The translations under genes and the position numbers were made by a program. Positions 1 to 64,000 of a stretch of DNA of 64,000 nt are shown here, piece by piece. Source of the DNA: Bacteroidota bacterium (lineage in GTDB: Bacteria; Bacteroidota; Bacteroidia; Chitinophagales; Chitinophagaceae); assembly GCA_947452905.1 (NCBI GenBank), contig CANGEP010000001.1, positions 434,001 to 498,000 on the forward strand, given 5' to 3'. Position 1 is the first letter of the stretch. Each line of letters begins with the position of its first letter. The notes below the pieces were generated by a model. The model did not search any database. It worked only from the letters and a program-made list of their open reading frames with translations, and had not been told where the DNA came from.

Positions 1-90
1 TACTGGCATCGATTGCGATTTTATCCATTCTTGTTGTAAGCTGGGTGAAAATCTTAACAAAAGTTCTCCAAAACAAAATACTTTCTTCAT
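1..90 (-). CDS. kdgK: PfkB-family sugar kinase, probable 2-keto-3-deoxygluconate kinase (N-terminal fragment, truncated by window start)
   Basis: Manual translation of the minus strand from the ATG at 90: MKKVFCFGELLLRFSPSLQQEWIKSQSMPV, open to the window edge; the GE(I/L)L(L/M)R start is typical of PfkB sugar kinases. It directly follows kduI. Not in the ORF track. Confidence 0.7.
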   Translation of the reverse strand, partial: MKKVFCFGELLLRFSPSLQQEWIKSQSMPV

Positions 91-91
91 C

Positions 92-922
92 TTATGCTAA
101 GGTATTTATAGGTGCGGGATCCATATCCGAATACACTAAATTTTCACCAGCCATTCCCCATATAAAACCATAATTACTAGTACCGCAACCAAAATGCATA
201 CTCCATGGCGCAGATAAAACTGCGTCATGATTGGCTACTACTAAATGTTGTGTTGCTTGAGGTTCCCCCATAAAGTGAAATACTCTATGTTCAGAAGGGA
301 TATCAAAATAAAAATAAACCTCCATTCTTCTTGTATGCGTATGAGGAGGTACTGAATTCCAAACCGAACCAATATCTAAAATAGTTAACCCCATTACTAA
401 TTGACAACTTTGTATACCTTCTAAATGAATGTATTTATAAATTGTTCTTTTATTAGAGGTTTCAGCAGTTCCTAATTGAACTGGCTGAGCATCCTCCTTT
501 TTACAAACTTTTGTAGGATAATTTTGATGAGCAGGTGCTGATAAAATATAAAAATGTGCTGGACTACTTGCATGCAAAGATCTAAAACTAACTTCTTTGG
601 TTCCTCTTCCAATATATACACAATCCATTTTTTGAATAGGATATTCTACCCCATCTGCCATTACAACACCATCCCCTCCTACATTAATGACACCCATTTC
701 TCTTCTTTCTAAAAAGAAATTAGCCTTAAGTTCTTCGGGCGTATGCAAGTTTATTGTTTTAGAAACTGGCATAGCACCACCAACTATCATACGATCATAG
801 TGTGAGTAGGTTAATTGAATACTTTCAGCAGAAAATAAATTTTGTATTAAAAAATTATCTCGCAATGCTTGTGTTAACATTGATCTTGTTTCTTGTGCAC
901 TATTGGCGAATCTTATTTGCAT
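92..922 (-). CDS. kduI: 5-keto-4-deoxyuronate isomerase (4-deoxy-L-threo-5-hexosulose-uronate ketol-isomerase)
   Basis: Full-length KduI-like protein (MIVGGAMPVSKTINL, HTHTRRMEVYFYFD, HFGCGTSNYGFIWGMAGEN); operon with kduD. Confidence 0.95.
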   Translation of the reverse strand: MQIRFANSAQETRSMLTQALRDNFLIQNLFSAESIQLTYSHYDRMIVGGAMPVSKTINLHTPEELKANFFLERREMGVINVGGDGVVMADGVEYPIQKMDCVYIGRGTKEVSFRSLHASSPAHFYILSAPAHQNYPTKVCKKEDAQPVQLGTAETSNKRTIYKYIHLEGIQSCQLVMGLTILDIGSVWNSVPPHTHTRRMEVYFYFDIPSEHRVFHFMGEPQATQHLVVANHDAVLSAPWSMHFGCGTSNYGFIWGMAGENLVYSDMDPAPINTLA

Positions 923-936
923 ATATTTTTTATTTT

Positions 937-1695
937 TTATCTACCCATCCAACCCCCATCTACTACTAAAATGGTTCCGTTTACATAGTTAGAAGCATCA
1001 GAGGATAAAAATACTGTTGGCCCTTTGAAGTCGTCTGGATGCCCCCATCTTGCAGCAGGAATTCTACTGAGTATTGATTTATTTCTTTCTTCGTCCTCTC
1101 TTAAAGCTTTTGTATTATCTGTCTCAATGTAACCTGGCGCAATTCCGTTTACATTAATCCCTTTAGATGCCCATTCATTGGCTAATGCTTTTACTAATCC
1201 ACCAATGGCAGATTTTGCAGCCGCATAACCTGGAACATTAATCCCACCTTGAAAACTTAGTAAAGAGCAAGTAAATATAATTTTACCTTTCCCTTTTGTT
1301 ATCATTTTTTTACCTAATTCTCTGGCTAAAATAAATTGAGCATCTAAATTAATCCCCATTACTTTATCCCAATATTCATCGGAATGCTCTGCCGCAGGAT
1401 TGCGCATAATGATACCAGCATTATTTACCAAAATATCAATAGATTGATCATGAATGTTTTTAAGAAATGCATATAAAGCCTCTCTATTACCTATATCCAC
1501 TTGATGGTATGTAAACGTTTTTCCTAACTTATGTACAGCAGATTCAATTTTTTCAAAATCGCCCCCACTAGAAACCCCAATGATATTTGCACCTGCTTCT
1601 GCTAATCCTTCGGCCATGGCAAAACCAATACCTTTATTACAACCTGTTACTAAAGCTGTTTTACCTTGGAGATTAAATTTATCTATTATACTCAT
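937..1695 (-). CDS. kduD: 2-dehydro-3-deoxy-D-gluconate 5-dehydrogenase (SDR family)
   Basis: SDR signature (TGCNKGIGFAMA, NNAGI, YAAAKSA); adjacent to kduI. Confidence 0.9.
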   Translation of the reverse strand: MSIIDKFNLQGKTALVTGCNKGIGFAMAEGLAEAGANIIGVSSGGDFEKIESAVHKLGKTFTYHQVDIGNREALYAFLKNIHDQSIDILVNNAGIIMRNPAAEHSDEYWDKVMGINLDAQFILARELGKKMITKGKGKIIFTCSLLSFQGGINVPGYAAAKSAIGGLVKALANEWASKGINVNGIAPGYIETDNTKALREDEERNKSILSRIPAARWGHPDDFKGPTVFLSSDASNYVNGTILVVDGGWMGR

Positions 1696-1700
1696 AATTT

Positions 1701-3119
1701 TTATTTAGGCACTTTCCATCCAAAATATTCATTCGCATTATTAAAACAAATGTCCTCCACTAATTTACCAATCCACTCGATATCATTAGGTAATTCACCG
1801 TTTTCTATTTCCTTCCCAAATATATTACATAAAATGCGTCTAAAATACTCGTGTCTTGGATAGGATAAGAAACTTCTAGAATCGGTCAACATACCCACAA
1901 AACGACTTAATAATCCCATATTACTGAGCGCATTAATTTGTTTCTCCATACCATCTTTTTGATCCAAAAACCACCAACCCGATCCAAATTGAACTTTACC
2001 TGCTACAGAGCCATCATTGAAATTACCTATCATAGTAGCCATAAGCTCATTATCAGCAGGGTTTAAATTATAAATAATCGTTTTTGCTAATTTATCTTCC
2101 GTATCTAACTTGTTTAAAAACTTGGATAATGCGGAAGCTTGAGAGAAATCGCCGATGCTATCCCAACCCGTGTCAGGGCCTAATAATTGCAACATTCTTG
2201 AATTGTTATTTCTTAATGCCCCTAAATGATATTGCTGAATCCATCCTTTTTCCCAATCCCACTCAGCAAAATGCAATAACATGCAAGATTTAAATTTATG
2301 TTGTTCCAATATACTCAACTCTTTGCCCGATTTTACTTTATCAAAAATGGAATTAATTTCAGAACCCGTAAAATCCTCCACATAAATTTGTTCTAATCCA
2401 TGATCACTTACATTACATCCCATCGAAGCAAAAAAGTCGTGTCTATTTTGTAAAGCGTATAAGAAATCATCGAAACTACTTATTGAAATACTACTTGCTT
2501 TTTCTAGCTTGGCTAAATAGGCAATAAAATTAGCGGCATTGCTCACTTCCATCGCTTTATCGGGTCTAAAAGCAGGTAACACTTTAACCTCAAAAGAACT
2601 ATCCTTAATTTTCTGATGATATTCTAATGAATCAATGGGGTCGTCAGTAGTACAAATAACACGTACATTCATTTTTTTAATCATACCCTGTGTAGTATAA
2701 TCAGCAGATTGTAATTGTGACGATGCTTGTTCGTATATTTTTTTTGCAGAAACAGGATTTAATATCTCTGTAATACCAAAATATCGTTGTAACTCTAAAT
2801 GCGTCCAATGATACAATGGATTACGCATCGTATAAGGAACCGTTTCGGCCCATTTCATAAATTTTTCTTCGTCAGATTTATTTCCAGTACAATAGGATTC
2901 ATCTACCCCATTGGTTCTTAATGCCCTCCATTTGTAATGGTCTCCAGCAAGCCAAGCATCGGTTAAATTTTTGAAATTAATATTGTTGGCAATTTGATCT
3001 GGCGCCAAATGACAATGATAATCGATCAATGGCATTTTTACCGCAAAATCGTGGTAGAGTTTTTCTGCAGTTTTGTTTTGTAATAAAAAATTTTGATCTA
3101 AAAAAGCTTTCATAGTCAA
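1701..3119 (-). CDS. uxaC: Glucuronate/galacturonate isomerase
   Basis: UxaC-type (PLIDYHCHLAPDQIANN, MLTDSRSFLSYPRHEYFRRILCN); operon with uxaA/uxaB. Confidence 0.95.
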   Translation of the reverse strand: MTMKAFLDQNFLLQNKTAEKLYHDFAVKMPLIDYHCHLAPDQIANNINFKNLTDAWLAGDHYKWRALRTNGVDESYCTGNKSDEEKFMKWAETVPYTMRNPLYHWTHLELQRYFGITEILNPVSAKKIYEQASSQLQSADYTTQGMIKKMNVRVICTTDDPIDSLEYHQKIKDSSFEVKVLPAFRPDKAMEVSNAANFIAYLAKLEKASSISISSFDDFLYALQNRHDFFASMGCNVSDHGLEQIYVEDFTGSEINSIFDKVKSGKELSILEQHKFKSCMLLHFAEWDWEKGWIQQYHLGALRNNNSRMLQLLGPDTGWDSIGDFSQASALSKFLNKLDTEDKLAKTIIYNLNPADNELMATMIGNFNDGSVAGKVQFGSGWWFLDQKDGMEKQINALSNMGLLSRFVGMLTDSRSFLSYPRHEYFRRILCNIFGKEIENGELPNDIEWIGKLVEDICFNNANEYFGWKVPK

Positions 3120-3126
3120 CTTAATT

Positions 3127-4764
3127 TTATAGACTCACCCCACGCTTCCATGGAATAAAATCATCTTGATTTAATAATACTGCTTTAGGGGTGATCTCTC
3201 CACTTGCAGCTTTTATACAATAGTGTAATATTTCTTCTCCCATTTGTTCAATTGTCTTCTCTCCCTCAATGACAGGTCCGGTATCAATATCAATGATATC
3301 GGCCATTCTTTTTGCAAGGGCCGTATTACTTGCCACTTTGATAGTTGGACAAACTGGATTACCTGTAGGTGTACCTAATCCGGTAGTAAATAAAATTAAG
3401 GTAGCTCCAGAAGCAGCTTTACCTGTGGTAGCTTCCACATCATTACCTGGGGTACACACAAGGTTCAAACCTGCTTTTAATGCGGGTTCAGTATAATCTA
3501 ATACATCCACAATAGGCGCGTTCCCACCTTTTTTTGCGGCACCAGCCGATTTTATGGCATCAGTAATTAAACCATCTTTAATATTTCCTGGGGAGGGATT
3601 CATATGAAATCCAGATCCTACTTTTAATGCAGCATCATTGTAAGAAGTCATCAGTTGAATAAATTTTTGTGCCGCCAAAGGATCGATGGTTCTATTAATT
3701 AATTCTTGCTCCACACCACAAAGCTCTGGGAACTCTGCTAACAATATTTGCCCCCCCAACGCCACCACTAAATCGGCGCAATAACCCACGGCTGGATTTG
3801 CCGAAATCCCACTAAAGCCATCACTCCCGCCACATTTAACTCCAATACATAATTTACTGAGCGGCGCAGGCGCTCTTTTTGATTTATTGGCTTCTACCAA
3901 TCCTTTAAAAGTGGATTGAATGGCATCTGCAATTAATTCTGGCTCACTTTTAGATTGTTGTTGCTCAAAAATGTATAAGGGCTTATTAAAATTTGGATTT
4001 CTATCTTTAATATCTTTTTCGAAATCTGATAATTGTAAGTTTTGACAGCCTAAACTTAACACTGTAATTCCAGCTACATTCGGATGATCGGCATAAGCAG
4101 CTAATAATTTACTTAACACTGCGGCATCTTGTCTTATACCTCCACACCCCCCTTGATGATTTAAAAATTTAATACCATCTATATTTTCAAATACTCGATC
4201 TTTTTTTGTGGTAGCAGTTAAATTAATAGGAATAGAAATATCTTTCCCTTCTTTATATGCATTTAATAATTGTTTCGTGTATTGTTTATACTGATTAGAA
4301 ACCTCATACCCTAATTCATTATGTAAAGCTTCTTTGATAACATCTAAATTTCGATTTTCACAAAAAACTGTGGGCACAAATAACCAATAGTTAGCAGTAC
4401 CCACTCTACCATCAGCACGATGATACCCGTTAAATGTTTGATCCTGAAACTTAGTTATATCAGGGGCTTGCCATGTATAATCAAAAGGCTTAAATACAAA
4501 AGGTTGCGCTGCATGGTGTAAATTTTCGGTACTCATTCTGGCACCAGCAACTACATCCAAGGTTAATTTTCCCACGAGTACCCCGTACATAAAAATGGAA
4601 TCCCCTTTTTTAAAATCGGTAGGGTAAATTTTATGTTTAGCCGAAATATCTTCTTGAACAGTTACCTCCTGTCCATCAATTGACACTATAGTACCTTTTG
4701 AGATATTTTGCAAAGCCACCCACACATTATCTTTAGGATTTATTTTTAAAACGTTTTTTTTCAT
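3127..4764 (-). CDS. uxaA: Altronate dehydratase (SAF domain plus catalytic domain)
   Basis: N-terminal SAF-like region followed by UxaA catalytic motifs (YHRADGRVGTANYW, KCGGSDGFSGISANPAVG); ATGA overlap with uxaB. Confidence 0.93.
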   Translation of the reverse strand: MKKNVLKINPKDNVWVALQNISKGTIVSIDGQEVTVQEDISAKHKIYPTDFKKGDSIFMYGVLVGKLTLDVVAGARMSTENLHHAAQPFVFKPFDYTWQAPDITKFQDQTFNGYHRADGRVGTANYWLFVPTVFCENRNLDVIKEALHNELGYEVSNQYKQYTKQLLNAYKEGKDISIPINLTATTKKDRVFENIDGIKFLNHQGGCGGIRQDAAVLSKLLAAYADHPNVAGITVLSLGCQNLQLSDFEKDIKDRNPNFNKPLYIFEQQQSKSEPELIADAIQSTFKGLVEANKSKRAPAPLSKLCIGVKCGGSDGFSGISANPAVGYCADLVVALGGQILLAEFPELCGVEQELINRTIDPLAAQKFIQLMTSYNDAALKVGSGFHMNPSPGNIKDGLITDAIKSAGAAKKGGNAPIVDVLDYTEPALKAGLNLVCTPGNDVEATTGKAASGATLILFTTGLGTPTGNPVCPTIKVASNTALAKRMADIIDIDTGPVIEGEKTIEQMGEEILHYCIKAASGEITPKAVLLNQDDFIPWKRGVSL

Positions 4765-6116
4765 ATTCCTAAGATTGTTTTAATGCCTACTGTATTAATT
4801 TTTTCTTTCCATTGTTCTACTTTTTCTACAAAAGCTACTTGACTACAATATTCAGTAGTGTTGATATTTTTACCCTGTTCTTTTTCCATGTATAAAGCAA
4901 AGGCGGCAAAGCCTAAACTCATTTTATCGGCAGGCGATTGATGGATAGTAAAATATTTTTCCATGAGAAACTGATTTCTCATTTTCATTTTTTCTTCAAA
5001 ATTCATAGCAATACTTACCCATTTGTGTTCAATAAATGGATTGGCAAAACGCTCTAAAACACTTTTCCCAAATTGCACCGCATCGTTGGTTGAAATATCA
5101 TCCCCCACAACACAAGGGGCAATCTCTTCGATAGCTAATTGAGTGATGAAACCTTTAAAACCTTCGTTATTCATTGCCTGAATAACAGTTTCAAATCCTG
5201 CTAAAATTGCCACCGCACAACTAAAAGTATGCGTGCCATTTAAAAGTCTTAATTTTAATTCACGGAATTTTACAATAGACGGTGCTACCACCACTCTTTC
5301 GTCGGTAGTCGCAAATGAAATTTTTTGAATCGTGGATGTTTTTTGTGATTCTATAGCCCATAAAGCAAAGGGCTCACTACTAATTAACAATTGATCCTCA
5401 TAACCCAAAGTATCTTTTAACTCTTCCATTTCTTTTTCACTCAACTTGCCTGGCACAATTCGATCCACCAAAGTATTACAAAAATCATTGGCGTCGGATA
5501 TCCATTGAATAAAGGATGCTGGTAAAGCATGATGTTTTGCCAAACTAATAATTATGTCTACCAAAACATTCGCATTATTAGGAACTAACTCGGTAGGCAA
5601 AATTACCCATCCTTTATTTTTGTCTCCATTAAAATGTTGCCATCTAGCATGTAATAAAGCCAATAATTTTGCAGGAAAAGTATTAGGTGCCTCCGGGCCT
5701 AAGGGATCATTTACATCTAATATTAAACCAGCTTCGGTAGTATTTGAAATAATCACCTCAATATTTTCACTAACTGCCAAGTTTAATAAAATATTCCAAT
5801 CTTTTTTCGCTTCTACCACTCTACTAATGGAACTATTCACAAAAGAATTGTTCACAAGCTCCCCTTTATACACGCCTCTTATACAATGAGTAAATAAATT
5901 GTCTTGTGAAGTAAAATCGGAAACACCCCCCTGTGAAGTTGATTTAACAACTACCACTTTACCATTAAACACACCCTGCTGGTTTGCATGATGAATAAAA
6001 AAATCAGGCAAGCCTCTTAATAAAACGCCTGTTCCAAATTGCAATACTTTTTCTGGCAAATCCTTGATTTGACCATGACTATTTATCCATTCCTTATTTA
6101 ATATTGGCCTACTCAT
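4761..6116 (-). CDS. uxaB: Tagaturonate reductase (mannitol dehydrogenase superfamily)
   Basis: VLQFGTGVLLRGLPDFFIHHAN...VVVVKSTSQGG Rossmann start and overall similarity to UxaB; operon context. Confidence 0.92.
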   Translation of the reverse strand: MSRPILNKEWINSHGQIKDLPEKVLQFGTGVLLRGLPDFFIHHANQQGVFNGKVVVVKSTSQGGVSDFTSQDNLFTHCIRGVYKGELVNNSFVNSSISRVVEAKKDWNILLNLAVSENIEVIISNTTEAGLILDVNDPLGPEAPNTFPAKLLALLHARWQHFNGDKNKGWVILPTELVPNNANVLVDIIISLAKHHALPASFIQWISDANDFCNTLVDRIVPGKLSEKEMEELKDTLGYEDQLLISSEPFALWAIESQKTSTIQKISFATTDERVVVAPSIVKFRELKLRLLNGTHTFSCAVAILAGFETVIQAMNNEGFKGFITQLAIEEIAPCVVGDDISTNDAVQFGKSVLERFANPFIEHKWVSIAMNFEEKMKMRNQFLMEKYFTIHQSPADKMSLGFAAFALYMEKEQGKNINTTEYCSQVAFVEKVEQWKEKINTVGIKTILGI

Positions 6117-6145
6117 CTTTTATTATTATGCTAAATTTTACGTAA

Positions 6146-9100
6146 TTATTTTATCAACCAATTAACCAGTTCCTGAGCAGCTTCAAAATTTTGATACTGC
6201 TTAGGCAATTTTCTTCCATCAATATATTCATTATACAACCAAGGGTCTCCTACTACTAATACCTTCCCCTTTCCTACCATAGCTTTAGCAATAACAGGCA
6301 CAGTACCATTGGTAGCCACCACAGTGGCAGGCGCTTTCACCGATAAAGCACTCACTTCTTTTAAATGTAATTTTAAGTTGGTCGAAAAAATACCATTGTC
6401 TTTTGAAGGATACACATTTCCCATTTCAAAGGCATTGCCTTTTACCATATTAACGGATTGATTGGTAGAACTTATTCCAAATTTTTCCAATAAAATATTC
6501 ATATGAACCAAATCGGTATTCGCACTATCATTGGTCATCACTAATAAAGTACCCCCTTGCTTTACCCAATCAACAATAACACTTGCCTCTTTTTCATTCA
6601 TATAATTGGGATGAGGATTGTCTTTTACATGATCAGCATCGATAATTAAATATACTTGACTCGTTTTTAGATTTTCAGCCGTGGGTGCTGTGTCTAAACT
6701 ACGAAGCAAGGCACCTTTATCTATAAACTGTTGTCCCCAACAAGCATTTCCACTATTACTTACTTCTTCCCAAGCATAATGCCAACGGTAGTCATTGCCT
6801 TTAGCATCTTTTTTTAATTCATTGTTAAAATAAGTATCAAGTGTGACAATAGGATGTGATTTAATAGTTGATTTTTCAAAAACAATGGCTTGATTGGCTG
6901 CTTGTAAAAGAGAACCAAATCCTTTAGGATCATTTAGTACAATGGGTTCTTTAAAATAATAATCTAAAGTCCCATCTCTGTATGGCGTTCCTCCTAAACC
7001 TGAAACAGAAACTGTATTGTTTAACTCAATAAAGCCATTATTGTCTTTGATATAGTTTTGAATAATCCCTGTATAGGCTTTTTGTGCATTGGATGTATAA
7101 GCGTTACTGATATATCCTTTTTTAACCGCCTTAAATAATACTCTTGAAAACATTGAAGAAGCAGAGGTTTCGTAATAATTTCTAGGATCACTTGGCGCAT
7201 CTAAAATATCAAACCACAATCCATTTTTTTGCTGCACTGCAACAATTGCTTTAGCATATCTATTTAAGATTTGAATTAAGGAATCTCTTCCTGGATCTTG
7301 TAAAGGATAATAATCTAATGCATCCACCAAAGCCATTCCATACCAACCCATGGCTCTACCCCAAATATGAGGCGATTTTCCGGTTTGTGGATCGGCCCAT
7401 TTTTGTTGTTTTTTTGCATCCCACGCATGAAATAATAATCCCGTTTTTTCGTCTTTAGTGTAAGTTTCGGCTAAAACAAATTGTCGAGTAATTTCTTTGT
7501 AAGCGCTACTATCATGAAATACACTAGCATATTGTGCATAAAAAGCAGCCCCCATGTATAACCCATCTAACCACATTTGATGAGGGTAAATATTTTTATG
7601 CCATAAGCCACCCAATTCATTGCGAGGTTGTAATTGCCATTGATGATACATCTGATCCAAGGCCTTTTTGTATTTTTCTTTACCCGTGACTTGATATAAA
7701 GTAAGAAGTAATTTACCATTGTTTAAATGGTCTATATTAAACTCGTCGGGTTTATAATCATACACCGAACCATCTTCTTTTACATAATAATCCATGCTAT
7801 GTTGGATATACTGAAAATATTGAGGATCCCCTGTAGCATACCATAATTCTTCAATCCCTTTTAAAATAACACCTTGGTCATAACTCCATCTAGCTCTTGC
7901 TCCTGGAGCTGGCTTTACCGCAAAGGAGTCGGGCCATAGACGCATGGCAGTGGCTGCCATCTTTTCCGCCATAGATGTGGCAGTAGTAGGCTTTAATTTT
8001 TTTAGTTGAACCGTATCAACATCTATATTAAGAGCATGTACCGTTTTTAACATAGGAGTAAGAGCAGATGTTAAAATGGTAGATTGCTGAATAGAAATAC
8101 TATCTGCTTCCTCAATTTGTATACCTTCTCTTGCACTTATAAAACTATTTTTGATAAGAATATTTTTTATGGGCATCTCAGGTATACCTCTTACAAATAA
8201 AGCCTTACTAGCACCATCACATGAAACATTACTTATTTCAAAATTTCTAAAAATAGGTGTAGCCTCAGTTACTGGAAACTTTTGTACAACAACCTTATCT
8301 TCTTCCCCATTTAATTTGATAGGATCAGTAGCAGCATAATACATATCAAAGAGTATCGCTTCTCCCACAATATCCTTCATATTAATATTGGTAGCATAAA
8401 TATTCTCAACCACACCTCCTCTGCCTCTTACCGTCTTAAAACGAAGCCCAATGTCTGTACCCACGAACGTACAACCATCGATGTAAATATTTTTAGCGCC
8501 CCCACTCATTTCACTACCTACCACAAAACCACCGTGTGCATGATAAACAGTACAGTTTTTTACAATAATGTTTTGAGTAGGCATACCTCTTTTTCGACCA
8601 TCTTCGTCTCTTCCGCTTTTAATAGTAATACCATCATCGCCCGTATCGAATACACAATCTTCTAAAATAGCATTAGAGCAGCTTTCTAAATCAATGGCAT
8701 CGGTATTGGTTCCCCACCATGGATTTTTTACGATCATTTTTTTAATTACAATATCCTTACTCATTAAAAAGTGAGTTGTCCATGCAGGTGAATTTTCAAA
8801 ACTTACCCCTTCAATTAACACTTTACTACATTGGTTTATGCGAAGCATGTTGGGACGTAAAAAATCTTTGATGCCCTCAAAATCTTGCAAAGTTTTTCCA
8901 GCGATTAATTTGCCAACATCTTTTTTTATAGAGGCTTCTGCGGCTGCTTTAGATGGATACCATGTTTTTTTATCCTCAGTTAAAGCACCACCAAAATTTT
9001 TCAAATGTCTTTTCCATTCCTCTTCCGATAATTTATCTTTCTTTAAGGGTCTCCAGTATAATCCATTTCCATTAAAAATACCTTCACCGGTTATAGCAAT

Positions 9101-9502
9101 ATTGGTTTGTTTTTCGGCAGAAATTGGGGATTGACATCTTGCAGCATCTACCCCTTCGAAAGAAGAAACCACTAATGGATATTGTGCAAAATCGGAACTA
9201 AAAACTACTAATGCACCAGCATTTAAGTGTAAGTTTACATTGGATAATAACACAATGGGGCCAGTAAGCCATTGGCCTTTAGGAATAACCACCACACCCC
9301 CGCCTTTGTCATGCATGATTTGGATGGCCTTGTTAATGGCGAAACTATTTAAATGATTCCCATTGGCACGAGCACCCGTAGAGACTATCGAAATGGTGTC
9401 TTTTCGGAAACTGGTTTTTTGGATTAAAAAATTGGGTGTTTTTAAAGCAAAACTGGGCAAGGTGAAGGCAAGGCTTAAGCCTAAATAAATGAATCGTTTC
9501 AT
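6146..9502 (-). CDS. Secreted fused GH28 polygalacturonase-like + GH105 unsaturated (rhamno)galacturonyl hydrolase + C-terminal GATase-like/DUF4350-type domain
   Basis: 1118 aa; signal peptide; GH28 motifs NTDAIDLE, DTGDDGITIKSG, HGGFVVGSEMSGG; GH105-like (alpha/alpha)6 motifs MWLDGLYMGAAFYAQYA, HIWGRAMGWYGMALVDALDYYP; C-terminal EASVIVDWVKQGGTLLVMTND. Confidence 0.85.
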   Translation of the reverse strand: MKRFIYLGLSLAFTLPSFALKTPNFLIQKTSFRKDTISIVSTGARANGNHLNSFAINKAIQIMHDKGGGVVVIPKGQWLTGPIVLLSNVNLHLNAGALVVFSSDFAQYPLVVSSFEGVDAARCQSPISAEKQTNIAITGEGIFNGNGLYWRPLKKDKLSEEEWKRHLKNFGGALTEDKKTWYPSKAAAEASIKKDVGKLIAGKTLQDFEGIKDFLRPNMLRINQCSKVLIEGVSFENSPAWTTHFLMSKDIVIKKMIVKNPWWGTNTDAIDLESCSNAILEDCVFDTGDDGITIKSGRDEDGRKRGMPTQNIIVKNCTVYHAHGGFVVGSEMSGGAKNIYIDGCTFVGTDIGLRFKTVRGRGGVVENIYATNINMKDIVGEAILFDMYYAATDPIKLNGEEDKVVVQKFPVTEATPIFRNFEISNVSCDGASKALFVRGIPEMPIKNILIKNSFISAREGIQIEEADSISIQQSTILTSALTPMLKTVHALNIDVDTVQLKKLKPTTATSMAEKMAATAMRLWPDSFAVKPAPGARARWSYDQGVILKGIEELWYATGDPQYFQYIQHSMDYYVKEDGSVYDYKPDEFNIDHLNNGKLLLTLYQVTGKEKYKKALDQMYHQWQLQPRNELGGLWHKNIYPHQMWLDGLYMGAAFYAQYASVFHDSSAYKEITRQFVLAETYTKDEKTGLLFHAWDAKKQQKWADPQTGKSPHIWGRAMGWYGMALVDALDYYPLQDPGRDSLIQILNRYAKAIVAVQQKNGLWFDILDAPSDPRNYYETSASSMFSRVLFKAVKKGYISNAYTSNAQKAYTGIIQNYIKDNNGFIELNNTVSVSGLGGTPYRDGTLDYYFKEPIVLNDPKGFGSLLQAANQAIVFEKSTIKSHPIVTLDTYFNNELKKDAKGNDYRWHYAWEEVSNSGNACWGQQFIDKGALLRSLDTAPTAENLKTSQVYLIIDADHVKDNPHPNYMNEKEASVIVDWVKQGGTLLVMTNDSANTDLVHMNILLEKFGISSTNQSVNMVKGNAFEMGNVYPSKDNGIFSTNLKLHLKEVSALSVKAPATVVATNGTVPVIAKAMVGKGKVLVVGDPWLYNEYIDGRKLPKQYQNFEAAQELVNWLIK

Positions 9503-9570
9503 AGAGATTTAAATATAGGCAAAATGCCCATTTTTAGCCTTTATTTAAGCTTAAAATAGGGTGCTTTTTT

Positions 9571-9586
9571 ACGCAAACGATTTCGT
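9571..9586. promoter_or_regulatory. LacI-family operator candidate between the divergent GH28-GH105 operon and the lacI-type gene
   Basis: ACGCAAACGATTTCGT matches the LacI/PurR/CytR-type consensus ANGCAANCGNTTNCNT at every defined position. Confidence 0.75.
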
Positions 9587-9635
9587 TTTGAGTGCAATAA
9601 ATTAACTAACTTTATTTTTACAACAATATCCCTTT

Positions 9636-10673
9636 ATGAGATTTGAAGCAATTACAATAAAAGATATAGCAAAGGCCTTAGGGCTTTCTACATCTACTGT
9701 AAGTAGGGCTTTGAGGGATAGCTATGAAATTAGCCCCGAAACAAAACAAAAGGTAATTGCCTATGCCAAGGAAAACAATTACCGCCCCAATCCAATTGCA
9801 TTAAGTTTAAAGGAGAAAAGAAGTAGCTCCATTGGGGTGATTGTGAGTGAGATTGCTAATAGCTTTTTTTCTCAGGCAATTAATGGTATTGAATCCATTG
9901 CCAACGAGAAAGGTTATAATGTAATTATTGCACAAAGTAAAGAGGAATTGGAAAGAGAGGATTCTGCCTTACAATATTTGGCGTCAAGAAGTGTGGATGG
10001 AATATTATTATCGGTATCAAGCAGAACCTCTAATTTTGATCATATTAAAAAATTGTATGACAGAGGGATGCCCATGGTGAGTTTTGATTGCTTGGTAGAT
10101 TTTGAGGGTATTCACAAAGTAATGGTGGACAATATAAAAGCAGCCTATGAAGGCACCGAGCATTTAATAAATAAAGGCTTTAAAAATATTGCTTGTATCG
10201 CGAGTTCTTCTTTTTTATCTATTACCACCGAAAGAGTGAAAGGTTATACGGCCGCTTTGCATAAGTATAACCAACCTATTCAAACCAATAATATTGAATA
10301 TATCCCGCATGGCGGACTTATCCAGGAAGAAATTTATGAGGCCATGGACAGACTCATGAATCAAAAAGAAAAACCAGATGCAATTTTAGCTTGTTCGGAT
10401 CGTATTACCACTAATGTGATGCGCTATTGTCAAAATAAAAAAATAAATATCCCCAAACAATTGGGTTTAATTGGCTTTAGCAATTTAGACTTAACCGATT
10501 TACTAACACCCTCCCTTTCCGTGGTTCGACAACCTGCTTATGAAATGGGTCGTGCCGCAGCAGATTTACTCATAAAAATGCTTGAAAGCAAAAGAGCGAT
10601 TACTGAATTTGAAAATGTAGTAATCCCCTCAACACTTATAGAAAGGGATTCTTCGATGCAAATAAAATTGTAA
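9636..10673 (+). CDS. LacI-family transcriptional regulator (probable local pectin/uronate regulator)
   Basis: N-terminal HTH TIKDIAKALGLSTSTVSRALRDSYEISPETKQKV plus periplasmic-binding-like effector domain; divergent from the pectin operon. Confidence 0.95.
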   Translation: MRFEAITIKDIAKALGLSTSTVSRALRDSYEISPETKQKVIAYAKENNYRPNPIALSLKEKRSSSIGVIVSEIANSFFSQAINGIESIANEKGYNVIIAQSKEELEREDSALQYLASRSVDGILLSVSSRTSNFDHIKKLYDRGMPMVSFDCLVDFEGIHKVMVDNIKAAYEGTEHLINKGFKNIACIASSSFLSITTERVKGYTAALHKYNQPIQTNNIEYIPHGGLIQEEIYEAMDRLMNQKEKPDAILACSDRITTNVMRYCQNKKINIPKQLGLIGFSNLDLTDLLTPSLSVVRQPAYEMGRAAADLLIKMLESKRAITEFENVVIPSTLIERDSSMQIKL

Positions 10674-10682
10674 ATATTAATT

Positions 10683-11114
10683 TTAGGAAGGATGTACGGC
10701 TTGTCTTGCCAACATTTTCCAGGTTCCATTTTCTTTCTTAAAAACCAACAAAACTTTTAATTTAACGGTTCCAGGTTTATTATTATCATTGGTAACTGCC
10801 TCCAATGAATGTCTTACAATAGCGGTATTACCATACACAGCAATGGTTTGATCTTTAATATCAATACTCACAAAATCGGATTTACCCGAAGCAATTTTTT
10901 CGACAAACTCTGCTTTCCCTTCCACATGTCCTCCTGAATGGCCATAACTTAAATTATCAGAAACGGATTCACTTAAAGCGTTTCTATCGCCACTAATCAT
11001 AGCTGCAATTAATTTATTTACCGCTTGCTCCACTTTGGCTTGTTTTTTATTTTGTGCATTTGAAAATAAAAAACAGCCTAAAAAAACAAACAAAACTAAA
11101 AGGGTCTTTTTCAT
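10683..11114 (-). CDS. Secreted NTF2/SnoaL-like (DUF4440-type) protein
   Basis: Signal peptide followed by a SnoaL-like fold pattern (AMISGDRNALSESVSDNLSYGHSGGHVEGKAEFVEKI...VLLVFKKENGTWKMLARQAVHPS). Confidence 0.75.
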   Translation of the reverse strand: MKKTLLVLFVFLGCFLFSNAQNKKQAKVEQAVNKLIAAMISGDRNALSESVSDNLSYGHSGGHVEGKAEFVEKIASGKSDFVSIDIKDQTIAVYGNTAIVRHSLEAVTNDNNKPGTVKLKVLLVFKKENGTWKMLARQAVHPS

Positions 11115-11253
11115 ACGATATTTAATGTTTAACTAAAACTAAACAATTTATGAATACCTTTTTACAAATTAATACATCGTTTTCGTAAAATAGTTAATTT
11201 TTTTTCTCTTTTGCAAAGTAGTTATTTGTAAATTTAGCAACAGAACTTTTTAT

Positions 11254-12978
11254 ATGGAAAACTATAATTTCAACATCAATGCCAATCATACTTATGATGC
11301 TATTGTAATAGGGTCTGGTATCACTGGAGGTTGGGCAGCCAAAGAATTGTGTGAGAAAGGATTAAAAACCTTAGTGCTTGAAAAAGGACGAATGGTAGAA
11401 CATGTTAAAGATTATATCACCGCCAATAAAGATACTTGGGACGAGGAATTTAGAGGACAAATTTCTTACCAAGAAATGGAACAACAACATGTACAAGCAA
11501 GAAGTGGCTACATAAATGCTTTCTCGAAACACTTCTTTGCCAATGACGCCGAAAATCCTTATCAAGAAATTCAACGTTTTGATTGGTTCAGAGGTAACCA
11601 AGTGGGCGGCAGATCCATTACTTGGGGGAGACATACTTATAGATGGTCTGATTTAGATTTTGAAGCCAATGCAAAAGAAGGTATCGCCATTGATTGGCCT
11701 ATTCGTTATAAAGACATTGCCCCTTGGTATAGTTATGTAGAAAAATTTATTGGTGTAGCTGGCGAAAAAAGAAATTTAGCCCATTTACCCGATGGCGATT
11801 TTTTAAAGCCCCTAGAAATGAATTGTATCGAAAAACATTTTGCAGCTAAAGTGCAAAACTCATTTGATGCAAGACCTGTTATGATGGGAAGAGTCGCTCA
11901 TTTAACAGAAACCAAACCATGGCATACTGCATTAGGTAGAGGTACCTGCCAAAATAGAAATAGATGTGGTAGAGGGTGTCCCTTTGGTGCTTATTTTAGT
12001 AGTAATGCGGCCACTTTGCCCGCTGCTAATAAAACAGGGAATTTAACCTTAAGACCATTTTCCATTGTACATTCTATTATTCTTGATAAAAATACCAACA
12101 AAGCAACAGGAGTTCGTGTAATAGATGCCGAAACAAATGCAATAACAGAATTTTATGCTAAAATAATTTTTCTGTGTGCCTCCACTTTAGCAAGTACACA
12201 ATTATTATTACACTCTAGTAACGAAAGATACCCCCATGGATTGGGAAATGAATCGGGCGAACTAGGTCATAACCTAATGGATCATCATCATAATGTAGGT
12301 GCCATGGGAAGCTTTGAGGGCTTACAAGATTCTTATTATAAAGGCAGAAAACCTGCAGGCTTGTTTATACCCAAATATGTAAACTTAAACGAGAAAACAA
12401 AACAAGCCAACTTTAAAAGAGGATTCAATTATCAAGCAGGTGATGCAGTTCGTGCAAGTTGGAATAGAGGTGTAAATGAAGTGGGTGTAGGAGGTAATTT
12501 CAAAGATGCCTTAATGAAACCTGGTGAATGGAGTATGAGCATGATGGCATTTGGAGAAGTATTACCCTATCATGAAAATAAAGTAACGCTGCACCCTACC
12601 CTAAAAGATAAATGGGGCATTCCTCAATTAGTGATAGACGCAGGCTTTAAAGATAATGAGTGGAATATGCGCAAAAAAATGAAAGAGGATGCAGGTGAGA
12701 TGTTTGAAAAAGCAGGATTTAAAAATATTAAAACATTTGACAATCCCACCGCATTAGGAAATTCAATACACGAAATGGGCACGGCTCGTATGGGTAAGGA
12801 TCCTAAAACTTCGGTATTAAACGAGCATAACCAAATACATGGCATACCCAATGTATTTGTTACAGATGGTTCCTGTATGGTGTCATCTAATTCTGTAAAC
12901 CCAAGTTTAACTTATATGGCACTTACTGCAAGAGCAGTTGACTTTGCTGTAAGTGAATTAAAAAAGAATAATTTATAA
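11254..12978 (+). CDS. GMC-family FAD oxidoreductase, large subunit of a gluconate/glucoside-dehydrogenase-type complex
   Basis: FAD motif AIVIGSGITGGWAAKEL; C-terminal GMC motif HEMGTARMG...SNSVNPSLTYMALTARA; C-x5-C-x3-C at 11947-11979. Confidence 0.9.
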   Translation: MENYNFNINANHTYDAIVIGSGITGGWAAKELCEKGLKTLVLEKGRMVEHVKDYITANKDTWDEEFRGQISYQEMEQQHVQARSGYINAFSKHFFANDAENPYQEIQRFDWFRGNQVGGRSITWGRHTYRWSDLDFEANAKEGIAIDWPIRYKDIAPWYSYVEKFIGVAGEKRNLAHLPDGDFLKPLEMNCIEKHFAAKVQNSFDARPVMMGRVAHLTETKPWHTALGRGTCQNRNRCGRGCPFGAYFSSNAATLPAANKTGNLTLRPFSIVHSIILDKNTNKATGVRVIDAETNAITEFYAKIIFLCASTLASTQLLLHSSNERYPHGLGNESGELGHNLMDHHHNVGAMGSFEGLQDSYYKGRKPAGLFIPKYVNLNEKTKQANFKRGFNYQAGDAVRASWNRGVNEVGVGGNFKDALMKPGEWSMSMMAFGEVLPYHENKVTLHPTLKDKWGIPQLVIDAGFKDNEWNMRKKMKEDAGEMFEKAGFKNIKTFDNPTALGNSIHEMGTARMGKDPKTSVLNEHNQIHGIPNVFVTDGSCMVSSNSVNPSLTYMALTARAVDFAVSELKKNNL

Positions 12979-12981
12979 ACC

Positions 12982-13575
12982 ATGAACAGAAGAGAATATA
13001 TAACGCAAACTACAAAATACTTAGGCTATACATTGGTAACAGGAACCGTATTAGAATTATTAGCTTCATGCGAAAACAATGCACAAAATTGGAAGCCGGT
13101 ATTTTTTACACAAGAGGAAGCCATTACTTTATCTGCCATTACGGATACTATTTGTCCTAAAACATCTAGCCCCGGCGCTAATGAATTAGGAGTGCCTTCA
13201 TTTATTGATCAGCTGGTAAAAAAATTATTAAAACAAGAGGATCAAGCATTTTTTAAAAAAGGAATTCAAGAAATAAATGAAACTGCTCAACAAGAATTTA
13301 AAAAACAATTTTCCGAACTTCCTATCAACCAAAAAGAAAGTATCTTAATAGACTTGGATAAAAAATCGGCGCCTACTGCTATGACTATGTGGGGCAAGCC
13401 CATGGAAGAACATCCATCCCCATTAAGTTTTTACAGAAAAATAAAAAGCTTAACCCTCATGGCTTTTTTTACCAGTGAAAAAATTGGAAAAGAATTTCTT
13501 ACCTACGACCCCATTCCAGGCGAATTTAAAGGATGTATTCCTTATACTCAACAAACCAACTGGACAGAAATTTAA
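12982..13575 (+). CDS. Gluconate 2-dehydrogenase subunit 3 family protein, Tat-lipoprotein-like
   Basis: MNRREYITQT...LELLASC: twin-Arg signal plus lipobox; FFTQEEAITLSAITDTICPKTSSPGANELGVPSFIDQLV typical of the family; 3 bp after the GMC gene. Confidence 0.88.
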   Translation: MNRREYITQTTKYLGYTLVTGTVLELLASCENNAQNWKPVFFTQEEAITLSAITDTICPKTSSPGANELGVPSFIDQLVKKLLKQEDQAFFKKGIQEINETAQQEFKKQFSELPINQKESILIDLDKKSAPTAMTMWGKPMEEHPSPLSFYRKIKSLTLMAFFTSEKIGKEFLTYDPIPGEFKGCIPYTQQTNWTEI

Positions 13576-14996
13576 AAGTCGTATTGCTTTCTTCTGGGTC
13601 TTGACAACATAGCGGTTGCCTCGGCATCATTATTTTTAAACACTTCTTTTTCTGGATCCCAATAAATTTTTCTTTTTACTTTCATCGCAATATGATGCAG
13701 CAAGCAAGCACTACAAGAACGATGCCCTACTTCGATAGGCGTAGAAGGTTGTGTTCTTGTTTTAACAGATTCTAACCAATTCACATGCTGCTCACCACTT
13801 TCTAATAAATGAACTTCATTAGGGCCAATAACAGATTGTAATATTTTGGGATTGCTTGCATCAATGGGTTTAACACCATTACTATCACTCACTGGATCTG
13901 TTTCGGTAACTCTATAATTTCCTCTGGTTACCCAAATCCAACCTTCGGAACCAATAAACTTTACACCATTAGGAAGTTCATTAGAAACAGTCATATGAAC
14001 ACCGTTCGCATATAGTGCTTCGGTTCTAAAAATTCCATGCACATCCCAAAGACCCGTATAATTTGGATCGTCAGTTGGAAAATTGGCATGTCCCCAAATT
14101 TCGATTGGGCCTGTATATTCAGTATCCATACCCCAATGTGCTATATCAATATGGTGTGCACCCCATCCTGTTATCATGCCTGCTCCAAATTGTTCACAGC
14201 GTAACCAACCAGGTCTGGAGGCGACACCTTTTAATGAACTATCTAAGGAATGAACACGATCTTCTGTATAATAAGTTTCGGGGGTAGCACCTAACCAAGC
14301 ATCAAAATTTAAATTAGCAGGTACTGGCATTTGTATTTTACTTCCGCCTCCTGGATCACCAGGCAAACCCACTTCGATATGGGTAATTTTTCCGATTCTT
14401 CCATTACGTACTAATTCGCATGCTTTTTTAAATTGAGGCCATGGATCAGAACCTCTTTGTTGAGAGCCCATTTGAAAAATGCGTCCAGTTCTTTTTACTG
14501 CATCACTTAAAATTCTACCTTCTTCGATTGTTAAAGAAGCGGGTTTTTGAAGATACACATCTTTACCTGCGTTTACTGCATGAACACCCACAATTGCATG
14601 ATGATGATCGGGCAAACTAATATGTACCGCATCAATATCTTTGTTTAATAATAGCTCTTTATAATCGTTGTAAACTTTAATATCCCAATCGCCTTTTAAA
14701 CCACCATTAAAGGCGCCTTGTGATTTATAATTGGCTCTAACAGCAGCAGGACCAGCATTGGCTCTATCTTTATCCAAATCACATACTGCCATAATTCTCG
14801 CCCCAGCATATTTGGCAACACCTGTCATATCATGAGAGGTAGAAATTCGTCCACAACCAATAGAGGCTACATTAATTAAATTACTGGGCGCATATTTCCC
14901 AAAAACTCTTGCTGGTACAATGGTAGGAAAATTAACTGCAATCGCAGTACCCAATGTTGCCTTCACCGATGATTGTATAAAATTTCTACGTTTCAT
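13572..14996 (-). CDS. Gfo/Idh/MocA-family oxidoreductase with Tat signal
   Basis: MKRRNFIQSSVKATLGTAIAVNF Tat-type leader; NVASIGCGRIS nucleotide-binding motif; KDVYLQKPASLTIEEGR catalytic Lys region. Confidence 0.9.
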   Translation of the reverse strand: MKRRNFIQSSVKATLGTAIAVNFPTIVPARVFGKYAPSNLINVASIGCGRISTSHDMTGVAKYAGARIMAVCDLDKDRANAGPAAVRANYKSQGAFNGGLKGDWDIKVYNDYKELLLNKDIDAVHISLPDHHHAIVGVHAVNAGKDVYLQKPASLTIEEGRILSDAVKRTGRIFQMGSQQRGSDPWPQFKKACELVRNGRIGKITHIEVGLPGDPGGGSKIQMPVPANLNFDAWLGATPETYYTEDRVHSLDSSLKGVASRPGWLRCEQFGAGMITGWGAHHIDIAHWGMDTEYTGPIEIWGHANFPTDDPNYTGLWDVHGIFRTEALYANGVHMTVSNELPNGVKFIGSEGWIWVTRGNYRVTETDPVSDSNGVKPIDASNPKILQSVIGPNEVHLLESGEQHVNWLESVKTRTQPSTPIEVGHRSCSACLLHHIAMKVKRKIYWDPEKEVFKNNDAEATAMLSRPRRKQYDF

Positions 14997-15065
14997 TTAT
15001 TTGTATTTGAATACGTTAATGTAGAACATTTTTTATTACCATCAAAAGAATAAGCTTACGAAAAA

Positions 15066-16631
15066 TTATCGTAAAATGCTAAATGCATCCACTGTCATAT
15101 AACCAGCATCATTCGTAGTTGTTTCACTACTACAATAATACCCCATTTTAGCACCTACCCACACACCCGCTTCCGCCTGAAATGGTCTTGGACAGGTTAT
15201 ATAATGTATGCCATCTATACTATACGAAAAATAAGCAATGGCATTTGGCTCCATCACTAAACGTATATAAATTTTACTAGGGGCAGAATCATTTATCAAA
15301 TTTGTTACTAATTCCTGTGCTCCTTTATCTGCCTTTATACACTCTATATAATTTAATTGCAACCCTTTCTCCGTATTTTTTAGCTCTATTCCTGCATATG
15401 ATTTTCCAAATACAATAAATCCTGCGCGTTCCCCTTTTTGCAAACTTGTAAAATTGATGCTTGTTTTTAGTTCAAATTTTTCGGCTGGAATTTTTGCTAA
15501 ATAGAGGGCAGGGAAATTCCATAAATTTTTTACACTATCCTGCTTTACTACTGCATATTGCCTATAGGTATTTCCTAAAGCCATTCTCCACTGTGGTTGA
15601 AAATTCACATTCCACTGAAACTCCAATGCTGGATTATAGAGCGCACTGGCTTGTTTTAATAATTTTGTTTTAGGTATAGTATAGGAATCCACTGGCTCTC
15701 CCACTCCATCCCCATCTTTATCAAACCCTATCACAGGCCATTCGTTTTTCCAAATCATGGGTTGCAAATGAGTGATTCTTCCATAAGCCCCTTTGTCTTG
15801 AAAATGTATAAACCAATCTTCATTGGTATTGGTTTGAACCCAAGCCCCCTGATGTGGCCCATTTATTTTAGATGCCCCTTGCTCCATTACTTTTTTTCGT
15901 TCATAAGGGCCATAAATATTTTTAGACCTTAATACTATTTGCCATCCAGTACTTACCCCTCCTGCGGGTGCAAAAATATAATACCACCCATTACGCTTAT
16001 ATAGTTTAGGGCCTTCTACAGTGGGATCAATCCCATGACCATCATATATCAATTTGCCTTCGTCTATTATTTTAGTACCACTCACATTCATTTGCTTCAT
16101 GGCTAATACACTTTTAATACCCGCTCTACTACCTGCATAAGCATGTACTAAATAAACTTTGCCATCCTCATCCCATAAAGGACAAGGGTCAATTAATCCT
16201 TTTCCAGGAGACACTAACACTGGTGTAGACCATTTACCAAGTATATTTTTTGTCTTTACTACATAAATTCCCATCTCAGGGTCGGGATAATAAATATAAA
16301 ATTCGCCATTATGAAATCGAATACTGGGTGCCCAAACACCTGCACCATGATGCGGTTTTTGATAATATTCATAAGGTGATAATTTATCTAAAGCATAGCC
16401 TATTAATTGCCAATGCACTAAATCAGACGACTGCAAAATGGGCAAACCTGGTACAGAAGTAAAACTAGAAGCCACCATATAATACTGGTCTCCCACTCTT
16501 ATGGCATCAGGATCGGAATAATCTTCGTGTAAAATGGGGTTGTTATAGGTTTGCGCAAAACTTAAGCTTGAAAAATATATTTGTAGCGTAAAACAAAGTA
16601 AACTAAATATTATCTTTTTATTGGCTGCCAT
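15066..16631 (-). CDS. Secreted GH43-family glycoside hydrolase (beta-xylosidase/arabinofuranosidase-like) with C-terminal beta-sandwich
   Basis: YSDPDAIRVGDQYYMVASSFTSVPGLPILQSSDLVHWQLIG, GVWAPSIRFHNGEFYIYYPDPE, DPTVEGPKLYKRNGWYYI. Confidence 0.92.
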   Translation of the reverse strand: MAANKKIIFSLLCFTLQIYFSSLSFAQTYNNPILHEDYSDPDAIRVGDQYYMVASSFTSVPGLPILQSSDLVHWQLIGYALDKLSPYEYYQKPHHGAGVWAPSIRFHNGEFYIYYPDPEMGIYVVKTKNILGKWSTPVLVSPGKGLIDPCPLWDEDGKVYLVHAYAGSRAGIKSVLAMKQMNVSGTKIIDEGKLIYDGHGIDPTVEGPKLYKRNGWYYIFAPAGGVSTGWQIVLRSKNIYGPYERKKVMEQGASKINGPHQGAWVQTNTNEDWFIHFQDKGAYGRITHLQPMIWKNEWPVIGFDKDGDGVGEPVDSYTIPKTKLLKQASALYNPALEFQWNVNFQPQWRMALGNTYRQYAVVKQDSVKNLWNFPALYLAKIPAEKFELKTSINFTSLQKGERAGFIVFGKSYAGIELKNTEKGLQLNYIECIKADKGAQELVTNLINDSAPSKIYIRLVMEPNAIAYFSYSIDGIHYITCPRPFQAEAGVWVGAKMGYYCSSETTTNDAGYMTVDAFSILR

Positions 16632-17581
16632 GGGGCTAAAATTTTAGAAACTGTAAATATACTTGCTTGCTCTTCAGTTAATTGTTTGCTCCAACTTACT
16701 CTTTTGCTAGGATTTGCTCCAGGTCCTTCACTATTGTATTCACTATATCTAGCAGTGGCTTCATTGGCAGGATTTTTCCAATTATTCCATCCTTCTTCAA
16801 TAATATGTTTGTCTAAAAAACAATTTAAGTAAGTAACACTTGCAGTAGGGCTCCAAGGCCTTCCTAAAGATACTTTGTTTACAGAACTATCAGCGCTAAG
16901 CGTGCATTTATTAAATACAAAACCAAAAGGAATAATAGAATTGGTAGAAGCGGCCGTTACGTGTGAGTTTTTTTTGCTATGAATATGACAGTTATCAAAA
17001 TAAGCAGTGGCGGCACCAAAAATAAAATCGGTAGTGCCTTCGATATAACAATCTTTAAAATAATGTTTTACTCCATTGCCACTTAAAAATAATACATCCT
17101 GGAAGCCTAGCATTTTGCAATTATAAAATGAAGCTCTATTACCCTCTACTCTTAAAGCAACGGCTTGTCCAGCTGTAAATCCAGCTTGATTACTAAAACT
17201 TAAATTTTGTGCCTGAAAATCGTTCCCATAAATAAATACCGCAGCACAGTTCCATGTATTTAAAGTATCGCCATTGGCTTGTTTAATGCCAGAATGATTG
17301 TCATATTGAATGATGGTATTATTTTCATCTTCCCCAACTAATGTAATATTAGACTTGCTAGCATCTAAGGTTACTACTTCTTTATAAATACCCTTTTTAA
17401 TAAAAATACGTATTGGCTTTAAATTACCTGAAGGAATTAAATTTAATACTCCTTGTACGGAATGATAAGGAGTGGTATTGTCTTTTGCAACTACATAATC
17501 ATAACTAATATTATTTGTTTGAGCCATCACTTGACTGCAACAAAATAAAATAAATAAAAAATTAAATGCTAGTTTTTTCAT
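16610..17581 (-). CDS. Pectin methylesterase (CE8)
   Basis: Signal peptide; CE8 motifs GFQDVLFLSG, EGTTDFIFGAATAYFDNC, LGRPWSP. Confidence 0.95.
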   Translation of the reverse strand: MKKLAFNFLFILFCCSQVMAQTNNISYDYVVAKDNTTPYHSVQGVLNLIPSGNLKPIRIFIKKGIYKEVVTLDASKSNITLVGEDENNTIIQYDNHSGIKQANGDTLNTWNCAAVFIYGNDFQAQNLSFSNQAGFTAGQAVALRVEGNRASFYNCKMLGFQDVLFLSGNGVKHYFKDCYIEGTTDFIFGAATAYFDNCHIHSKKNSHVTAASTNSIIPFGFVFNKCTLSADSSVNKVSLGRPWSPTASVTYLNCFLDKHIIEEGWNNWKNPANEATARYSEYNSEGPGANPSKRVSWSKQLTEEQASIFTVSKILAPWQPIKR

Positions 17582-18330
17582 TACTTGGTTTTTGTTGTAA
17601 TGACATGGTCACTTAAATTAGTATGTAATGATTTTACTTCTTTTAAAACCAATTGTGCAATAAGCCTAGCCCCTAATTCATTAAAATGAGTGTTATCTAT
17701 TTTACCCTCTGGATAATTAGGATGTTCGCCCGGTTTTAACTGTAAAAATAATAAAGTAGAATTTTCTTGCCCAAATTGTTGATACAAAGCTCTACTCTTA
17801 GTATCCAAATCGATGAATAAAACATTTTCTTTTTTGGCAACTTCCTCCACCAAAGGACTATACTCTTTATGCGTTTCCTGTGCTTTCCCGAGGCTATCAA
17901 ACTTTCTGCGCGAAACAGGCGTTAATAAAATAGGAATGGCTTTAAGTGCTCTTGCTTCTTTTACGAATTTTGTTAAATTGGCTTTAAAATCTTCAGGGTT
18001 AGAATATCTGTCTTTTTTCTCAACAGACTCGTCATTGTGTCCAAATTGAATAAAAACATAATCCCCTTCTTGAGCACCATCAAGTACTTGTTGCCATAAA
18101 CCTTCACTTATAAAAGTTTTAGTGCTACGACCATTTTTGGCAAGGTTATTAACTTGCGTACTTGAATCCCAAAAATATACAAATGGCATGCCCCATCCAG
18201 TTTCTGGATAAGTATTGGTTTGTTTAATAGCAATAGTACTGTCTCCACATAACCAAATTTTCATTTTTGCGGGAGGAGTGGCAGCCACTAAAATAGTAGA
18301 TGCGAAAATTAACACTAGAATCTTTTTCAT
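17581..18330 (-). CDS. Rhamnogalacturonan acetylesterase-like SGNH esterase (CE12)
   Basis: Signal peptide; GDSTIA, FIQFGHNDES, DNTHFNELGARLIAQLV. Confidence 0.92.
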   Translation of the reverse strand: MKKILVLIFASTILVAATPPAKMKIWLCGDSTIAIKQTNTYPETGWGMPFVYFWDSSTQVNNLAKNGRSTKTFISEGLWQQVLDGAQEGDYVFIQFGHNDESVEKKDRYSNPEDFKANLTKFVKEARALKAIPILLTPVSRRKFDSLGKAQETHKEYSPLVEEVAKKENVLFIDLDTKSRALYQQFGQENSTLLFLQLKPGEHPNYPEGKIDNTHFNELGARLIAQLVLKEVKSLHTNLSDHVITTKTK

Positions 18331-18338
18331 TTTATAAA

Positions 18339-19718
18339 TTAAGGGGTAAGTTCATTTAAGTACATCTCAATATTAGTATATTGTTTTGAAAGTGAAAATT
18401 TAGTATCATCTGCTTCCTTTTTATTCAACCCCATTTTTATTTCCCAGCTATCTGGTATTCCATCTCCATCTGTATCTAATAAAGGTTCAGCAGTTTGTAA
18501 AAACGGCCACGCTTTAATGGTTTTGGCATATTCAGTACCATGCGCATATCCGCCTTGTACATCAATTATTTTACCTCTTTTGTAAACTACGTCTTGAATA
18601 ATTCTAGCATCTAAACTATCTCTTTTATAGGAAGCGCCTACATGTGTGAGTACCGAATAATAAGCAGCTTTTGCTTCTTGTATTTGAATTGCTAGAGTTG
18701 GGAAAGGTATAGTTGTTATAGCCTTAGATTTTTGTAATTCGGTAATTTTTTTATCAAATTCAATACCATTAATATTTTCTTTACTTACCCATTCATTGCC
18801 TTCCACAAAGTTACCTTTAACAAAGAATTCGCCTAAACCTCTTGTCTCATTTAAGGTAGGATTCACAATTCTTTTAGCTACTGATTCATGGGTAGATGGC
18901 CCTGGTCGATAATAATTATTAATCATATTATATTTTCCTGCCTCGCCTCCATACACGCTATTATGTTCCCAATTATAAATAACATTATTACTAAAATCAA
19001 CAAACTCTTCACTTGATCCTAATCTTGCCCCATTAAAACGAGGATTTCTACTCACACAATGGGCAAATAAATTGTGATGAGCGCTTAAATGAGCCCCTCC
19101 CCAAATACCGCCGTACCCATGTTTTTCAAAATCAGTATCGCCTTTTTCAAAATGATAGGAATAATTTAGGGGTTCTGCAATTAAATTCCATTGGAGCGTG
19201 GTGCTATCACCCCCATATATTGAAAACACTTCATCATTACTCCAACTCATACTACAATGGTCAATGACAATATTTTTATGTCGATTGCCCCCAAATGAAT
19301 CATCATCACCACTTAAATCAACCATTCCTTTATTCTGAAATTTATCTCCTAATCTAAATCGTAGAAAACGAATCACAATATTATCTCCTCCTAGTCCCAC
19401 CGATTGATCAGCCAAACATATGCCTTCTCCTGGTGCTGATTGTCCCGCTATAGTTACATCACCAGCAATAGTTAATTTAGTTTCTAAGTGTATGGTGCCT
19501 GTAATATCGAAAACAATGATTCTTGGTATTTTAAGAGTGGCAGCGGCTCTAAAACTTCCAGGTCCATCATCATTTAAATTAGTTACTTTAATAAGCTTAC
19601 CTCCTCTCCCTCCTTTTGTATATTTACCAAAGCCTTCGGCCGAAGGAAAAGCAAAGGTTTGTGCTTTAGCAAAACCTAGAGATAAAATGATTAATAAAAA
19701 TAAAAATGTTTTTTTCAT
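18339..19718 (-). CDS. Secreted pectate lyase (PL1-like) with C-terminal DxDGDGxPD Ca-binding motif
   Basis: AFPSAEGFGKYTKGGRGGKLIKVTNLNDDGPGSFRAA...DHCSMSWSNDEVFSIY; DTDGDGIPDSWE. Start moved to MKKTFLFLL at 19718 (track start 19733 lies beside a hairpin). Confidence 0.92.
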   Translation of the reverse strand: MKKTFLFLLIILSLGFAKAQTFAFPSAEGFGKYTKGGRGGKLIKVTNLNDDGPGSFRAAATLKIPRIIVFDITGTIHLETKLTIAGDVTIAGQSAPGEGICLADQSVGLGGDNIVIRFLRFRLGDKFQNKGMVDLSGDDDSFGGNRHKNIVIDHCSMSWSNDEVFSIYGGDSTTLQWNLIAEPLNYSYHFEKGDTDFEKHGYGGIWGGAHLSAHHNLFAHCVSRNPRFNGARLGSSEEFVDFSNNVIYNWEHNSVYGGEAGKYNMINNYYRPGPSTHESVAKRIVNPTLNETRGLGEFFVKGNFVEGNEWVSKENINGIEFDKKITELQKSKAITTIPFPTLAIQIQEAKAAYYSVLTHVGASYKRDSLDARIIQDVVYKRGKIIDVQGGYAHGTEYAKTIKAWPFLQTAEPLLDTDGDGIPDSWEIKMGLNKKEADDTKFSLSKQYTNIEMYLNELTP

Positions 19719-19730
19719 AAAATGTTTAAA

Positions 19731-19761
19731 CAAAAAAATAAGGCAGTAAAACTGCCTTATT
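19731..19761 (-). terminator. Intrinsic-terminator-like hairpin between susD and PL1 (possible attenuator)
   Basis: Minus strand: ATAAGGCAG-TTTTA-CTGCCTTAT followed by TTTTTTT (plus-strand arms 19738-19746 and 19752-19760). Confidence 0.8.
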
Positions 19762-19780
19762 AAAATTAAGTAACTAAATA

Positions 19781-21586
19781 CTAATATCCTGGATTTTGTT
19801 TCATATTAAAATTAGCATCTAATACAGGTTGAGGAATGGGAAGTAGTTCCGATTTTCCTGTAGTAAATCCAGTGGCAAAACGTGCTAATGCTACTGTATT
19901 AATAGTAGTACCCATCCAAACTATTTTTGTAGTACCAGTAGGTGCAGTGGTAGGTTCTTTAGTATAAAAAGAATTACTCCAAGCTGCTTTATCATCTGCC
20001 GTAGAGTTAGTTTTAAAATACATAGATTGAGGTAGATTAGCCCAAGTACCTGTTCTGTTAGACATAGCTAATAAAGTGGTTTTAGTATTTGCAATAGTGG
20101 TTGCCAATAAATTCCATCTTATTAAATCATATTTTCTTATACCTTCTCCACCTAATTCTAAAGAACGTTCTTTTACTAATGCAGTAAAGAATGATGATTT
20201 TGACAAACCAGCAGGTAAATCAACAGTAGCATCGGCCGTATTGATGGCTTTACCATAACCTCTTCTGCGCACTTGGTTAATGGCATTATAGGCAGCAGCA
20301 GTAGGGCCATTTAATTCATTCTCTGCTTCAGCAAACATTAATAAAACATCCGCATATCTAATAATTTGCCATTTTAAACTTAAGTATTGAACTGCGTCCG
20401 TCGGAGAAATGATAGGGTTTGTTAACCAATCTCTTCTATATTTTCCATCATTTATGGCAGTTATCGCTTGTCCAGCTTTGGTAGCACCGTCTGCATTCAC
20501 GTTATAAACAGCACAGGTAACATCTCTTCTTAAATCGGTAGAATCAAACGCGTAAAAATAGGAAGGCAATACGTTGATACTTTTATTACCATAAGAACCC
20601 ACAGTAGGTCCATTATAGTATCCTAATTTTGTATCAGCAACACCCGATCTTCCAGTAGCACTTGCCTGGAACATTAATTCCCCATCAGGATCAGCAACCG
20701 CATGCGCACAAACCTGATCTTTCCATAAAGCTTTAAAACTAGGGTTTAATGCATGTTGTCCAGAAGCAATAATTTCTTTTGTTTCATCTAATGCAATTTT
20801 ATAATAAGTTGGGGCGTCAGCACCTTGTGCCACCTGTCCATTTTTTCTTAAAGCATACCCTGCTCTATAAAAAGCAATTCTTGCTCTTAAAGCTTTAACT
20901 GTTCCTTTGGTAATTCGCTCATCTTCTTGATTGCCAATAGAAGCCAACTCTTTTCTCCAAGGCACTAAAGTTGCCGCTGTTTTTAAATCATTCAATAATA
21001 CTTCATATAAAGAATCGCGATCGGTGGCAGCAGGAAATTGTTTTGCACCTGCTTGATTTGAAGCGGATGTAAAATGTGCAGGTAAATCGCCCCAGTTTCT
21101 AATGGCTTCTAAATAAAATTGAGCTCTTAAAGTTAATGACTCACCATATAACCTTTGTAATTGCTTCTTTTGCTGATCAGTACCATTACTGTACATGTTC
21201 ATTTTAGGAATATTATCAATACAATTATTAGCAAATTCAATACCGGTAAAAATTTGATTAAATGGATTGGTAATTTGAGCATTCCCCGAAGTGGCACTAT
21301 AACGTGCTATATCACGTCTGTCATTATCCGCTGCACCTGTAGGCCCTTGCATCTCATCATTATCTACCGGATAATACAAACTTAATCGAATGCCATATCC
21401 AGCATCTCCTACTAAACGGCTATATACTGAAGCCACTGCTTTTGTAGCACTTGTTACATCACTAAAAACAACTTCAGTGCTTAATTCTGTGATAGGTTGT
21501 TGATCTAAGTACTTTTTACACCCAGTCATCACAGAAAGGGGAAGCAATAAAGCTAAAAAGTATTTATAAAAAGATTTATTTAACAT
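19781..21586 (-). CDS. SusD/RagB-family outer-membrane glycan-binding lipoprotein
   Basis: Lipobox SVMTGCKKYLDQQP; SusD-type pattern; C-terminal LLPIPQPVLDANFNMKQNPGY; next to susC. Confidence 0.96.
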   Translation of the reverse strand: MLNKSFYKYFLALLLPLSVMTGCKKYLDQQPITELSTEVVFSDVTSATKAVASVYSRLVGDAGYGIRLSLYYPVDNDEMQGPTGAADNDRRDIARYSATSGNAQITNPFNQIFTGIEFANNCIDNIPKMNMYSNGTDQQKKQLQRLYGESLTLRAQFYLEAIRNWGDLPAHFTSASNQAGAKQFPAATDRDSLYEVLLNDLKTAATLVPWRKELASIGNQEDERITKGTVKALRARIAFYRAGYALRKNGQVAQGADAPTYYKIALDETKEIIASGQHALNPSFKALWKDQVCAHAVADPDGELMFQASATGRSGVADTKLGYYNGPTVGSYGNKSINVLPSYFYAFDSTDLRRDVTCAVYNVNADGATKAGQAITAINDGKYRRDWLTNPIISPTDAVQYLSLKWQIIRYADVLLMFAEAENELNGPTAAAYNAINQVRRRGYGKAINTADATVDLPAGLSKSSFFTALVKERSLELGGEGIRKYDLIRWNLLATTIANTKTTLLAMSNRTGTWANLPQSMYFKTNSTADDKAAWSNSFYTKEPTTAPTGTTKIVWMGTTINTVALARFATGFTTGKSELLPIPQPVLDANFNMKQNPGY

Positions 21587-21614
21587 AACTATTATTTTAA
21601 AATATTGTTTTTAA

Positions 21615-24600
21615 TTAAAATGTTGCATTTATACCAAAAATGAAAGATCTACTTTTTGGATAAGCTGAGTAATCTAAGCCTGGAGTTAAACCACTATTTG
21701 CAACACTTACTTCAGGGTCATAACCAGTGTAATTTGTAAATACAGCTAAATTATTACCTGTTACGTAAAATCTTAATTTTGTTAATTTAAGTTTTGCTAA
21801 TTGCTTACCACTTACTGTATGACCAATGGTGATATTGTTGATTCTTACAAAAGAACCATCTTCCATTGCCCAAGAAGAAGGATAAAATGCACCAGCACTC
21901 TTTAAGGGTTGCCAAATATTAGAGAACAAGTTAATGCTTGATAAATAAGCAGGATCTAAACCTACTACTTGACCAGCAGCATTTACAGATTGTAATACTG
22001 TTCCATTGGCAGAAACTGTTTTCCAACGAGCACTCATAATGTCTAACATATTTGCATTGTTAGTGTATCCATTAGTAAGCTCAACTTTGTTGGCATTATA
22101 AATAGTATTGCCATAAACAAAATTTACAAAGATACTTGCATCCCAATTTTTATAAGTAAACTGTTGGTTTAACCCTCCCGTAAATTTAGGATTTGGATTA
22201 CCTATAATTTGTCTATCGTTATTAAGATCAATTTTACCATCTCCGTTTAAATCTTTGTATTTAATAGATCCAGGTTGTATAGTTCCAATGATACCCGAAT
22301 TATTAACCACGCCTGCTTTTAAAGTATAGACACTTGTTGCAGGATTATAATCAAAATCGGAAGGACGGTAAATACCATCTGTTACTAAACCATACATAGC
22401 CCCCACTGGTTGACCAATTTTAATAATGTAATCAGTTGGCTGACCAGAAACACCCCAACTAGCTGATGGATAAAAACTTGTTTGATTCACTCCCAAAGCA
22501 TCCACTGAATTCTTGTTGAAAGAAATATTAAAATTAGCATTCCAAGTAAAATCCTTTTTAGACATCACTAAAGCACCTAAGCTTACCTCTACTCCTTTAT
22601 TGGTTGTTTTACCAATATTTTGTAATTGTGTAGCATATCCATAAGTAGAAGCAATAGGCACATTTAATAATAAGTTACTTGAACTATTATTATAAACATC
22701 TACACTTAAATTAAAGCGCTTTAAGAAACTAATGTCAATACCATAGTTTCTGTTAATAGTAGATTCCCATAATAAATTAGGGTTTACTAAGGAAGCAGAT
22801 GAATAACCATATATAGTTTGTCCACCAACTCCATAGAAATAAGATCCGTTATTATTAAAGGTACTTAAGTATAAATAGTCATTAATACGATTATTACCCA
22901 CTGAACCATAACCAAATCTTAATTTCATATCATTTATGAAATCAACATTTTCCATGAACTTCTCCTTTTTAATTCTCCAAGCAAAAGAACCTGATGGGAA
23001 AGACCCCCATCTATTGGCATCAGAAAACTTAGAAGCACCGTCGTAACGTAGATTGGCACTAAATAAATATTTATCTAAGTATGAATAAGTGGCTCTACTA
23101 AAGAAAGATAAACTTGTATAGGTACTCTTTTGTAATTTAGGATATCCCGTAAATGAAGTACCCGCTACTTGATAGTTAATTGCTTGCGTTGGTGTTGTTC
23201 CATTAGGATATAGTTTATACAAAGAATTGGCTGTTTTAGAATCTAACTGATAGGTTTCTTCCCCCACAATTAAACTAAAACTATGTTTATCATTGCTAAT
23301 ATTATACGCCAATACATTTGAATTAGTTAAAGATGTTCCTTGTAAAGTATCTTTACCCATGATAGGTTTTTTTGAACCTTGTAAAACTGAATAAGGTGTA
23401 ATAGAATCACTAAACTTACGATCTACCACAAAATTATCATTATAACCAAAAGTTGAAGTGAAAGCAAGGTTTTTGTTAATCTTATAACTAACATTAACAC
23501 TTACATTTTTAACTTCTGTTGACTTTTTACGATATTCTTGATCAATTAAATCAATAGGATTAATTAATATTAAGCCGTTTCCCACAGAAGGCTCAGCCAT
23601 TGGATCTATATCTGTGATAGATTGATTAGGTGATAAATAAGGTCTATAACGTACCGCATTTCTTAATCTATTGTATGAAGTTCCTTGTTCGCTTGATACA
23701 CCAGCACCCATAACTTCCTGATAATTATATCTAGTTGACAAACCAACTGTTAAATTTTTTATCGGTGTGTAGTCTATTTTTCCAGTTATGATAGATCTTT
23801 TTAAACTAGAATTTCTAACAATAGCTTTATCGTCGTTAGTAGTAACTCCTAAATTGTAAGTTAACTTACTATTACCCCCAACTATAGCTAAGTTTTGAGA
23901 ATTAGTGGTACCCGTATTGCCAAATGTTTCTTGTTGCCAATCTACTGGATTCACTGACTTAAGCGACTCTAAGTTCGAAAAAGAACCAAAATTTCTCACA
24001 AAACTTGCACTATCCGTAGCGTTGCCCACTTGTCTCTCGTATTGATAAAAAGCATAATCATAAGGTGTTAACACGCCTAATTTCTTGGCTAGCTCTTTAG
24101 TTCCATAAAATGCATTATAGCTAACTTGCATTCTACCTTGTCTTCCTTTTTTAGTCGTAATTACAATCACACCATTCGCACCTCTAGCACCATAAATGGC
24201 AGTAGCTGCTGCGTCTTTTAAAACGTCTACTGATTGTATATCTTGAGGAGATATTAAGGACAATGCATTTTCAACTTGTACTCCATCTAAAATATATAAA
24301 GGAGAATTATCTCCAGTAATAGACATACCACCTCTCACTCTAATTCTAATAGTGGCGTCTGGTGAACCTTCAGCAGTAGATGCTGTAACACCTGCTAAAC
24401 GACCATTCAAAGCTTCAGCAGCTGAATTCAAAGGAATATCTTTTAAATCTCTGGCACTTACTGAAGCAACAGATGCTAAAACATCCTTTCTTCGAACTGT
24501 TTGGTATCCTATCACAACAACTTCGTCTAAGTTAGCAGAAGATTTTTCCATTTTAACCAGCAATGATCCAGAGCCAGTTATTTTTAAATCTAAATTTTTG

Positions 24601-24827
24601 TAACCAAGGAAACTAAAACTTAATTCAGCACCCAAGGCTGGAACAACCATTTGGAAAGTTCCTTCTTTATTGGATTGAGTAGCTTTATTTGATCCTTTTA
24701 TTTTAATGGAAGCCCCCGATAATGGAACACCATTTTCATCTGTAACTTTTCCTGTAACAGTAATATTTTGTGCAAAAACTGCAACACAGGCAATCAATAA
24801 CACAAAACTTAAAACTAGTTTTTTCAT
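21615..24827 (-). CDS. SusC/RagA-family TonB-dependent outer-membrane transporter
   Basis: Signal peptide, carboxypeptidase-like domain (VTGKVTDENGVPLSGASIKIKGSNKATQSNKEGTF), plug (IRVRGGMSITGDNSPLYILDG...GARGANGVIVITTKKG). Start set to ATG at 24827; the track's 24857 start is a TTG. Confidence 0.97.
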   Translation of the reverse strand: MKKLVLSFVLLIACVAVFAQNITVTGKVTDENGVPLSGASIKIKGSNKATQSNKEGTFQMVVPALGAELSFSFLGYKNLDLKITGSGSLLVKMEKSSANLDEVVVIGYQTVRRKDVLASVASVSARDLKDIPLNSAAEALNGRLAGVTASTAEGSPDATIRIRVRGGMSITGDNSPLYILDGVQVENALSLISPQDIQSVDVLKDAAATAIYGARGANGVIVITTKKGRQGRMQVSYNAFYGTKELAKKLGVLTPYDYAFYQYERQVGNATDSASFVRNFGSFSNLESLKSVNPVDWQQETFGNTGTTNSQNLAIVGGNSKLTYNLGVTTNDDKAIVRNSSLKRSIITGKIDYTPIKNLTVGLSTRYNYQEVMGAGVSSEQGTSYNRLRNAVRYRPYLSPNQSITDIDPMAEPSVGNGLILINPIDLIDQEYRKKSTEVKNVSVNVSYKINKNLAFTSTFGYNDNFVVDRKFSDSITPYSVLQGSKKPIMGKDTLQGTSLTNSNVLAYNISNDKHSFSLIVGEETYQLDSKTANSLYKLYPNGTTPTQAINYQVAGTSFTGYPKLQKSTYTSLSFFSRATYSYLDKYLFSANLRYDGASKFSDANRWGSFPSGSFAWRIKKEKFMENVDFINDMKLRFGYGSVGNNRINDYLYLSTFNNNGSYFYGVGGQTIYGYSSASLVNPNLLWESTINRNYGIDISFLKRFNLSVDVYNNSSSNLLLNVPIASTYGYATQLQNIGKTTNKGVEVSLGALVMSKKDFTWNANFNISFNKNSVDALGVNQTSFYPSASWGVSGQPTDYIIKIGQPVGAMYGLVTDGIYRPSDFDYNPATSVYTLKAGVVNNSGIIGTIQPGSIKYKDLNGDGKIDLNNDRQIIGNPNPKFTGGLNQQFTYKNWDASIFVNFVYGNTIYNANKVELTNGYTNNANMLDIMSARWKTVSANGTVLQSVNAAGQVVGLDPAYLSSINLFSNIWQPLKSAGAFYPSSWAMEDGSFVRINNITIGHTVSGKQLAKLKLTKLRFYVTGNNLAVFTNYTGYDPEVSVANSGLTPGLDYSAYPKSRSFIFGINATF

Positions 24828-24931
24828 ATAAGCATTTTGTTTAGCAATCAAGGCCAAAATGGCCGTTATTTTTGGACTTGCAAGTCTATTTATTTTAACT
24901 TAAATTTCACATTTAATAAAGTTCTTTATTT

Positions 24932-24947
24932 ACGCAATCGATACCGA
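24932..24947. promoter_or_regulatory. Second LacI-type operator candidate, upstream of susC
   Basis: ACGCAATCGATACCGA: matches ANGCAANCGNTTNCNT at 10 of 12 defined positions; 105-120 bp upstream of the susC ATG. Confidence 0.5.
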
Positions 24948-25011
24948 AAATTGGCTGTTTTTAGTAATCGGTCTCTCTATTTTATGTATTTTAGCCAAGC
25001 AAAAAAAAATA

Positions 25012-26382
25012 ATGAGAAGGATTATTATAATATGTCTAGGAAGCTTGATTTTTCATGCCAGCTGGGGGCAAAACTCAGCGCAACCAGATCCTAACAAAAC
25101 CATACAAGAATTTAAACACAAATTGTCCATTGAAAAAAATGACAGTGTAAAGGTGTTATATCTTAATCAAATTGGAAATACTTTTTACGAAAACAAAAAA
25201 GACGACAGCAGTTTCTTGTATTTTAATTACGCCTATGAGTTGGCTAAGAAAATAGATAATTACAAGCTGCTTATTAATTCTGCTAAAAACCTAATTGACA
25301 TAAACACAAACTTGGGTAATTTTTCTGAAGCAGTTAATCTGGGTTTAGAAACTATTAAAGAATGTGAAAAACAAAAGGACAAAGATTATATCTTATACTT
25401 TTTATTAAGTATTCATGATACTTACCGCTTAGCCAAGGATAGCAAGAATCAAATTGAATATACCCTTAAAGCTATTGAATTAGCCAAAACACATAATAGC
25501 AACTACGCTAAATCTATTTTAACAGATTATGCTACTATAGGAGATGATTACCAAAGTGCAGGACAATTAGACTCAGCCTTATTATATTTTAATAAAGATT
25601 ATGAGCAAGCTTTAAAAGACAAAGAACATGGTTTTAATATTACCTATACTAATTTAGGAGAGATAAATCTAAGACTTAAAAATTATGATATAGCTATTTT
25701 ATATTTTAAAAAAGCAATCAACTATTTCCCTGCTGAATTTGCCAATGGCATGACCAATGAAATTAATTATCCTGAATTATTATTAGAAACCTCTAAAGCC
25801 TACGCTGCCATTGGTAATTATGATTCTGCTTTATACTATGGTCGAAAATCTTATACCTATGCGGGGCAAATGAATTCTAATCAATTCCTAAAAGATGGTG
25901 CTGAAAATTTGTATACCCTTTTTGAGCATAATAAAAAATACGACAGCGCTTTTTTCTATCAAAATATATATATCAAGTTAAAGGATAATTTATACAATGA
26001 CGAGAAAACAAGAAAGCTTGAATATGTATCCATCCAACAAAGAATTGAAGAGGAAAAAAAGCTAGCAGAAATTGAACATCAAAAGGAAGAACGTAACAAG
26101 AACCTGGCATTGGCTGCCATTGGTATTTTTATTCCCTTTTTTATATCCTTATTATTTTTAGTAAGTAAATGGGGAAAAAAGAAATCTTCCATTTTAACAT
26201 CAATGGGCATTGCTTCTTTATTAATGTTGTTTGAATTTATAAGCCTTTTTATTCACCCTTATATAGAAAAACTGACACATCATAATATTTTCTTGATGTA
26301 TATCATTTTGCTTTTATTAGCATCCGCACTTGTTCCATTGCATCATAAGATGGAAAGCCTTATTAAAAAGAAGCTTTCTTAA
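25012..26382 (+). CDS. Tetratricopeptide-repeat protein with C-terminal transmembrane helices, divergent from susC
   Basis: Signal peptide, repeated TPR-like helices (DSALLYFNKDYEQALKD, NYDIAILYFKKAINYFP), three hydrophobic segments at the C-terminus; no kinase or DNA-binding domain seen. Confidence 0.75.
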   Translation: MRRIIIICLGSLIFHASWGQNSAQPDPNKTIQEFKHKLSIEKNDSVKVLYLNQIGNTFYENKKDDSSFLYFNYAYELAKKIDNYKLLINSAKNLIDINTNLGNFSEAVNLGLETIKECEKQKDKDYILYFLLSIHDTYRLAKDSKNQIEYTLKAIELAKTHNSNYAKSILTDYATIGDDYQSAGQLDSALLYFNKDYEQALKDKEHGFNITYTNLGEINLRLKNYDIAILYFKKAINYFPAEFANGMTNEINYPELLLETSKAYAAIGNYDSALYYGRKSYTYAGQMNSNQFLKDGAENLYTLFEHNKKYDSAFFYQNIYIKLKDNLYNDEKTRKLEYVSIQQRIEEEKKLAEIEHQKEERNKNLALAAIGIFIPFFISLLFLVSKWGKKKSSILTSMGIASLLMLFEFISLFIHPYIEKLTHHNIFLMYIILLLLASALVPLHHKMESLIKKKLS

Positions 26383-26394
26383 GTAAAAGATATA

Positions 26395-26865
26395 TTATTT
26401 TCCAAATTCAAAACTGGTTAACCAATAGAGAAGCTCTTTGCCATTATAGGCATTAAAAGAGGTAGTAATGGTAAGTGCAGGGTTTGATAAACTAAGCTTC
26501 TTGTGATCCATGTAAATATTATCCTTAGATAAAATGTAATTAAGCCTTTCAATAGACATAGATTTATCTTCTTGATCTATGATAGACATACCCTCTTTAA
26601 TATCTTTAACAAATTGCTGAAACGTGTTTGCTGTAGTAAAAAATAATGTATCAGATTCTTGCTTGTAAATATATTGTTGATTCTTAAAAATTAATCGCAC
26701 TGCAAATTGTGCATCTCCATTGTCTTTCAATATTTTTTGATAATCGCACTGAATAGTTGCGATTAGAGAAGATTTTAAAACTTCCGTATTTTGGGAATAT
26801 CCAATTACTGTAAAAAATAATAAAGCTAATAAAACACCAACAGCCTTGAGGGATAGGTTGCGCAT
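26395..26865 (-). CDS. Hypothetical secreted protein
   Basis: Signal peptide MRNLSLKAVGVLLALLFFTVIGYSQ; no family recognised. Start moved to the Met at 26865. Confidence 0.6.
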   Translation of the reverse strand: MRNLSLKAVGVLLALLFFTVIGYSQNTEVLKSSLIATIQCDYQKILKDNGDAQFAVRLIFKNQQYIYKQESDTLFFTTANTFQQFVKDIKEGMSIIDQEDKSMSIERLNYILSKDNIYMDHKKLSLSNPALTITTSFNAYNGKELLYWLTSFEFGK

Positions 26866-27015
26866 TTGTTTGATTTTTTGATCGAGCAAAAGTATTAAAA
26901 TAGAATGGGAAAATCAGTTTTTTTTATTGATAATCAATTAATTGTATAAATTTAATTTTATATATTTTTTATTCTTAATTTATCAAAACCACCACAACAA
27001 TAGTATATTTACTGA

Positions 27016-27480
27016 ATGAAAATTTCTGTTTGGTCGGTAGGTAAAAATAATGAGGCTTATGTGAAAGAAGGCATAGAACTATTCACTAAAAGAATAGAAC
27101 ATTACTACCCTATCGATTGGAAATTAATTAGCCCATCTAAACATACCGATATAGCTAAAATCAAGAAAGAAGAAGCAGATAATATTCTTAAAAATTTACA
27201 ATCCAATGATACGCTCATTTTATTAGAAGAGACAGGAAAAATGCTAAGCTCCCCCGGTTTAGCCAAACTTATTCAACAAAAAGCTAACCAAAGTACTCAA
27301 AAATTAATATTCTTAATTGGCGGCGCTTATGGGGTATCGGATGAAATTAAACAAAGAGCACAATTTACTTGGTCTTTATCGGAATTAGTATTCCCTCATA
27401 TGTTAGTTAGATTATTAATAGCAGAGCAAATTTACCGAGCCTGTAGCATTTTAGCCAACGAAAAATATCATCATCTTTAA
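27016..27480 (+). CDS. rlmH: 23S rRNA (pseudouridine1915-N3)-methyltransferase RlmH
   Basis: SPOUT features: LIFLIGGAYGVSDEIKQRAQFTWSLSELVFPHMLVRLLIAEQIYRACSILANEKYHH. Confidence 0.97.
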   Translation: MKISVWSVGKNNEAYVKEGIELFTKRIEHYYPIDWKLISPSKHTDIAKIKKEEADNILKNLQSNDTLILLEETGKMLSSPGLAKLIQQKANQSTQKLIFLIGGAYGVSDEIKQRAQFTWSLSELVFPHMLVRLLIAEQIYRACSILANEKYHHL

Positions 27481-28118
27481 TGAGCATTACTTTACTTATA
27501 ACAATTGTTACAGTTGCTTTTTCCCTTTGGGGTTTCAAAAGCGATTCAATATTAGAAAAATTTATTTTTCACCCCTATTCAGTCTCACATTATCAACAAT
27601 TTTATCGTTTTATAAGTTGTGGTTTTATACACGCCGACTTAATGCATCTTGCCTTTAATATGTTTTCCTTTTATATGTTTGGGGATTATGTAGAGCAATA
27701 CTTTAGTATGATTTTTGGTAGCTTGGGTAAAACTCTTTACATACTTTTATACTTATCAGCCCTCGTTATAAGTATTATACCCACCTATATAAAAAATAAA
27801 AATTCTTATTATTATCGCAGTTTAGGGGCTTCAGGAGCAGTTTCTGCAATTGTATTTGCAGGTATTTTTTTAATGCCTACTATGGAGATTGGATTTTTTA
27901 TTATTCCTCCCATAATACCTGGCTTTATTTTTGGCCCCATCTATTTAGGATTAACCGCTTACCTTGCCAAATCAGGGCCTGGAAAAATTAACCATAGTGC
28001 CCACCTTTGGGGTTCTATATACGGTATTGTTTTTTTGATTATCACAAGCCACTTTTTAAGTAGTTATAGTGCACTAGGCTCTTTTATAGAACAGGTTAAA
28101 TTGTATTTTGTAAAATAA
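27480..28118 (+). CDS. Rhomboid-family intramembrane serine protease
   Basis: HADLMHLAFNMFSFYMFG, catalytic GASG and NHSAHLWGSIYG; TAATG overlap with rlmH. Confidence 0.92.
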   Translation: MSITLLITIVTVAFSLWGFKSDSILEKFIFHPYSVSHYQQFYRFISCGFIHADLMHLAFNMFSFYMFGDYVEQYFSMIFGSLGKTLYILLYLSALVISIIPTYIKNKNSYYYRSLGASGAVSAIVFAGIFLMPTMEIGFFIIPPIIPGFIFGPIYLGLTAYLAKSGPGKINHSAHLWGSIYGIVFLIITSHFLSSYSALGSFIEQVKLYFVK

Positions 28119-29123
28119 TTAGTTGTTAAATAAACTATACAAAACAAGATCAGAAGGACGTTTCCCCAAAGGCATCGAAAAATTTAACTCTATGGTTTGA
28201 GGATGTAAGTTTGATTTAGTTAAATTATTATTATAAATATCATAGCTTAAACCCATCCTATACCTATCATACATAAAACCTACATAGGGAATTAGGGCAT
28301 CTTTTGTTCGATAAAAACAGCCTAGATAAAAACGATTTTCATAGGCGTTTTTGTTATATATGGGTAATCCTATAGCACCACCGAAATAAAAGAATTCACT
28401 CTCGAAGCGATTTTGATAATCTGCATGAACTAAAAAGGTCTTATCCTCTAAAAATTGATGCTCCATATTTAATTGTCCCATTAATTGATAATACCTTAAA
28501 CCATTTGTGTTTTCTAACTCATTTGCAGTTCGGTTTATATAAAACAAACTTCCCCCAAATTGCAAATAGTTTCTTTCTCCATGTGAGGTATATATAACCC
28601 CAACCTTGGAGGCATATTTCACCGGATAATTGGCTATGGCTTCTAGGGTGCCATTAAATAATCTACCCGAATAAAATTGATCCCCAAAAGATAATTGTTG
28701 AACATCTAAGGTTCTTGTAATCATGGAAGCGCCCAATCCCATAGATATATAATTGGTTTTTTTAAGATTTAAAAACAATCGATCCGCAATGCTTAGAGAG
28801 ATAGTATTGGTTTGCAGTGCACCATTTAATACTCTTTCGGAAAGACCTTCTATACCCATCCCAACATAGTTATTGCCCTCGGTGCTTTTTTTAAATAATC
28901 CAAAATCCATCGACATACCAAAACTGTTATAAGGGTCCGCAATATTGGCATATTGAGTTCTATAAAAGGATTTAAATTGACTATTTACACTATATCCTAC
29001 GGTAGCTGGATTAAAAAAATTGGTGAGTGTAAAATTTTGAGAGCTGTAGGGCGTTTGAGCTATAAGTTCAGCTCCACTTATAATAAGTAATAAGAAAAAG
29101 AATATGTATTTAAATTTTCTCAT
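28119..29123 (-). CDS. PorP/SprF-family type IX secretion-associated membrane protein
   Basis: Signal peptide; PYSSQNFTLTNFFNPATVGYS start and DALIPYVGFMYDRYRMGLSYDI region typical of PorP/SprF. Confidence 0.88.
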   Translation of the reverse strand: MRKFKYIFFFLLLIISGAELIAQTPYSSQNFTLTNFFNPATVGYSVNSQFKSFYRTQYANIADPYNSFGMSMDFGLFKKSTEGNNYVGMGIEGLSERVLNGALQTNTISLSIADRLFLNLKKTNYISMGLGASMITRTLDVQQLSFGDQFYSGRLFNGTLEAIANYPVKYASKVGVIYTSHGERNYLQFGGSLFYINRTANELENTNGLRYYQLMGQLNMEHQFLEDKTFLVHADYQNRFESEFFYFGGAIGLPIYNKNAYENRFYLGCFYRTKDALIPYVGFMYDRYRMGLSYDIYNNNLTKSNLHPQTIELNFSMPLGKRPSDLVLYSLFNN

Positions 29124-32100
29124 TATCTAATTAAAATTACAGATCCAGTTTTATTTACATGCTCCCCACGATAGTTTACAAAATCAATCACATAATTGTA
29201 GGCGTCCATTTCTTGATTATTGTTCAAATATTTTCCATCCCAACCTTCATTGATATTTTTGGTATAAAAGACCATATTTCCCCAACGATTAAATATTTGC
29301 AGATAATTAAATTGTTTAACGCCCGCTCCATATTCAATTTTCAATAAATCATTTAAATTATCACCATTGGGGGTAAAAGCTTTAGGCAAGGTAATGGCCA
29401 CAGTATTAGACACATCTATATAATAATTATCCACCACTTTACATTTAGAAACTGAATCGGTTCTAGTTAATAAATAAGTGATACTGACATTCGATTTAAA
29501 ATTGGGCTTCATTAATTTATTATTGGATAAATTAATATTGGGTAGCCATGTATATTGTGTATAACCCGAATCTACTTTTAAAGGATGTAAAATGGTATCT
29601 ATATCAGCTAAAACAAAATAAGTATAATTGGCAGGTTTAACCGGCAAAACCACATCTAAACTATCGCCTTTAATATCATAATTATAAGAAGGGCAAAAAT
29701 CGTTGGTTACTTTTACGTTAATCGCATATTTCCCTTTTTGTGTATAGGTATGTGAAACTGGTTTGGCGGTAGCAAATTTAGAACCATCCCCTAAATCCCA
29801 TGCATAATGTAAATTAGGTTTGTCAAAAGCATTGGTAGAGATAGGCTCGGGAGTATTAATACAGATAAATGCAGGATAGGATAAATTAATAAATGGAACA
29901 TCATACTTGGTAATTAAAATACTATTAGAAGCTAAAGAATTACAAAAGCCATCATTGACCACTAATTCATAAGTACCGTCCTTACTAGTAGAGAAAGTAT
30001 CTATAGTTGAAGTATTTTCGATCGATTTATTAAGTAGCCATTTATTGAACATTGTATTACTACCCACCAAAGTGATAGGATCTCCATTACATACCACCGT
30101 ATCCCTTGCCTTTAAAACAGCTTTGGGAATATCTCTCACTTCTACCGATTTTAAATTATCGTAAGGATAAATACAATTTTTAGCATCTTGAATAACTAAT
30201 GAAATTTTTACCGTTGAGGGGCTTAATCCATTTAACACATCTCCTGAAAATTTGGCAGTTGCTTGGTCTGATTTCCATGTATAGCTATAGGGAGGTGTTC
30301 CTCCTAATGTTGAATAGTTAAAGTTTAAAGTATCCGCTAAACATACATAATCTTTAAAAGTAGAAAAAGTGAATTTTTCTGGAGGAGGCACGATATTAAT
30401 ATTTTGTAAACTATCACTAATACAGGTTCCTCCCGATAAAGCAAGCATCTTAATTTTATACGACATAGTATCCGGATAGTGAAACTTAGCATAACTATGG
30501 GTATAGGCTTTGTCAAAACTTGCATTATCGTCTACTGTTATATTGGTGGTATCTCTATCATAATCCCAAAAAATTATCAACTTCCCTATTTTACCAATAT
30601 CTACCGTAGATTTATTAGTGATGGACACTAATTCATTACTACATAATGCCGAATCTTTAGGTACAATAAAATGTGCTTTAGGGATGGCCCCATTCACAGT
30701 AAAACTAACGGTGTCGGCACTTACACATCCTTTATTACTAGTTACCGTATGTATAATTGTATAGTCACCTGGTGTTTTATATAAATGTTTTGGATTGGAT
30801 GCCGTATCAGTATTTTTAGCAGCAGTATTTGCAGCGTCTCCAAAATCCCATAAATAAGTAAAGCCTCCTGAATTATCAATAATTTTACTGGTATCTGTGA
30901 AAACGGCTTGGCCATCTCTTAAACAGAAATTGGGCAGTTTAACACCCACCAAAGGATTAGGATTGACGGTGACAGATTTAATTGTTTTTTGCAAACATCC
31001 ATTTTCGGTTACCGCAGATAATCCAACTTTATAATTCTTTAAAGTATCAAAATGATGTACCACCGAATCCTTTGTTAATAAAGTATCTACATTCGAAAAA
31101 TCTGCAAAATCCCAAACCCATTTTTGCAATTTTGATTTTCCAGTAGCCGAAGAAGAATCGCTAAAAACGATGTCTTTAAATTGACAGGTTAATGCAGAAT
31201 ATCCGAAATTAACTTTGGGTAAACTATCAATATAAATATATTGTGAAACCGTATCACTTAAACAACCAATCTCATTTATTATAAAATAGTTTATCTTAAT
31301 GCTATCCGCTTTTTTAGGCAAGAAACTTACTTTAGTGCCTGATAAAACCGTGTCCGTTCCTAGGAGCCACTTATAATCGATAATTTTTGGATCATCCGGA
31401 ACAACTATTGTTTTATCATTTAAAAAAACAGAGTCTTTAATACAATGGGTGGTTAAAATAGAATTCTGCGCTTTGGGTGGCCCATAAACTACTAAATCAA
31501 AATCAATTTCCTGCTCTCCACTACAGCCATCTGCGGTTGGATTATTCACCAATACTTGTACGGAATAATTTCCAGCAGAATCTATTGTCAAAAATTTTGG
31601 CAATGAATACCTATAAATTGTTTTCCCATTAAGCAAGTAAGTTGAATCTTCTTTGGGTGCATAATCCCTTGGAATAGAATCATTTTTTGGCACTTTCCAC
31701 TGGATAGATAAAGGTTTATAGGGAAGTGTAATGGAAACTTTAAATGGAGTGCCTTTACAAGTGGCAGGTACTTTTATAACTCCGAACTGATTATCTACCG
31801 ATAACTTTTGATACAAATCAATAACATTGGTACCCGCATTATAACCATAGGATTCGGTTGCTCCATAACCATAAGCAATGGCATTAAAACCCGAATCGGA
31901 AACAATGGTATGCGAACCTGCTTTTAACTTGTACTGAAAATAAACATAATTAGCATCATAGGGACTGGGAATTGAATCATGTAATGAAACCCCATCTACC
32001 TTTAATGAGTTTACTCCTTCTTTGGGTATAATTATATTTACAAAATGCAGGGTGTCTTTTATAGCCCAAAAAGGAGTTGAATTTATGGTTACTTTTTTAA

Positions 32101-33226
32101 TAGTTTGCTCGATGGGGCTTAAGTAAATCATTTCAGGATCACCAAAATTTATAATAGTATTACCATAGGCACCTGTGGTAGTTATATACTGTGCCACCAT
32201 AATGGGTAAATCAGATTCAATTAAATTAGATTTATTAGATTGAAACTCATAATAAAAATTCCTTTGCAAGGGATATAAAGTACTTATATCTACTCCATTT
32301 AATTTTACTTTGGCAGCTTTATCACTCACTGCAATCCTAAAAAAATTATTAGGCATTTTTGCTGTAGGTACTGTAATATACTTTTTACCCCAGGCATTGG
32401 CAGGAAAAACTTGCTGGATATAGTTGTCAGCGGAATTATTGGTGGCTTTATCGGTTATATTAATTTTACCTGACCCCGAGAAAACAGCTATTTTTTTACA
32501 GGGGTTAGTAGCGGAAGCCACCGATCTAATAACAGTTCCTGTTAGATCTTCTCCTGTAGTAGTACTCAATAATTTTCCCATTATATTGTACACTTCCCCT
32601 TTCATTAAGGTTTTTCTTATTGTATCACCTGCATTATTAAGTAAAGTATTTGCACTTGGTATTATTTCTATATTAGTTGAATCCTCAGTGGCAATTACAA
32701 AAGCATAACAATAAGAGTAATTGTTATTAGAAACCTGTTTAAAATTTAATGAATAATAAAATTGTCCAAGTGTATTTGTTGGAAATAATAAACTTGCACC
32801 AGATACACTACCATTATATATATGCGCATAGGCTATTATGGGATAGTCCGATGTAATATGTATTCCTTTATTACTTAATCCTTCTTTTGCAATTCTGGCA
32901 TCCTGATCCCCTAATTTTGGAATGGGTTCAGAAACTGTAACTGTATTGGCTTTTAAAGTATATGTTTTTACATAACCTAACCATGGGATTTCTACTTTAA
33001 TATTAGCATCATGATCAGAGGTAAAATACAAAACTAAATCTTGACTATTTTTATTATTTTGAACATCAACTATGGTATAGGGATCTCCTTTTGTGTCATA
33101 CATATAAACATGACTACCATAGCCGACCCAAAAATCCTTGCCCTTGTTAGAAAAGTCTTGCGCAAAAACAACGGTACTAAAAGTAACCGCCATAAATGAA
33201 AGTAAAAGAGATAAAAACTTTGGCAA
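29123..33226 (-). CDS. Large secreted PKD-repeat protein with IgGFc-binding-like N-terminus and gliding-motility (type B) C-terminal sorting domain
   Basis: N-term GKDFWVGYGSHVYMYD; PKD-like FTYLWDFGDAANT and YAWDLGDGSKFATAKPVSHTYTQKGKYAI; C-term LPKAFTPNGDNLNDLLKIEY...IFNRWGNMVFYT...GWDGKY. Confidence 0.9.
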   Translation of the reverse strand: MPKFLSLLLSFMAVTFSTVVFAQDFSNKGKDFWVGYGSHVYMYDTKGDPYTIVDVQNNKNSQDLVLYFTSDHDANIKVEIPWLGYVKTYTLKANTVTVSEPIPKLGDQDARIAKEGLSNKGIHITSDYPIIAYAHIYNGSVSGASLLFPTNTLGQFYYSLNFKQVSNNNYSYCYAFVIATEDSTNIEIIPSANTLLNNAGDTIRKTLMKGEVYNIMGKLLSTTTGEDLTGTVIRSVASATNPCKKIAVFSGSGKINITDKATNNSADNYIQQVFPANAWGKKYITVPTAKMPNNFFRIAVSDKAAKVKLNGVDISTLYPLQRNFYYEFQSNKSNLIESDLPIMVAQYITTTGAYGNTIINFGDPEMIYLSPIEQTIKKVTINSTPFWAIKDTLHFVNIIIPKEGVNSLKVDGVSLHDSIPSPYDANYVYFQYKLKAGSHTIVSDSGFNAIAYGYGATESYGYNAGTNVIDLYQKLSVDNQFGVIKVPATCKGTPFKVSITLPYKPLSIQWKVPKNDSIPRDYAPKEDSTYLLNGKTIYRYSLPKFLTIDSAGNYSVQVLVNNPTADGCSGEQEIDFDLVVYGPPKAQNSILTTHCIKDSVFLNDKTIVVPDDPKIIDYKWLLGTDTVLSGTKVSFLPKKADSIKINYFIINEIGCLSDTVSQYIYIDSLPKVNFGYSALTCQFKDIVFSDSSSATGKSKLQKWVWDFADFSNVDTLLTKDSVVHHFDTLKNYKVGLSAVTENGCLQKTIKSVTVNPNPLVGVKLPNFCLRDGQAVFTDTSKIIDNSGGFTYLWDFGDAANTAAKNTDTASNPKHLYKTPGDYTIIHTVTSNKGCVSADTVSFTVNGAIPKAHFIVPKDSALCSNELVSITNKSTVDIGKIGKLIIFWDYDRDTTNITVDDNASFDKAYTHSYAKFHYPDTMSYKIKMLALSGGTCISDSLQNINIVPPPEKFTFSTFKDYVCLADTLNFNYSTLGGTPPYSYTWKSDQATAKFSGDVLNGLSPSTVKISLVIQDAKNCIYPYDNLKSVEVRDIPKAVLKARDTVVCNGDPITLVGSNTMFNKWLLNKSIENTSTIDTFSTSKDGTYELVVNDGFCNSLASNSILITKYDVPFINLSYPAFICINTPEPISTNAFDKPNLHYAWDLGDGSKFATAKPVSHTYTQKGKYAINVKVTNDFCPSYNYDIKGDSLDVVLPVKPANYTYFVLADIDTILHPLKVDSGYTQYTWLPNINLSNNKLMKPNFKSNVSITYLLTRTDSVSKCKVVDNYYIDVSNTVAITLPKAFTPNGDNLNDLLKIEYGAGVKQFNYLQIFNRWGNMVFYTKNINEGWDGKYLNNNQEMDAYNYVIDFVNYRGEHVNKTGSVILIR

Positions 33227-33285
33227 GGCTTATATAATAATTAATAATAATATATATTAACCTTTTAAAAATACGAGAAAATAGT

Positions 33286-34623
33286 TTAAGTAAACGTAAT
33301 CTTAAGCACTTGTTTGGTGTGTTCTGTAAATTTGAATCGGTCGTCGATTCGATGGCCAATAACCCATAATATTTTATCTCCAGAAGCCAAAACTGTAGCC
33401 TTCTCTTTAAGGGCAGGACTTAATTTTAACCCCCCTAAAAAGTGAGGAAGCTTCTTCTTTTTTCTTAGTCCTAAAGGATAAAAATAATCGCTTGCCTGCC
33501 AGGTTCTGACTAATAAAGGCCAGGAGATTAAATCGGCATTTAAATACGCAATTTTAGGATCAGGATTGATGGTAATTACCTTAGTAGCTTCTATTAATTC
33601 AAAATGAAGGTTCCCAGATTGAATATTTAATTTACCCTCCCCCGCATACACCATCGTATGCTCGGCGGTATTCGTTAAGGGAACAATCTGAATATTGTCC
33701 TGATATTTTATAAATCGATGAGAACTACTCGCTAAATAAGCACCATTGGAGGCTTCTAATAATTTATGTACTTCATTTATTTGGGCCGCTTTAAACCCAT
33801 AGCGTTTAATAAATGCCCAAGAATAAGTGGAATTATCTTTTACTTTATGCCAATAAGAAATGGGGATGGTTAAAATTCCCTTCTTAGTTTTAAGTCCCTT
33901 TTTCCAAAAATCATTCATTGTTTTTTCAACAATTTTTTCGGCTTCCGCTATTCTTTCCCCAGTTAAAAATATATTTGTTTTAACAGATGGATATAGCTCT
34001 TGCACCTGAGGCAATAAGGTATTACGAATTAAATTTCTAGTATAATCGTCTTTAGCATTTGAACTGTCTTCTACAAAATCAATGCCTTCTTTATGAGCAT
34101 AATCAAGAATTTGTTCTTTGGTAAAACTAAGTAAAGGACGTGCTAAATTGAGAATGTCTTTTCGGCGATTGGGTATACCTGTTAAGCCATGTAAACCAGT
34201 GCCTCTAAAAAGTTGCATTAAAATAGTTTCTACCTGATCATCTGCATGATGAGCAGTTAATAAAATCTGCCCCTGCCCTAACAAAGTCTCAAACCAAGCG
34301 TATCTAATTTCTCTGGCTGCTTCTTGTATACCCATTTTATAGGTTTGAGCATACTTTGCTGTATCCACCGAATGTAGCTGTAATTCAAAATTATACTTTG
34401 ATGCTAGAGTGCGCACAAATTCCTCATCTCTCTTACTTTCCTCTCCTCGTAAATTAAAATTAACATGGGCTATACTGCATCTGGATTTCGTTAAATGCAT
34501 GAGGTGAGCCAATACTATACTATCCACCCCTCCACTTACCGCAATCACATAATTATCGCGTCGTAAACGTAAATCCGGAAACTGTTTATCCCAATATTGT
34601 TTAAAGGTTTCCAGATTTAACAT
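33286..34623 (-). CDS. tilS: tRNA(Ile)-lysidine synthetase
   Basis: PP-loop AVSGGVDSIVLAHL; TAHHADDQVETILMQLFRGTGLHGLTGI. Confidence 0.96.
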   Translation of the reverse strand: MLNLETFKQYWDKQFPDLRLRRDNYVIAVSGGVDSIVLAHLMHLTKSRCSIAHVNFNLRGEESKRDEEFVRTLASKYNFELQLHSVDTAKYAQTYKMGIQEAAREIRYAWFETLLGQGQILLTAHHADDQVETILMQLFRGTGLHGLTGIPNRRKDILNLARPLLSFTKEQILDYAHKEGIDFVEDSSNAKDDYTRNLIRNTLLPQVQELYPSVKTNIFLTGERIAEAEKIVEKTMNDFWKKGLKTKKGILTIPISYWHKVKDNSTYSWAFIKRYGFKAAQINEVHKLLEASNGAYLASSSHRFIKYQDNIQIVPLTNTAEHTMVYAGEGKLNIQSGNLHFELIEATKVITINPDPKIAYLNADLISWPLLVRTWQASDYFYPLGLRKKKKLPHFLGGLKLSPALKEKATVLASGDKILWVIGHRIDDRFKFTEHTKQVLKITFT

Positions 34624-34630
34624 AAAGAAT

Positions 34631-36286
34631 TTATTTTTTTTGCTCTTTAGCCCAAGTATCTTTTAGGGTTACGGTTCTATTAAATACTAATTGCCCAGGT
34701 TTACTTTGGGTATCTTGATAAAAATATCCTTTTCTCAAAAATTGAAATCTGGCATCAAGCGCATCATTGGCTAATGCAGGTTCGGCATATGCAGTAAGCG
34801 TTTTTAAAGAGTTCGAGTTTATATAGTCTTTAAAATCACCATCGGCTGTGGCTAAATCTTCAACATTAAATAAACGATCATATTCATTAAGTGTAACAGG
34901 AATGGCATTCTTTGCACTTACCCAATGTAAAGTTCCTTTTACATGAATTCCACTAGTGTCAGAACCTGATTTACTGTCTGGAAAATAACTTGCATAAATA
35001 GTTTGAATATTACCGGCCTCGTCCTTTTCAAAACTATCGCACTTAATAATGTAAGCACTTTTTAATCTTACTTGTAAACCCGGTCCTAATCGAAAATACT
35101 TTTTGGTAGGCTCTTCCATAAAATCATCACGCTCAATCCATAGTTCTTTACTAAAAGGAACTTCACGTGTGCCACCATTTTCATCTTCGGGATTATTTTC
35201 GGAAAGTAAAATTTCCTCTCCTTTTTCGTAATTGGTAATCACCAATTTTACAGGATTGGCAACTACCATTCTTCTTAAAGCAATCTTATTTAAATGTTCT
35301 CGAACACAAAACTCTAATAAACTAAAATCAATAATATTTTCACGCTTGGCAATTCCAATGCGCTCGCAAAAATCACGAATACTATGTGGAGTATACCCCC
35401 TACGACGCATACCACTAATAGTTGGCATACGTGGATCGTCCCAACTTTGCACATGACCCTCTTGTACTAATTGCAATAACTTTCGTTTACTCATCACTGT
35501 ATAAGTCATGTTTAATCGCGCAAATTCGTATTGATGAGAAGGGAAAATGCCTAATTGTTCGATGCACCAATCATACAAAGCTCTATGTGGTATAAACTCC
35601 AAAGTACATACAGAGTGGGTGATTTGTTCGATACTATCACTTTGCCCATGTGCAAAATCATACATTGGATAAATACACCATTTGTCGCTAGTACGGTGAT
35701 GGTGTGCTTTTTTAATGCGATAAATGATAGGATCACGCATATGCATATTGGGACTTGCTAAATCTATCTTTGCTCTTAACACTTTAGCGCCATCTTCAAA
35801 TTTGCCCGCTTTCATGGCTTCAAAAAGTTCCTTGTTCTCTTGAATATTTCTATTCCTAAAATCATTGCCTGTTCCTGGTACTGTAGGGGTTCCTTTTTGT
35901 TGTGCAATTTCATCTGGGGTACTATCATCAACATAAGCTAAACCTTTCTCAATTAATTGAACGGCAAATGCATATAATTGATCAAAATAATCAGAGGCAT
36001 AACATTCTTTTACCCAATCAAAGCCCAACCATTTAACATCGGCTTTAATGCTCTCTACATATTCAGTTTCTTCTTTTTCTGGATTAGTATCGTCAAAGCG
36101 TAAATTAGTAGCTCCATTAAAAGTTTTTGCTAAACCAAAGTTTAAACAAATACTTTTAGCATGACCAATATGTAAATAGCCATTGGGTTCAGGTGGAAAC
36201 CTGGTTAAGATACTTTTATGCTTTCCTGCAGCTAAATCGGCTGCCACAATTTCTTCGATAAAATTCAAACTTTTTTCTTCACTCAT
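34631..36286 (-). CDS. glnS: Glutaminyl-tRNA synthetase
   Basis: RFPPEPNGYLHIGHAKSI (HIGH), VMSKRKL (KMSKS-like), YPMYDFAHGQSDSIEQITHSVCTLEF. Confidence 0.97.
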   Translation of the reverse strand: MSEEKSLNFIEEIVAADLAAGKHKSILTRFPPEPNGYLHIGHAKSICLNFGLAKTFNGATNLRFDDTNPEKEETEYVESIKADVKWLGFDWVKECYASDYFDQLYAFAVQLIEKGLAYVDDSTPDEIAQQKGTPTVPGTGNDFRNRNIQENKELFEAMKAGKFEDGAKVLRAKIDLASPNMHMRDPIIYRIKKAHHHRTSDKWCIYPMYDFAHGQSDSIEQITHSVCTLEFIPHRALYDWCIEQLGIFPSHQYEFARLNMTYTVMSKRKLLQLVQEGHVQSWDDPRMPTISGMRRRGYTPHSIRDFCERIGIAKRENIIDFSLLEFCVREHLNKIALRRMVVANPVKLVITNYEKGEEILLSENNPEDENGGTREVPFSKELWIERDDFMEEPTKKYFRLGPGLQVRLKSAYIIKCDSFEKDEAGNIQTIYASYFPDSKSGSDTSGIHVKGTLHWVSAKNAIPVTLNEYDRLFNVEDLATADGDFKDYINSNSLKTLTAYAEPALANDALDARFQFLRKGYFYQDTQSKPGQLVFNRTVTLKDTWAKEQKK

Positions 36287-36350
36287 AATAAACACAGTAA
36301 TTCAGGTAAAGGTACAAAACCTAACCCAAAATTGATGGCAAAAGGCTTAC

Positions 36351-36962
36351 TTAGCCCTTATATCCGTATAATTTTTGAAGTTCTTGAACGATCTTCTCTA
36401 TTTCTCGATCGTCCCCTTTAGGATCGTATTGCTGTTTTAAACTACTACTAAATACATACGCCACCGCTTGCCAAAAACCAGCATTAAAACCGCCTTTAAA
36501 TTCTTTGATTATCTCGTAACAATTATTGCCCGTTTCTCTATTAATTAATTTCATTAAAACCCTGCCTTGATAAACCGATAAATTAGTGACTTTGTCGGCA
36601 AAGTCTCTCTTTAACTCGGCTTCGCGCGCTTTGATTATTTTACGTCTTAACTTTTCGTCGGAAACATTTGCCAATTGTGCATTCACTTCGGAAATTACTT
36701 TACTCGCGGTTTTTGCATAGGGATATGTAACATACACAGCGTTTCTTAATCTTGTCCAATCACGCCAGTAGTTTTTCCATTTTGTTGTTTGAATCGATTT
36801 AACCTCTACTGTTGGCAGCCAAGATTGACCAATGGTGTCTCCCTCGGGGGTAATATATGCCTCTACTCTTAAAGTGTCATAGACACCCATTTGAGCATTC
36901 GCTTTTATCCCCATAAAGGTTACTAAAAACAATAATGATATATGTTTAATCCAGTTTTTCAT
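36351..36962 (-). CDS. DUF4294-type conserved secreted protein
   Basis: KVISEVNAQLANVSDEKLRRKIIKAREAELKRDFADKVTNLSVYQGRVLMKLINRETGNNCYEIIKEFKGGFNAGFWQ; recognised as a conserved Bacteroidota family. Confidence 0.7.
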   Translation of the reverse strand: MKNWIKHISLLFLVTFMGIKANAQMGVYDTLRVEAYITPEGDTIGQSWLPTVEVKSIQTTKWKNYWRDWTRLRNAVYVTYPYAKTASKVISEVNAQLANVSDEKLRRKIIKAREAELKRDFADKVTNLSVYQGRVLMKLINRETGNNCYEIIKEFKGGFNAGFWQAVAYVFSSSLKQQYDPKGDDREIEKIVQELQKLYGYKG

Positions 36963-37018
36963 AAAAAGAACCAATTAGACCTACCATTTTTATACCCTAA
37001 TTTACAAAAAGTAACCTT

Positions 37019-39463
37019 TTACCCATTTTTTTTAACACGAGCATAAGTACTCATCATAAAACCAAGCGTCATAACAATAACACCAATCCACAACAGGTTA
37101 ATAAAAGGAAACTCATACACTTTGAGCGTAATTAAATTGGATAAAGTAGACGACTCCTTGATGCCAATTTGTAATATTCCCTTGGGCTGATCAACCACAT
37201 TACTAAAATTTAGAATTAAATTTTGTGCTCTGATAGTATCTGGAATCATCCTCATAGTCATCCCTGTTACAGAAATAGTAGGATGCGCTTCATAGGTTAA
37301 TCCAGTAGCACTATGCACTTTCATTTGCAACACTAACTCATTGGTTCCTGCTGCACGATTAGCATTCGGATTAATTAAAACTTTTTCCAACTTTACATAA
37401 CCATTACTATAAAAAACCGAATCCCCTACTTTTATTTTAGCAGGCTTAAATTGAACAGTATCTTCTTTTGAATGATCTTGAAACGAGGTCACATAAACGA
37501 AAATATCTTTATTCCAATAATGCTTGGAAGCTGGATTAGCCGAAAAGCCTTCCATCCCCTTATTGTTTTTTAACACATCTGGATATAAATAAAAACTATC
37601 CGAAGTTTTCTTTTCTTTAAACTTAAGTTCATAAAACTTTTTGTCTAAATTATCGATGGTATCTCTTTGATAAGTAACCATATACTTACCCATATCAGTA
37701 GTAATACTTTCAAATAAAGTTATATTCTCCATAGGATTACCCACCGGAGATTTTGCATTAGGATCTTTCTGAATAACATTTATACCTGTGGTATTCCAAC
37801 TTAATACAGTTTTGTTGGAAGAAGAAATTAAAATACCTACAAGTACTAATCCAAAACCAATATGACCAATACTTGCACCTGCCGATTTTGTTTTACCTTT
37901 TAAAGTTACTAACCAATAATAAGCATTGGATACTACTGTAAATACCGATGATACAGTGGCCACATATAAGGCAGCTAAAAATCCAATTCCTTTTTCGTTA
38001 TATACAATACCAACTAAAACAAAAATGATGGTGCTTATAATTGCGGTAATTAGGAATGGCCATCGTAATGACTTCCAAAAATTTTCACCAGGTGTTGACT
38101 TAAATTTTAAGTATTGACCCACAGCAGATAATACACCTATAATAATGGCAACAAAAACTTGCACTTGATTATGCGCGAAAGCAGGATCCTCGGGTGGTGC
38201 AATTTTTGTTCCAAAAATTTTATTAAATACAGGAATAGAAGTAATGGCAATAATTACGAGGGCAGATAAAAATAATACTAGCGACCCTACTAACATCCAA
38301 AACTCTCTACTATCAATAGACTCTTCTGTTGTAGGTTCCACCAGAGTTTTATATCTGAAAATAAATAAACTAAAGTAAGGCAATACAAAAATTAATAAGA
38401 ATGCCAATAATTGTGCATTCATCCCCAAATCGGTAAATGCATGAACTGACGTATCGCCTAAAATTCCACTTCTTGTTAAAAAAGTGGAATACACGACTAA
38501 TAAAAAACTAATCCCAAAAAATAAGTAAGTTGCTTTTAAGCTTCTGCCCGTTTTGCGATAAATAATGGCGGTATGAATGGCTGCTACCAATGTTAGCCAT
38601 GGAACTAAGGAGGCGTTTTCTACTGGATCCCATGCCCAATAACCTCCGAATGTTAAACTTTCATAAGCCCATGCAGCTCCCATCATAATTCCTAAACCTA
38701 AAATACCCGCTGAAAAAGTAGCCCATGGAAGTGCCGTTGTCATCCAATTATTATCTTTCTTTAATAAACCCACTACTGCAAAAGCAAATGGAATGGTAGT
38801 AGAGGCAAACCCTAAGAAAAGTATTGGTGGGTGAATGACCATCCAATAATTTTGCAATAAAGTGTTTAAACCGGTTCCGTCCTTTATAAGTTGTAAGTAA
38901 TCGGGTCTAGATAAAATAGGCCAATTCATTTCATGTCTCAACATGATAAATGGACTACTACCCACTTTAAAATTGAAAATATATAATCCTACTACCATAG
39001 TGGCCAAACAGAACTGTGTAAAACTTAACACCATTAAGACCCCATAGGATTGTTGCTTCCACTTATTGGAACGAGCCATTACTACTAAGCCTAAAATACA
39101 ATGCCAAAAGCTCCACAATAAAAAGCTTCCCTCTTGTCCTTCCCAAAAACAGCTTAGCAAATACTCTGTTGGCATATGCTTATCACTATGTGTATAGGCA
39201 TACTTATACTCAAACATATGATTGGAGATCACATAATATAAAATCAAAAAGCTAGCAAAAACAGCTACTGACTCTATTATAAAAGAAAGCTTGGCTAATT
39301 TATACCAATCCTTTTGTGTAGTTATTTCAGTCGCATAAAAAGCTTTAGCAAAAGCAAAAGTGGCTAATAAAGAAGCCACTAATGAAAGTATCGATAAAAA
39401 ATATCCTAATTGACCTGGTAATAAATGTTCTCCAATAAATTGGATAGAGGGTGCTGTATTCAT
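37019..39463 (-). CDS. ccmF: Cytochrome c-type biogenesis protein CcmF/CcsA-like heme lyase
   Basis: Multi-TM; WWD-type motif MGAAWAYESLTFGGYWAWDPVENASLVPWL; GILGDTSVHAFTDLG. Confidence 0.95.
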   Translation of the reverse strand: MNTAPSIQFIGEHLLPGQLGYFLSILSLVASLLATFAFAKAFYATEITTQKDWYKLAKLSFIIESVAVFASFLILYYVISNHMFEYKYAYTHSDKHMPTEYLLSCFWEGQEGSFLLWSFWHCILGLVVMARSNKWKQQSYGVLMVLSFTQFCLATMVVGLYIFNFKVGSSPFIMLRHEMNWPILSRPDYLQLIKDGTGLNTLLQNYWMVIHPPILFLGFASTTIPFAFAVVGLLKKDNNWMTTALPWATFSAGILGLGIMMGAAWAYESLTFGGYWAWDPVENASLVPWLTLVAAIHTAIIYRKTGRSLKATYLFFGISFLLVVYSTFLTRSGILGDTSVHAFTDLGMNAQLLAFLLIFVLPYFSLFIFRYKTLVEPTTEESIDSREFWMLVGSLVLFLSALVIIAITSIPVFNKIFGTKIAPPEDPAFAHNQVQVFVAIIIGVLSAVGQYLKFKSTPGENFWKSLRWPFLITAIISTIIFVLVGIVYNEKGIGFLAALYVATVSSVFTVVSNAYYWLVTLKGKTKSAGASIGHIGFGLVLVGILISSSNKTVLSWNTTGINVIQKDPNAKSPVGNPMENITLFESITTDMGKYMVTYQRDTIDNLDKKFYELKFKEKKTSDSFYLYPDVLKNNKGMEGFSANPASKHYWNKDIFVYVTSFQDHSKEDTVQFKPAKIKVGDSVFYSNGYVKLEKVLINPNANRAAGTNELVLQMKVHSATGLTYEAHPTISVTGMTMRMIPDTIRAQNLILNFSNVVDQPKGILQIGIKESSTLSNLITLKVYEFPFINLLWIGVIVMTLGFMMSTYARVKKNG

Positions 39464-39481
39464 TCAATAATTTGTAAATAA

Positions 39482-39892
39482 TTAATTAGAAAGGCTAGCG
39501 GGTTGTTCTCTCATCGCATTTGGATTATCCTTGTATTTGGAAGGACATTTTAATACAATTGCGGAACATTCAAAAACATCTCCTTGTACTTTTCCTTTTA
39601 AAACCAATCGCTCCGATTTTTCCATATCTGTTGGCATGGTATTGTGATACACTACGCCAATTTTTCCCCCTAAACTATCTTGCACATTAAACTTTAATAG
39701 ATTCGGGTTTTTTACAGGGTCGTACACAACCGGCTGCGATTTATCCATTTTAACAATCAAATTCACGAATTTGCCTGGTTTTTGCTTTGCTGAACCAACT
39801 GTTTCATAACTACTTAAATCCCCTGTATAGCTTATTAACACTACAATTGCAGCAGCAATTAATACCAATAAAAAGATATGTGTTTTCTTCAT
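39482..39892 (-). CDS. ccmE: Cytochrome c maturation protein CcmE-like heme chaperone
   Basis: N-terminal TM, OB-fold pattern FNVQDSLGGKIGVVYHNTMPTDMEKSERLVLKGKVQGDVFECSAIVLKCPSKY; next to ccmF. Confidence 0.88.
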   Translation of the reverse strand: MKKTHIFLLVLIAAAIVVLISYTGDLSSYETVGSAKQKPGKFVNLIVKMDKSQPVVYDPVKNPNLLKFNVQDSLGGKIGVVYHNTMPTDMEKSERLVLKGKVQGDVFECSAIVLKCPSKYKDNPNAMREQPASLSN

Positions 39893-39956
39893 TGGGCAAA
39901 GTTAACCAAATGGCCTTAAATTGCATCAAATTTTATCCATCTCCAAACAATCTCTT

Positions 39957-40505
39957 ATGCGTGTTTTTGATTATATAATTGTTTGCAAAACCTCCGATTT
40001 TAAGCGAGTAGATCGTATCAGCCAATTTATGTTATTACTTACCATTATTGGGCTAAGCTTTGGCATTTATAAAGGCTTTTTTGCCAAACCTACTTTGATT
40101 ATTGCTATCATAAGCGCTGTCCTATCTTGGACCCTATTTTGCATTTATCAACAAAAAAAGGGAGGGCAGCCTTATTATCGTTTAGGTTTGCTTTTTGCTT
40201 CTTGGGGTTGGTTTTTAATGCCCAAAGCCTTATTGATTGCAGGGGTTTACTTAATTGCAGCGCTTTTTGAAAGACAAGTTAAATTCCCCTATGAAATAGC
40301 ATTTGATACAGAGGGCATAGTCATCAATACTTTTCCCAAAAAACACTACCCTTGGTCGGCCATCCAAAATGCAATTATTAAAGATGATATTATTACTATC
40401 GACTTTAATAATAATCGACTTATTCAAAAAGAAATTAACGAACCAGTTACAGAAACAATTTCTGCTGAATTTAACACCTTCTGTTCTCAGCAAATTAACC
40501 ACTAA
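39957..40505 (+). CDS. Hypothetical small membrane protein
   Basis: Two to three TM segments then a soluble C-terminus (AFDTEGIVINTFPKKHYPWSAIQNAIIKDDIITIDFNNNRLIQ). Start chosen at MRVFDY, 39957. Confidence 0.6.
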   Translation: MRVFDYIIVCKTSDFKRVDRISQFMLLLTIIGLSFGIYKGFFAKPTLIIAIISAVLSWTLFCIYQQKKGGQPYYRLGLLFASWGWFLMPKALLIAGVYLIAALFERQVKFPYEIAFDTEGIVINTFPKKHYPWSAIQNAIIKDDIITIDFNNNRLIQKEINEPVTETISAEFNTFCSQQINH

Positions 40506-40521
40506 TTGATATCTTTACCCT

Positions 40522-41826
40522 ATGTCATTATCTGAATCTCCTTATTTACTATATTCTGATGGCGAAGGCCAAATATTTGAAGATACTAGTTTGTATACCG
40601 CCGGACGTGCAGGATGGGACGCCTATCCTATTGATGTAGAGGATTGGATTGAACTTCCCAACGGAGGTAATTTATACGAGTTACCCGGACGAAGAGGTAT
40701 TGGTATTGATGTAGAAACAGGTGAAATGAGACTTTGTGAATTAGGTTGGGCAGTTGCGGCATTTATTCCTCCAGCACACACAGGTTTATATGTGGCCGCC
40801 TATGAAACCCTAGATAAGGATGCCCCAACCTTACCCTTATTTTGTTACACTGCTGTTGGTTGGAGAGAGGGTAAAAATTATGTGCCCGCAGTAAGAATTG
40901 AACAAGATATAAGACAAGACTGTGAAGGATATGATCAGGAAATTATTGACAATGGAACTCAGCAATTATTGAGTCAGTATAGCCAAAACAGATTGGTAAA
41001 ACATTTGATGGAAAATTGCTGCCAAACCTATACCTGCCCAGCTGCAAGGAATTTAGCCATGGGAAGATGGGAATGTCCCATCCCTATCTCACCTGCTTGT
41101 AATGCTAATTGTATTGGGTGTATTTCATTTCAACCTCAAGAAGAAGAAATTATCTCCACACAAGATCGTCTTACTTTTAAACCACTTGCGGAAGAAGTGG
41201 TAGAATATACAGTTCCCCACTTAATGAATGCCCCTTTCCCTATTGTGAGTTTTGGGCAAGGTTGTGAAGGAGAACCTTTATTAATGTGGGAGACCATTAA
41301 AGAGTCAATCATCGAAATTCGAAAGCATACCGATAAAGGAAGTATCAATATAAATTCAAATGGCTCTAATCCAAAAGCAGTTGCAGAATTAGCTGCAGTA
41401 GGATTAGATAGTATTCGTGTAAGTATGAACTCGGCACGTGAACATATTTATAATGCCTATTATCGACCTAACAATTATACATTCGCTGATATTAAAGAAA
41501 GTATTCGTGTGATGTCTGCTGCTGGCAAATGGACAAGTATTAATTATTTTGTTTTCCCTGGCATGACAGATAGTGTTGAAGAATATGAGGCGCTTAGACA
41601 ATTGATAAAAGAAACAGGTTTAAAAATGATTCAATGGAGAAATTTTAATATTGACCCTGATTGGTACCTTGGAAAAATTGGCGCTACAGAACAATGTGAA
41701 ATAATGGGGCTTAAACAAATGATGGAATTAATTAAAGAAGAATTTCCTGATTTAAAATTTGGTTATTTTAACCCACCTATTGAAAGAATCAAAGGTGATT
41801 TTGATAAAAACTTTGCGCACCATTGA
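40522..41826 (+). CDS. Radical SAM protein of unknown function
   Basis: SPACNANCIGC = CxxxCxxC SAM/4Fe-4S motif; TIM-barrel pattern (SININSNGSNPKAVAELAAVGLDSIRVSMNS); long N-terminal extension with additional Cys. Confidence 0.9.
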   Translation: MSLSESPYLLYSDGEGQIFEDTSLYTAGRAGWDAYPIDVEDWIELPNGGNLYELPGRRGIGIDVETGEMRLCELGWAVAAFIPPAHTGLYVAAYETLDKDAPTLPLFCYTAVGWREGKNYVPAVRIEQDIRQDCEGYDQEIIDNGTQQLLSQYSQNRLVKHLMENCCQTYTCPAARNLAMGRWECPIPISPACNANCIGCISFQPQEEEIISTQDRLTFKPLAEEVVEYTVPHLMNAPFPIVSFGQGCEGEPLLMWETIKESIIEIRKHTDKGSININSNGSNPKAVAELAAVGLDSIRVSMNSAREHIYNAYYRPNNYTFADIKESIRVMSAAGKWTSINYFVFPGMTDSVEEYEALRQLIKETGLKMIQWRNFNIDPDWYLGKIGATEQCEIMGLKQMMELIKEEFPDLKFGYFNPPIERIKGDFDKNFAHH

Positions 41827-42728
41827 GAAAGCAAAATCAAATGGGTGCCATCATGGCAATTACCGCAACTATAATTTGGTCTGGTAATTTTATAGTTTCT
41901 CGTTATGCAATTCATTTAATTGGCCCTATAAGCTTAGCTTTTTTTAGATGGTCTGTGGCTATGATATGCATGTTCCCTTTTGCTTATGGTCAACTAAAAA
42001 AAGAGCTTCCCCTATTTAAACAAAATAAAGTTTACTTTTTTTGGATGGGACTTATTGGATTTGCTATTTATAATACTTTAATATATACAGCAGGACATTA
42101 TACTACCGCTATTAATTTAGCACTGATTGGATCAACGGTGCATCCTGTGGTGGCAGCTTTACTAGGTGCAGTTTTTGTACAGGAAAAATTACATTGGAAA
42201 AATACTACTGGAATTTTACTCTGTATAGCTGGAACGGTTTTTTTAATCACCAAGGGTGACATTATGAACATTATTCATTTTCGTTTTTCAACGGGCGATT
42301 TATGGATGGTAGGTGCTGGTATTTGCTTTGGAACTTATAATGTTTTTGTAAGAAAAAAACCACAAGGGATTTCAAATAGTAGTTTTTTACTTGTTTTGTT
42401 TAGCTTAGGTTCATTCATGTTATTACCCGCTGCCATTATCGAGATGAAATACTTTCAACCAGTGGTAATGGATACAAAATTACTATGGATAATTCTCTAT
42501 CTAGGTATTGCTAATAGTACCATTGCATACTCTATATGGAATATGGCCATACATAAATTAGGCGCAGGAAAAACGGCTCTATTTGCCACCTTACTTCCTT
42601 TAATTAGTTCATTTGAAGCAGTAATACTTTTGGGTGAAACCTTTAACAATGCTCAAATTACTAGTGGTTTAATAATCATCACTGGCATAGTCATAAATAC
42701 GTGGCCTTCTAAAACTAGTAATGCTTGA
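41823..42728 (+). CDS. EamA/DMT-family transporter
   Basis: Ten hydrophobic segments, paired EamA pattern (IIWSGNFIVSRYAI...GSTVHPVVAALLGAVFVQEKL; STIAYSIWNMAIHKLGAGKTALFATLLPLISS). Confidence 0.9.
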   Translation: MRKQNQMGAIMAITATIIWSGNFIVSRYAIHLIGPISLAFFRWSVAMICMFPFAYGQLKKELPLFKQNKVYFFWMGLIGFAIYNTLIYTAGHYTTAINLALIGSTVHPVVAALLGAVFVQEKLHWKNTTGILLCIAGTVFLITKGDIMNIIHFRFSTGDLWMVGAGICFGTYNVFVRKKPQGISNSSFLLVLFSLGSFMLLPAAIIEMKYFQPVVMDTKLLWIILYLGIANSTIAYSIWNMAIHKLGAGKTALFATLLPLISSFEAVILLGETFNNAQITSGLIIITGIVINTWPSKTSNA

Positions 42729-43486
42729 CAACTACCCTCCTCCTTCTTTGTGGTATCGCTTTTTTAGCGGGATTTGTAGACGCCATTGTGGGTGGTGGTG
42801 GATTAATTCAAACTCCAGCAGGATTAATAATGTTCCCTAATGAGCCTGTGGCAAGGGTAATTGGATCATTAAAAGTTCCTTCTTTTACAGGTACTTTTTT
42901 TGCTGCTGCTGCTTATTTAAAAAAAGTAAAAATTCCCTTCGCAAGACTATTAGCCTTTACTACAATAGCATTTATAGCAGCTTTTATAGGTTCTTTTTTG
43001 CTAACTAAAATGAGCAACCATTTTATGAAACCCATCATCTTTGGTGTTTTAGTTATCATCGCTATCTACACTTATTCAAAAAAAGAATTGGGGCAACAAT
43101 TAAAAATAACTGCCTTAGATTTTCCTATTTATAAAGGACTTCTAATTTGTTTAGTGCTTGGTTTTTATGATGGGTTCATAGGCCCAGGAGCAGGGTCTTT
43201 GTTAGTACTTGCCTTTATTAGCAGCTTAGGGTTTGATTTCATGCAAGCCAATGCACATGCTAAAGTGGTAAATCTTGCTACTAATTTAGGATCAATATTA
43301 TTATTTACTTTAAAAGGGTCTATTCTTTGGAGTATCGCCTTACCCATGGCAGTCTGTAATGCCTTAGGTGGATATTTAGGATCCAAACTAGCTATTAAAA
43401 AAGGAAACCAATTTATTAGAATTTTCTTTTTAATTGTCATTATTGCCACTTTATGCAGATTGGGATATGATGTATTTTTGCATTAA
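42725..43486 (+). CDS. TSUP (TauE/SafE) family anion exporter/permease
   Basis: GFVDAIVGGGGLIQTPAGLI and LGFYDGFIGPGAGSLLVLAFI repeats typical of TSUP. Confidence 0.93.
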   Translation: MTTTLLLLCGIAFLAGFVDAIVGGGGLIQTPAGLIMFPNEPVARVIGSLKVPSFTGTFFAAAAYLKKVKIPFARLLAFTTIAFIAAFIGSFLLTKMSNHFMKPIIFGVLVIIAIYTYSKKELGQQLKITALDFPIYKGLLICLVLGFYDGFIGPGAGSLLVLAFISSLGFDFMQANAHAKVVNLATNLGSILLFTLKGSILWSIALPMAVCNALGGYLGSKLAIKKGNQFIRIFFLIVIIATLCRLGYDVFLH

Positions 43487-43495
43487 TTTTAAGGT

Positions 43496-44278
43496 ATGCA
43501 ACTAAGCTTCGAAAGACAAAAAAATATTAAGGCCAGCATTTACACTATAATCATATGTGTAATAATGTCTTTGTTATTTGTTGTCTTAAAGTGGAAACAA
43601 ACGCCTCCTTTAATTGCGCCTCCTGAACCTTCCTATATGGAAGTGAACTTAGGTAATTCAGAAACGGGTGCAGGGCAAATACCTCCATTATCCAAAGAAG
43701 CCCCCGCCCCTGAAGTAGGTGCTAGCAAACAAAGTAAAGCAAGTGCCTCTGAAAAAGGAATTAAATTAAACGCAGCAAATGCCTCTGAAGCAGACGAAGC
43801 CATTAAAACTTCAAAAGCAAAAAATAAAACCAAAAATATTCCTGTACCACCAAAATTAAAAGCAAAGGCATTGATGGGGAAATACGCAGGTGGTAATGGC
43901 AAAGGAGGTAATAATCAGGATAGTTATAACAATGTAAAAGACCAAGGTATTGCAGGGGGCAAAGGCGATCAAGGAGTAGCAAACGGATCTATCAACGGAA
44001 AATCATACACAGGTACAGCAGGACCATTTGTAACCAAAGGTGATCGTCATGTGACAAAAGCCTATTCATTTAACGGTGATGTAGAGCCAGCAACTATTTA
44101 TGCAGAAATTGCAGTAAATACTGCTGGTGTAGGAAAATTTATACAAATTGCTAGGGGTTCCTCCTCTAATGATGCCAAATACAAAAGAGCTATTGTTGAA
44201 TATTTAACAAAGATCAGTTTTAATGTAGCCGATCATGAATCTACAGTTACAGTAAAGTTTAAGTTCGAAAACCAATAA
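43496..44278 (+). CDS. TonB-like energy transducer, single N-terminal TM, low-complexity linker
   Basis: N-terminal TM, Gly/Lys-rich linker, C-term EPATIYAEIAVNTAGVGKFIQIARGSSSNDAKYKRAIVEYLTKISFN. Confidence 0.75.
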   Translation: MQLSFERQKNIKASIYTIIICVIMSLLFVVLKWKQTPPLIAPPEPSYMEVNLGNSETGAGQIPPLSKEAPAPEVGASKQSKASASEKGIKLNAANASEADEAIKTSKAKNKTKNIPVPPKLKAKALMGKYAGGNGKGGNNQDSYNNVKDQGIAGGKGDQGVANGSINGKSYTGTAGPFVTKGDRHVTKAYSFNGDVEPATIYAEIAVNTAGVGKFIQIARGSSSNDAKYKRAIVEYLTKISFNVADHESTVTVKFKFENQ

Positions 44279-44294
44279 TTGACAATTAATATTT

Positions 44295-45608
44295 ATGTCC
44301 TATCAAGACACCATAGACTACCTCTATAGTCGTTTACCAATGTTTAGTCGTATAGGAGCTGCTGCCATAAAAAACAATTTAGACAATACCCTTTCCATTT
44401 GCGAATTCTTAGGTAACCCAGAAAAAAAATTTAAAACAATTCATATTGCCGGAACAAATGGTAAAGGATCTACTAGTCATATGTTAGCTTCCATTTTTCA
44501 GGAAGCAGGTTACAAAACAGGTTTATATACTTCGCCGCATTTATATGATTTTAGAGAACGTATAAAAGTGAATGGACAAATGTGTTCACAAGATTTTGTA
44601 ATCGAATTCACTAACCGACTTAAAAAAAAGATTGACGAAATTGATCCTTCTTTTTTTGAACTTACTGTAGGCATGGCAATTGAATACTTTGCTCAACAAA
44701 AATGCGATATCGCCATTATTGAAACAGGCTTAGGTGGCCGCTTAGATAGTACCAATGTCATTAGTCCTGAGCTAAGCATCATTACTAATATTGGCTGGGA
44801 CCATATGGCTTTACTGGGTAGTACACTTGCTGAGATAGCCGGGGAAAAAGCGGGTATTATTAAAACAGATACTCCAATTATTATTGGAGAAGCCTTAGAG
44901 GAAACTAAACCCATTTTTAATAACAAAGCAAAAGAGCAAAATGCTTCACTTTATTTTGCCGAAGAGTATTTGGATAATATTAGTTTCCAAAATAATTGGC
45001 AAACAGCTCAATTTGAATTTGTACAAAAAAAGATTCATTTACTAGATGCCCCCATTTTTACTAAAACTTTTACTATCGAATCGGATTTGCCTGGCAAATA
45101 CCAAGCTAAAAATTTGAAATCGGTTTTAGTGGCTACTCAATTGCTTTCAGATATGGGATGGAAATTAAAGTCGGCCCAAATTAAAAAAGGCATTTTACAA
45201 ACTAAAGCCAACACTGGACTCATGGGCAGATGGGAAACCCTTTCACAAAATCCAAGAGTTGTTTTAGATGTAGCGCATAATGAACATGGTATTAAAGCCA
45301 TGTTGGATCAATTGTCAAGTATGTCCTATGAAGCACTTCATATAATCACTGGCATGGTAAAAGACAAAGACGTTGATGCTGTATTAACATTACTTCCTAC
45401 AAAAGCACAGTATTATTTTACACAGTCACATATACCTAGAGCCTTAGCTGCAAGTGAGCTACAACTAAAAGCTGAAAAATTTGGATTAGAAGGTAATCTT
45501 TTTGAAAATGTAAATGACGCTATAGAAGTGGCCAAAAAAAATGCCAATAACAAAGATTTAATTCTTGTCATTGGCAGTGTATTTTTAGTGGCAGAGGTAA
45601 AAAGATAA
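44295..45608 (+). CDS. folC: Folylpolyglutamate/dihydrofolate synthase
   Basis: HIAGTNGKGSTSHMLASIFQEAGYKTGLYTSPHL; IIETGLGGRLDSTN; VLDVAHNEHG. Confidence 0.95.
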   Translation: MSYQDTIDYLYSRLPMFSRIGAAAIKNNLDNTLSICEFLGNPEKKFKTIHIAGTNGKGSTSHMLASIFQEAGYKTGLYTSPHLYDFRERIKVNGQMCSQDFVIEFTNRLKKKIDEIDPSFFELTVGMAIEYFAQQKCDIAIIETGLGGRLDSTNVISPELSIITNIGWDHMALLGSTLAEIAGEKAGIIKTDTPIIIGEALEETKPIFNNKAKEQNASLYFAEEYLDNISFQNNWQTAQFEFVQKKIHLLDAPIFTKTFTIESDLPGKYQAKNLKSVLVATQLLSDMGWKLKSAQIKKGILQTKANTGLMGRWETLSQNPRVVLDVAHNEHGIKAMLDQLSSMSYEALHIITGMVKDKDVDAVLTLLPTKAQYYFTQSHIPRALAASELQLKAEKFGLEGNLFENVNDAIEVAKKNANNKDLILVIGSVFLVAEVKR

Positions 45609-46136
45609 TTACCAGCCTTTTTCTTCTCTAAGGTTTGTGATATGTGCCACATGATGTTTACCATGCCAAGCATATATGGCAAACATATCCCATAAGCTTA
45701 CTTCTGCATTTCGAACTGGATGAAATAATTTTCGCTCCCATTGTTCAGGTGTTAAGCTATCAAATAAATTAGCCCATTTTTCATGCAAAGCATGTAGTAA
45801 GGTCATTGAGTAATTAATAGGTGTATTATAGGTGTCTGCCATAGCAACCCAAGCATTTTCGTCATAGGTTTTAATGGGTGGAACCTCTTCTGTTAAACCT
45901 AATTTAAAACGTATATAAGCATTCATATGACTGTCCGAAATATGATGCACTAGTTGATGCACTGTCCATCCACCTTCACGATAAGGAGTGTCTAACTGTG
46001 CTTTATCAAGGTTAGCCACAGCATGTTCTACATCGGTAGGCAAATGGCGTAAATCATTTATCCATTTAGCCTTAGTGATTTCTGAATAAGGTTCAGTTTG
46101 ATACTTCCCAATGGGGTAACGAGGGTCTTTTGTCAT
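45609..46136 (-). CDS. DinB/YfiT-family putative metal-dependent hydrolase (bacillithiol-transferase-like)
   Basis: DPRYPIGKYQ...YREGGWTVHQLVHHISDSHMNAYIRFK...YAWHGKHHVAHI; His triad pattern. Start moved to Met at 46136. Confidence 0.88.
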   Translation of the reverse strand: MTKDPRYPIGKYQTEPYSEITKAKWINDLRHLPTDVEHAVANLDKAQLDTPYREGGWTVHQLVHHISDSHMNAYIRFKLGLTEEVPPIKTYDENAWVAMADTYNTPINYSMTLLHALHEKWANLFDSLTPEQWERKLFHPVRNAEVSLWDMFAIYAWHGKHHVAHITNLREEKGW

Positions 46137-46152
46137 AGAAATATTTTTAATT

Positions 46153-46917
46153 TTATTCGGCTCTCCATTCTTTTCCTGTAAGCTGTATAAAAACATCTTC
46201 AAGGTTTGCTTTTTTTATTTCTTTTTCTTTTTCAAAACCAGTGGCAACTAATTCATCAATTAATTGATTAGGTGAATTAATGGCAATAATTTTTCCAGCA
46301 TCTACAATAGCTACTCTATCGCATAAAATTTCAGCTTCATCCATGTAATGGGTAGTAATAATTACAGTGGTACCTGCTTCTCTGATTTCTTTGATTAAAT
46401 CCCATAAATTTCTTCTTGCTTGTGGATCTAATCCTGTGGTAGGCTCATCTAAGAAAATAATTTTAGGCTGATTTATTAAAGTAGTTGCGATAGAAAATCT
46501 TTGCTTTTGTCCCCCACTTAGTTCTTTAAACTTTGACTTGGCTTTATCTTCTAAATTTACTTTTTTTAAAAGTTGGATAGGGTCCACTTTTGTTTGATAC
46601 AAACCCACAAATAATTGTATAAGTTCGGTTAAATTTAAGTTTGGATAAAATCCAGAAGTTTGTAATTGAACCCCAATGAATTTTTTTATTTCCTCAGGAT
46701 CTGTATCTAAGTTTACACCATTTACCCAAATCTCACCAGAGGTTTTAGGCCTAAGTGTTTCAATAATTTCTAAGGTGGTAGATTTACCTGCACCATTAGG
46801 TCCCAATAATCCAAAAATCTCCCCTTGGTGCACTTCAAAACTTATGCCTTTAACCGCTTCAAAAGAACCATAGGATTTATGTAAATTTTGTACCGTAATG
46901 ATGGGTGCCAAAGACAT
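46153..46917 (-). CDS. ABC transporter ATP-binding protein (no permease partner in this window)
   Basis: Walker A GPNGAGKST, signature LSGGQKQR, Walker B IIFLDEPTTGLDP. Confidence 0.94.
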   Translation of the reverse strand: MSLAPIITVQNLHKSYGSFEAVKGISFEVHQGEIFGLLGPNGAGKSTTLEIIETLRPKTSGEIWVNGVNLDTDPEEIKKFIGVQLQTSGFYPNLNLTELIQLFVGLYQTKVDPIQLLKKVNLEDKAKSKFKELSGGQKQRFSIATTLINQPKIIFLDEPTTGLDPQARRNLWDLIKEIREAGTTVIITTHYMDEAEILCDRVAIVDAGKIIAINSPNQLIDELVATGFEKEKEIKKANLEDVFIQLTGKEWRAE

Positions 46918-46959
46918 AGCTATTTAAATTTTACACCCAAATTTAACCTCTTTTCATCT

Positions 46960-46967
46960 TATCTTTG
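46960..46967 (+). promoter_or_regulatory. Bacteroidota -7 promoter element candidate upstream of purK
   Basis: TATCTTTG matches TAnnTTTG, 18 bp before the purK ATG. Confidence 0.45.
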
Positions 46968-46984
46968 ACAAAAATCATAAAACT

Positions 46985-48106
46985 ATGAAAGTAGGTATCT
47001 TAGGCGGCGGTCAACTAGGCAGAATGTTATTGCAAGCTGCAGCCAACTATGATGTTACCACTTATGTTTTAGAAAATGATGACCAGTGCCCAGCGGCACA
47101 TTTATGCCATCATTTTACCAAGGGAAGTATCACCGATTTTGATACAGTTTATAATTTCGGCAAACAATTAGATGCTATTACTATTGAAATTGAAGCGGTT
47201 AATATACAAGCACTTGAAAAACTAGAAGCAGAAGGTATTAAAGTATATCCTAGCACTTCGGCCATCAAGACCATTAAAAATAAAATTCTACAAAAAGAGT
47301 TTTATGCTGCCCACGAAATTCCTAGTGCTCCTTTTACCATCACTTATACAAAAGAGGATATAAAATCGCATGAAAATTTATTACCTGCTGTTCATAAAAT
47401 AGCGGAAGGCGGTTATGATGGAAAAGGTGTTCAGGTAATTAATGAAACAGCCGATATTAATTTAGGATTCGAGGGCCCTTCAGTTTTGGAGCAAAAAATA
47501 AAAATAAGTAAAGAGATTGCTTTAATGGTAGGCATGAACGCTGCTGGAAAAACCATTAACTACCCTCCTTGTGAAATGATTTTTGACCCTGTGTATAATT
47601 TATTAGATTATCAATTAAGCCCCGCAAAATTAGACGAAAAGCAACTTTGGAAAGCACAAGCCATTGCTCGTAAAGTGGTAACTGAATTAAAAAGTCCAGG
47701 TTTATTTGCTATTGAATTATTTATAGATAAAGACGGAGATATTTGGGTTAATGAAACAGCACCAAGAGTGCATAATAGTGGACACCATACTATTGAAGCT
47801 AACTATAGTAGTCAGTACGATATGCTTTGGAGAATAATACTCGACTACCCTTTAGGCAATACAAATGAAATTTTGCCTTCTGCCATTGTAAATATAATTG
47901 GAGCCCCTGGTTATGAAGGTGATGTATTTTATGAAGGCTTGCCTGAAGTGTTGTCCATGGACAATGTTTTTGTTCATTTATATGGCAAAAAGAAAACCAA
48001 GCCTGGAAGAAAAATGGGACATGTAACCATTATTAGTAGCGATTACCAAGACCTTACCTATAAAGCGAATAAAATAAAGCATACGCTAAAAGCCATCTGT
48101 AAATAA
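46985..48106 (+). CDS. purK: 5-(carboxyamino)imidazole ribonucleotide synthase
   Basis: MKVGILGGGQLGRMLLQAA; EGGYDGKGVQV; NETAPRVHNSGHHTIEA. Confidence 0.97.
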   Translation: MKVGILGGGQLGRMLLQAAANYDVTTYVLENDDQCPAAHLCHHFTKGSITDFDTVYNFGKQLDAITIEIEAVNIQALEKLEAEGIKVYPSTSAIKTIKNKILQKEFYAAHEIPSAPFTITYTKEDIKSHENLLPAVHKIAEGGYDGKGVQVINETADINLGFEGPSVLEQKIKISKEIALMVGMNAAGKTINYPPCEMIFDPVYNLLDYQLSPAKLDEKQLWKAQAIARKVVTELKSPGLFAIELFIDKDGDIWVNETAPRVHNSGHHTIEANYSSQYDMLWRIILDYPLGNTNEILPSAIVNIIGAPGYEGDVFYEGLPEVLSMDNVFVHLYGKKKTKPGRKMGHVTIISSDYQDLTYKANKIKHTLKAICK

Positions 48107-48110
48107 GTAA

Positions 48111-49106
48111 CTATTTATTAGAATTATTACCAAAACCTCCTATTAAAATGGGTTTCACCTTCGCTTTTTTTACTTGTAAATTTTTCAAGTAACCAATTCC
48201 CACCATACTCTTCAATTGCAATCCAGGAGAGGATTTAGTTGGGCCAAATATTTTAATTTTATCGTCGTAAATAAGATCTAGACTATAGGTTGCCGAAAAG
48301 TTTTTGTACATTTTGAACGTGAACAAATTAGTCATGTATACATTTATATTTTCTGGCTTTTTATAATAATTGGAGAAAAAATCGGCCCTCCCTTTATAAG
48401 AAATTAAATCGGTAATTGCTTTTGAGTAATTAATTGTCACAAATAAACCCGTTTCTCTATTTGCCTTTTTCCCTGTATCCACCCCGTATTTACCTAAGGA
48501 AGACAAATAAGAATTTAAAACCAATGTAGTTCTTGAAGTAAGGGGTGAAAAGAAAATAGACAAATCTTTATTGGGCTTATAATCAAAACCTGCAGACAAG
48601 ATTAAATAAGCGGGGGAGAAAAAACTCGAAGTAAATACCGATTTTGTTCCACTAAAGGCATACCCATCAAAAAATTGAGAACGGAAGTTTATTAATCCTG
48701 AAACAAATACAACGCCTCCTGAATCAATTTTATAACCATATTTGCTAAGTAAGTCAATGCGATCATCATTTTTCCTGCCACCCAAACTGGTAGACTCTAT
48801 ATAGCCTAGGTTTACATCTAAATTATTATCCCAATTAAACCGAGGCTGTTGATAAAAAGCGAAATAATTAAAATAACTATTTAGGGCCATATTAAAATTA
48901 TCACCCCCTGCAGCCCAGTTGCTTAAAGAGCTTTGCGACAAATTAAAATTATAAAGGCCTCCTCTTTTCCAATTCCAGGTACTTGTATCTGTATCTTTCT
49001 TAATACTGCGAGTAGTTTCGGAGCGAAGTTTTGCCAAAACCAAATCCTGTGAAAAAGACTTGGTAAGCCCTAAAACCAACAAAATCAATATAAACCCTTT
49101 TTTCAT
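48111..49106 (-). CDS. DUF3078-type outer-membrane beta-barrel-like protein
   Basis: Signal peptide; WKRGGLYNFNLSQSSLSNWAAGGDNFNMALNSYFNYFAFYQ typical of the family. Confidence 0.85.
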   Translation of the reverse strand: MKKGFILILLVLGLTKSFSQDLVLAKLRSETTRSIKKDTDTSTWNWKRGGLYNFNLSQSSLSNWAAGGDNFNMALNSYFNYFAFYQQPRFNWDNNLDVNLGYIESTSLGGRKNDDRIDLLSKYGYKIDSGGVVFVSGLINFRSQFFDGYAFSGTKSVFTSSFFSPAYLILSAGFDYKPNKDLSIFFSPLTSRTTLVLNSYLSSLGKYGVDTGKKANRETGLFVTINYSKAITDLISYKGRADFFSNYYKKPENINVYMTNLFTFKMYKNFSATYSLDLIYDDKIKIFGPTKSSPGLQLKSMVGIGYLKNLQVKKAKVKPILIGGFGNNSNK

Positions 49107-49243
49107 TCAACGCCCTATTTTGCCAAATATAGCAATCCTTTTCTAATGGCTTGATTGTTAGGTATATATAAATAATATGTTCATATAAGAATCCTTAATT
49201 AACCATTTCATTATCAAATAATTAGCATTCCTTGGCTGACAAC

Positions 49244-49274
49244 TTGACACATACTATTATTTTAACTAAATTTG
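49244..49274 (+). promoter_or_regulatory. Bacteroidota-type promoter upstream of miaB
   Basis: TTG (49244-49246), 20 bp spacer, TAAATTTG (49267-49274), matching the TTTG/TAnnTTTG architecture. Confidence 0.6.
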
Positions 49275-49295
49275 CCCTTCAAAGAAAAAAAGGCA

Positions 49296-50720
49296 ATGGA
49301 ACTGTATTCCTTAGATACAAAAGCACATGACGAAGCAAGGCAGGGAGAAGTTTTACAATCCCCAAACGAAGGCAAAAATTTTGATAAGTTTTTCCTGGTA
49401 GAAAGCTATGGCTGTGCAATGAATTTTGCAGACAGCGAAGTAGTGGCTTCCATTTTAGAAAATAATGGATATGGGGCAACAAGAGACTTAGAAAAAGCAG
49501 ATTTAATTTTGGTGAATACTTGTTCAGTAAGAGAAAAAGCTGAGCAAACAGTTCGTAAAAGATTAACAGAATTTAAAAAGCTCAAGCATGCTAAACCTTC
49601 TTTACTAGTAGGTATTTTAGGCTGCATGGCAGAGCGATTAAAATCGCAATTATTAGAACAAGAAAAACTAGTAGACATTGTGGTGGGCCCAGATGCTTAT
49701 CGTACCCTTCCTGAATTAATTGCTGAAGCAGGCACTGGACAAAAAGCGGTGAACGTAATTTTAAGTAGAGACGAAACTTATGGCGATATCTCGCCAGTAA
49801 GATTAGATAGCAATGGCATTAGTGGATTTGTATCCATTATGAGAGGTTGCAATAATATGTGTAGTTTTTGTGTAGTACCTTTTACAAGAGGTAGAGAGCG
49901 AAGTAGAGATAGTTTTTCGATTATTGCAGAATCACGTGATTTATTTGAAAGAGGATATCGTGAGATTACTTTATTAGGACAAAACGTAGATAGTTATTAT
50001 TGGAATAACCCCGAAACCAATTTATCCGTAACTTTTGCTGAATTATTAAGTTCGGTGGCTCAAATTAGCCCTTTGTTAAGAGTACGTTTTAGTACTTCAC
50101 ACCCTAAAGATATTACAGACGAAGTTTTATATGCGATTGCTAAATATCCTAATATTTGTAAATACATTCATCTTCCTGTGCAAAGCGGAAGTACGCGAAT
50201 TTTACAATTAATGAATCGTACTTATACCAGAGAATGGTATTTAGCAAAAGTGGATCGTATTAGAGAGATTGTACCAGAGTGTAGTATATCTGCAGATATC
50301 ATTGCAGGTTTTTGTACCGAAACAGAGCAAGACCATCAAGATACGATGAGCATAATGGAAGCTGCCCAGTATGATTATAGTTATATGTATTTTTACTCTG
50401 AACGACCAGGTACACTTGCTGCTAAAAGATATGTAGATGATATACCAGAAGCCATTAAAAAAAGAAGATTGCAAGAAATTGTAGATGTACAATGGACCCT
50501 CTCTAATGAAAGTAATAAAAGAGATGTAGGTAAAACTTTTGAAGTATTAGTAGAAGGGAATAGCAAAAAAAGTGAGTTAGAGTGGATGGGAAGAAATAGT
50601 CAAAATAAAGTAATTGTTTTTCCTAAAGATGCTCATTCGATTAAAAAAGGGGATTATGTTATGGTTCATATTACAGGTTATACCAAAGGAACTTTATTAG
50701 GAGTTTTAAAAACAAATTAA
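49296..50720 (+). CDS. miaB: tRNA-2-methylthio-N6-dimethylallyladenosine synthase
   Basis: [22 protein letters not shown], radical [25 protein letters not shown]. Start moved from the TTG at 49272 (inside the predicted -7 element) to ATG 49296. Confidence 0.96.
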
Positions 50721-50721
50721 A

Positions 50722-51990
50722 ATGGACTTACAAAGTTTAAAAAATAGATTTAATATTATAGGCAATACGCCTTCCCTAAACCATGCGCTTAACACTGCCG
50801 AACAAGTAGCTGCAACAGATTTAACAGTGCTTATTGTGGGCGAAAGTGGTGTAGGTAAAGAAGTCTTTTCACAAATCATTCATAGTTTATCGGCAAGAAA
50901 ACACAATCCATTTATTGCAGTAAACTGTGGCGCCATTCCTGAAGGCACAATCGACTCCGAATTATTTGGTCATGAGAAAGGATCCTTTACAGGCGCCGTA
51001 GATAGCAGAAAAGGTTATTTTGAAACGGTGAGTGGTGGAACTATATTTTTAGATGAAATTGGCGAATTACCCTTGGGCACACAAGCAAGATTATTACGTG
51101 TATTAGAAACTGGTGAGTTTATCAGAGTAGGATCTTCAAAAGTGCAAAAATCGGATGTGCGCGTAATTGCAGCCACCAATAGAGAATTATTAGAGTTTAC
51201 TCAAAAGGGTAAGTTTAGAGAAGACTTATACTATCGATTAAACACAGTTCCTATTCGTGTGCCAAGTTTAAGAGATCGTAAAGAGGATATCCCCCTACTC
51301 TTTAGAAAATTCGTTGTTGATTTTGCAGAAAAATATAAAACTAAACCCATCTTTTTAGAGGACTCAGCACGTACCTTATTAACTAGCTATGCATGGCCAG
51401 GCAATGTGCGTGAATTAAAAAACATAGCAGAACAAATTTCTGTACTTAGCAAAACAGATCATATTAGTGAAGAGGTTTTAGCGGGATTTTTACCGATACA
51501 AGACCCCCATAATCGCTCTATGATTAAAGGCAACACCCCTGTGGGTGAGTTTGCTAATGAAAGAGAAATTTTATACAAACTTTTCTTTGACATGAAAAAA
51601 GATGTAAACGAATTAAAGAAAATGTTTTTTGAAATTTTACAAAATCCAAATATTGCTAATAGTGCAAATGGCAATTATACTAGAGAAAGTATATTAAATG
51701 AATTAAAAGAAGATATATTACCCGCTAACATACAGAGTCCTCCTATTAGCACAACCACTAATGCTTTACCTCCAGTTCAAATTGGCGTTCAACAACCCAT
51801 GATATTAGACAACCAACTTCATACCGATTTTGAAGTAGAAGAGTCTTTAAACATTATGGATAAGGAAAAAGAGTTAATTTTAAAAGCATTAAAAAAGCAT
51901 AAAGGCCGCCGCAAGGATGCCTCAACCGATTTAGGCATTAGCGAAAGAACCTTATATCGTAAGATTAAAGAATATGACATTGAAGAATAA
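50722..51990 (+). CDS. Sigma-54-interacting transcriptional activator lacking a receiver/sensor domain
   Basis: Walker A GESGVGKE, EKGSFTGAV, FLDEIGELPLGTQARLLRVLE, RLNTVPIRVPSLRDR; C-terminal Fis-type HTH KGRRKDASTDLGISERTLYRKIKE. Confidence 0.93.
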   Translation: MDLQSLKNRFNIIGNTPSLNHALNTAEQVAATDLTVLIVGESGVGKEVFSQIIHSLSARKHNPFIAVNCGAIPEGTIDSELFGHEKGSFTGAVDSRKGYFETVSGGTIFLDEIGELPLGTQARLLRVLETGEFIRVGSSKVQKSDVRVIAATNRELLEFTQKGKFREDLYYRLNTVPIRVPSLRDRKEDIPLLFRKFVVDFAEKYKTKPIFLEDSARTLLTSYAWPGNVRELKNIAEQISVLSKTDHISEEVLAGFLPIQDPHNRSMIKGNTPVGEFANEREILYKLFFDMKKDVNELKKMFFEILQNPNIANSANGNYTRESILNELKEDILPANIQSPPISTTTNALPPVQIGVQQPMILDNQLHTDFEVEESLNIMDKEKELILKALKKHKGRRKDASTDLGISERTLYRKIKEYDIEE

Positions 51991-52510
51991 CCCTTTTTTA
52001 TTTTTAGCAACCTCTTACAAAGGTTTACTGATAGGCTTTCTATTAGTAAGCATGACAAGTTGTGGCATATATAGTTTTAGAGATGCCGTAATCCCTGAAA
52101 ATGTTAAAACGGTTAAAATTGGATTTATCGAAAACAAAGCCCGTTATGTGAATCCACAATTAGCTCCTTTGTTAACCGATAAGTTGCAACAAAAAATTAT
52201 TGGGCAAACAAAACTTACAAGAACCAATAATGATGACGCTCATTATCAAATTTATGCTACCATCACTAATTACGACCCTTCTCAAACAGTAGGTGTAAGC
52301 GCTCAACAAGCCACCACCAATAGATTAACTGTAACTGTACATGTTTTACTAAAAAAGACTTTAGATAACAAAGAGCTAGAATTTGATGTGACGCGTAATT
52401 TTGACTTTTCTGCAAACTTAACTTTGAACCAAGCAGAAAGCCAATTAATGGATGATATTGTACGCAATATTACCGACGATATTTTTAACCAAATTTTCTC
52501 TAACTGGTAA
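51974..52510 (+). CDS. lptE: LPS-assembly lipoprotein LptE-like
   Basis: Lipobox LVSMTSCGIYSF; NVKTVKIGFIENKARYVNPQLAPLLTDKLQQKI; ends DDIFNQIFSNW. Confidence 0.82.
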   Translation: MTLKNNPFLFLATSYKGLLIGFLLVSMTSCGIYSFRDAVIPENVKTVKIGFIENKARYVNPQLAPLLTDKLQQKIIGQTKLTRTNNDDAHYQIYATITNYDPSQTVGVSAQQATTNRLTVTVHVLLKKTLDNKELEFDVTRNFDFSANLTLNQAESQLMDDIVRNITDDIFNQIFSNW

Positions 52511-52513
52511 ACA

Positions 52514-53236
52514 ATGACTTCAGATAATATACATTCAATATTACAACAATGGACTGGCCAAAGCGAACTCAAGGATGTTTCTGTGACTGAACTTGAAGTG
52601 CTGGTTAAAGAAAATAGCTATAGTAGTAGTTTGCAATTTTTATTAGCTAAAAAATATGCACTCGAAAAAAACGAATTATACACTCAACAAGTAAAAAAAG
52701 CAGCTTGTTATTTTCCCTCTGCTCTTCATTTACATAAATGGCTAAATCATCAAGAGGCTTCAGTTATTAAAGAAGCTTTAGATGATAAACTAAGCTCGTT
52801 ATTAAACGAACAATTAGCCCAATTTAAAGAGCACCCGGATCAGCAAGATGCCCTAGAATTTGAAAAAAGCCTTCAACATATACAAAGGGACTATTTTGAG
52901 GCTCAAGGTATCGAAATTGACCTTTCAAAGCTTCCTCAAGATAAATTTACTAAGCAATTAAGAAGCTTCACAGCTTGGCTTAAAGTGCTAAAGAACCAGG
53001 AGGAAAATGGTCAAAATTTGACCGAAATAGGTGAAGAACAGGAGAAAATGATCAATGCAATAGCCGAAAAAGCCAATAATACAGCCGAAGTGATAACCGA
53101 GGCTATGGCCGAAATTTGGATAAAACAGGGTCAAAAGCGCAAGGCAATCGACATCTATTCTAAATTAAGTTTTATTTTTCCTGAAAAATCCGTTTATTTT
53201 GCGTCTCTAATAGAACAATTAAAACAAAAGAAATAA
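52514..53236 (+). CDS. Conserved hypothetical protein with helical/TPR-like C-terminus
   Basis: Cytosolic helical protein; IWIKQGQKRKAIDIYSKLSFIFPEKSVYFASLIEQLK; located between lptE and secG. Confidence 0.7.
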   Translation: MTSDNIHSILQQWTGQSELKDVSVTELEVLVKENSYSSSLQFLLAKKYALEKNELYTQQVKKAACYFPSALHLHKWLNHQEASVIKEALDDKLSSLLNEQLAQFKEHPDQQDALEFEKSLQHIQRDYFEAQGIEIDLSKLPQDKFTKQLRSFTAWLKVLKNQEENGQNLTEIGEEQEKMINAIAEKANNTAEVITEAMAEIWIKQGQKRKAIDIYSKLSFIFPEKSVYFASLIEQLKQKK

Positions 53237-53583
53237 TGATCACTTTATTTATAATCTTATTGATTGCAGCATGTGTAGGTCTTGGATTTGTAGTGTTAAT
53301 TCAAAACCCTAAGGGGGGTGGTTTAAACGCCAATGTAGGTGGTTTAACGAACAACTTTATGGGTGTAAAGCAAACTACTGATGTGTTGGAAAAAGGTACT
53401 TGGATTTTTGCTGCAGTGATTGCCATTTTGGCGATGACTTCTACGGTGTTTTTAAAAGGAGGGGCTAACGATAGTGATAAAGGGTTAATTAATAAAGTTA
53501 ATACATCAGCTACAGCTCCAGCACCAGCTCCTGCCCCAGCTAATACAGCACCTGCTCAAACCAATCCGCCTGCTCAAAAATAA
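53236..53583 (+). CDS. secG: Preprotein translocase subunit SecG
   Basis: Two TM; VLIQNPKGGGLNANVGG; Pro/Ala-rich tail. Confidence 0.93.
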   Translation: MITLFIILLIAACVGLGFVVLIQNPKGGGLNANVGGLTNNFMGVKQTTDVLEKGTWIFAAVIAILAMTSTVFLKGGANDSDKGLINKVNTSATAPAPAPAPANTAPAQTNPPAQK

Positions 53584-53623
53584 AAACCACTTGAGTGAAT
53601 TTTATTTTTACCTAAAATAGTTT

Positions 53624-53652
53624 ATCCCCACCCAAAAAAGGTGGGGATTTTT
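53624..53652 (+). terminator. Rho-independent terminator after secG
   Basis: ATCCCCACC-CAAAAAA-GGTGGGGAT then TTTT: perfect 9-bp stem with U-tract. Confidence 0.9.
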
Positions 53653-53667
53653 ATTGTATTTTGAATT

Positions 53668-54690
53668 ATGAAAAAACTACTTGTCCTTGCCTTTGTGTTA
53701 TTATTTTTATATGAAGGGTACTCCGTTTTCATAAAAACAACTCATTTTAAAGCAGAAAAAGAAAGTTTTGAATACACCCAAAATGGCTTGTCTAATTTAG
53801 CCGATACTTTAGTGGCTAAAAAAATTATATTAGACAAGCCTAGTTTTTTATTATTAGCGAAAATTTTGAAAGTTGAAGACAAGTTAAAACCAGGCAAATT
53901 TTTAGTACGTCCCAAAACTAGTTTATTGAGTTTAGTTAGAATGCTCAGAAATAATCAGCAAGCTACCGTGAAATTTATACTTAATAAGCTAAGAACAAGA
54001 GGCGAATTAGCAAAACTAGTTGGCAACACCCTTGCAATGGATAGCACAACTGCAGCTCAGTTTTTTAACAACAATGATTCTTTGGTAGCATTTAACACCG
54101 ATACAACCCTCTTATTAAGTCTATTTATCCCTAACACTTACGAAATGTATTGGTCAACTTCACTGCCAAAGCTTATGGCCAAAATGAAGGACTACCAGAC
54201 CAAATTTTGGGATAATAAAAACAGATTGAAAAAAGCGAAATCGATAGGAATGTCTCCGCTCGAAGTATATATATTAGCTTCCATCGTAGAAGAAGAATGC
54301 AACTATGATTCAGACAAAACATTAATTGCAAGTGTTTACCAAAACAGGCTTAAAAAGAATATGCCTTTGCAAGCCTGCCCCACCATTAAATTTGCCATGC
54401 AGGATTTTACCTTAACTCGTATTTATGAGAAGTATTTAATTAACCCCTCTCCCTACAATACTTACAAAGTAAAAGGCTTGCCTCCTGGCCCTATTTGTAC
54501 GCCTAGCCCTACTACAATCGACTTAGTCCTAAATGCCCCCACCACTTCCTATTTGTATTTTGTAGCGAAAGCTGATTTTAGTGGATATCATCATTTTAGT
54601 ACTAGTTTTGAAGAACATAGTAAATTTGCCAAAGAGTATCAGTTAAAATTAGATGAATACCAGAAAAGAAAACAGTCCAATCAAAAATAG
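53668..54690 (+). CDS. mltG: Endolytic murein transglycosylase MltG (YceG)
   Basis: YILASIVEEECNYDSDKTLIASVYQNRLKKNMPLQACPTIKFAM; KGLPPGPICTPSPTTIDLVLNA. Confidence 0.93.
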   Translation: MKKLLVLAFVLLFLYEGYSVFIKTTHFKAEKESFEYTQNGLSNLADTLVAKKIILDKPSFLLLAKILKVEDKLKPGKFLVRPKTSLLSLVRMLRNNQQATVKFILNKLRTRGELAKLVGNTLAMDSTTAAQFFNNNDSLVAFNTDTTLLLSLFIPNTYEMYWSTSLPKLMAKMKDYQTKFWDNKNRLKKAKSIGMSPLEVYILASIVEEECNYDSDKTLIASVYQNRLKKNMPLQACPTIKFAMQDFTLTRIYEKYLINPSPYNTYKVKGLPPGPICTPSPTTIDLVLNAPTTSYLYFVAKADFSGYHHFSTSFEEHSKFAKEYQLKLDEYQKRKQSNQK

Positions 54691-55654
54691 CAGTCTTTTT
54701 ATATGGGGCAAGCAAGTGCAACTCGAAATAACAAAGCGATTAGCACCAATGTATCGTTTTGTTAAAAGAAAAGCGAAAGCTATATATGTGCCCGGATTTC
54801 AACGTATAAATTTATACCAAGTAATTAAGTTTTTATTTAAGCAGCTAAATACATTAGGCCTATACGATCGTGCAAGTGCTATTTCTTTTAATTTAATAAT
54901 GGCCCTTCCAGCAGGATTTTTATTCTTATTTACGATAATACCCTATTTCCCTAAAACCTTTAAAGTAAAAAAACAAATCCTTTCTTTATTTAAAGATATT
55001 GCGCCTAATTCAAGCACTTATAAATTTATACTTGATATCATAAATGACTTACTTAGCCAACATGTAGGTATATTTTCATTTGGTTTTATATTATTACTTT
55101 TTTATGCTTCTAATGCAATGACGGGTATAATTCGAAGTTTTGATAAATCTATCATGCAAAACAAACCTTTCTTTTTACACCAAAGAATGCGTGCGATTCG
55201 TCTTACTATTATTTTAATACTATTGGTTTTTGCCAGTTTAATTGTTTTAATTGGACAAGATCAACTCACCACTTTACTTAGAGAAGTATTTGATATAAAG
55301 CGAAAAGCTATTTTGCCTTATTGGAATACCTTAAGATGGCTAATTATTATTTTATTGCTATTTTTTGGCAATGCCTTTATTTATAAATACGCACCGCTGG
55401 TTAAAGAGAAATGGCCTCTCGCCTCCCCTGGATCGCTTTTGTCTACTACGCTCATGTTAATTACCACAGGAGGCTTTTCCTATTGGGTAAATAATTTTAG
55501 TAGCTATAATAAAATTTATGGCTCTATTGGTACTGTGTTAGTAGTAATGACACTAGTATACATTAACGCGCTAATTCTACTTATTGGATTTGAATTAAAC
55601 GTAAGTATTGAAGTACTTAAAAAGGAGCAGGAACAAATTGACTATTTCAATTAA
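54653..55654 (+). CDS. YihY/virulence factor BrkB family membrane protein
   Basis: Multi-TM; GLYDRASAISFNLIMALPAGFLFLF; GSIGTVLVVMTLVYINALILLIGFELN. Confidence 0.9.
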   Translation: MNTRKENSPIKNSSLFIWGKQVQLEITKRLAPMYRFVKRKAKAIYVPGFQRINLYQVIKFLFKQLNTLGLYDRASAISFNLIMALPAGFLFLFTIIPYFPKTFKVKKQILSLFKDIAPNSSTYKFILDIINDLLSQHVGIFSFGFILLLFYASNAMTGIIRSFDKSIMQNKPFFLHQRMRAIRLTIILILLVFASLIVLIGQDQLTTLLREVFDIKRKAILPYWNTLRWLIIILLLFFGNAFIYKYAPLVKEKWPLASPGSLLSTTLMLITTGGFSYWVNNFSSYNKIYGSIGTVLVVMTLVYINALILLIGFELNVSIEVLKKEQEQIDYFN

Positions 55655-55668
55655 CCCTAAATTCCCAA

Positions 55669-56922
55669 TTACTTATTGGCCATATCAGGTATCTCATTCA
55701 CCTTATAAGCACCAGCATCTAATTTAGCCTTTGTCTCACTAAATGCTTGTAAGGTTAAGTCGATCTCCGCTTGCGTATGCACTGCTGTAGGAATGAGTCG
55801 ATAAATAATATGCCCTTTAGGAATTACTGGATAAACTACAATCGAACAAAATATTTTATAATTTTCTCTTATATCCATCACCATTGCAGTTGCTTCTTCA
55901 ACGCCACCCTTCATATAAACAGGCGTTACTACTGAATCGGTCTTGCCAATATCGAAGCCTCTTTCTTTTAACCCATTTTGTAAGGCTAAGGCATTTTTCC
56001 AAAGCGTATCTTTTAAAATGGGTTGGGTACGTAATAACTCTAATCTTTTTAAATTACCTACTACAAATGGCATAGGTAAGCTTTTAGCAAAGATTTGAGA
56101 ACGAATATTGTAACGGATATAATCAATAATAGTTCTAGGGCCCGCCATAAATGCGCCTATAGAAGCCATGCTTTTGGCAAAAGTAGAGAAGTATAAATCG
56201 ATCTCCTCTTGACATCCTTGTGCTTCCCCTGCACCCGCACCTGTTTTCCCTAAGGTTCCAAAACCATGAGCATCATCCACAAGTAGTCTAAAAGGAACTT
56301 TAGCTTTTAAAGCTGCAATTTCTTTTAATTTACCCTGATCACCCGCCATACCAAAAACACCTTCCGTAATTACTAATATACCACCGCCCTGCTTTTCAGC
56401 TAAAGTTTGGGCTCTTAACAATTGTTTTTCGCAGTCTTCAACATCGTTATGTTTAAAAACAAAACGGTGTCCGGGTAACATTCTTAAGCCATCTATAATA
56501 CATGCATGACACTCTGCATCATACACCACTACATCATGGCGACCACAAATAGCATCAATTGCACTCATGATACCTTGATAGCCATAATTCATTAATATAG
56601 AATCCTCCTTAAATACAAATTCAGCTAATTCTTTCTCCAATTGCTCATGTAAATCACTATTCCCACTCATCATTCTTGCTCCCATGGGCAAGGCCAATCC
56701 ATATTGAGCACTGGCTTCTGCATCTGCTTTTCTCACTTCTGGGTGGTTGGCTAAACCTAGATAATTATTTAAGCTCCAAACAATCATTTCTTGCCCTCTA
56801 AATTTCATTTTAGAGCTAATTTCTCCTTCTAATTTAGGAAATGCAAAGTACCCATGGGCCCTTTCACGATGTTGACCAATGGGGCCATAATTTTTGAGTA
56901 AACGATCGAATATATCTGCCAT
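55669..56922 (-). CDS. PLP-dependent alpha-oxoamine synthase (SPT/KBL/cysteate-acyltransferase-like)
   Basis: WSLNNYLGLANHPEV; YDAECHACIIDG; LLVDDAHGFGTLGKTGAG; TFAKSMASIGAF (Schiff-base Lys). Confidence 0.88.
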   Translation of the reverse strand: MADIFDRLLKNYGPIGQHRERAHGYFAFPKLEGEISSKMKFRGQEMIVWSLNNYLGLANHPEVRKADAEASAQYGLALPMGARMMSGNSDLHEQLEKELAEFVFKEDSILMNYGYQGIMSAIDAICGRHDVVVYDAECHACIIDGLRMLPGHRFVFKHNDVEDCEKQLLRAQTLAEKQGGGILVITEGVFGMAGDQGKLKEIAALKAKVPFRLLVDDAHGFGTLGKTGAGAGEAQGCQEEIDLYFSTFAKSMASIGAFMAGPRTIIDYIRYNIRSQIFAKSLPMPFVVGNLKRLELLRTQPILKDTLWKNALALQNGLKERGFDIGKTDSVVTPVYMKGGVEEATAMVMDIRENYKIFCSIVVYPVIPKGHIIYRLIPTAVHTQAEIDLTLQAFSETKAKLDAGAYKVNEIPDMANK

Positions 56923-57011
56923 ATTAGAATTATTAATAACGCAAATTTAATATTTTTTTGCCTTTTTATGCTTAATAAATAGATGTAAATTGCAGTTTTA
57001 AATTACGCCTT

Positions 57012-58652
57012 ATGAAAATTGTGTATTCTTTGATTTTTTTGATGATGGCAAATTTCGCCAAAGCTCAACTTAATAAATCACCAAATGATAAGCCAAAATT
57101 GGTAATTGGCATTGTAATTGACCAAATGCGATGGGACAATGTGAATAGATATAGTCAATTTTTTAAAACTAAAAATGGATTTTTAAAACTGGTAAATGAA
57201 GGCGCTTCATGTAATTATACCCTAATTCCTTATGTTCATACAGTAACTGCTTGTGGCCATACTGCAATTTATACAGGATCAGTGCCAGCCATTCATGGGA
57301 TTGTAGGCAATAGCTGGTTTAATAATTTAACTGCCAAAACAGAGTATTGTGTAGAAGATAAAACAGCTACAACATTAGGAAGTAACAATGAAGCTGTAGG
57401 TAAAATGAGTCCAAAAAACTTATGGACCTCGACGATTGGAGACGAATTAAAACTTTCAAATAATTTCCAAAGCAAAGTAATCGGAATTTCCTTAAAAGAC
57501 AGAGGTGCCATAATCCCTGCTGGTCATACTGCTAATGCTGCCTATTGGTATGATGGTGAAACTGGCAATATGGTAAGTTCAACATATTATCAAAAAAGTA
57601 TGCCGCAATGGGCCACAAATTTTAATAATTTGCATGAAGTAGATAGTTTTTATAAACAAGGCTGGAACTTAAGTTTACCTAAGTCAGTTTATGAAAAAAA
57701 TTGTGACGACGATGATAATGTTTATGAAACAGGATTTTATGAAGAAAAAATTAAAGTAAATTTTCCATTTGATTTAACTAAACTTATTGGGAAAGATTAT
57801 AAAAGATTATTTTCGATACCTCAAGGAAATAAATTAGTTACAGATTTTGCAAAAGAGGCTATTCAAAATGAACATTTAGGTACTGACTCAATTACTGATT
57901 TATTAACCTTAAGCTTTTCTACACCTGACTATATAGGGCATAATTTTGGGCCCTATTCATGGGAGTCACTTGATGGTTACATTAAACTTGATGAAGTTTT
58001 AGCTGATTTTTTTGCTTATTTAGATAAAAAAATTGGTAAAGATAACTATACTTTATTTTTAACAGCCGATCACGCTATTGCACCAATACCCGGATTTGCA
58101 AAAAAGAATAAGTTGCCTGCTGATTACTATGTATCAGCTGATATATCTAAAGATTTAAATAATTTATTAGCCGCCAATAATTTAAAGAAGGATTTAATAA
58201 GCAGTGTATACGAATCCACTATTTATTTTAATCACAAACTAATGGATAGTCTTCAAATAACAGATGCCTATCTAACACAATTGATTAGTAAGTTTTTAGA
58301 AAGTAAACCAAATGTATTACAGGTTGTAAATAATCGTAATGCTGCATTAGCTCCACTACCACAACTAATTAGAGAAATGTTATTGAATGGATACACCCCT
58401 CAACGCAGTGGGGATTTAACTGTTTTATTAAAATCAGGAGTAATAGATGGATATCCAACAGGTGCAAGCCATGGAGTATTTTACAATTATGACTCTCATA
58501 TTCCTTTATTCTTTTATGGCAAAGGAATCAAAAAAGGAAATGTAAATAGCATGAACTATATGACCGATATTGCTCCTACCATAAGTACTTTATTAGGGGT
58601 ACAAATGCCAAGTGGCTCTATTGGTAAACCTATTTTAGAAGTGTTAAAATAA
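57012..58652 (+). CDS. PafA-like alkaline phosphatase
   Basis: Signal peptide; GIVIDQMRWDNVNRY; PYVHTVTACGHTAIYTGSVPAIHGIVGNSW; DYIGHNFGP; FLTADHAIAPIPGF. Confidence 0.92.
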   Translation: MKIVYSLIFLMMANFAKAQLNKSPNDKPKLVIGIVIDQMRWDNVNRYSQFFKTKNGFLKLVNEGASCNYTLIPYVHTVTACGHTAIYTGSVPAIHGIVGNSWFNNLTAKTEYCVEDKTATTLGSNNEAVGKMSPKNLWTSTIGDELKLSNNFQSKVIGISLKDRGAIIPAGHTANAAYWYDGETGNMVSSTYYQKSMPQWATNFNNLHEVDSFYKQGWNLSLPKSVYEKNCDDDDNVYETGFYEEKIKVNFPFDLTKLIGKDYKRLFSIPQGNKLVTDFAKEAIQNEHLGTDSITDLLTLSFSTPDYIGHNFGPYSWESLDGYIKLDEVLADFFAYLDKKIGKDNYTLFLTADHAIAPIPGFAKKNKLPADYYVSADISKDLNNLLAANNLKKDLISSVYESTIYFNHKLMDSLQITDAYLTQLISKFLESKPNVLQVVNNRNAALAPLPQLIREMLLNGYTPQRSGDLTVLLKSGVIDGYPTGASHGVFYNYDSHIPLFFYGKGIKKGNVNSMNYMTDIAPTISTLLGVQMPSGSIGKPILEVLK

Positions 58653-58711
58653 CTTTATCTCATCAAAGATTTAAAATTTAAGCTTACATTCAAACTCTAA
58701 AACAACTATTT

Positions 58712-58927
58712 ATGAAAAAAATTTTAATTGCTGCTTTATTTTTAATGGCTTCAAATTTTTCATTTGCAGCTGACAAATGTTCTGCTGATTGTCATAAATC
58801 AGAGCATAAATGTACAAAAGCCTGCCATAAAGATGGCGCAGGGCATATTGCCAATCATGGCGAAAAAGGCCATATGTGTACTACAAAAGACTGTAAACAT
58901 GATTGCAGTAAAACATGCATGAAGTAA
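58712..58927 (+). CDS. Small secreted Cys/His-rich, putatively metal-binding protein
   Basis: 71 aa; signal peptide ending SFA|ADKC; predicted mature 52 aa contains 8 Cys and 7 His with CxxxC spacings. Confidence 0.75.
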   Translation: MKKILIAALFLMASNFSFAADKCSADCHKSEHKCTKACHKDGAGHIANHGEKGHMCTTKDCKHDCSKTCMK

Positions 58928-58945
58928 CATTTACACCTATTTTGA

Positions 58946-58982
58946 TAAAAAAACCCGACAGTTAAAACTATCGGGTTTTTTA
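58946..58982. terminator. Bidirectional intrinsic terminator between convergent genes
   Basis: AAAAAAACCCGACAGTTAAAACTATCGGGTTTTTTA: CCCGA/TCGGG core flanked by A and T tracts. Confidence 0.9.
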
Positions 58983-59005
58983 TTGAGATCCCTATTTAAT
59001 TTTTA

Positions 59006-60235
59006 TTAAGCTAGCTTCTTTTGCAAATTAGCATCTAAAGCATCTAAGAACTCTTCGGTATAAACATAATGTTCGCCATGGCTTACTTTATTTCCATGTA
59101 CACAAACTGCTAAATCTTTGGTCATGATACCAGACTCAACTGTTTCTACGCAAACATCTTCTAATGCTTTTGCAAAACGAATTAATTCTTGGTTATTATC
59201 TAATTGACCTCTAAAATCTAGGCCTCTAGTCCATGCAAAGATTGATGCAATAGGGTTGGTAGAAGTTCTATTCCCTTTTTGGTGTTCGCGGAAATGACGT
59301 GTAACTGTACCATGTGCAGCTTCGGCTTCCATTACTTTACCATCTGGGGTAATTAATGTTGATGTCATTAAACCTAATGAACCAAAACCTTGAGCCACCG
59401 TATCTGATTGTACATCACCATCGTAGTTTTTACAAGCCCAAACAAAATTACCATTCCATTTTAAGGCACTCGCTACCATGTCATCAATTAAACGATGCTC
59501 GTAAGTTATACCAGCAGCAGCATACTTAGCCTTAAATTCGTTTTGATATACTTCTTCAAAAATATCTTTAAAACGACCATCATACTTTTTAAGAATAGTA
59601 TTTTTTGTAGATAAATACAAAGGCCATTTTTTAGACAAAGCTTGGTTAAAACAAGCACGCGCAAAACCATAAATACTTTCGTCGGTATTATACATGGCAA
59701 GCGCTACACCATCTCCTTTATAATTAAAAACTTCAAACTCTTGATTAGTTCCATCTTCCCCTTCAAATTTGATGGTTAATTTACCTTTACCTTTTGTTAC
59801 AAAATCGGTAGCACGGTATTGATCGCCAAAAGCATGACGTCCAATACAAATGGGAGCTGTCCAGTTAGGCACTAAACGTGGTACATTTTTACAAACAATA
59901 GGCTCGCGAAATACGGTGCCATCTAAAATATTACGAATGGTGCCATTAGGGCTCTTCCACATTTGCTTTAACTTAAACTCTTCTACTCTTTGCTCATCGG
60001 GTGTAATGGTAGCACATTTGATACCTACTCCATATTGTTTAATAGCATTGGCAGCATCAATAGTTACTTGGTCATTTGTTTCGTCACGATATTCCATGCC
60101 CAAATCGAAGTATTTAATATCGATTTCTAAATAAGGAAGGATTAATTTATCCTTAATAAACTTCCAAATAATTCTGGTCATTTCATCACCATCCAATTCT
60201 ACCACTGGATTGGCTACTTTAATTTTTTGTCCCAT
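59006..60235 (-). CDS. icd: Isocitrate dehydrogenase, NADP-dependent
   Basis: [53 protein letters not shown]. Start moved to Met at 60235. Confidence 0.96.
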
Positions 60236-60318
60236 TTCTTTAAAATTTTTGTACGCAAATGTACAAAATGTAGCAGGAAATCTGAGGATAATAATCAACT
60301 AAAAAATAACGAAAATCG

Positions 60319-62187
60319 CTATAGATTTACAATTAAAACCGGGATTTTAACCTGATGCCTTACCGACTCGATGGTTTCCCCGAAAATATAATCTTTCCAG
60401 CCCTGATGGCGGTGCCCTCCCATCACTAACAATTGTGCGTTATGGGTATTAGACAATCTAACAATTTCTTTAACTCTGTTTTCATAGCCTAAATAAGTAC
60501 TTACTTGGTATCCTTTTGCTTTCAATGCAGATGCATATACATTTAATCTTTGTTGATCCTTTCGTGTTTCATTGTCATCACTGGACTCTTGTAAATATTT
60601 AGCAGTAACACTTTCCACTACATGAATAAAAATAAACTCTGTAGCCTGATGGGCATGTTGAACAGCAGTTTTTATGAGTCTAGCGTCGGTTTCCGAAAAA
60701 TCAACCGCAATGGCAATTTTATTTACTGGTGCTTCTTGAGTCCAATCTAACTCGATAAGATTACCATGAAAACCCTCTTCAATTTGGGTGTGATGACGTT
60801 TTAAAAAGAGCGGAAATATAATAATGTAAATGAGTAGTGAAGCAAAACCCAGCAACAATAATAATAATGTAATCTTGATAGCTAGATTATTACTAGTCTT
60901 AAAAAAATTAGCTGTAAAATCAAAAACCAGATGCACATTTAAATACACTAAAATAGCAGCCACCAACCAGGATAATATTTGAATTTTCCAACCAATTGCA
61001 AATTCACCCATAGTGGTTTTATTACTCACAAAATGAATTAAAGGAATTACAGCAAAACCTAATTGTAAACTTAAAATCACCTGGCTAAAAATTAATAAAG
61101 CATCTACTTTCCCTTCCCCCATAATGCCAATAACAAGAACTGCTGGAATGATAGCTATTAATCTTGTTAATAGTCTTCTTATCCAAGGGTTTAGCCTAAG
61201 CTTTAAATACCCTTCCATCACTATCTGACCCGCTAAAGTACCTGTAACAGTGGAGCTTTGACCAGCAGCTATTAAAGCTATTGCAAATAAAGTAGGCGCC
61301 AAAGTTGAACCTAATAAGGGTGCCAACAAAGCATGGGCTTGTTCGATTCTTGCTACTTCGGTATGTCCACTAAAATAAAAAGTAGTAGCAGCTAAAATTA
61401 AAATGGAAGCATTCACAAAAAAAGCTGCATTAAGTGCAACCACACTATCAATAAAATTAAAAAAGATAGATTTCTTGATCCCCTTTGTTGATCTTTCAAT
61501 TTTTCTTGTTTGTACTAGTGCAGAATGAAGATATAAATTATGTGGCATCACAGTAGCACCAATAATACCTACAGCAATATATAAAGCCTCTGGACTTAAA
61601 GCACTGGGAATAAATCCACTAATGGCAAAACTCAAATCAGGTTTTGCAATAAACATTTGTATTAAAAAGCTAAAGCCAATCGTAGCTACTAGCAACAATA
61701 TAAAAGCCTCCATTTTTCGAATGCCAAAGCGTTGTAAAAACAAAAATAAAAAAGTGTCAAATACAGTAATTAAAGTGCCATACATTAAGGGAAGTCCCGT
61801 TAATAATTTTATCCCAATCGCCATCCCTAATACTTCGGCTAGATCGGTGGCTGCAATGGCTAACTCTGCTAGTAAATACAAAATGAAATTTACAAAAGGA
61901 GGAAAAGTTTCCCGATTAGCTTGTGCTAAATCGAGCCTTCGCACGATACCTAATCTGGCACTTAAACTTTGTAATAGTATTGCCATTAGATTACTGAGTA
62001 GTAAAACCCAAATGAGTTGGTATCCAAATTTGGCTCCTCCTTGTAAATCTGTAGCCCAGTTTCCAGGGTCCATATAGCCAACACTTACCAAATAAGCGGG
62101 TCCAATGAAGGCCAATAGTTTCCTAATGCCTTTTTTACCTTTAATAGGCACAGATTCATGTAAAGTATCTAATGATTTTTCGGACAT
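60319..62187 (-). CDS. Nramp-family divalent metal transporter with C-terminal universal stress protein domain
   Basis: Nramp motifs MDPGNWATD and GATVMPHNLYLHS; C-term KIAIAVDFSETDARL...LLVMGGHRHQGWKDYIFGETIESVRHQVKIPVLIV. Confidence 0.94.
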   Translation of the reverse strand: MSEKSLDTLHESVPIKGKKGIRKLLAFIGPAYLVSVGYMDPGNWATDLQGGAKFGYQLIWVLLLSNLMAILLQSLSARLGIVRRLDLAQANRETFPPFVNFILYLLAELAIAATDLAEVLGMAIGIKLLTGLPLMYGTLITVFDTFLFLFLQRFGIRKMEAFILLLVATIGFSFLIQMFIAKPDLSFAISGFIPSALSPEALYIAVGIIGATVMPHNLYLHSALVQTRKIERSTKGIKKSIFFNFIDSVVALNAAFFVNASILILAATTFYFSGHTEVARIEQAHALLAPLLGSTLAPTLFAIALIAAGQSSTVTGTLAGQIVMEGYLKLRLNPWIRRLLTRLIAIIPAVLVIGIMGEGKVDALLIFSQVILSLQLGFAVIPLIHFVSNKTTMGEFAIGWKIQILSWLVAAILVYLNVHLVFDFTANFFKTSNNLAIKITLLLLLLGFASLLIYIIIFPLFLKRHHTQIEEGFHGNLIELDWTQEAPVNKIAIAVDFSETDARLIKTAVQHAHQATEFIFIHVVESVTAKYLQESSDDNETRKDQQRLNVYASALKAKGYQVSTYLGYENRVKEIVRLSNTHNAQLLVMGGHRHQGWKDYIFGETIESVRHQVKIPVLIVNL

Positions 62188-62197
62188 ACTATTATTG

Positions 62198-62228
62198 TAA
62201 AATTAGTCTATTTTAGCATAAAATTAGT
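62198..62228. repeat. Exact 10-bp direct repeat TAAAATTAGT x2 (21-bp period) in divergent promoter
   Basis: 62198-62207 and 62219-62228 identical; reverse-oriented CTATTTTA at 62208-62215 between them. Confidence 0.55.
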
Positions 62229-62230
62229 TC

Positions 62231-63175
62231 ATGCCTAAAGGCCTATTGATTATCACTTTATTATTCTTGTTTGCTTGTGGCGAAAAGAAAACAGATTTAA
62301 GCGGAAATACGCCTATTAAAATAAATGATTTTAATAAAGTTTTTAAAGCTACTGAGTTGCCTGTTACCATGACGGATAGCAATCTAGAAAAATATGCTGA
62401 CACTTTAACCATTGGACGTAAAGCTTTAGCTCAATTTGTGCCCGACTCTGTTGTAGAAAAAATTATTGCCTTAAAAAATGAGAAGGCCGTTTTACATCCA
62501 TTAATTAGAATTGAAAAAGAGGAGGAATATTATTTATTACTCAATGTGCAACATCCCAAAAAACAAGAAATCGCAGTAGTCGTATTTAGTAAGAAAAATA
62601 AATATTTAGACTATAAAATTATCACCGATTTTTCGGAAGAGAATAAAACTTCAAAACTATACGGGAAAACCTTATCCATCAATAGAGAACCTTCCTTTTT
62701 GGTAGAAGAAAATAAATTGGGTGCTGACAATGCATTAACCTATGAGAAAAAAGGTTGGGCGTATACGGATAGTAATTTTAGATTAATTTATTTTGACAGC
62801 AATAAAAAGCCAGAATCTAAACAAGTAATTAATCCTATTGATACACTAAGTATGAATAATGAATTAAGTGGCGATTACGCAAGGGATAGTAAAAATTTTA
62901 TGTCTCTCAGAGATTTGGGGCCTAATAAATATCAATTCTTTTTACACTTTGAAAAAAAAGAAGGTAGTTGTACTGGTGAACTAAAAGGTGTTTTAAATTT
63001 TACTAAAAACACTGCTACTTTTAATGAAAAAGGCGATCCTTGCATTATTCATTTTAAAATAAATGGTAATGTTATCAGTATTAAAGAAGAGGGAAATTGC
63101 GGCAATCATCGCAATATGACATGTTATTTTAATGATGAATACGATAAGAAAAGAAGGCCCAAGAAGAAAAAATAA
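62231..63175 (+). CDS. Hypothetical lipoprotein
   Basis: MPKGLLIITLLFLFACGEKKTD lipobox; no recognised domain. Confidence 0.7.
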   Translation: MPKGLLIITLLFLFACGEKKTDLSGNTPIKINDFNKVFKATELPVTMTDSNLEKYADTLTIGRKALAQFVPDSVVEKIIALKNEKAVLHPLIRIEKEEEYYLLLNVQHPKKQEIAVVVFSKKNKYLDYKIITDFSEENKTSKLYGKTLSINREPSFLVEENKLGADNALTYEKKGWAYTDSNFRLIYFDSNKKPESKQVINPIDTLSMNNELSGDYARDSKNFMSLRDLGPNKYQFFLHFEKKEGSCTGELKGVLNFTKNTATFNEKGDPCIIHFKINGNVISIKEEGNCGNHRNMTCYFNDEYDKKRRPKKKK

Positions 63176-63283
63176 TCCACAAAAAGGCGTTGCAAACGAT
63201 TGTTATTAACACCCTAATGTGTAAAAGATACATTTTAGGCAAATACCATTATATTGCAGCCAAATCAACAAAGCACATCTTAT

Positions 63284-64000
63284 ATGAGTTTTAGAAATTA
63301 CCAAGTGCCTTACACAATTAATGAACAGTTTAAGAAAAAGGCAGCTTATTTTTCTATGGAATTTGCCATCCACCAACCCTTAAAAATATATAGTGGTGGA
63401 TTAGGTTTTTTAGCAGGCTCTCACTTAAGAAGTGCCTATGAATTAAATCAAAATATGATAGGTGTAGGTATCCTTTGGAAATATGGATACTATGACCAAG
63501 CAAGAAACCAGGATCAAACTTTACAAGTAACTTTTATGGAAAAGATTTATTCTTTTCTTGAAGATACTGGTATCAAATATCAGATCATGATTCATGATCA
63601 TCCTGTTTGGGTTAAAGCTTATTATTTAGCACCCTCTACTTTTTGCAGTGCTCCTTTATTTTTATTAAGTACCGATTTACCTGAAAACGATTATGTTTCT
63701 CAGACAATCACTCATCGTTTATATGATGCGAATGTAGCTACAAAAGTGGCTCAATTTATATTATTAGGAGTTGGTGGTGCAAAGCTTATAGATGAAATTG
63801 GATTTAATCCAGAAGTTTACCATTTAAATGAAGCACACGGCTTCTCTTCTGCTTTCTACTTATTACATAAATTCAAATCATTAGAAGAAGTTAAAAAGCG
63901 TTTGGTATTTACTACACATACCCCCGAAGAAGCTGGTAACGAAAAACATGATATTTATTTATGTCATAAAATGGGTTATTTCTGCGGATTAAGTATTGAT
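63284..64000 (+). CDS. Alpha-glucan (glycogen/starch) phosphorylase, GT35, 5' part only
   Basis: Manual translation from ATG 63284, open to the window edge: MSFRNYQVPYTINEQFKKKAAYFSMEFAIHQPLKIYSGGLGFLAGSH...VYHLNEAHGFSSAF...TTHTPEEAGNE. Not in the ORF track. Confidence 0.88.
   Translation, partial: MSFRNYQVPYTINEQFKKKAAYFSMEFAIHQPLKIYSGGLGFLAGSHLRSAYELNQNMIGVGILWKYGYYDQARNQDQTLQVTFMEKIYSFLEDTGIKYQIMIHDHPVWVKAYYLAPSTFCSAPLFLLSTDLPENDYVSQTITHRLYDANVATKVAQFILLGVGGAKLIDEIGFNPEVYHLNEAHGFSSAFYLLHKFKSLEEVKKRLVFTTHTPEEAGNEKHDIYLCHKMGYFCGLSID

Follow-up and report, generated by a model that had tools for sequence, protein, structure and literature searches.

Results

We found that a GMC-family dehydrogenase gene and the Gluconate_2-dh3 gene that follows it in a Bacteroidota genome encode, to judge from their sequences, a LacA/LacC-type dehydrogenase of a known kind that is predicted to act outside the inner membrane. 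The new element is that it is consistently found with pectin genes across five related genomes, which suggests a redox step in pectin breakdown. Here LacA is taken to be the GMC protein and LacC the Gluconate_2-dh3 protein. The window analyzed is a stretch of 64,000 nucleotides of contig CANGEP010000001.1 (forward strand, 434,001 to 498,000) of a Bacteroidota bacterium, and all coordinates are window-based unless a locus is named. It contains the following features:

92..6116 (−), KduI, SDR (KduD-like), UxaC, altronate dehydratase and a mannitol-DH-family (UxaB-like) protein; intracellular uronate catabolism
6146..9502 (−), GH28-GH88/105 pectinase fusion (Pfam)
9636..10673 (+), LacI-type regulator, probable regulator of the locus (Pfam)
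10683..11114 (−), DUF4440/SnoaL secreted protein, divergent neighbor, weak partner candidate (Pfam)
11254..12978 (+), GMC FAD dehydrogenase of 574 aa, catalytic (LacA-like) subunit without signal peptide (Pfam, solved relatives, Foldseek)
11947..11979 (+), CQNRNRCGRGC, predicted 3Fe-4S ligands C232, C238 and C242 (alignment to fructose dehydrogenase)
12982..13575 (+), Gluconate_2-dh3 small subunit of 197 aa with twin-Arg signal and lipobox Cys30 (Pfam PF13618, conserved residues)
13572..14996 (−), Gfo/Idh/MocA oxidoreductase with Tat signal, probable locus partner (Pfam GFO_IDH_MocA and C2)
15066..19733 (−), GH43, pectinesterase, GDSL (CE12-like) esterase and pectate lyase (the lyase matches 9buj, E 1.3e-63)
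19781..24857 (−), SusD/SusC pair of the pectin locus (SusC related by BLAST to the SusC of the orthologous loci; SusD putative, named from its position)

The positions of the two reading frames, their setting among pectin genes and the nearby Tat-type Gfo/Idh/MocA enzyme were all as the original prediction described them. The neighbor that it called a secreted NTF2-like protein belongs to DUF4440/SnoaL. The dehydrogenase pair lies on the strand opposite to most pectin genes of the window, and the Gfo/Idh/MocA gene is convergent to the small-subunit gene, overlapping it by 4 nt at the stop codon.

The catalytic subunit and its cysteine motif

The large subunit matched Pfam GMC_oxred_C (78.4 bits) and GMC_oxred_N (50.1 bits), both above cut-off, and the residues of the FAD-binding GxGxxG (G20, G22, G25) and the C-terminal His (H506) were invariant across 25 aligned homologues. 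Since the FAD-binding motif (GSGITGG) starts as early as residue 20, too few residues precede it for a signal peptide, in agreement with the signal-less large subunit proposed originally. The C-x5-C-x3-C motif was located at residues 232 to 242, as claimed, and the idea that its spacing is that of 3Fe-4S ligands was borne out by alignment with solved 3Fe-4S enzymes, which supports a GMC protein of the 3Fe-4S type. It aligned without gaps on CCGNNNCMPIC of fructose dehydrogenase, with C232, C238 and C242 on the three ligand positions; the 3Fe-4S ligands of BcGDH, the glucose dehydrogenase of Burkholderia cepacia, are Cys212, Cys218 and Cys222 (PMC6719666). The motif is not a chance occurrence, since it was found in only one of 50 long ORFs of the window, its three cysteines were invariant in all 25 aligned homologues down to 32% identity, and it recurred in 85 of 89 collected GMC proteins. 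On this alignment the large subunit is predicted to carry a 3Fe-4S cluster.

The remaining four GMC proteins carry a variant with four cysteines. In a distant paralogue group (about 30–33% identity), the loop in question has C-x2-C-x2-C-x3-C instead, spaced as is typical for 4Fe-4S sites. Members were found in L011 (9371-11113; contig C10 of the same genome), L102, L112 and L114, and the C10 member has a Tat-signal Gluconate_2-dh3 gene as its partner and is surrounded by housekeeping genes.

The best solved relatives by sequence were fructose dehydrogenase (E 6e-36) and BcGDH (E 2.7e-29). An AlphaFold2 model of the large subunit (pLDDT 88.5, pTM 0.90) led Foldseek to the same two enzymes (8jej, E 7e-44; 8grj, E 1.4e-41), whose chains alone made up the nine top PDB fold matches (E 1.7e-38 or better), with pyranose oxidases next (E 5e-31). 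The large subunit of Gluconobacter fructose dehydrogenase (7w2j, 8jej) was thus the top match among solved proteins in both sequence and fold, although identity is 21% and the multi-heme cytochrome partner of that enzyme has no counterpart in the window. With the gamma-alpha complex of BcGDH (6a2u, 8grj; PMC6719666), the window pair shares the GMC fold, the C-x5-C-x3-C ligands, a signal-less catalytic subunit and a Tat-signal small subunit, whereas identity is about 21–22%, the inter-subunit disulfide Cys213 is absent (Q233 in the window protein) and no triheme cytochrome gene lies nearby.

The small subunit and predicted export

The small subunit scored 115.2 bits against Gluconate_2-dh3 (PF13618; cut-off 23.4). 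Its N-terminus reads MNRREYI, with LASC at residues 27–30, and the twin-Arg signal and lipobox noted earlier stood up to comparison: R3, R4 and C30 were invariant in 24 of 24 relatives, some of which depart from the strict lipobox pattern and retain just the Cys. The features of a Tat hitchhiker lipoprotein, namely a twin-Arg signal, a lipobox Cys, a genomic TatC and a signal-less partner, are therefore all present at the sequence level. The three invariant residues and the TatC gene of the source genome support Tat export of a lipoprotein-anchored pair.

Homology of the small subunit to the solved BcGDH hitchhiker (gamma) found no support, as there was no sequence match between them and the small-subunit model, of moderate confidence (pLDDT 78), had no match among PDB folds (best E 1.3). 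Because of this dissimilarity, the hitchhiking of the large subunit on the small one is a proposal drawn from the family to which the pair belongs.

A known family with several paralogues

GMC homologues at E<1e-100 occurred in 102 of 150 genomes of the source's family, and LacABC has already been described (PMC9007349), so the kind of enzyme is not new. In Caulobacter crescentus and Pedobacter sp. GW460, membrane-bound LacABC-type enzymes oxidize glycosides in the periplasm, are needed for lactose, salicin and other glycosides, and are encoded near DUF1080 proteins (3-keto hydrolases) that have been proposed to act together with them (PMC9007349). The GMC and Gluconate_2-dh3 gene pair that marks this type is present in the window, which supports the original comparison with glycoside 3-dehydrogenases, and the large subunit is 54–60% identical to proteins many of which sit in 3-keto-disaccharide-hydrolase cassettes.

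The source genome (2.29 Mb, 18 contigs) encodes three Gluconate_2-dh3 and five GMC proteins. A locus on contig C6 (L009) is a canonical 3-keto cassette, in the order Tat-signal TIM barrel, GMC, small subunit, TIM barrel, Gfo, TIM barrel, small cytochrome c (L009, 5131-5517) and 3-keto-disaccharide hydrolase (PF06439). This paralogous layout resembles LacABC in gene types and arrangement. Similar cassettes recurred in many genomes of the source's family, and such arrangements were also found partly on plasmids of Catenovulum, Xanthomonas and Ketogulonicigenium. Further PF06439 genes are present in the source genome, one beginning about 1 kb beyond the window end.

Other arrangements were seen as well. 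Three loci of family genomes (L079, L098, L100) carry five to seven GMC catalytic genes in tandem and just one Gluconate_2-dh3 gene, which looks as though several catalytic subunits shared one subunit for export. On contig C11 of the source genome (L010, 8813-12223), two tandem GMC genes have SusC/SusD and GH30/GH3 genes on either side, and since no small-subunit gene accompanies them, the small subunit would be needed from another locus.

Linkage of the pair to pectin loci

A GTDB scan yielded four close relatives of the large subunit (76–86% identity), in L012 (G191 contig), L013, L014 and L020. Together with the window, all five pairs are housed in pectin/rhamnogalacturonan loci, so the synteny survey proposed with the original prediction found the pair retained in each of the related pectin loci. 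Common to the five are the GMC pair, a GH88/105 gene and SusC/D, while GH106, GH51, GH28, CE8 and CE12-type genes vary. By comparison, a pectin-type gene was within reach in 2 of the 43 other GMC loci with adequate flanks (Fisher p 1.2e-5, computed with the loci treated as independent, which overstates their independence because the five share ancestry). The SusC/D proteins of the four relatives are 61–88% alike, whereas the window SusC is about 30% identical to theirs, and the CAZyme and SusC/D content of the window differs from the type shared by the other four. The pair has thus been retained among pectin genes in loci of two distinct types.

In a tree of 89 GMC proteins, which the pectin set entered without the split L020 sequence, this set formed one clade (SH-aLRT 100). 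It was nested in a larger clade (15 rows) whose pairs come from several Bacteroidia families, apart from the source's own C6 and C11 paralogues, and the nearest relatives outside the pectin clade (60–66%) were not in pectin loci. Among 61 sampled genomes of the genus, two carry a close orthologue, one of them the source genome. The GMC pairs are intact in L012, L013 and L014; in L020 (10001-11724) two overlapping ORFs together make up the GMC orthologue, a split that probably reflects a frameshift or an assembly error.

None of the five pectin-clade pairs has a 3-keto hydrolase, TIM barrel or cytochrome c beside it, so the downstream steps of the canonical cassette cannot be seen at these loci. 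The linked cytochrome c and DUF1080 hydrolase of LacABC are missing there and present at the C6 paralogue; unlike LacABC, the pectin-locus copy sits with GH88/105, SusC/D and Gfo genes. A literature search that combined polysaccharide utilization, GMC and gluconate 2-dehydrogenase found no paper within the library it covered.

Neighboring genes and the candidate substrate class

Orthologues of the window Gfo/Idh/MocA gene (81–85%) lie beside the pair in L013, L014 and L020, so that a Tat-signal gene of this type is present in four of the five pectin loci. Its proposed role as a partner was strengthened by this distribution, and we regard it as a likely locus partner, though it also occurs without GMC. 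L013, L014 and L020 carry two further Gfo-type genes (PF16490 and GFO_C3); a PF16490 search of the source genome gave no match, with the control silent as well. In L127 (2733-12067; G159), SusC/SusD genes accompany GFO_C3, GFO_C2 and PF16490 Gfo-type genes with neither a GMC pair nor pectin enzymes, so the Gfo gene is not obligately tied to GMC. DUF4440, which had also been put forward as a partner, has an orthologue (75%) in L013 only; present in two of the five loci with the window included, it is a weak candidate and was rejected. Orthologues of the LacI regulator (80–81%) occur in the L012 and L013 loci, and a search for operators ahead of the GMC gene in the five loci found no shared palindrome.

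Relatives of the Gfo protein at about 60% identity adjoin genes for KduI, a KduD-like SDR, UxuA, mannonate oxidoreductase and a KDG-type kinase in L131, and a glucuronate isomerase gene in L132. In L064 (2420-3565), an unexpected exported relative of UxuA (mannonate dehydratase family) with a Tat-type signal directly follows a GMC/Gluconate_2-dh3 pair whose identity is 64%. Among solved proteins, the window Gfo is nearest to the dehydrogenases 8tdf and 8tdh, with a weaker match to the glucuronide-3-dehydrogenase 8tdi. These hints point to uronides as a possible substrate class. At 103 bits against a cut-off of 750, the window Gfo falls outside the BT_2158 glycoside 3-dehydrogenase family (NF058561). 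The BT2157-2159 system of gut bacteria, to which 8tdf, 8tdh and 8tdi belong, reportedly carries out Gfo/Idh/MocA-based 3-keto glycan breakdown (Nasseri 2024, Nature, cited in PMC12291463). It resembles the window in its exported sugar dehydrogenases and 3-keto chemistry, with the window Gfo as a distant relative, and differs in that its Gfo enzymes bind NAD whereas the window has a flavin/iron-sulfur enzyme.

A candidate electron acceptor

The statement that no cytochrome subunit lies nearby held for the window, where no ORF with CxxCH was found. The electron acceptor, left blank by the original prediction, can be filled in with a candidate, the small cytochrome c syntenic with the paralogous C6 locus. 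Of the seven Cytochrom_C matches in the source genome, one is inside this cassette, and in Rhizobium radiobacter glucoside 3-dehydrogenase passes its electrons to a mono-heme cytochrome c (PMC9915066). The C6-locus protein would be a natural candidate acceptor for the window enzyme too.

Discussion

Sequence features, family, fold class, synteny and phylogeny lead us to a reading to which we give an even chance: a LacA/LacC-type periplasmic dehydrogenase has been recruited to pectin use and oxidizes, at C3, pectin-derived oligosaccharides that contain uronic acid, readying the glycosidic bond for elimination or hydrolysis. The GMC subunit would fold in the cytoplasm with FAD and its 3Fe-4S cluster and bind the Gluconate_2-dh3 subunit, whose twin-Arg signal would carry it across the inner membrane, after which the lipobox Cys would anchor the pair. 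A ring hydroxyl of the oligosaccharide, most likely that at C3, would then be oxidized to give a 3-keto glycoside, and electrons would pass from FAD through the 3Fe-4S cluster to a small cytochrome c encoded elsewhere, for which the C6 neighbor is the best candidate. The adjoining Gfo/Idh/MocA enzyme probably acts on the same sugar class, so that the keto-activated bond would be cleaved or the sugar fed back into the uronate pathway.

Of the steps in this scheme, the substrate is the least secure, and the main weakness of the C3-oxidation reading is the absent 3-keto hydrolase beside the pectin-clade pairs. Also weighed against it were the kinship of the pectin loci, the out-of-clade relatives (60–66%) that are not pectin-linked, the Gfo gene without GMC and the small subunit without a PDB fold match. 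C3 specificity is not readable from the sequence, since the nearest solved relatives oxidize fructose (at C5, by fructose dehydrogenase) or glucose. The latter is oxidized by BcGDH at the first hydroxyl (PMC6719666).

Three other explanations were considered. The same exported 3Fe-4S dehydrogenase might oxidize a free sugar, whether at C1 or elsewhere, and yield an aldonolactone or keto sugar, in the service of respiration rather than glycoside cleavage. That the closest solved relatives, fructose and glucose dehydrogenases, act on free sugars speaks for this, as does the absent hydrolase, but identity to those enzymes is about 21%, against the 54–60% shared with proteins from 3-keto-disaccharide-hydrolase cassettes, and intracellular uronate use is already encoded beside the pair. 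We consider a free-sugar substrate rather unlikely, and the earlier suggestion of free galacturonate, arabinose or rhamnose found no support, given the uronate catabolism encoded in the locus. The pair could also be a LacAC glycoside 3-dehydrogenase of the ordinary sort, acting on plant glucosides or disaccharides, whose place among pectin genes is incidental and which has no role in pectin breakdown. Lactose, salicin and other glycosides are indeed substrates of family members (PMC9007349), the pair runs opposite to most pectin genes, and homologues outside the clade are mostly not pectin-linked. The pair is nevertheless kept with pectin genes in all five loci despite their differing CAZyme and SusC/D content, and the separate canonical C6 copy is available in the genome for that role, which makes an incidental setting unlikely. 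That the genes are inactive, the cluster unassembled and the locus a decaying remnant is very improbable: nothing direct favors it beyond the split L020 orthologue, probably an assembly error, whereas the ORFs are intact here and in L012, L013 and L014, and the FAD, Fe-S and catalytic-type residues are invariant across 25 homologues.

Returning to C3 oxidation of pectin-derived oligosaccharides, a broader proposal can be offered only tentatively, and we rate it as doubtful: pectin/rhamnogalacturonan degradation may have a redox branch in which a flavin/iron-sulfur dehydrogenase, with exported Gfo/Idh/MocA enzymes, activates uronic-acid-containing oligosaccharides by C3 oxidation and passes electrons to the respiratory chain, beside the known lyases and hydrolases. 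The conserved pectin setting merits biochemical study, and the pectin clade offers five loci, a small testable set, in which to look for substrates of a large enzyme family, most of whose members lack a known one. Should the linkage to pectin genes prove functional, some Bacteroidota would break down pectin/rhamnogalacturonan partly by glycoside oxidation, a route that lies outside the lyase/hydrolase scheme assumed by annotation and that would require a respiratory electron acceptor.
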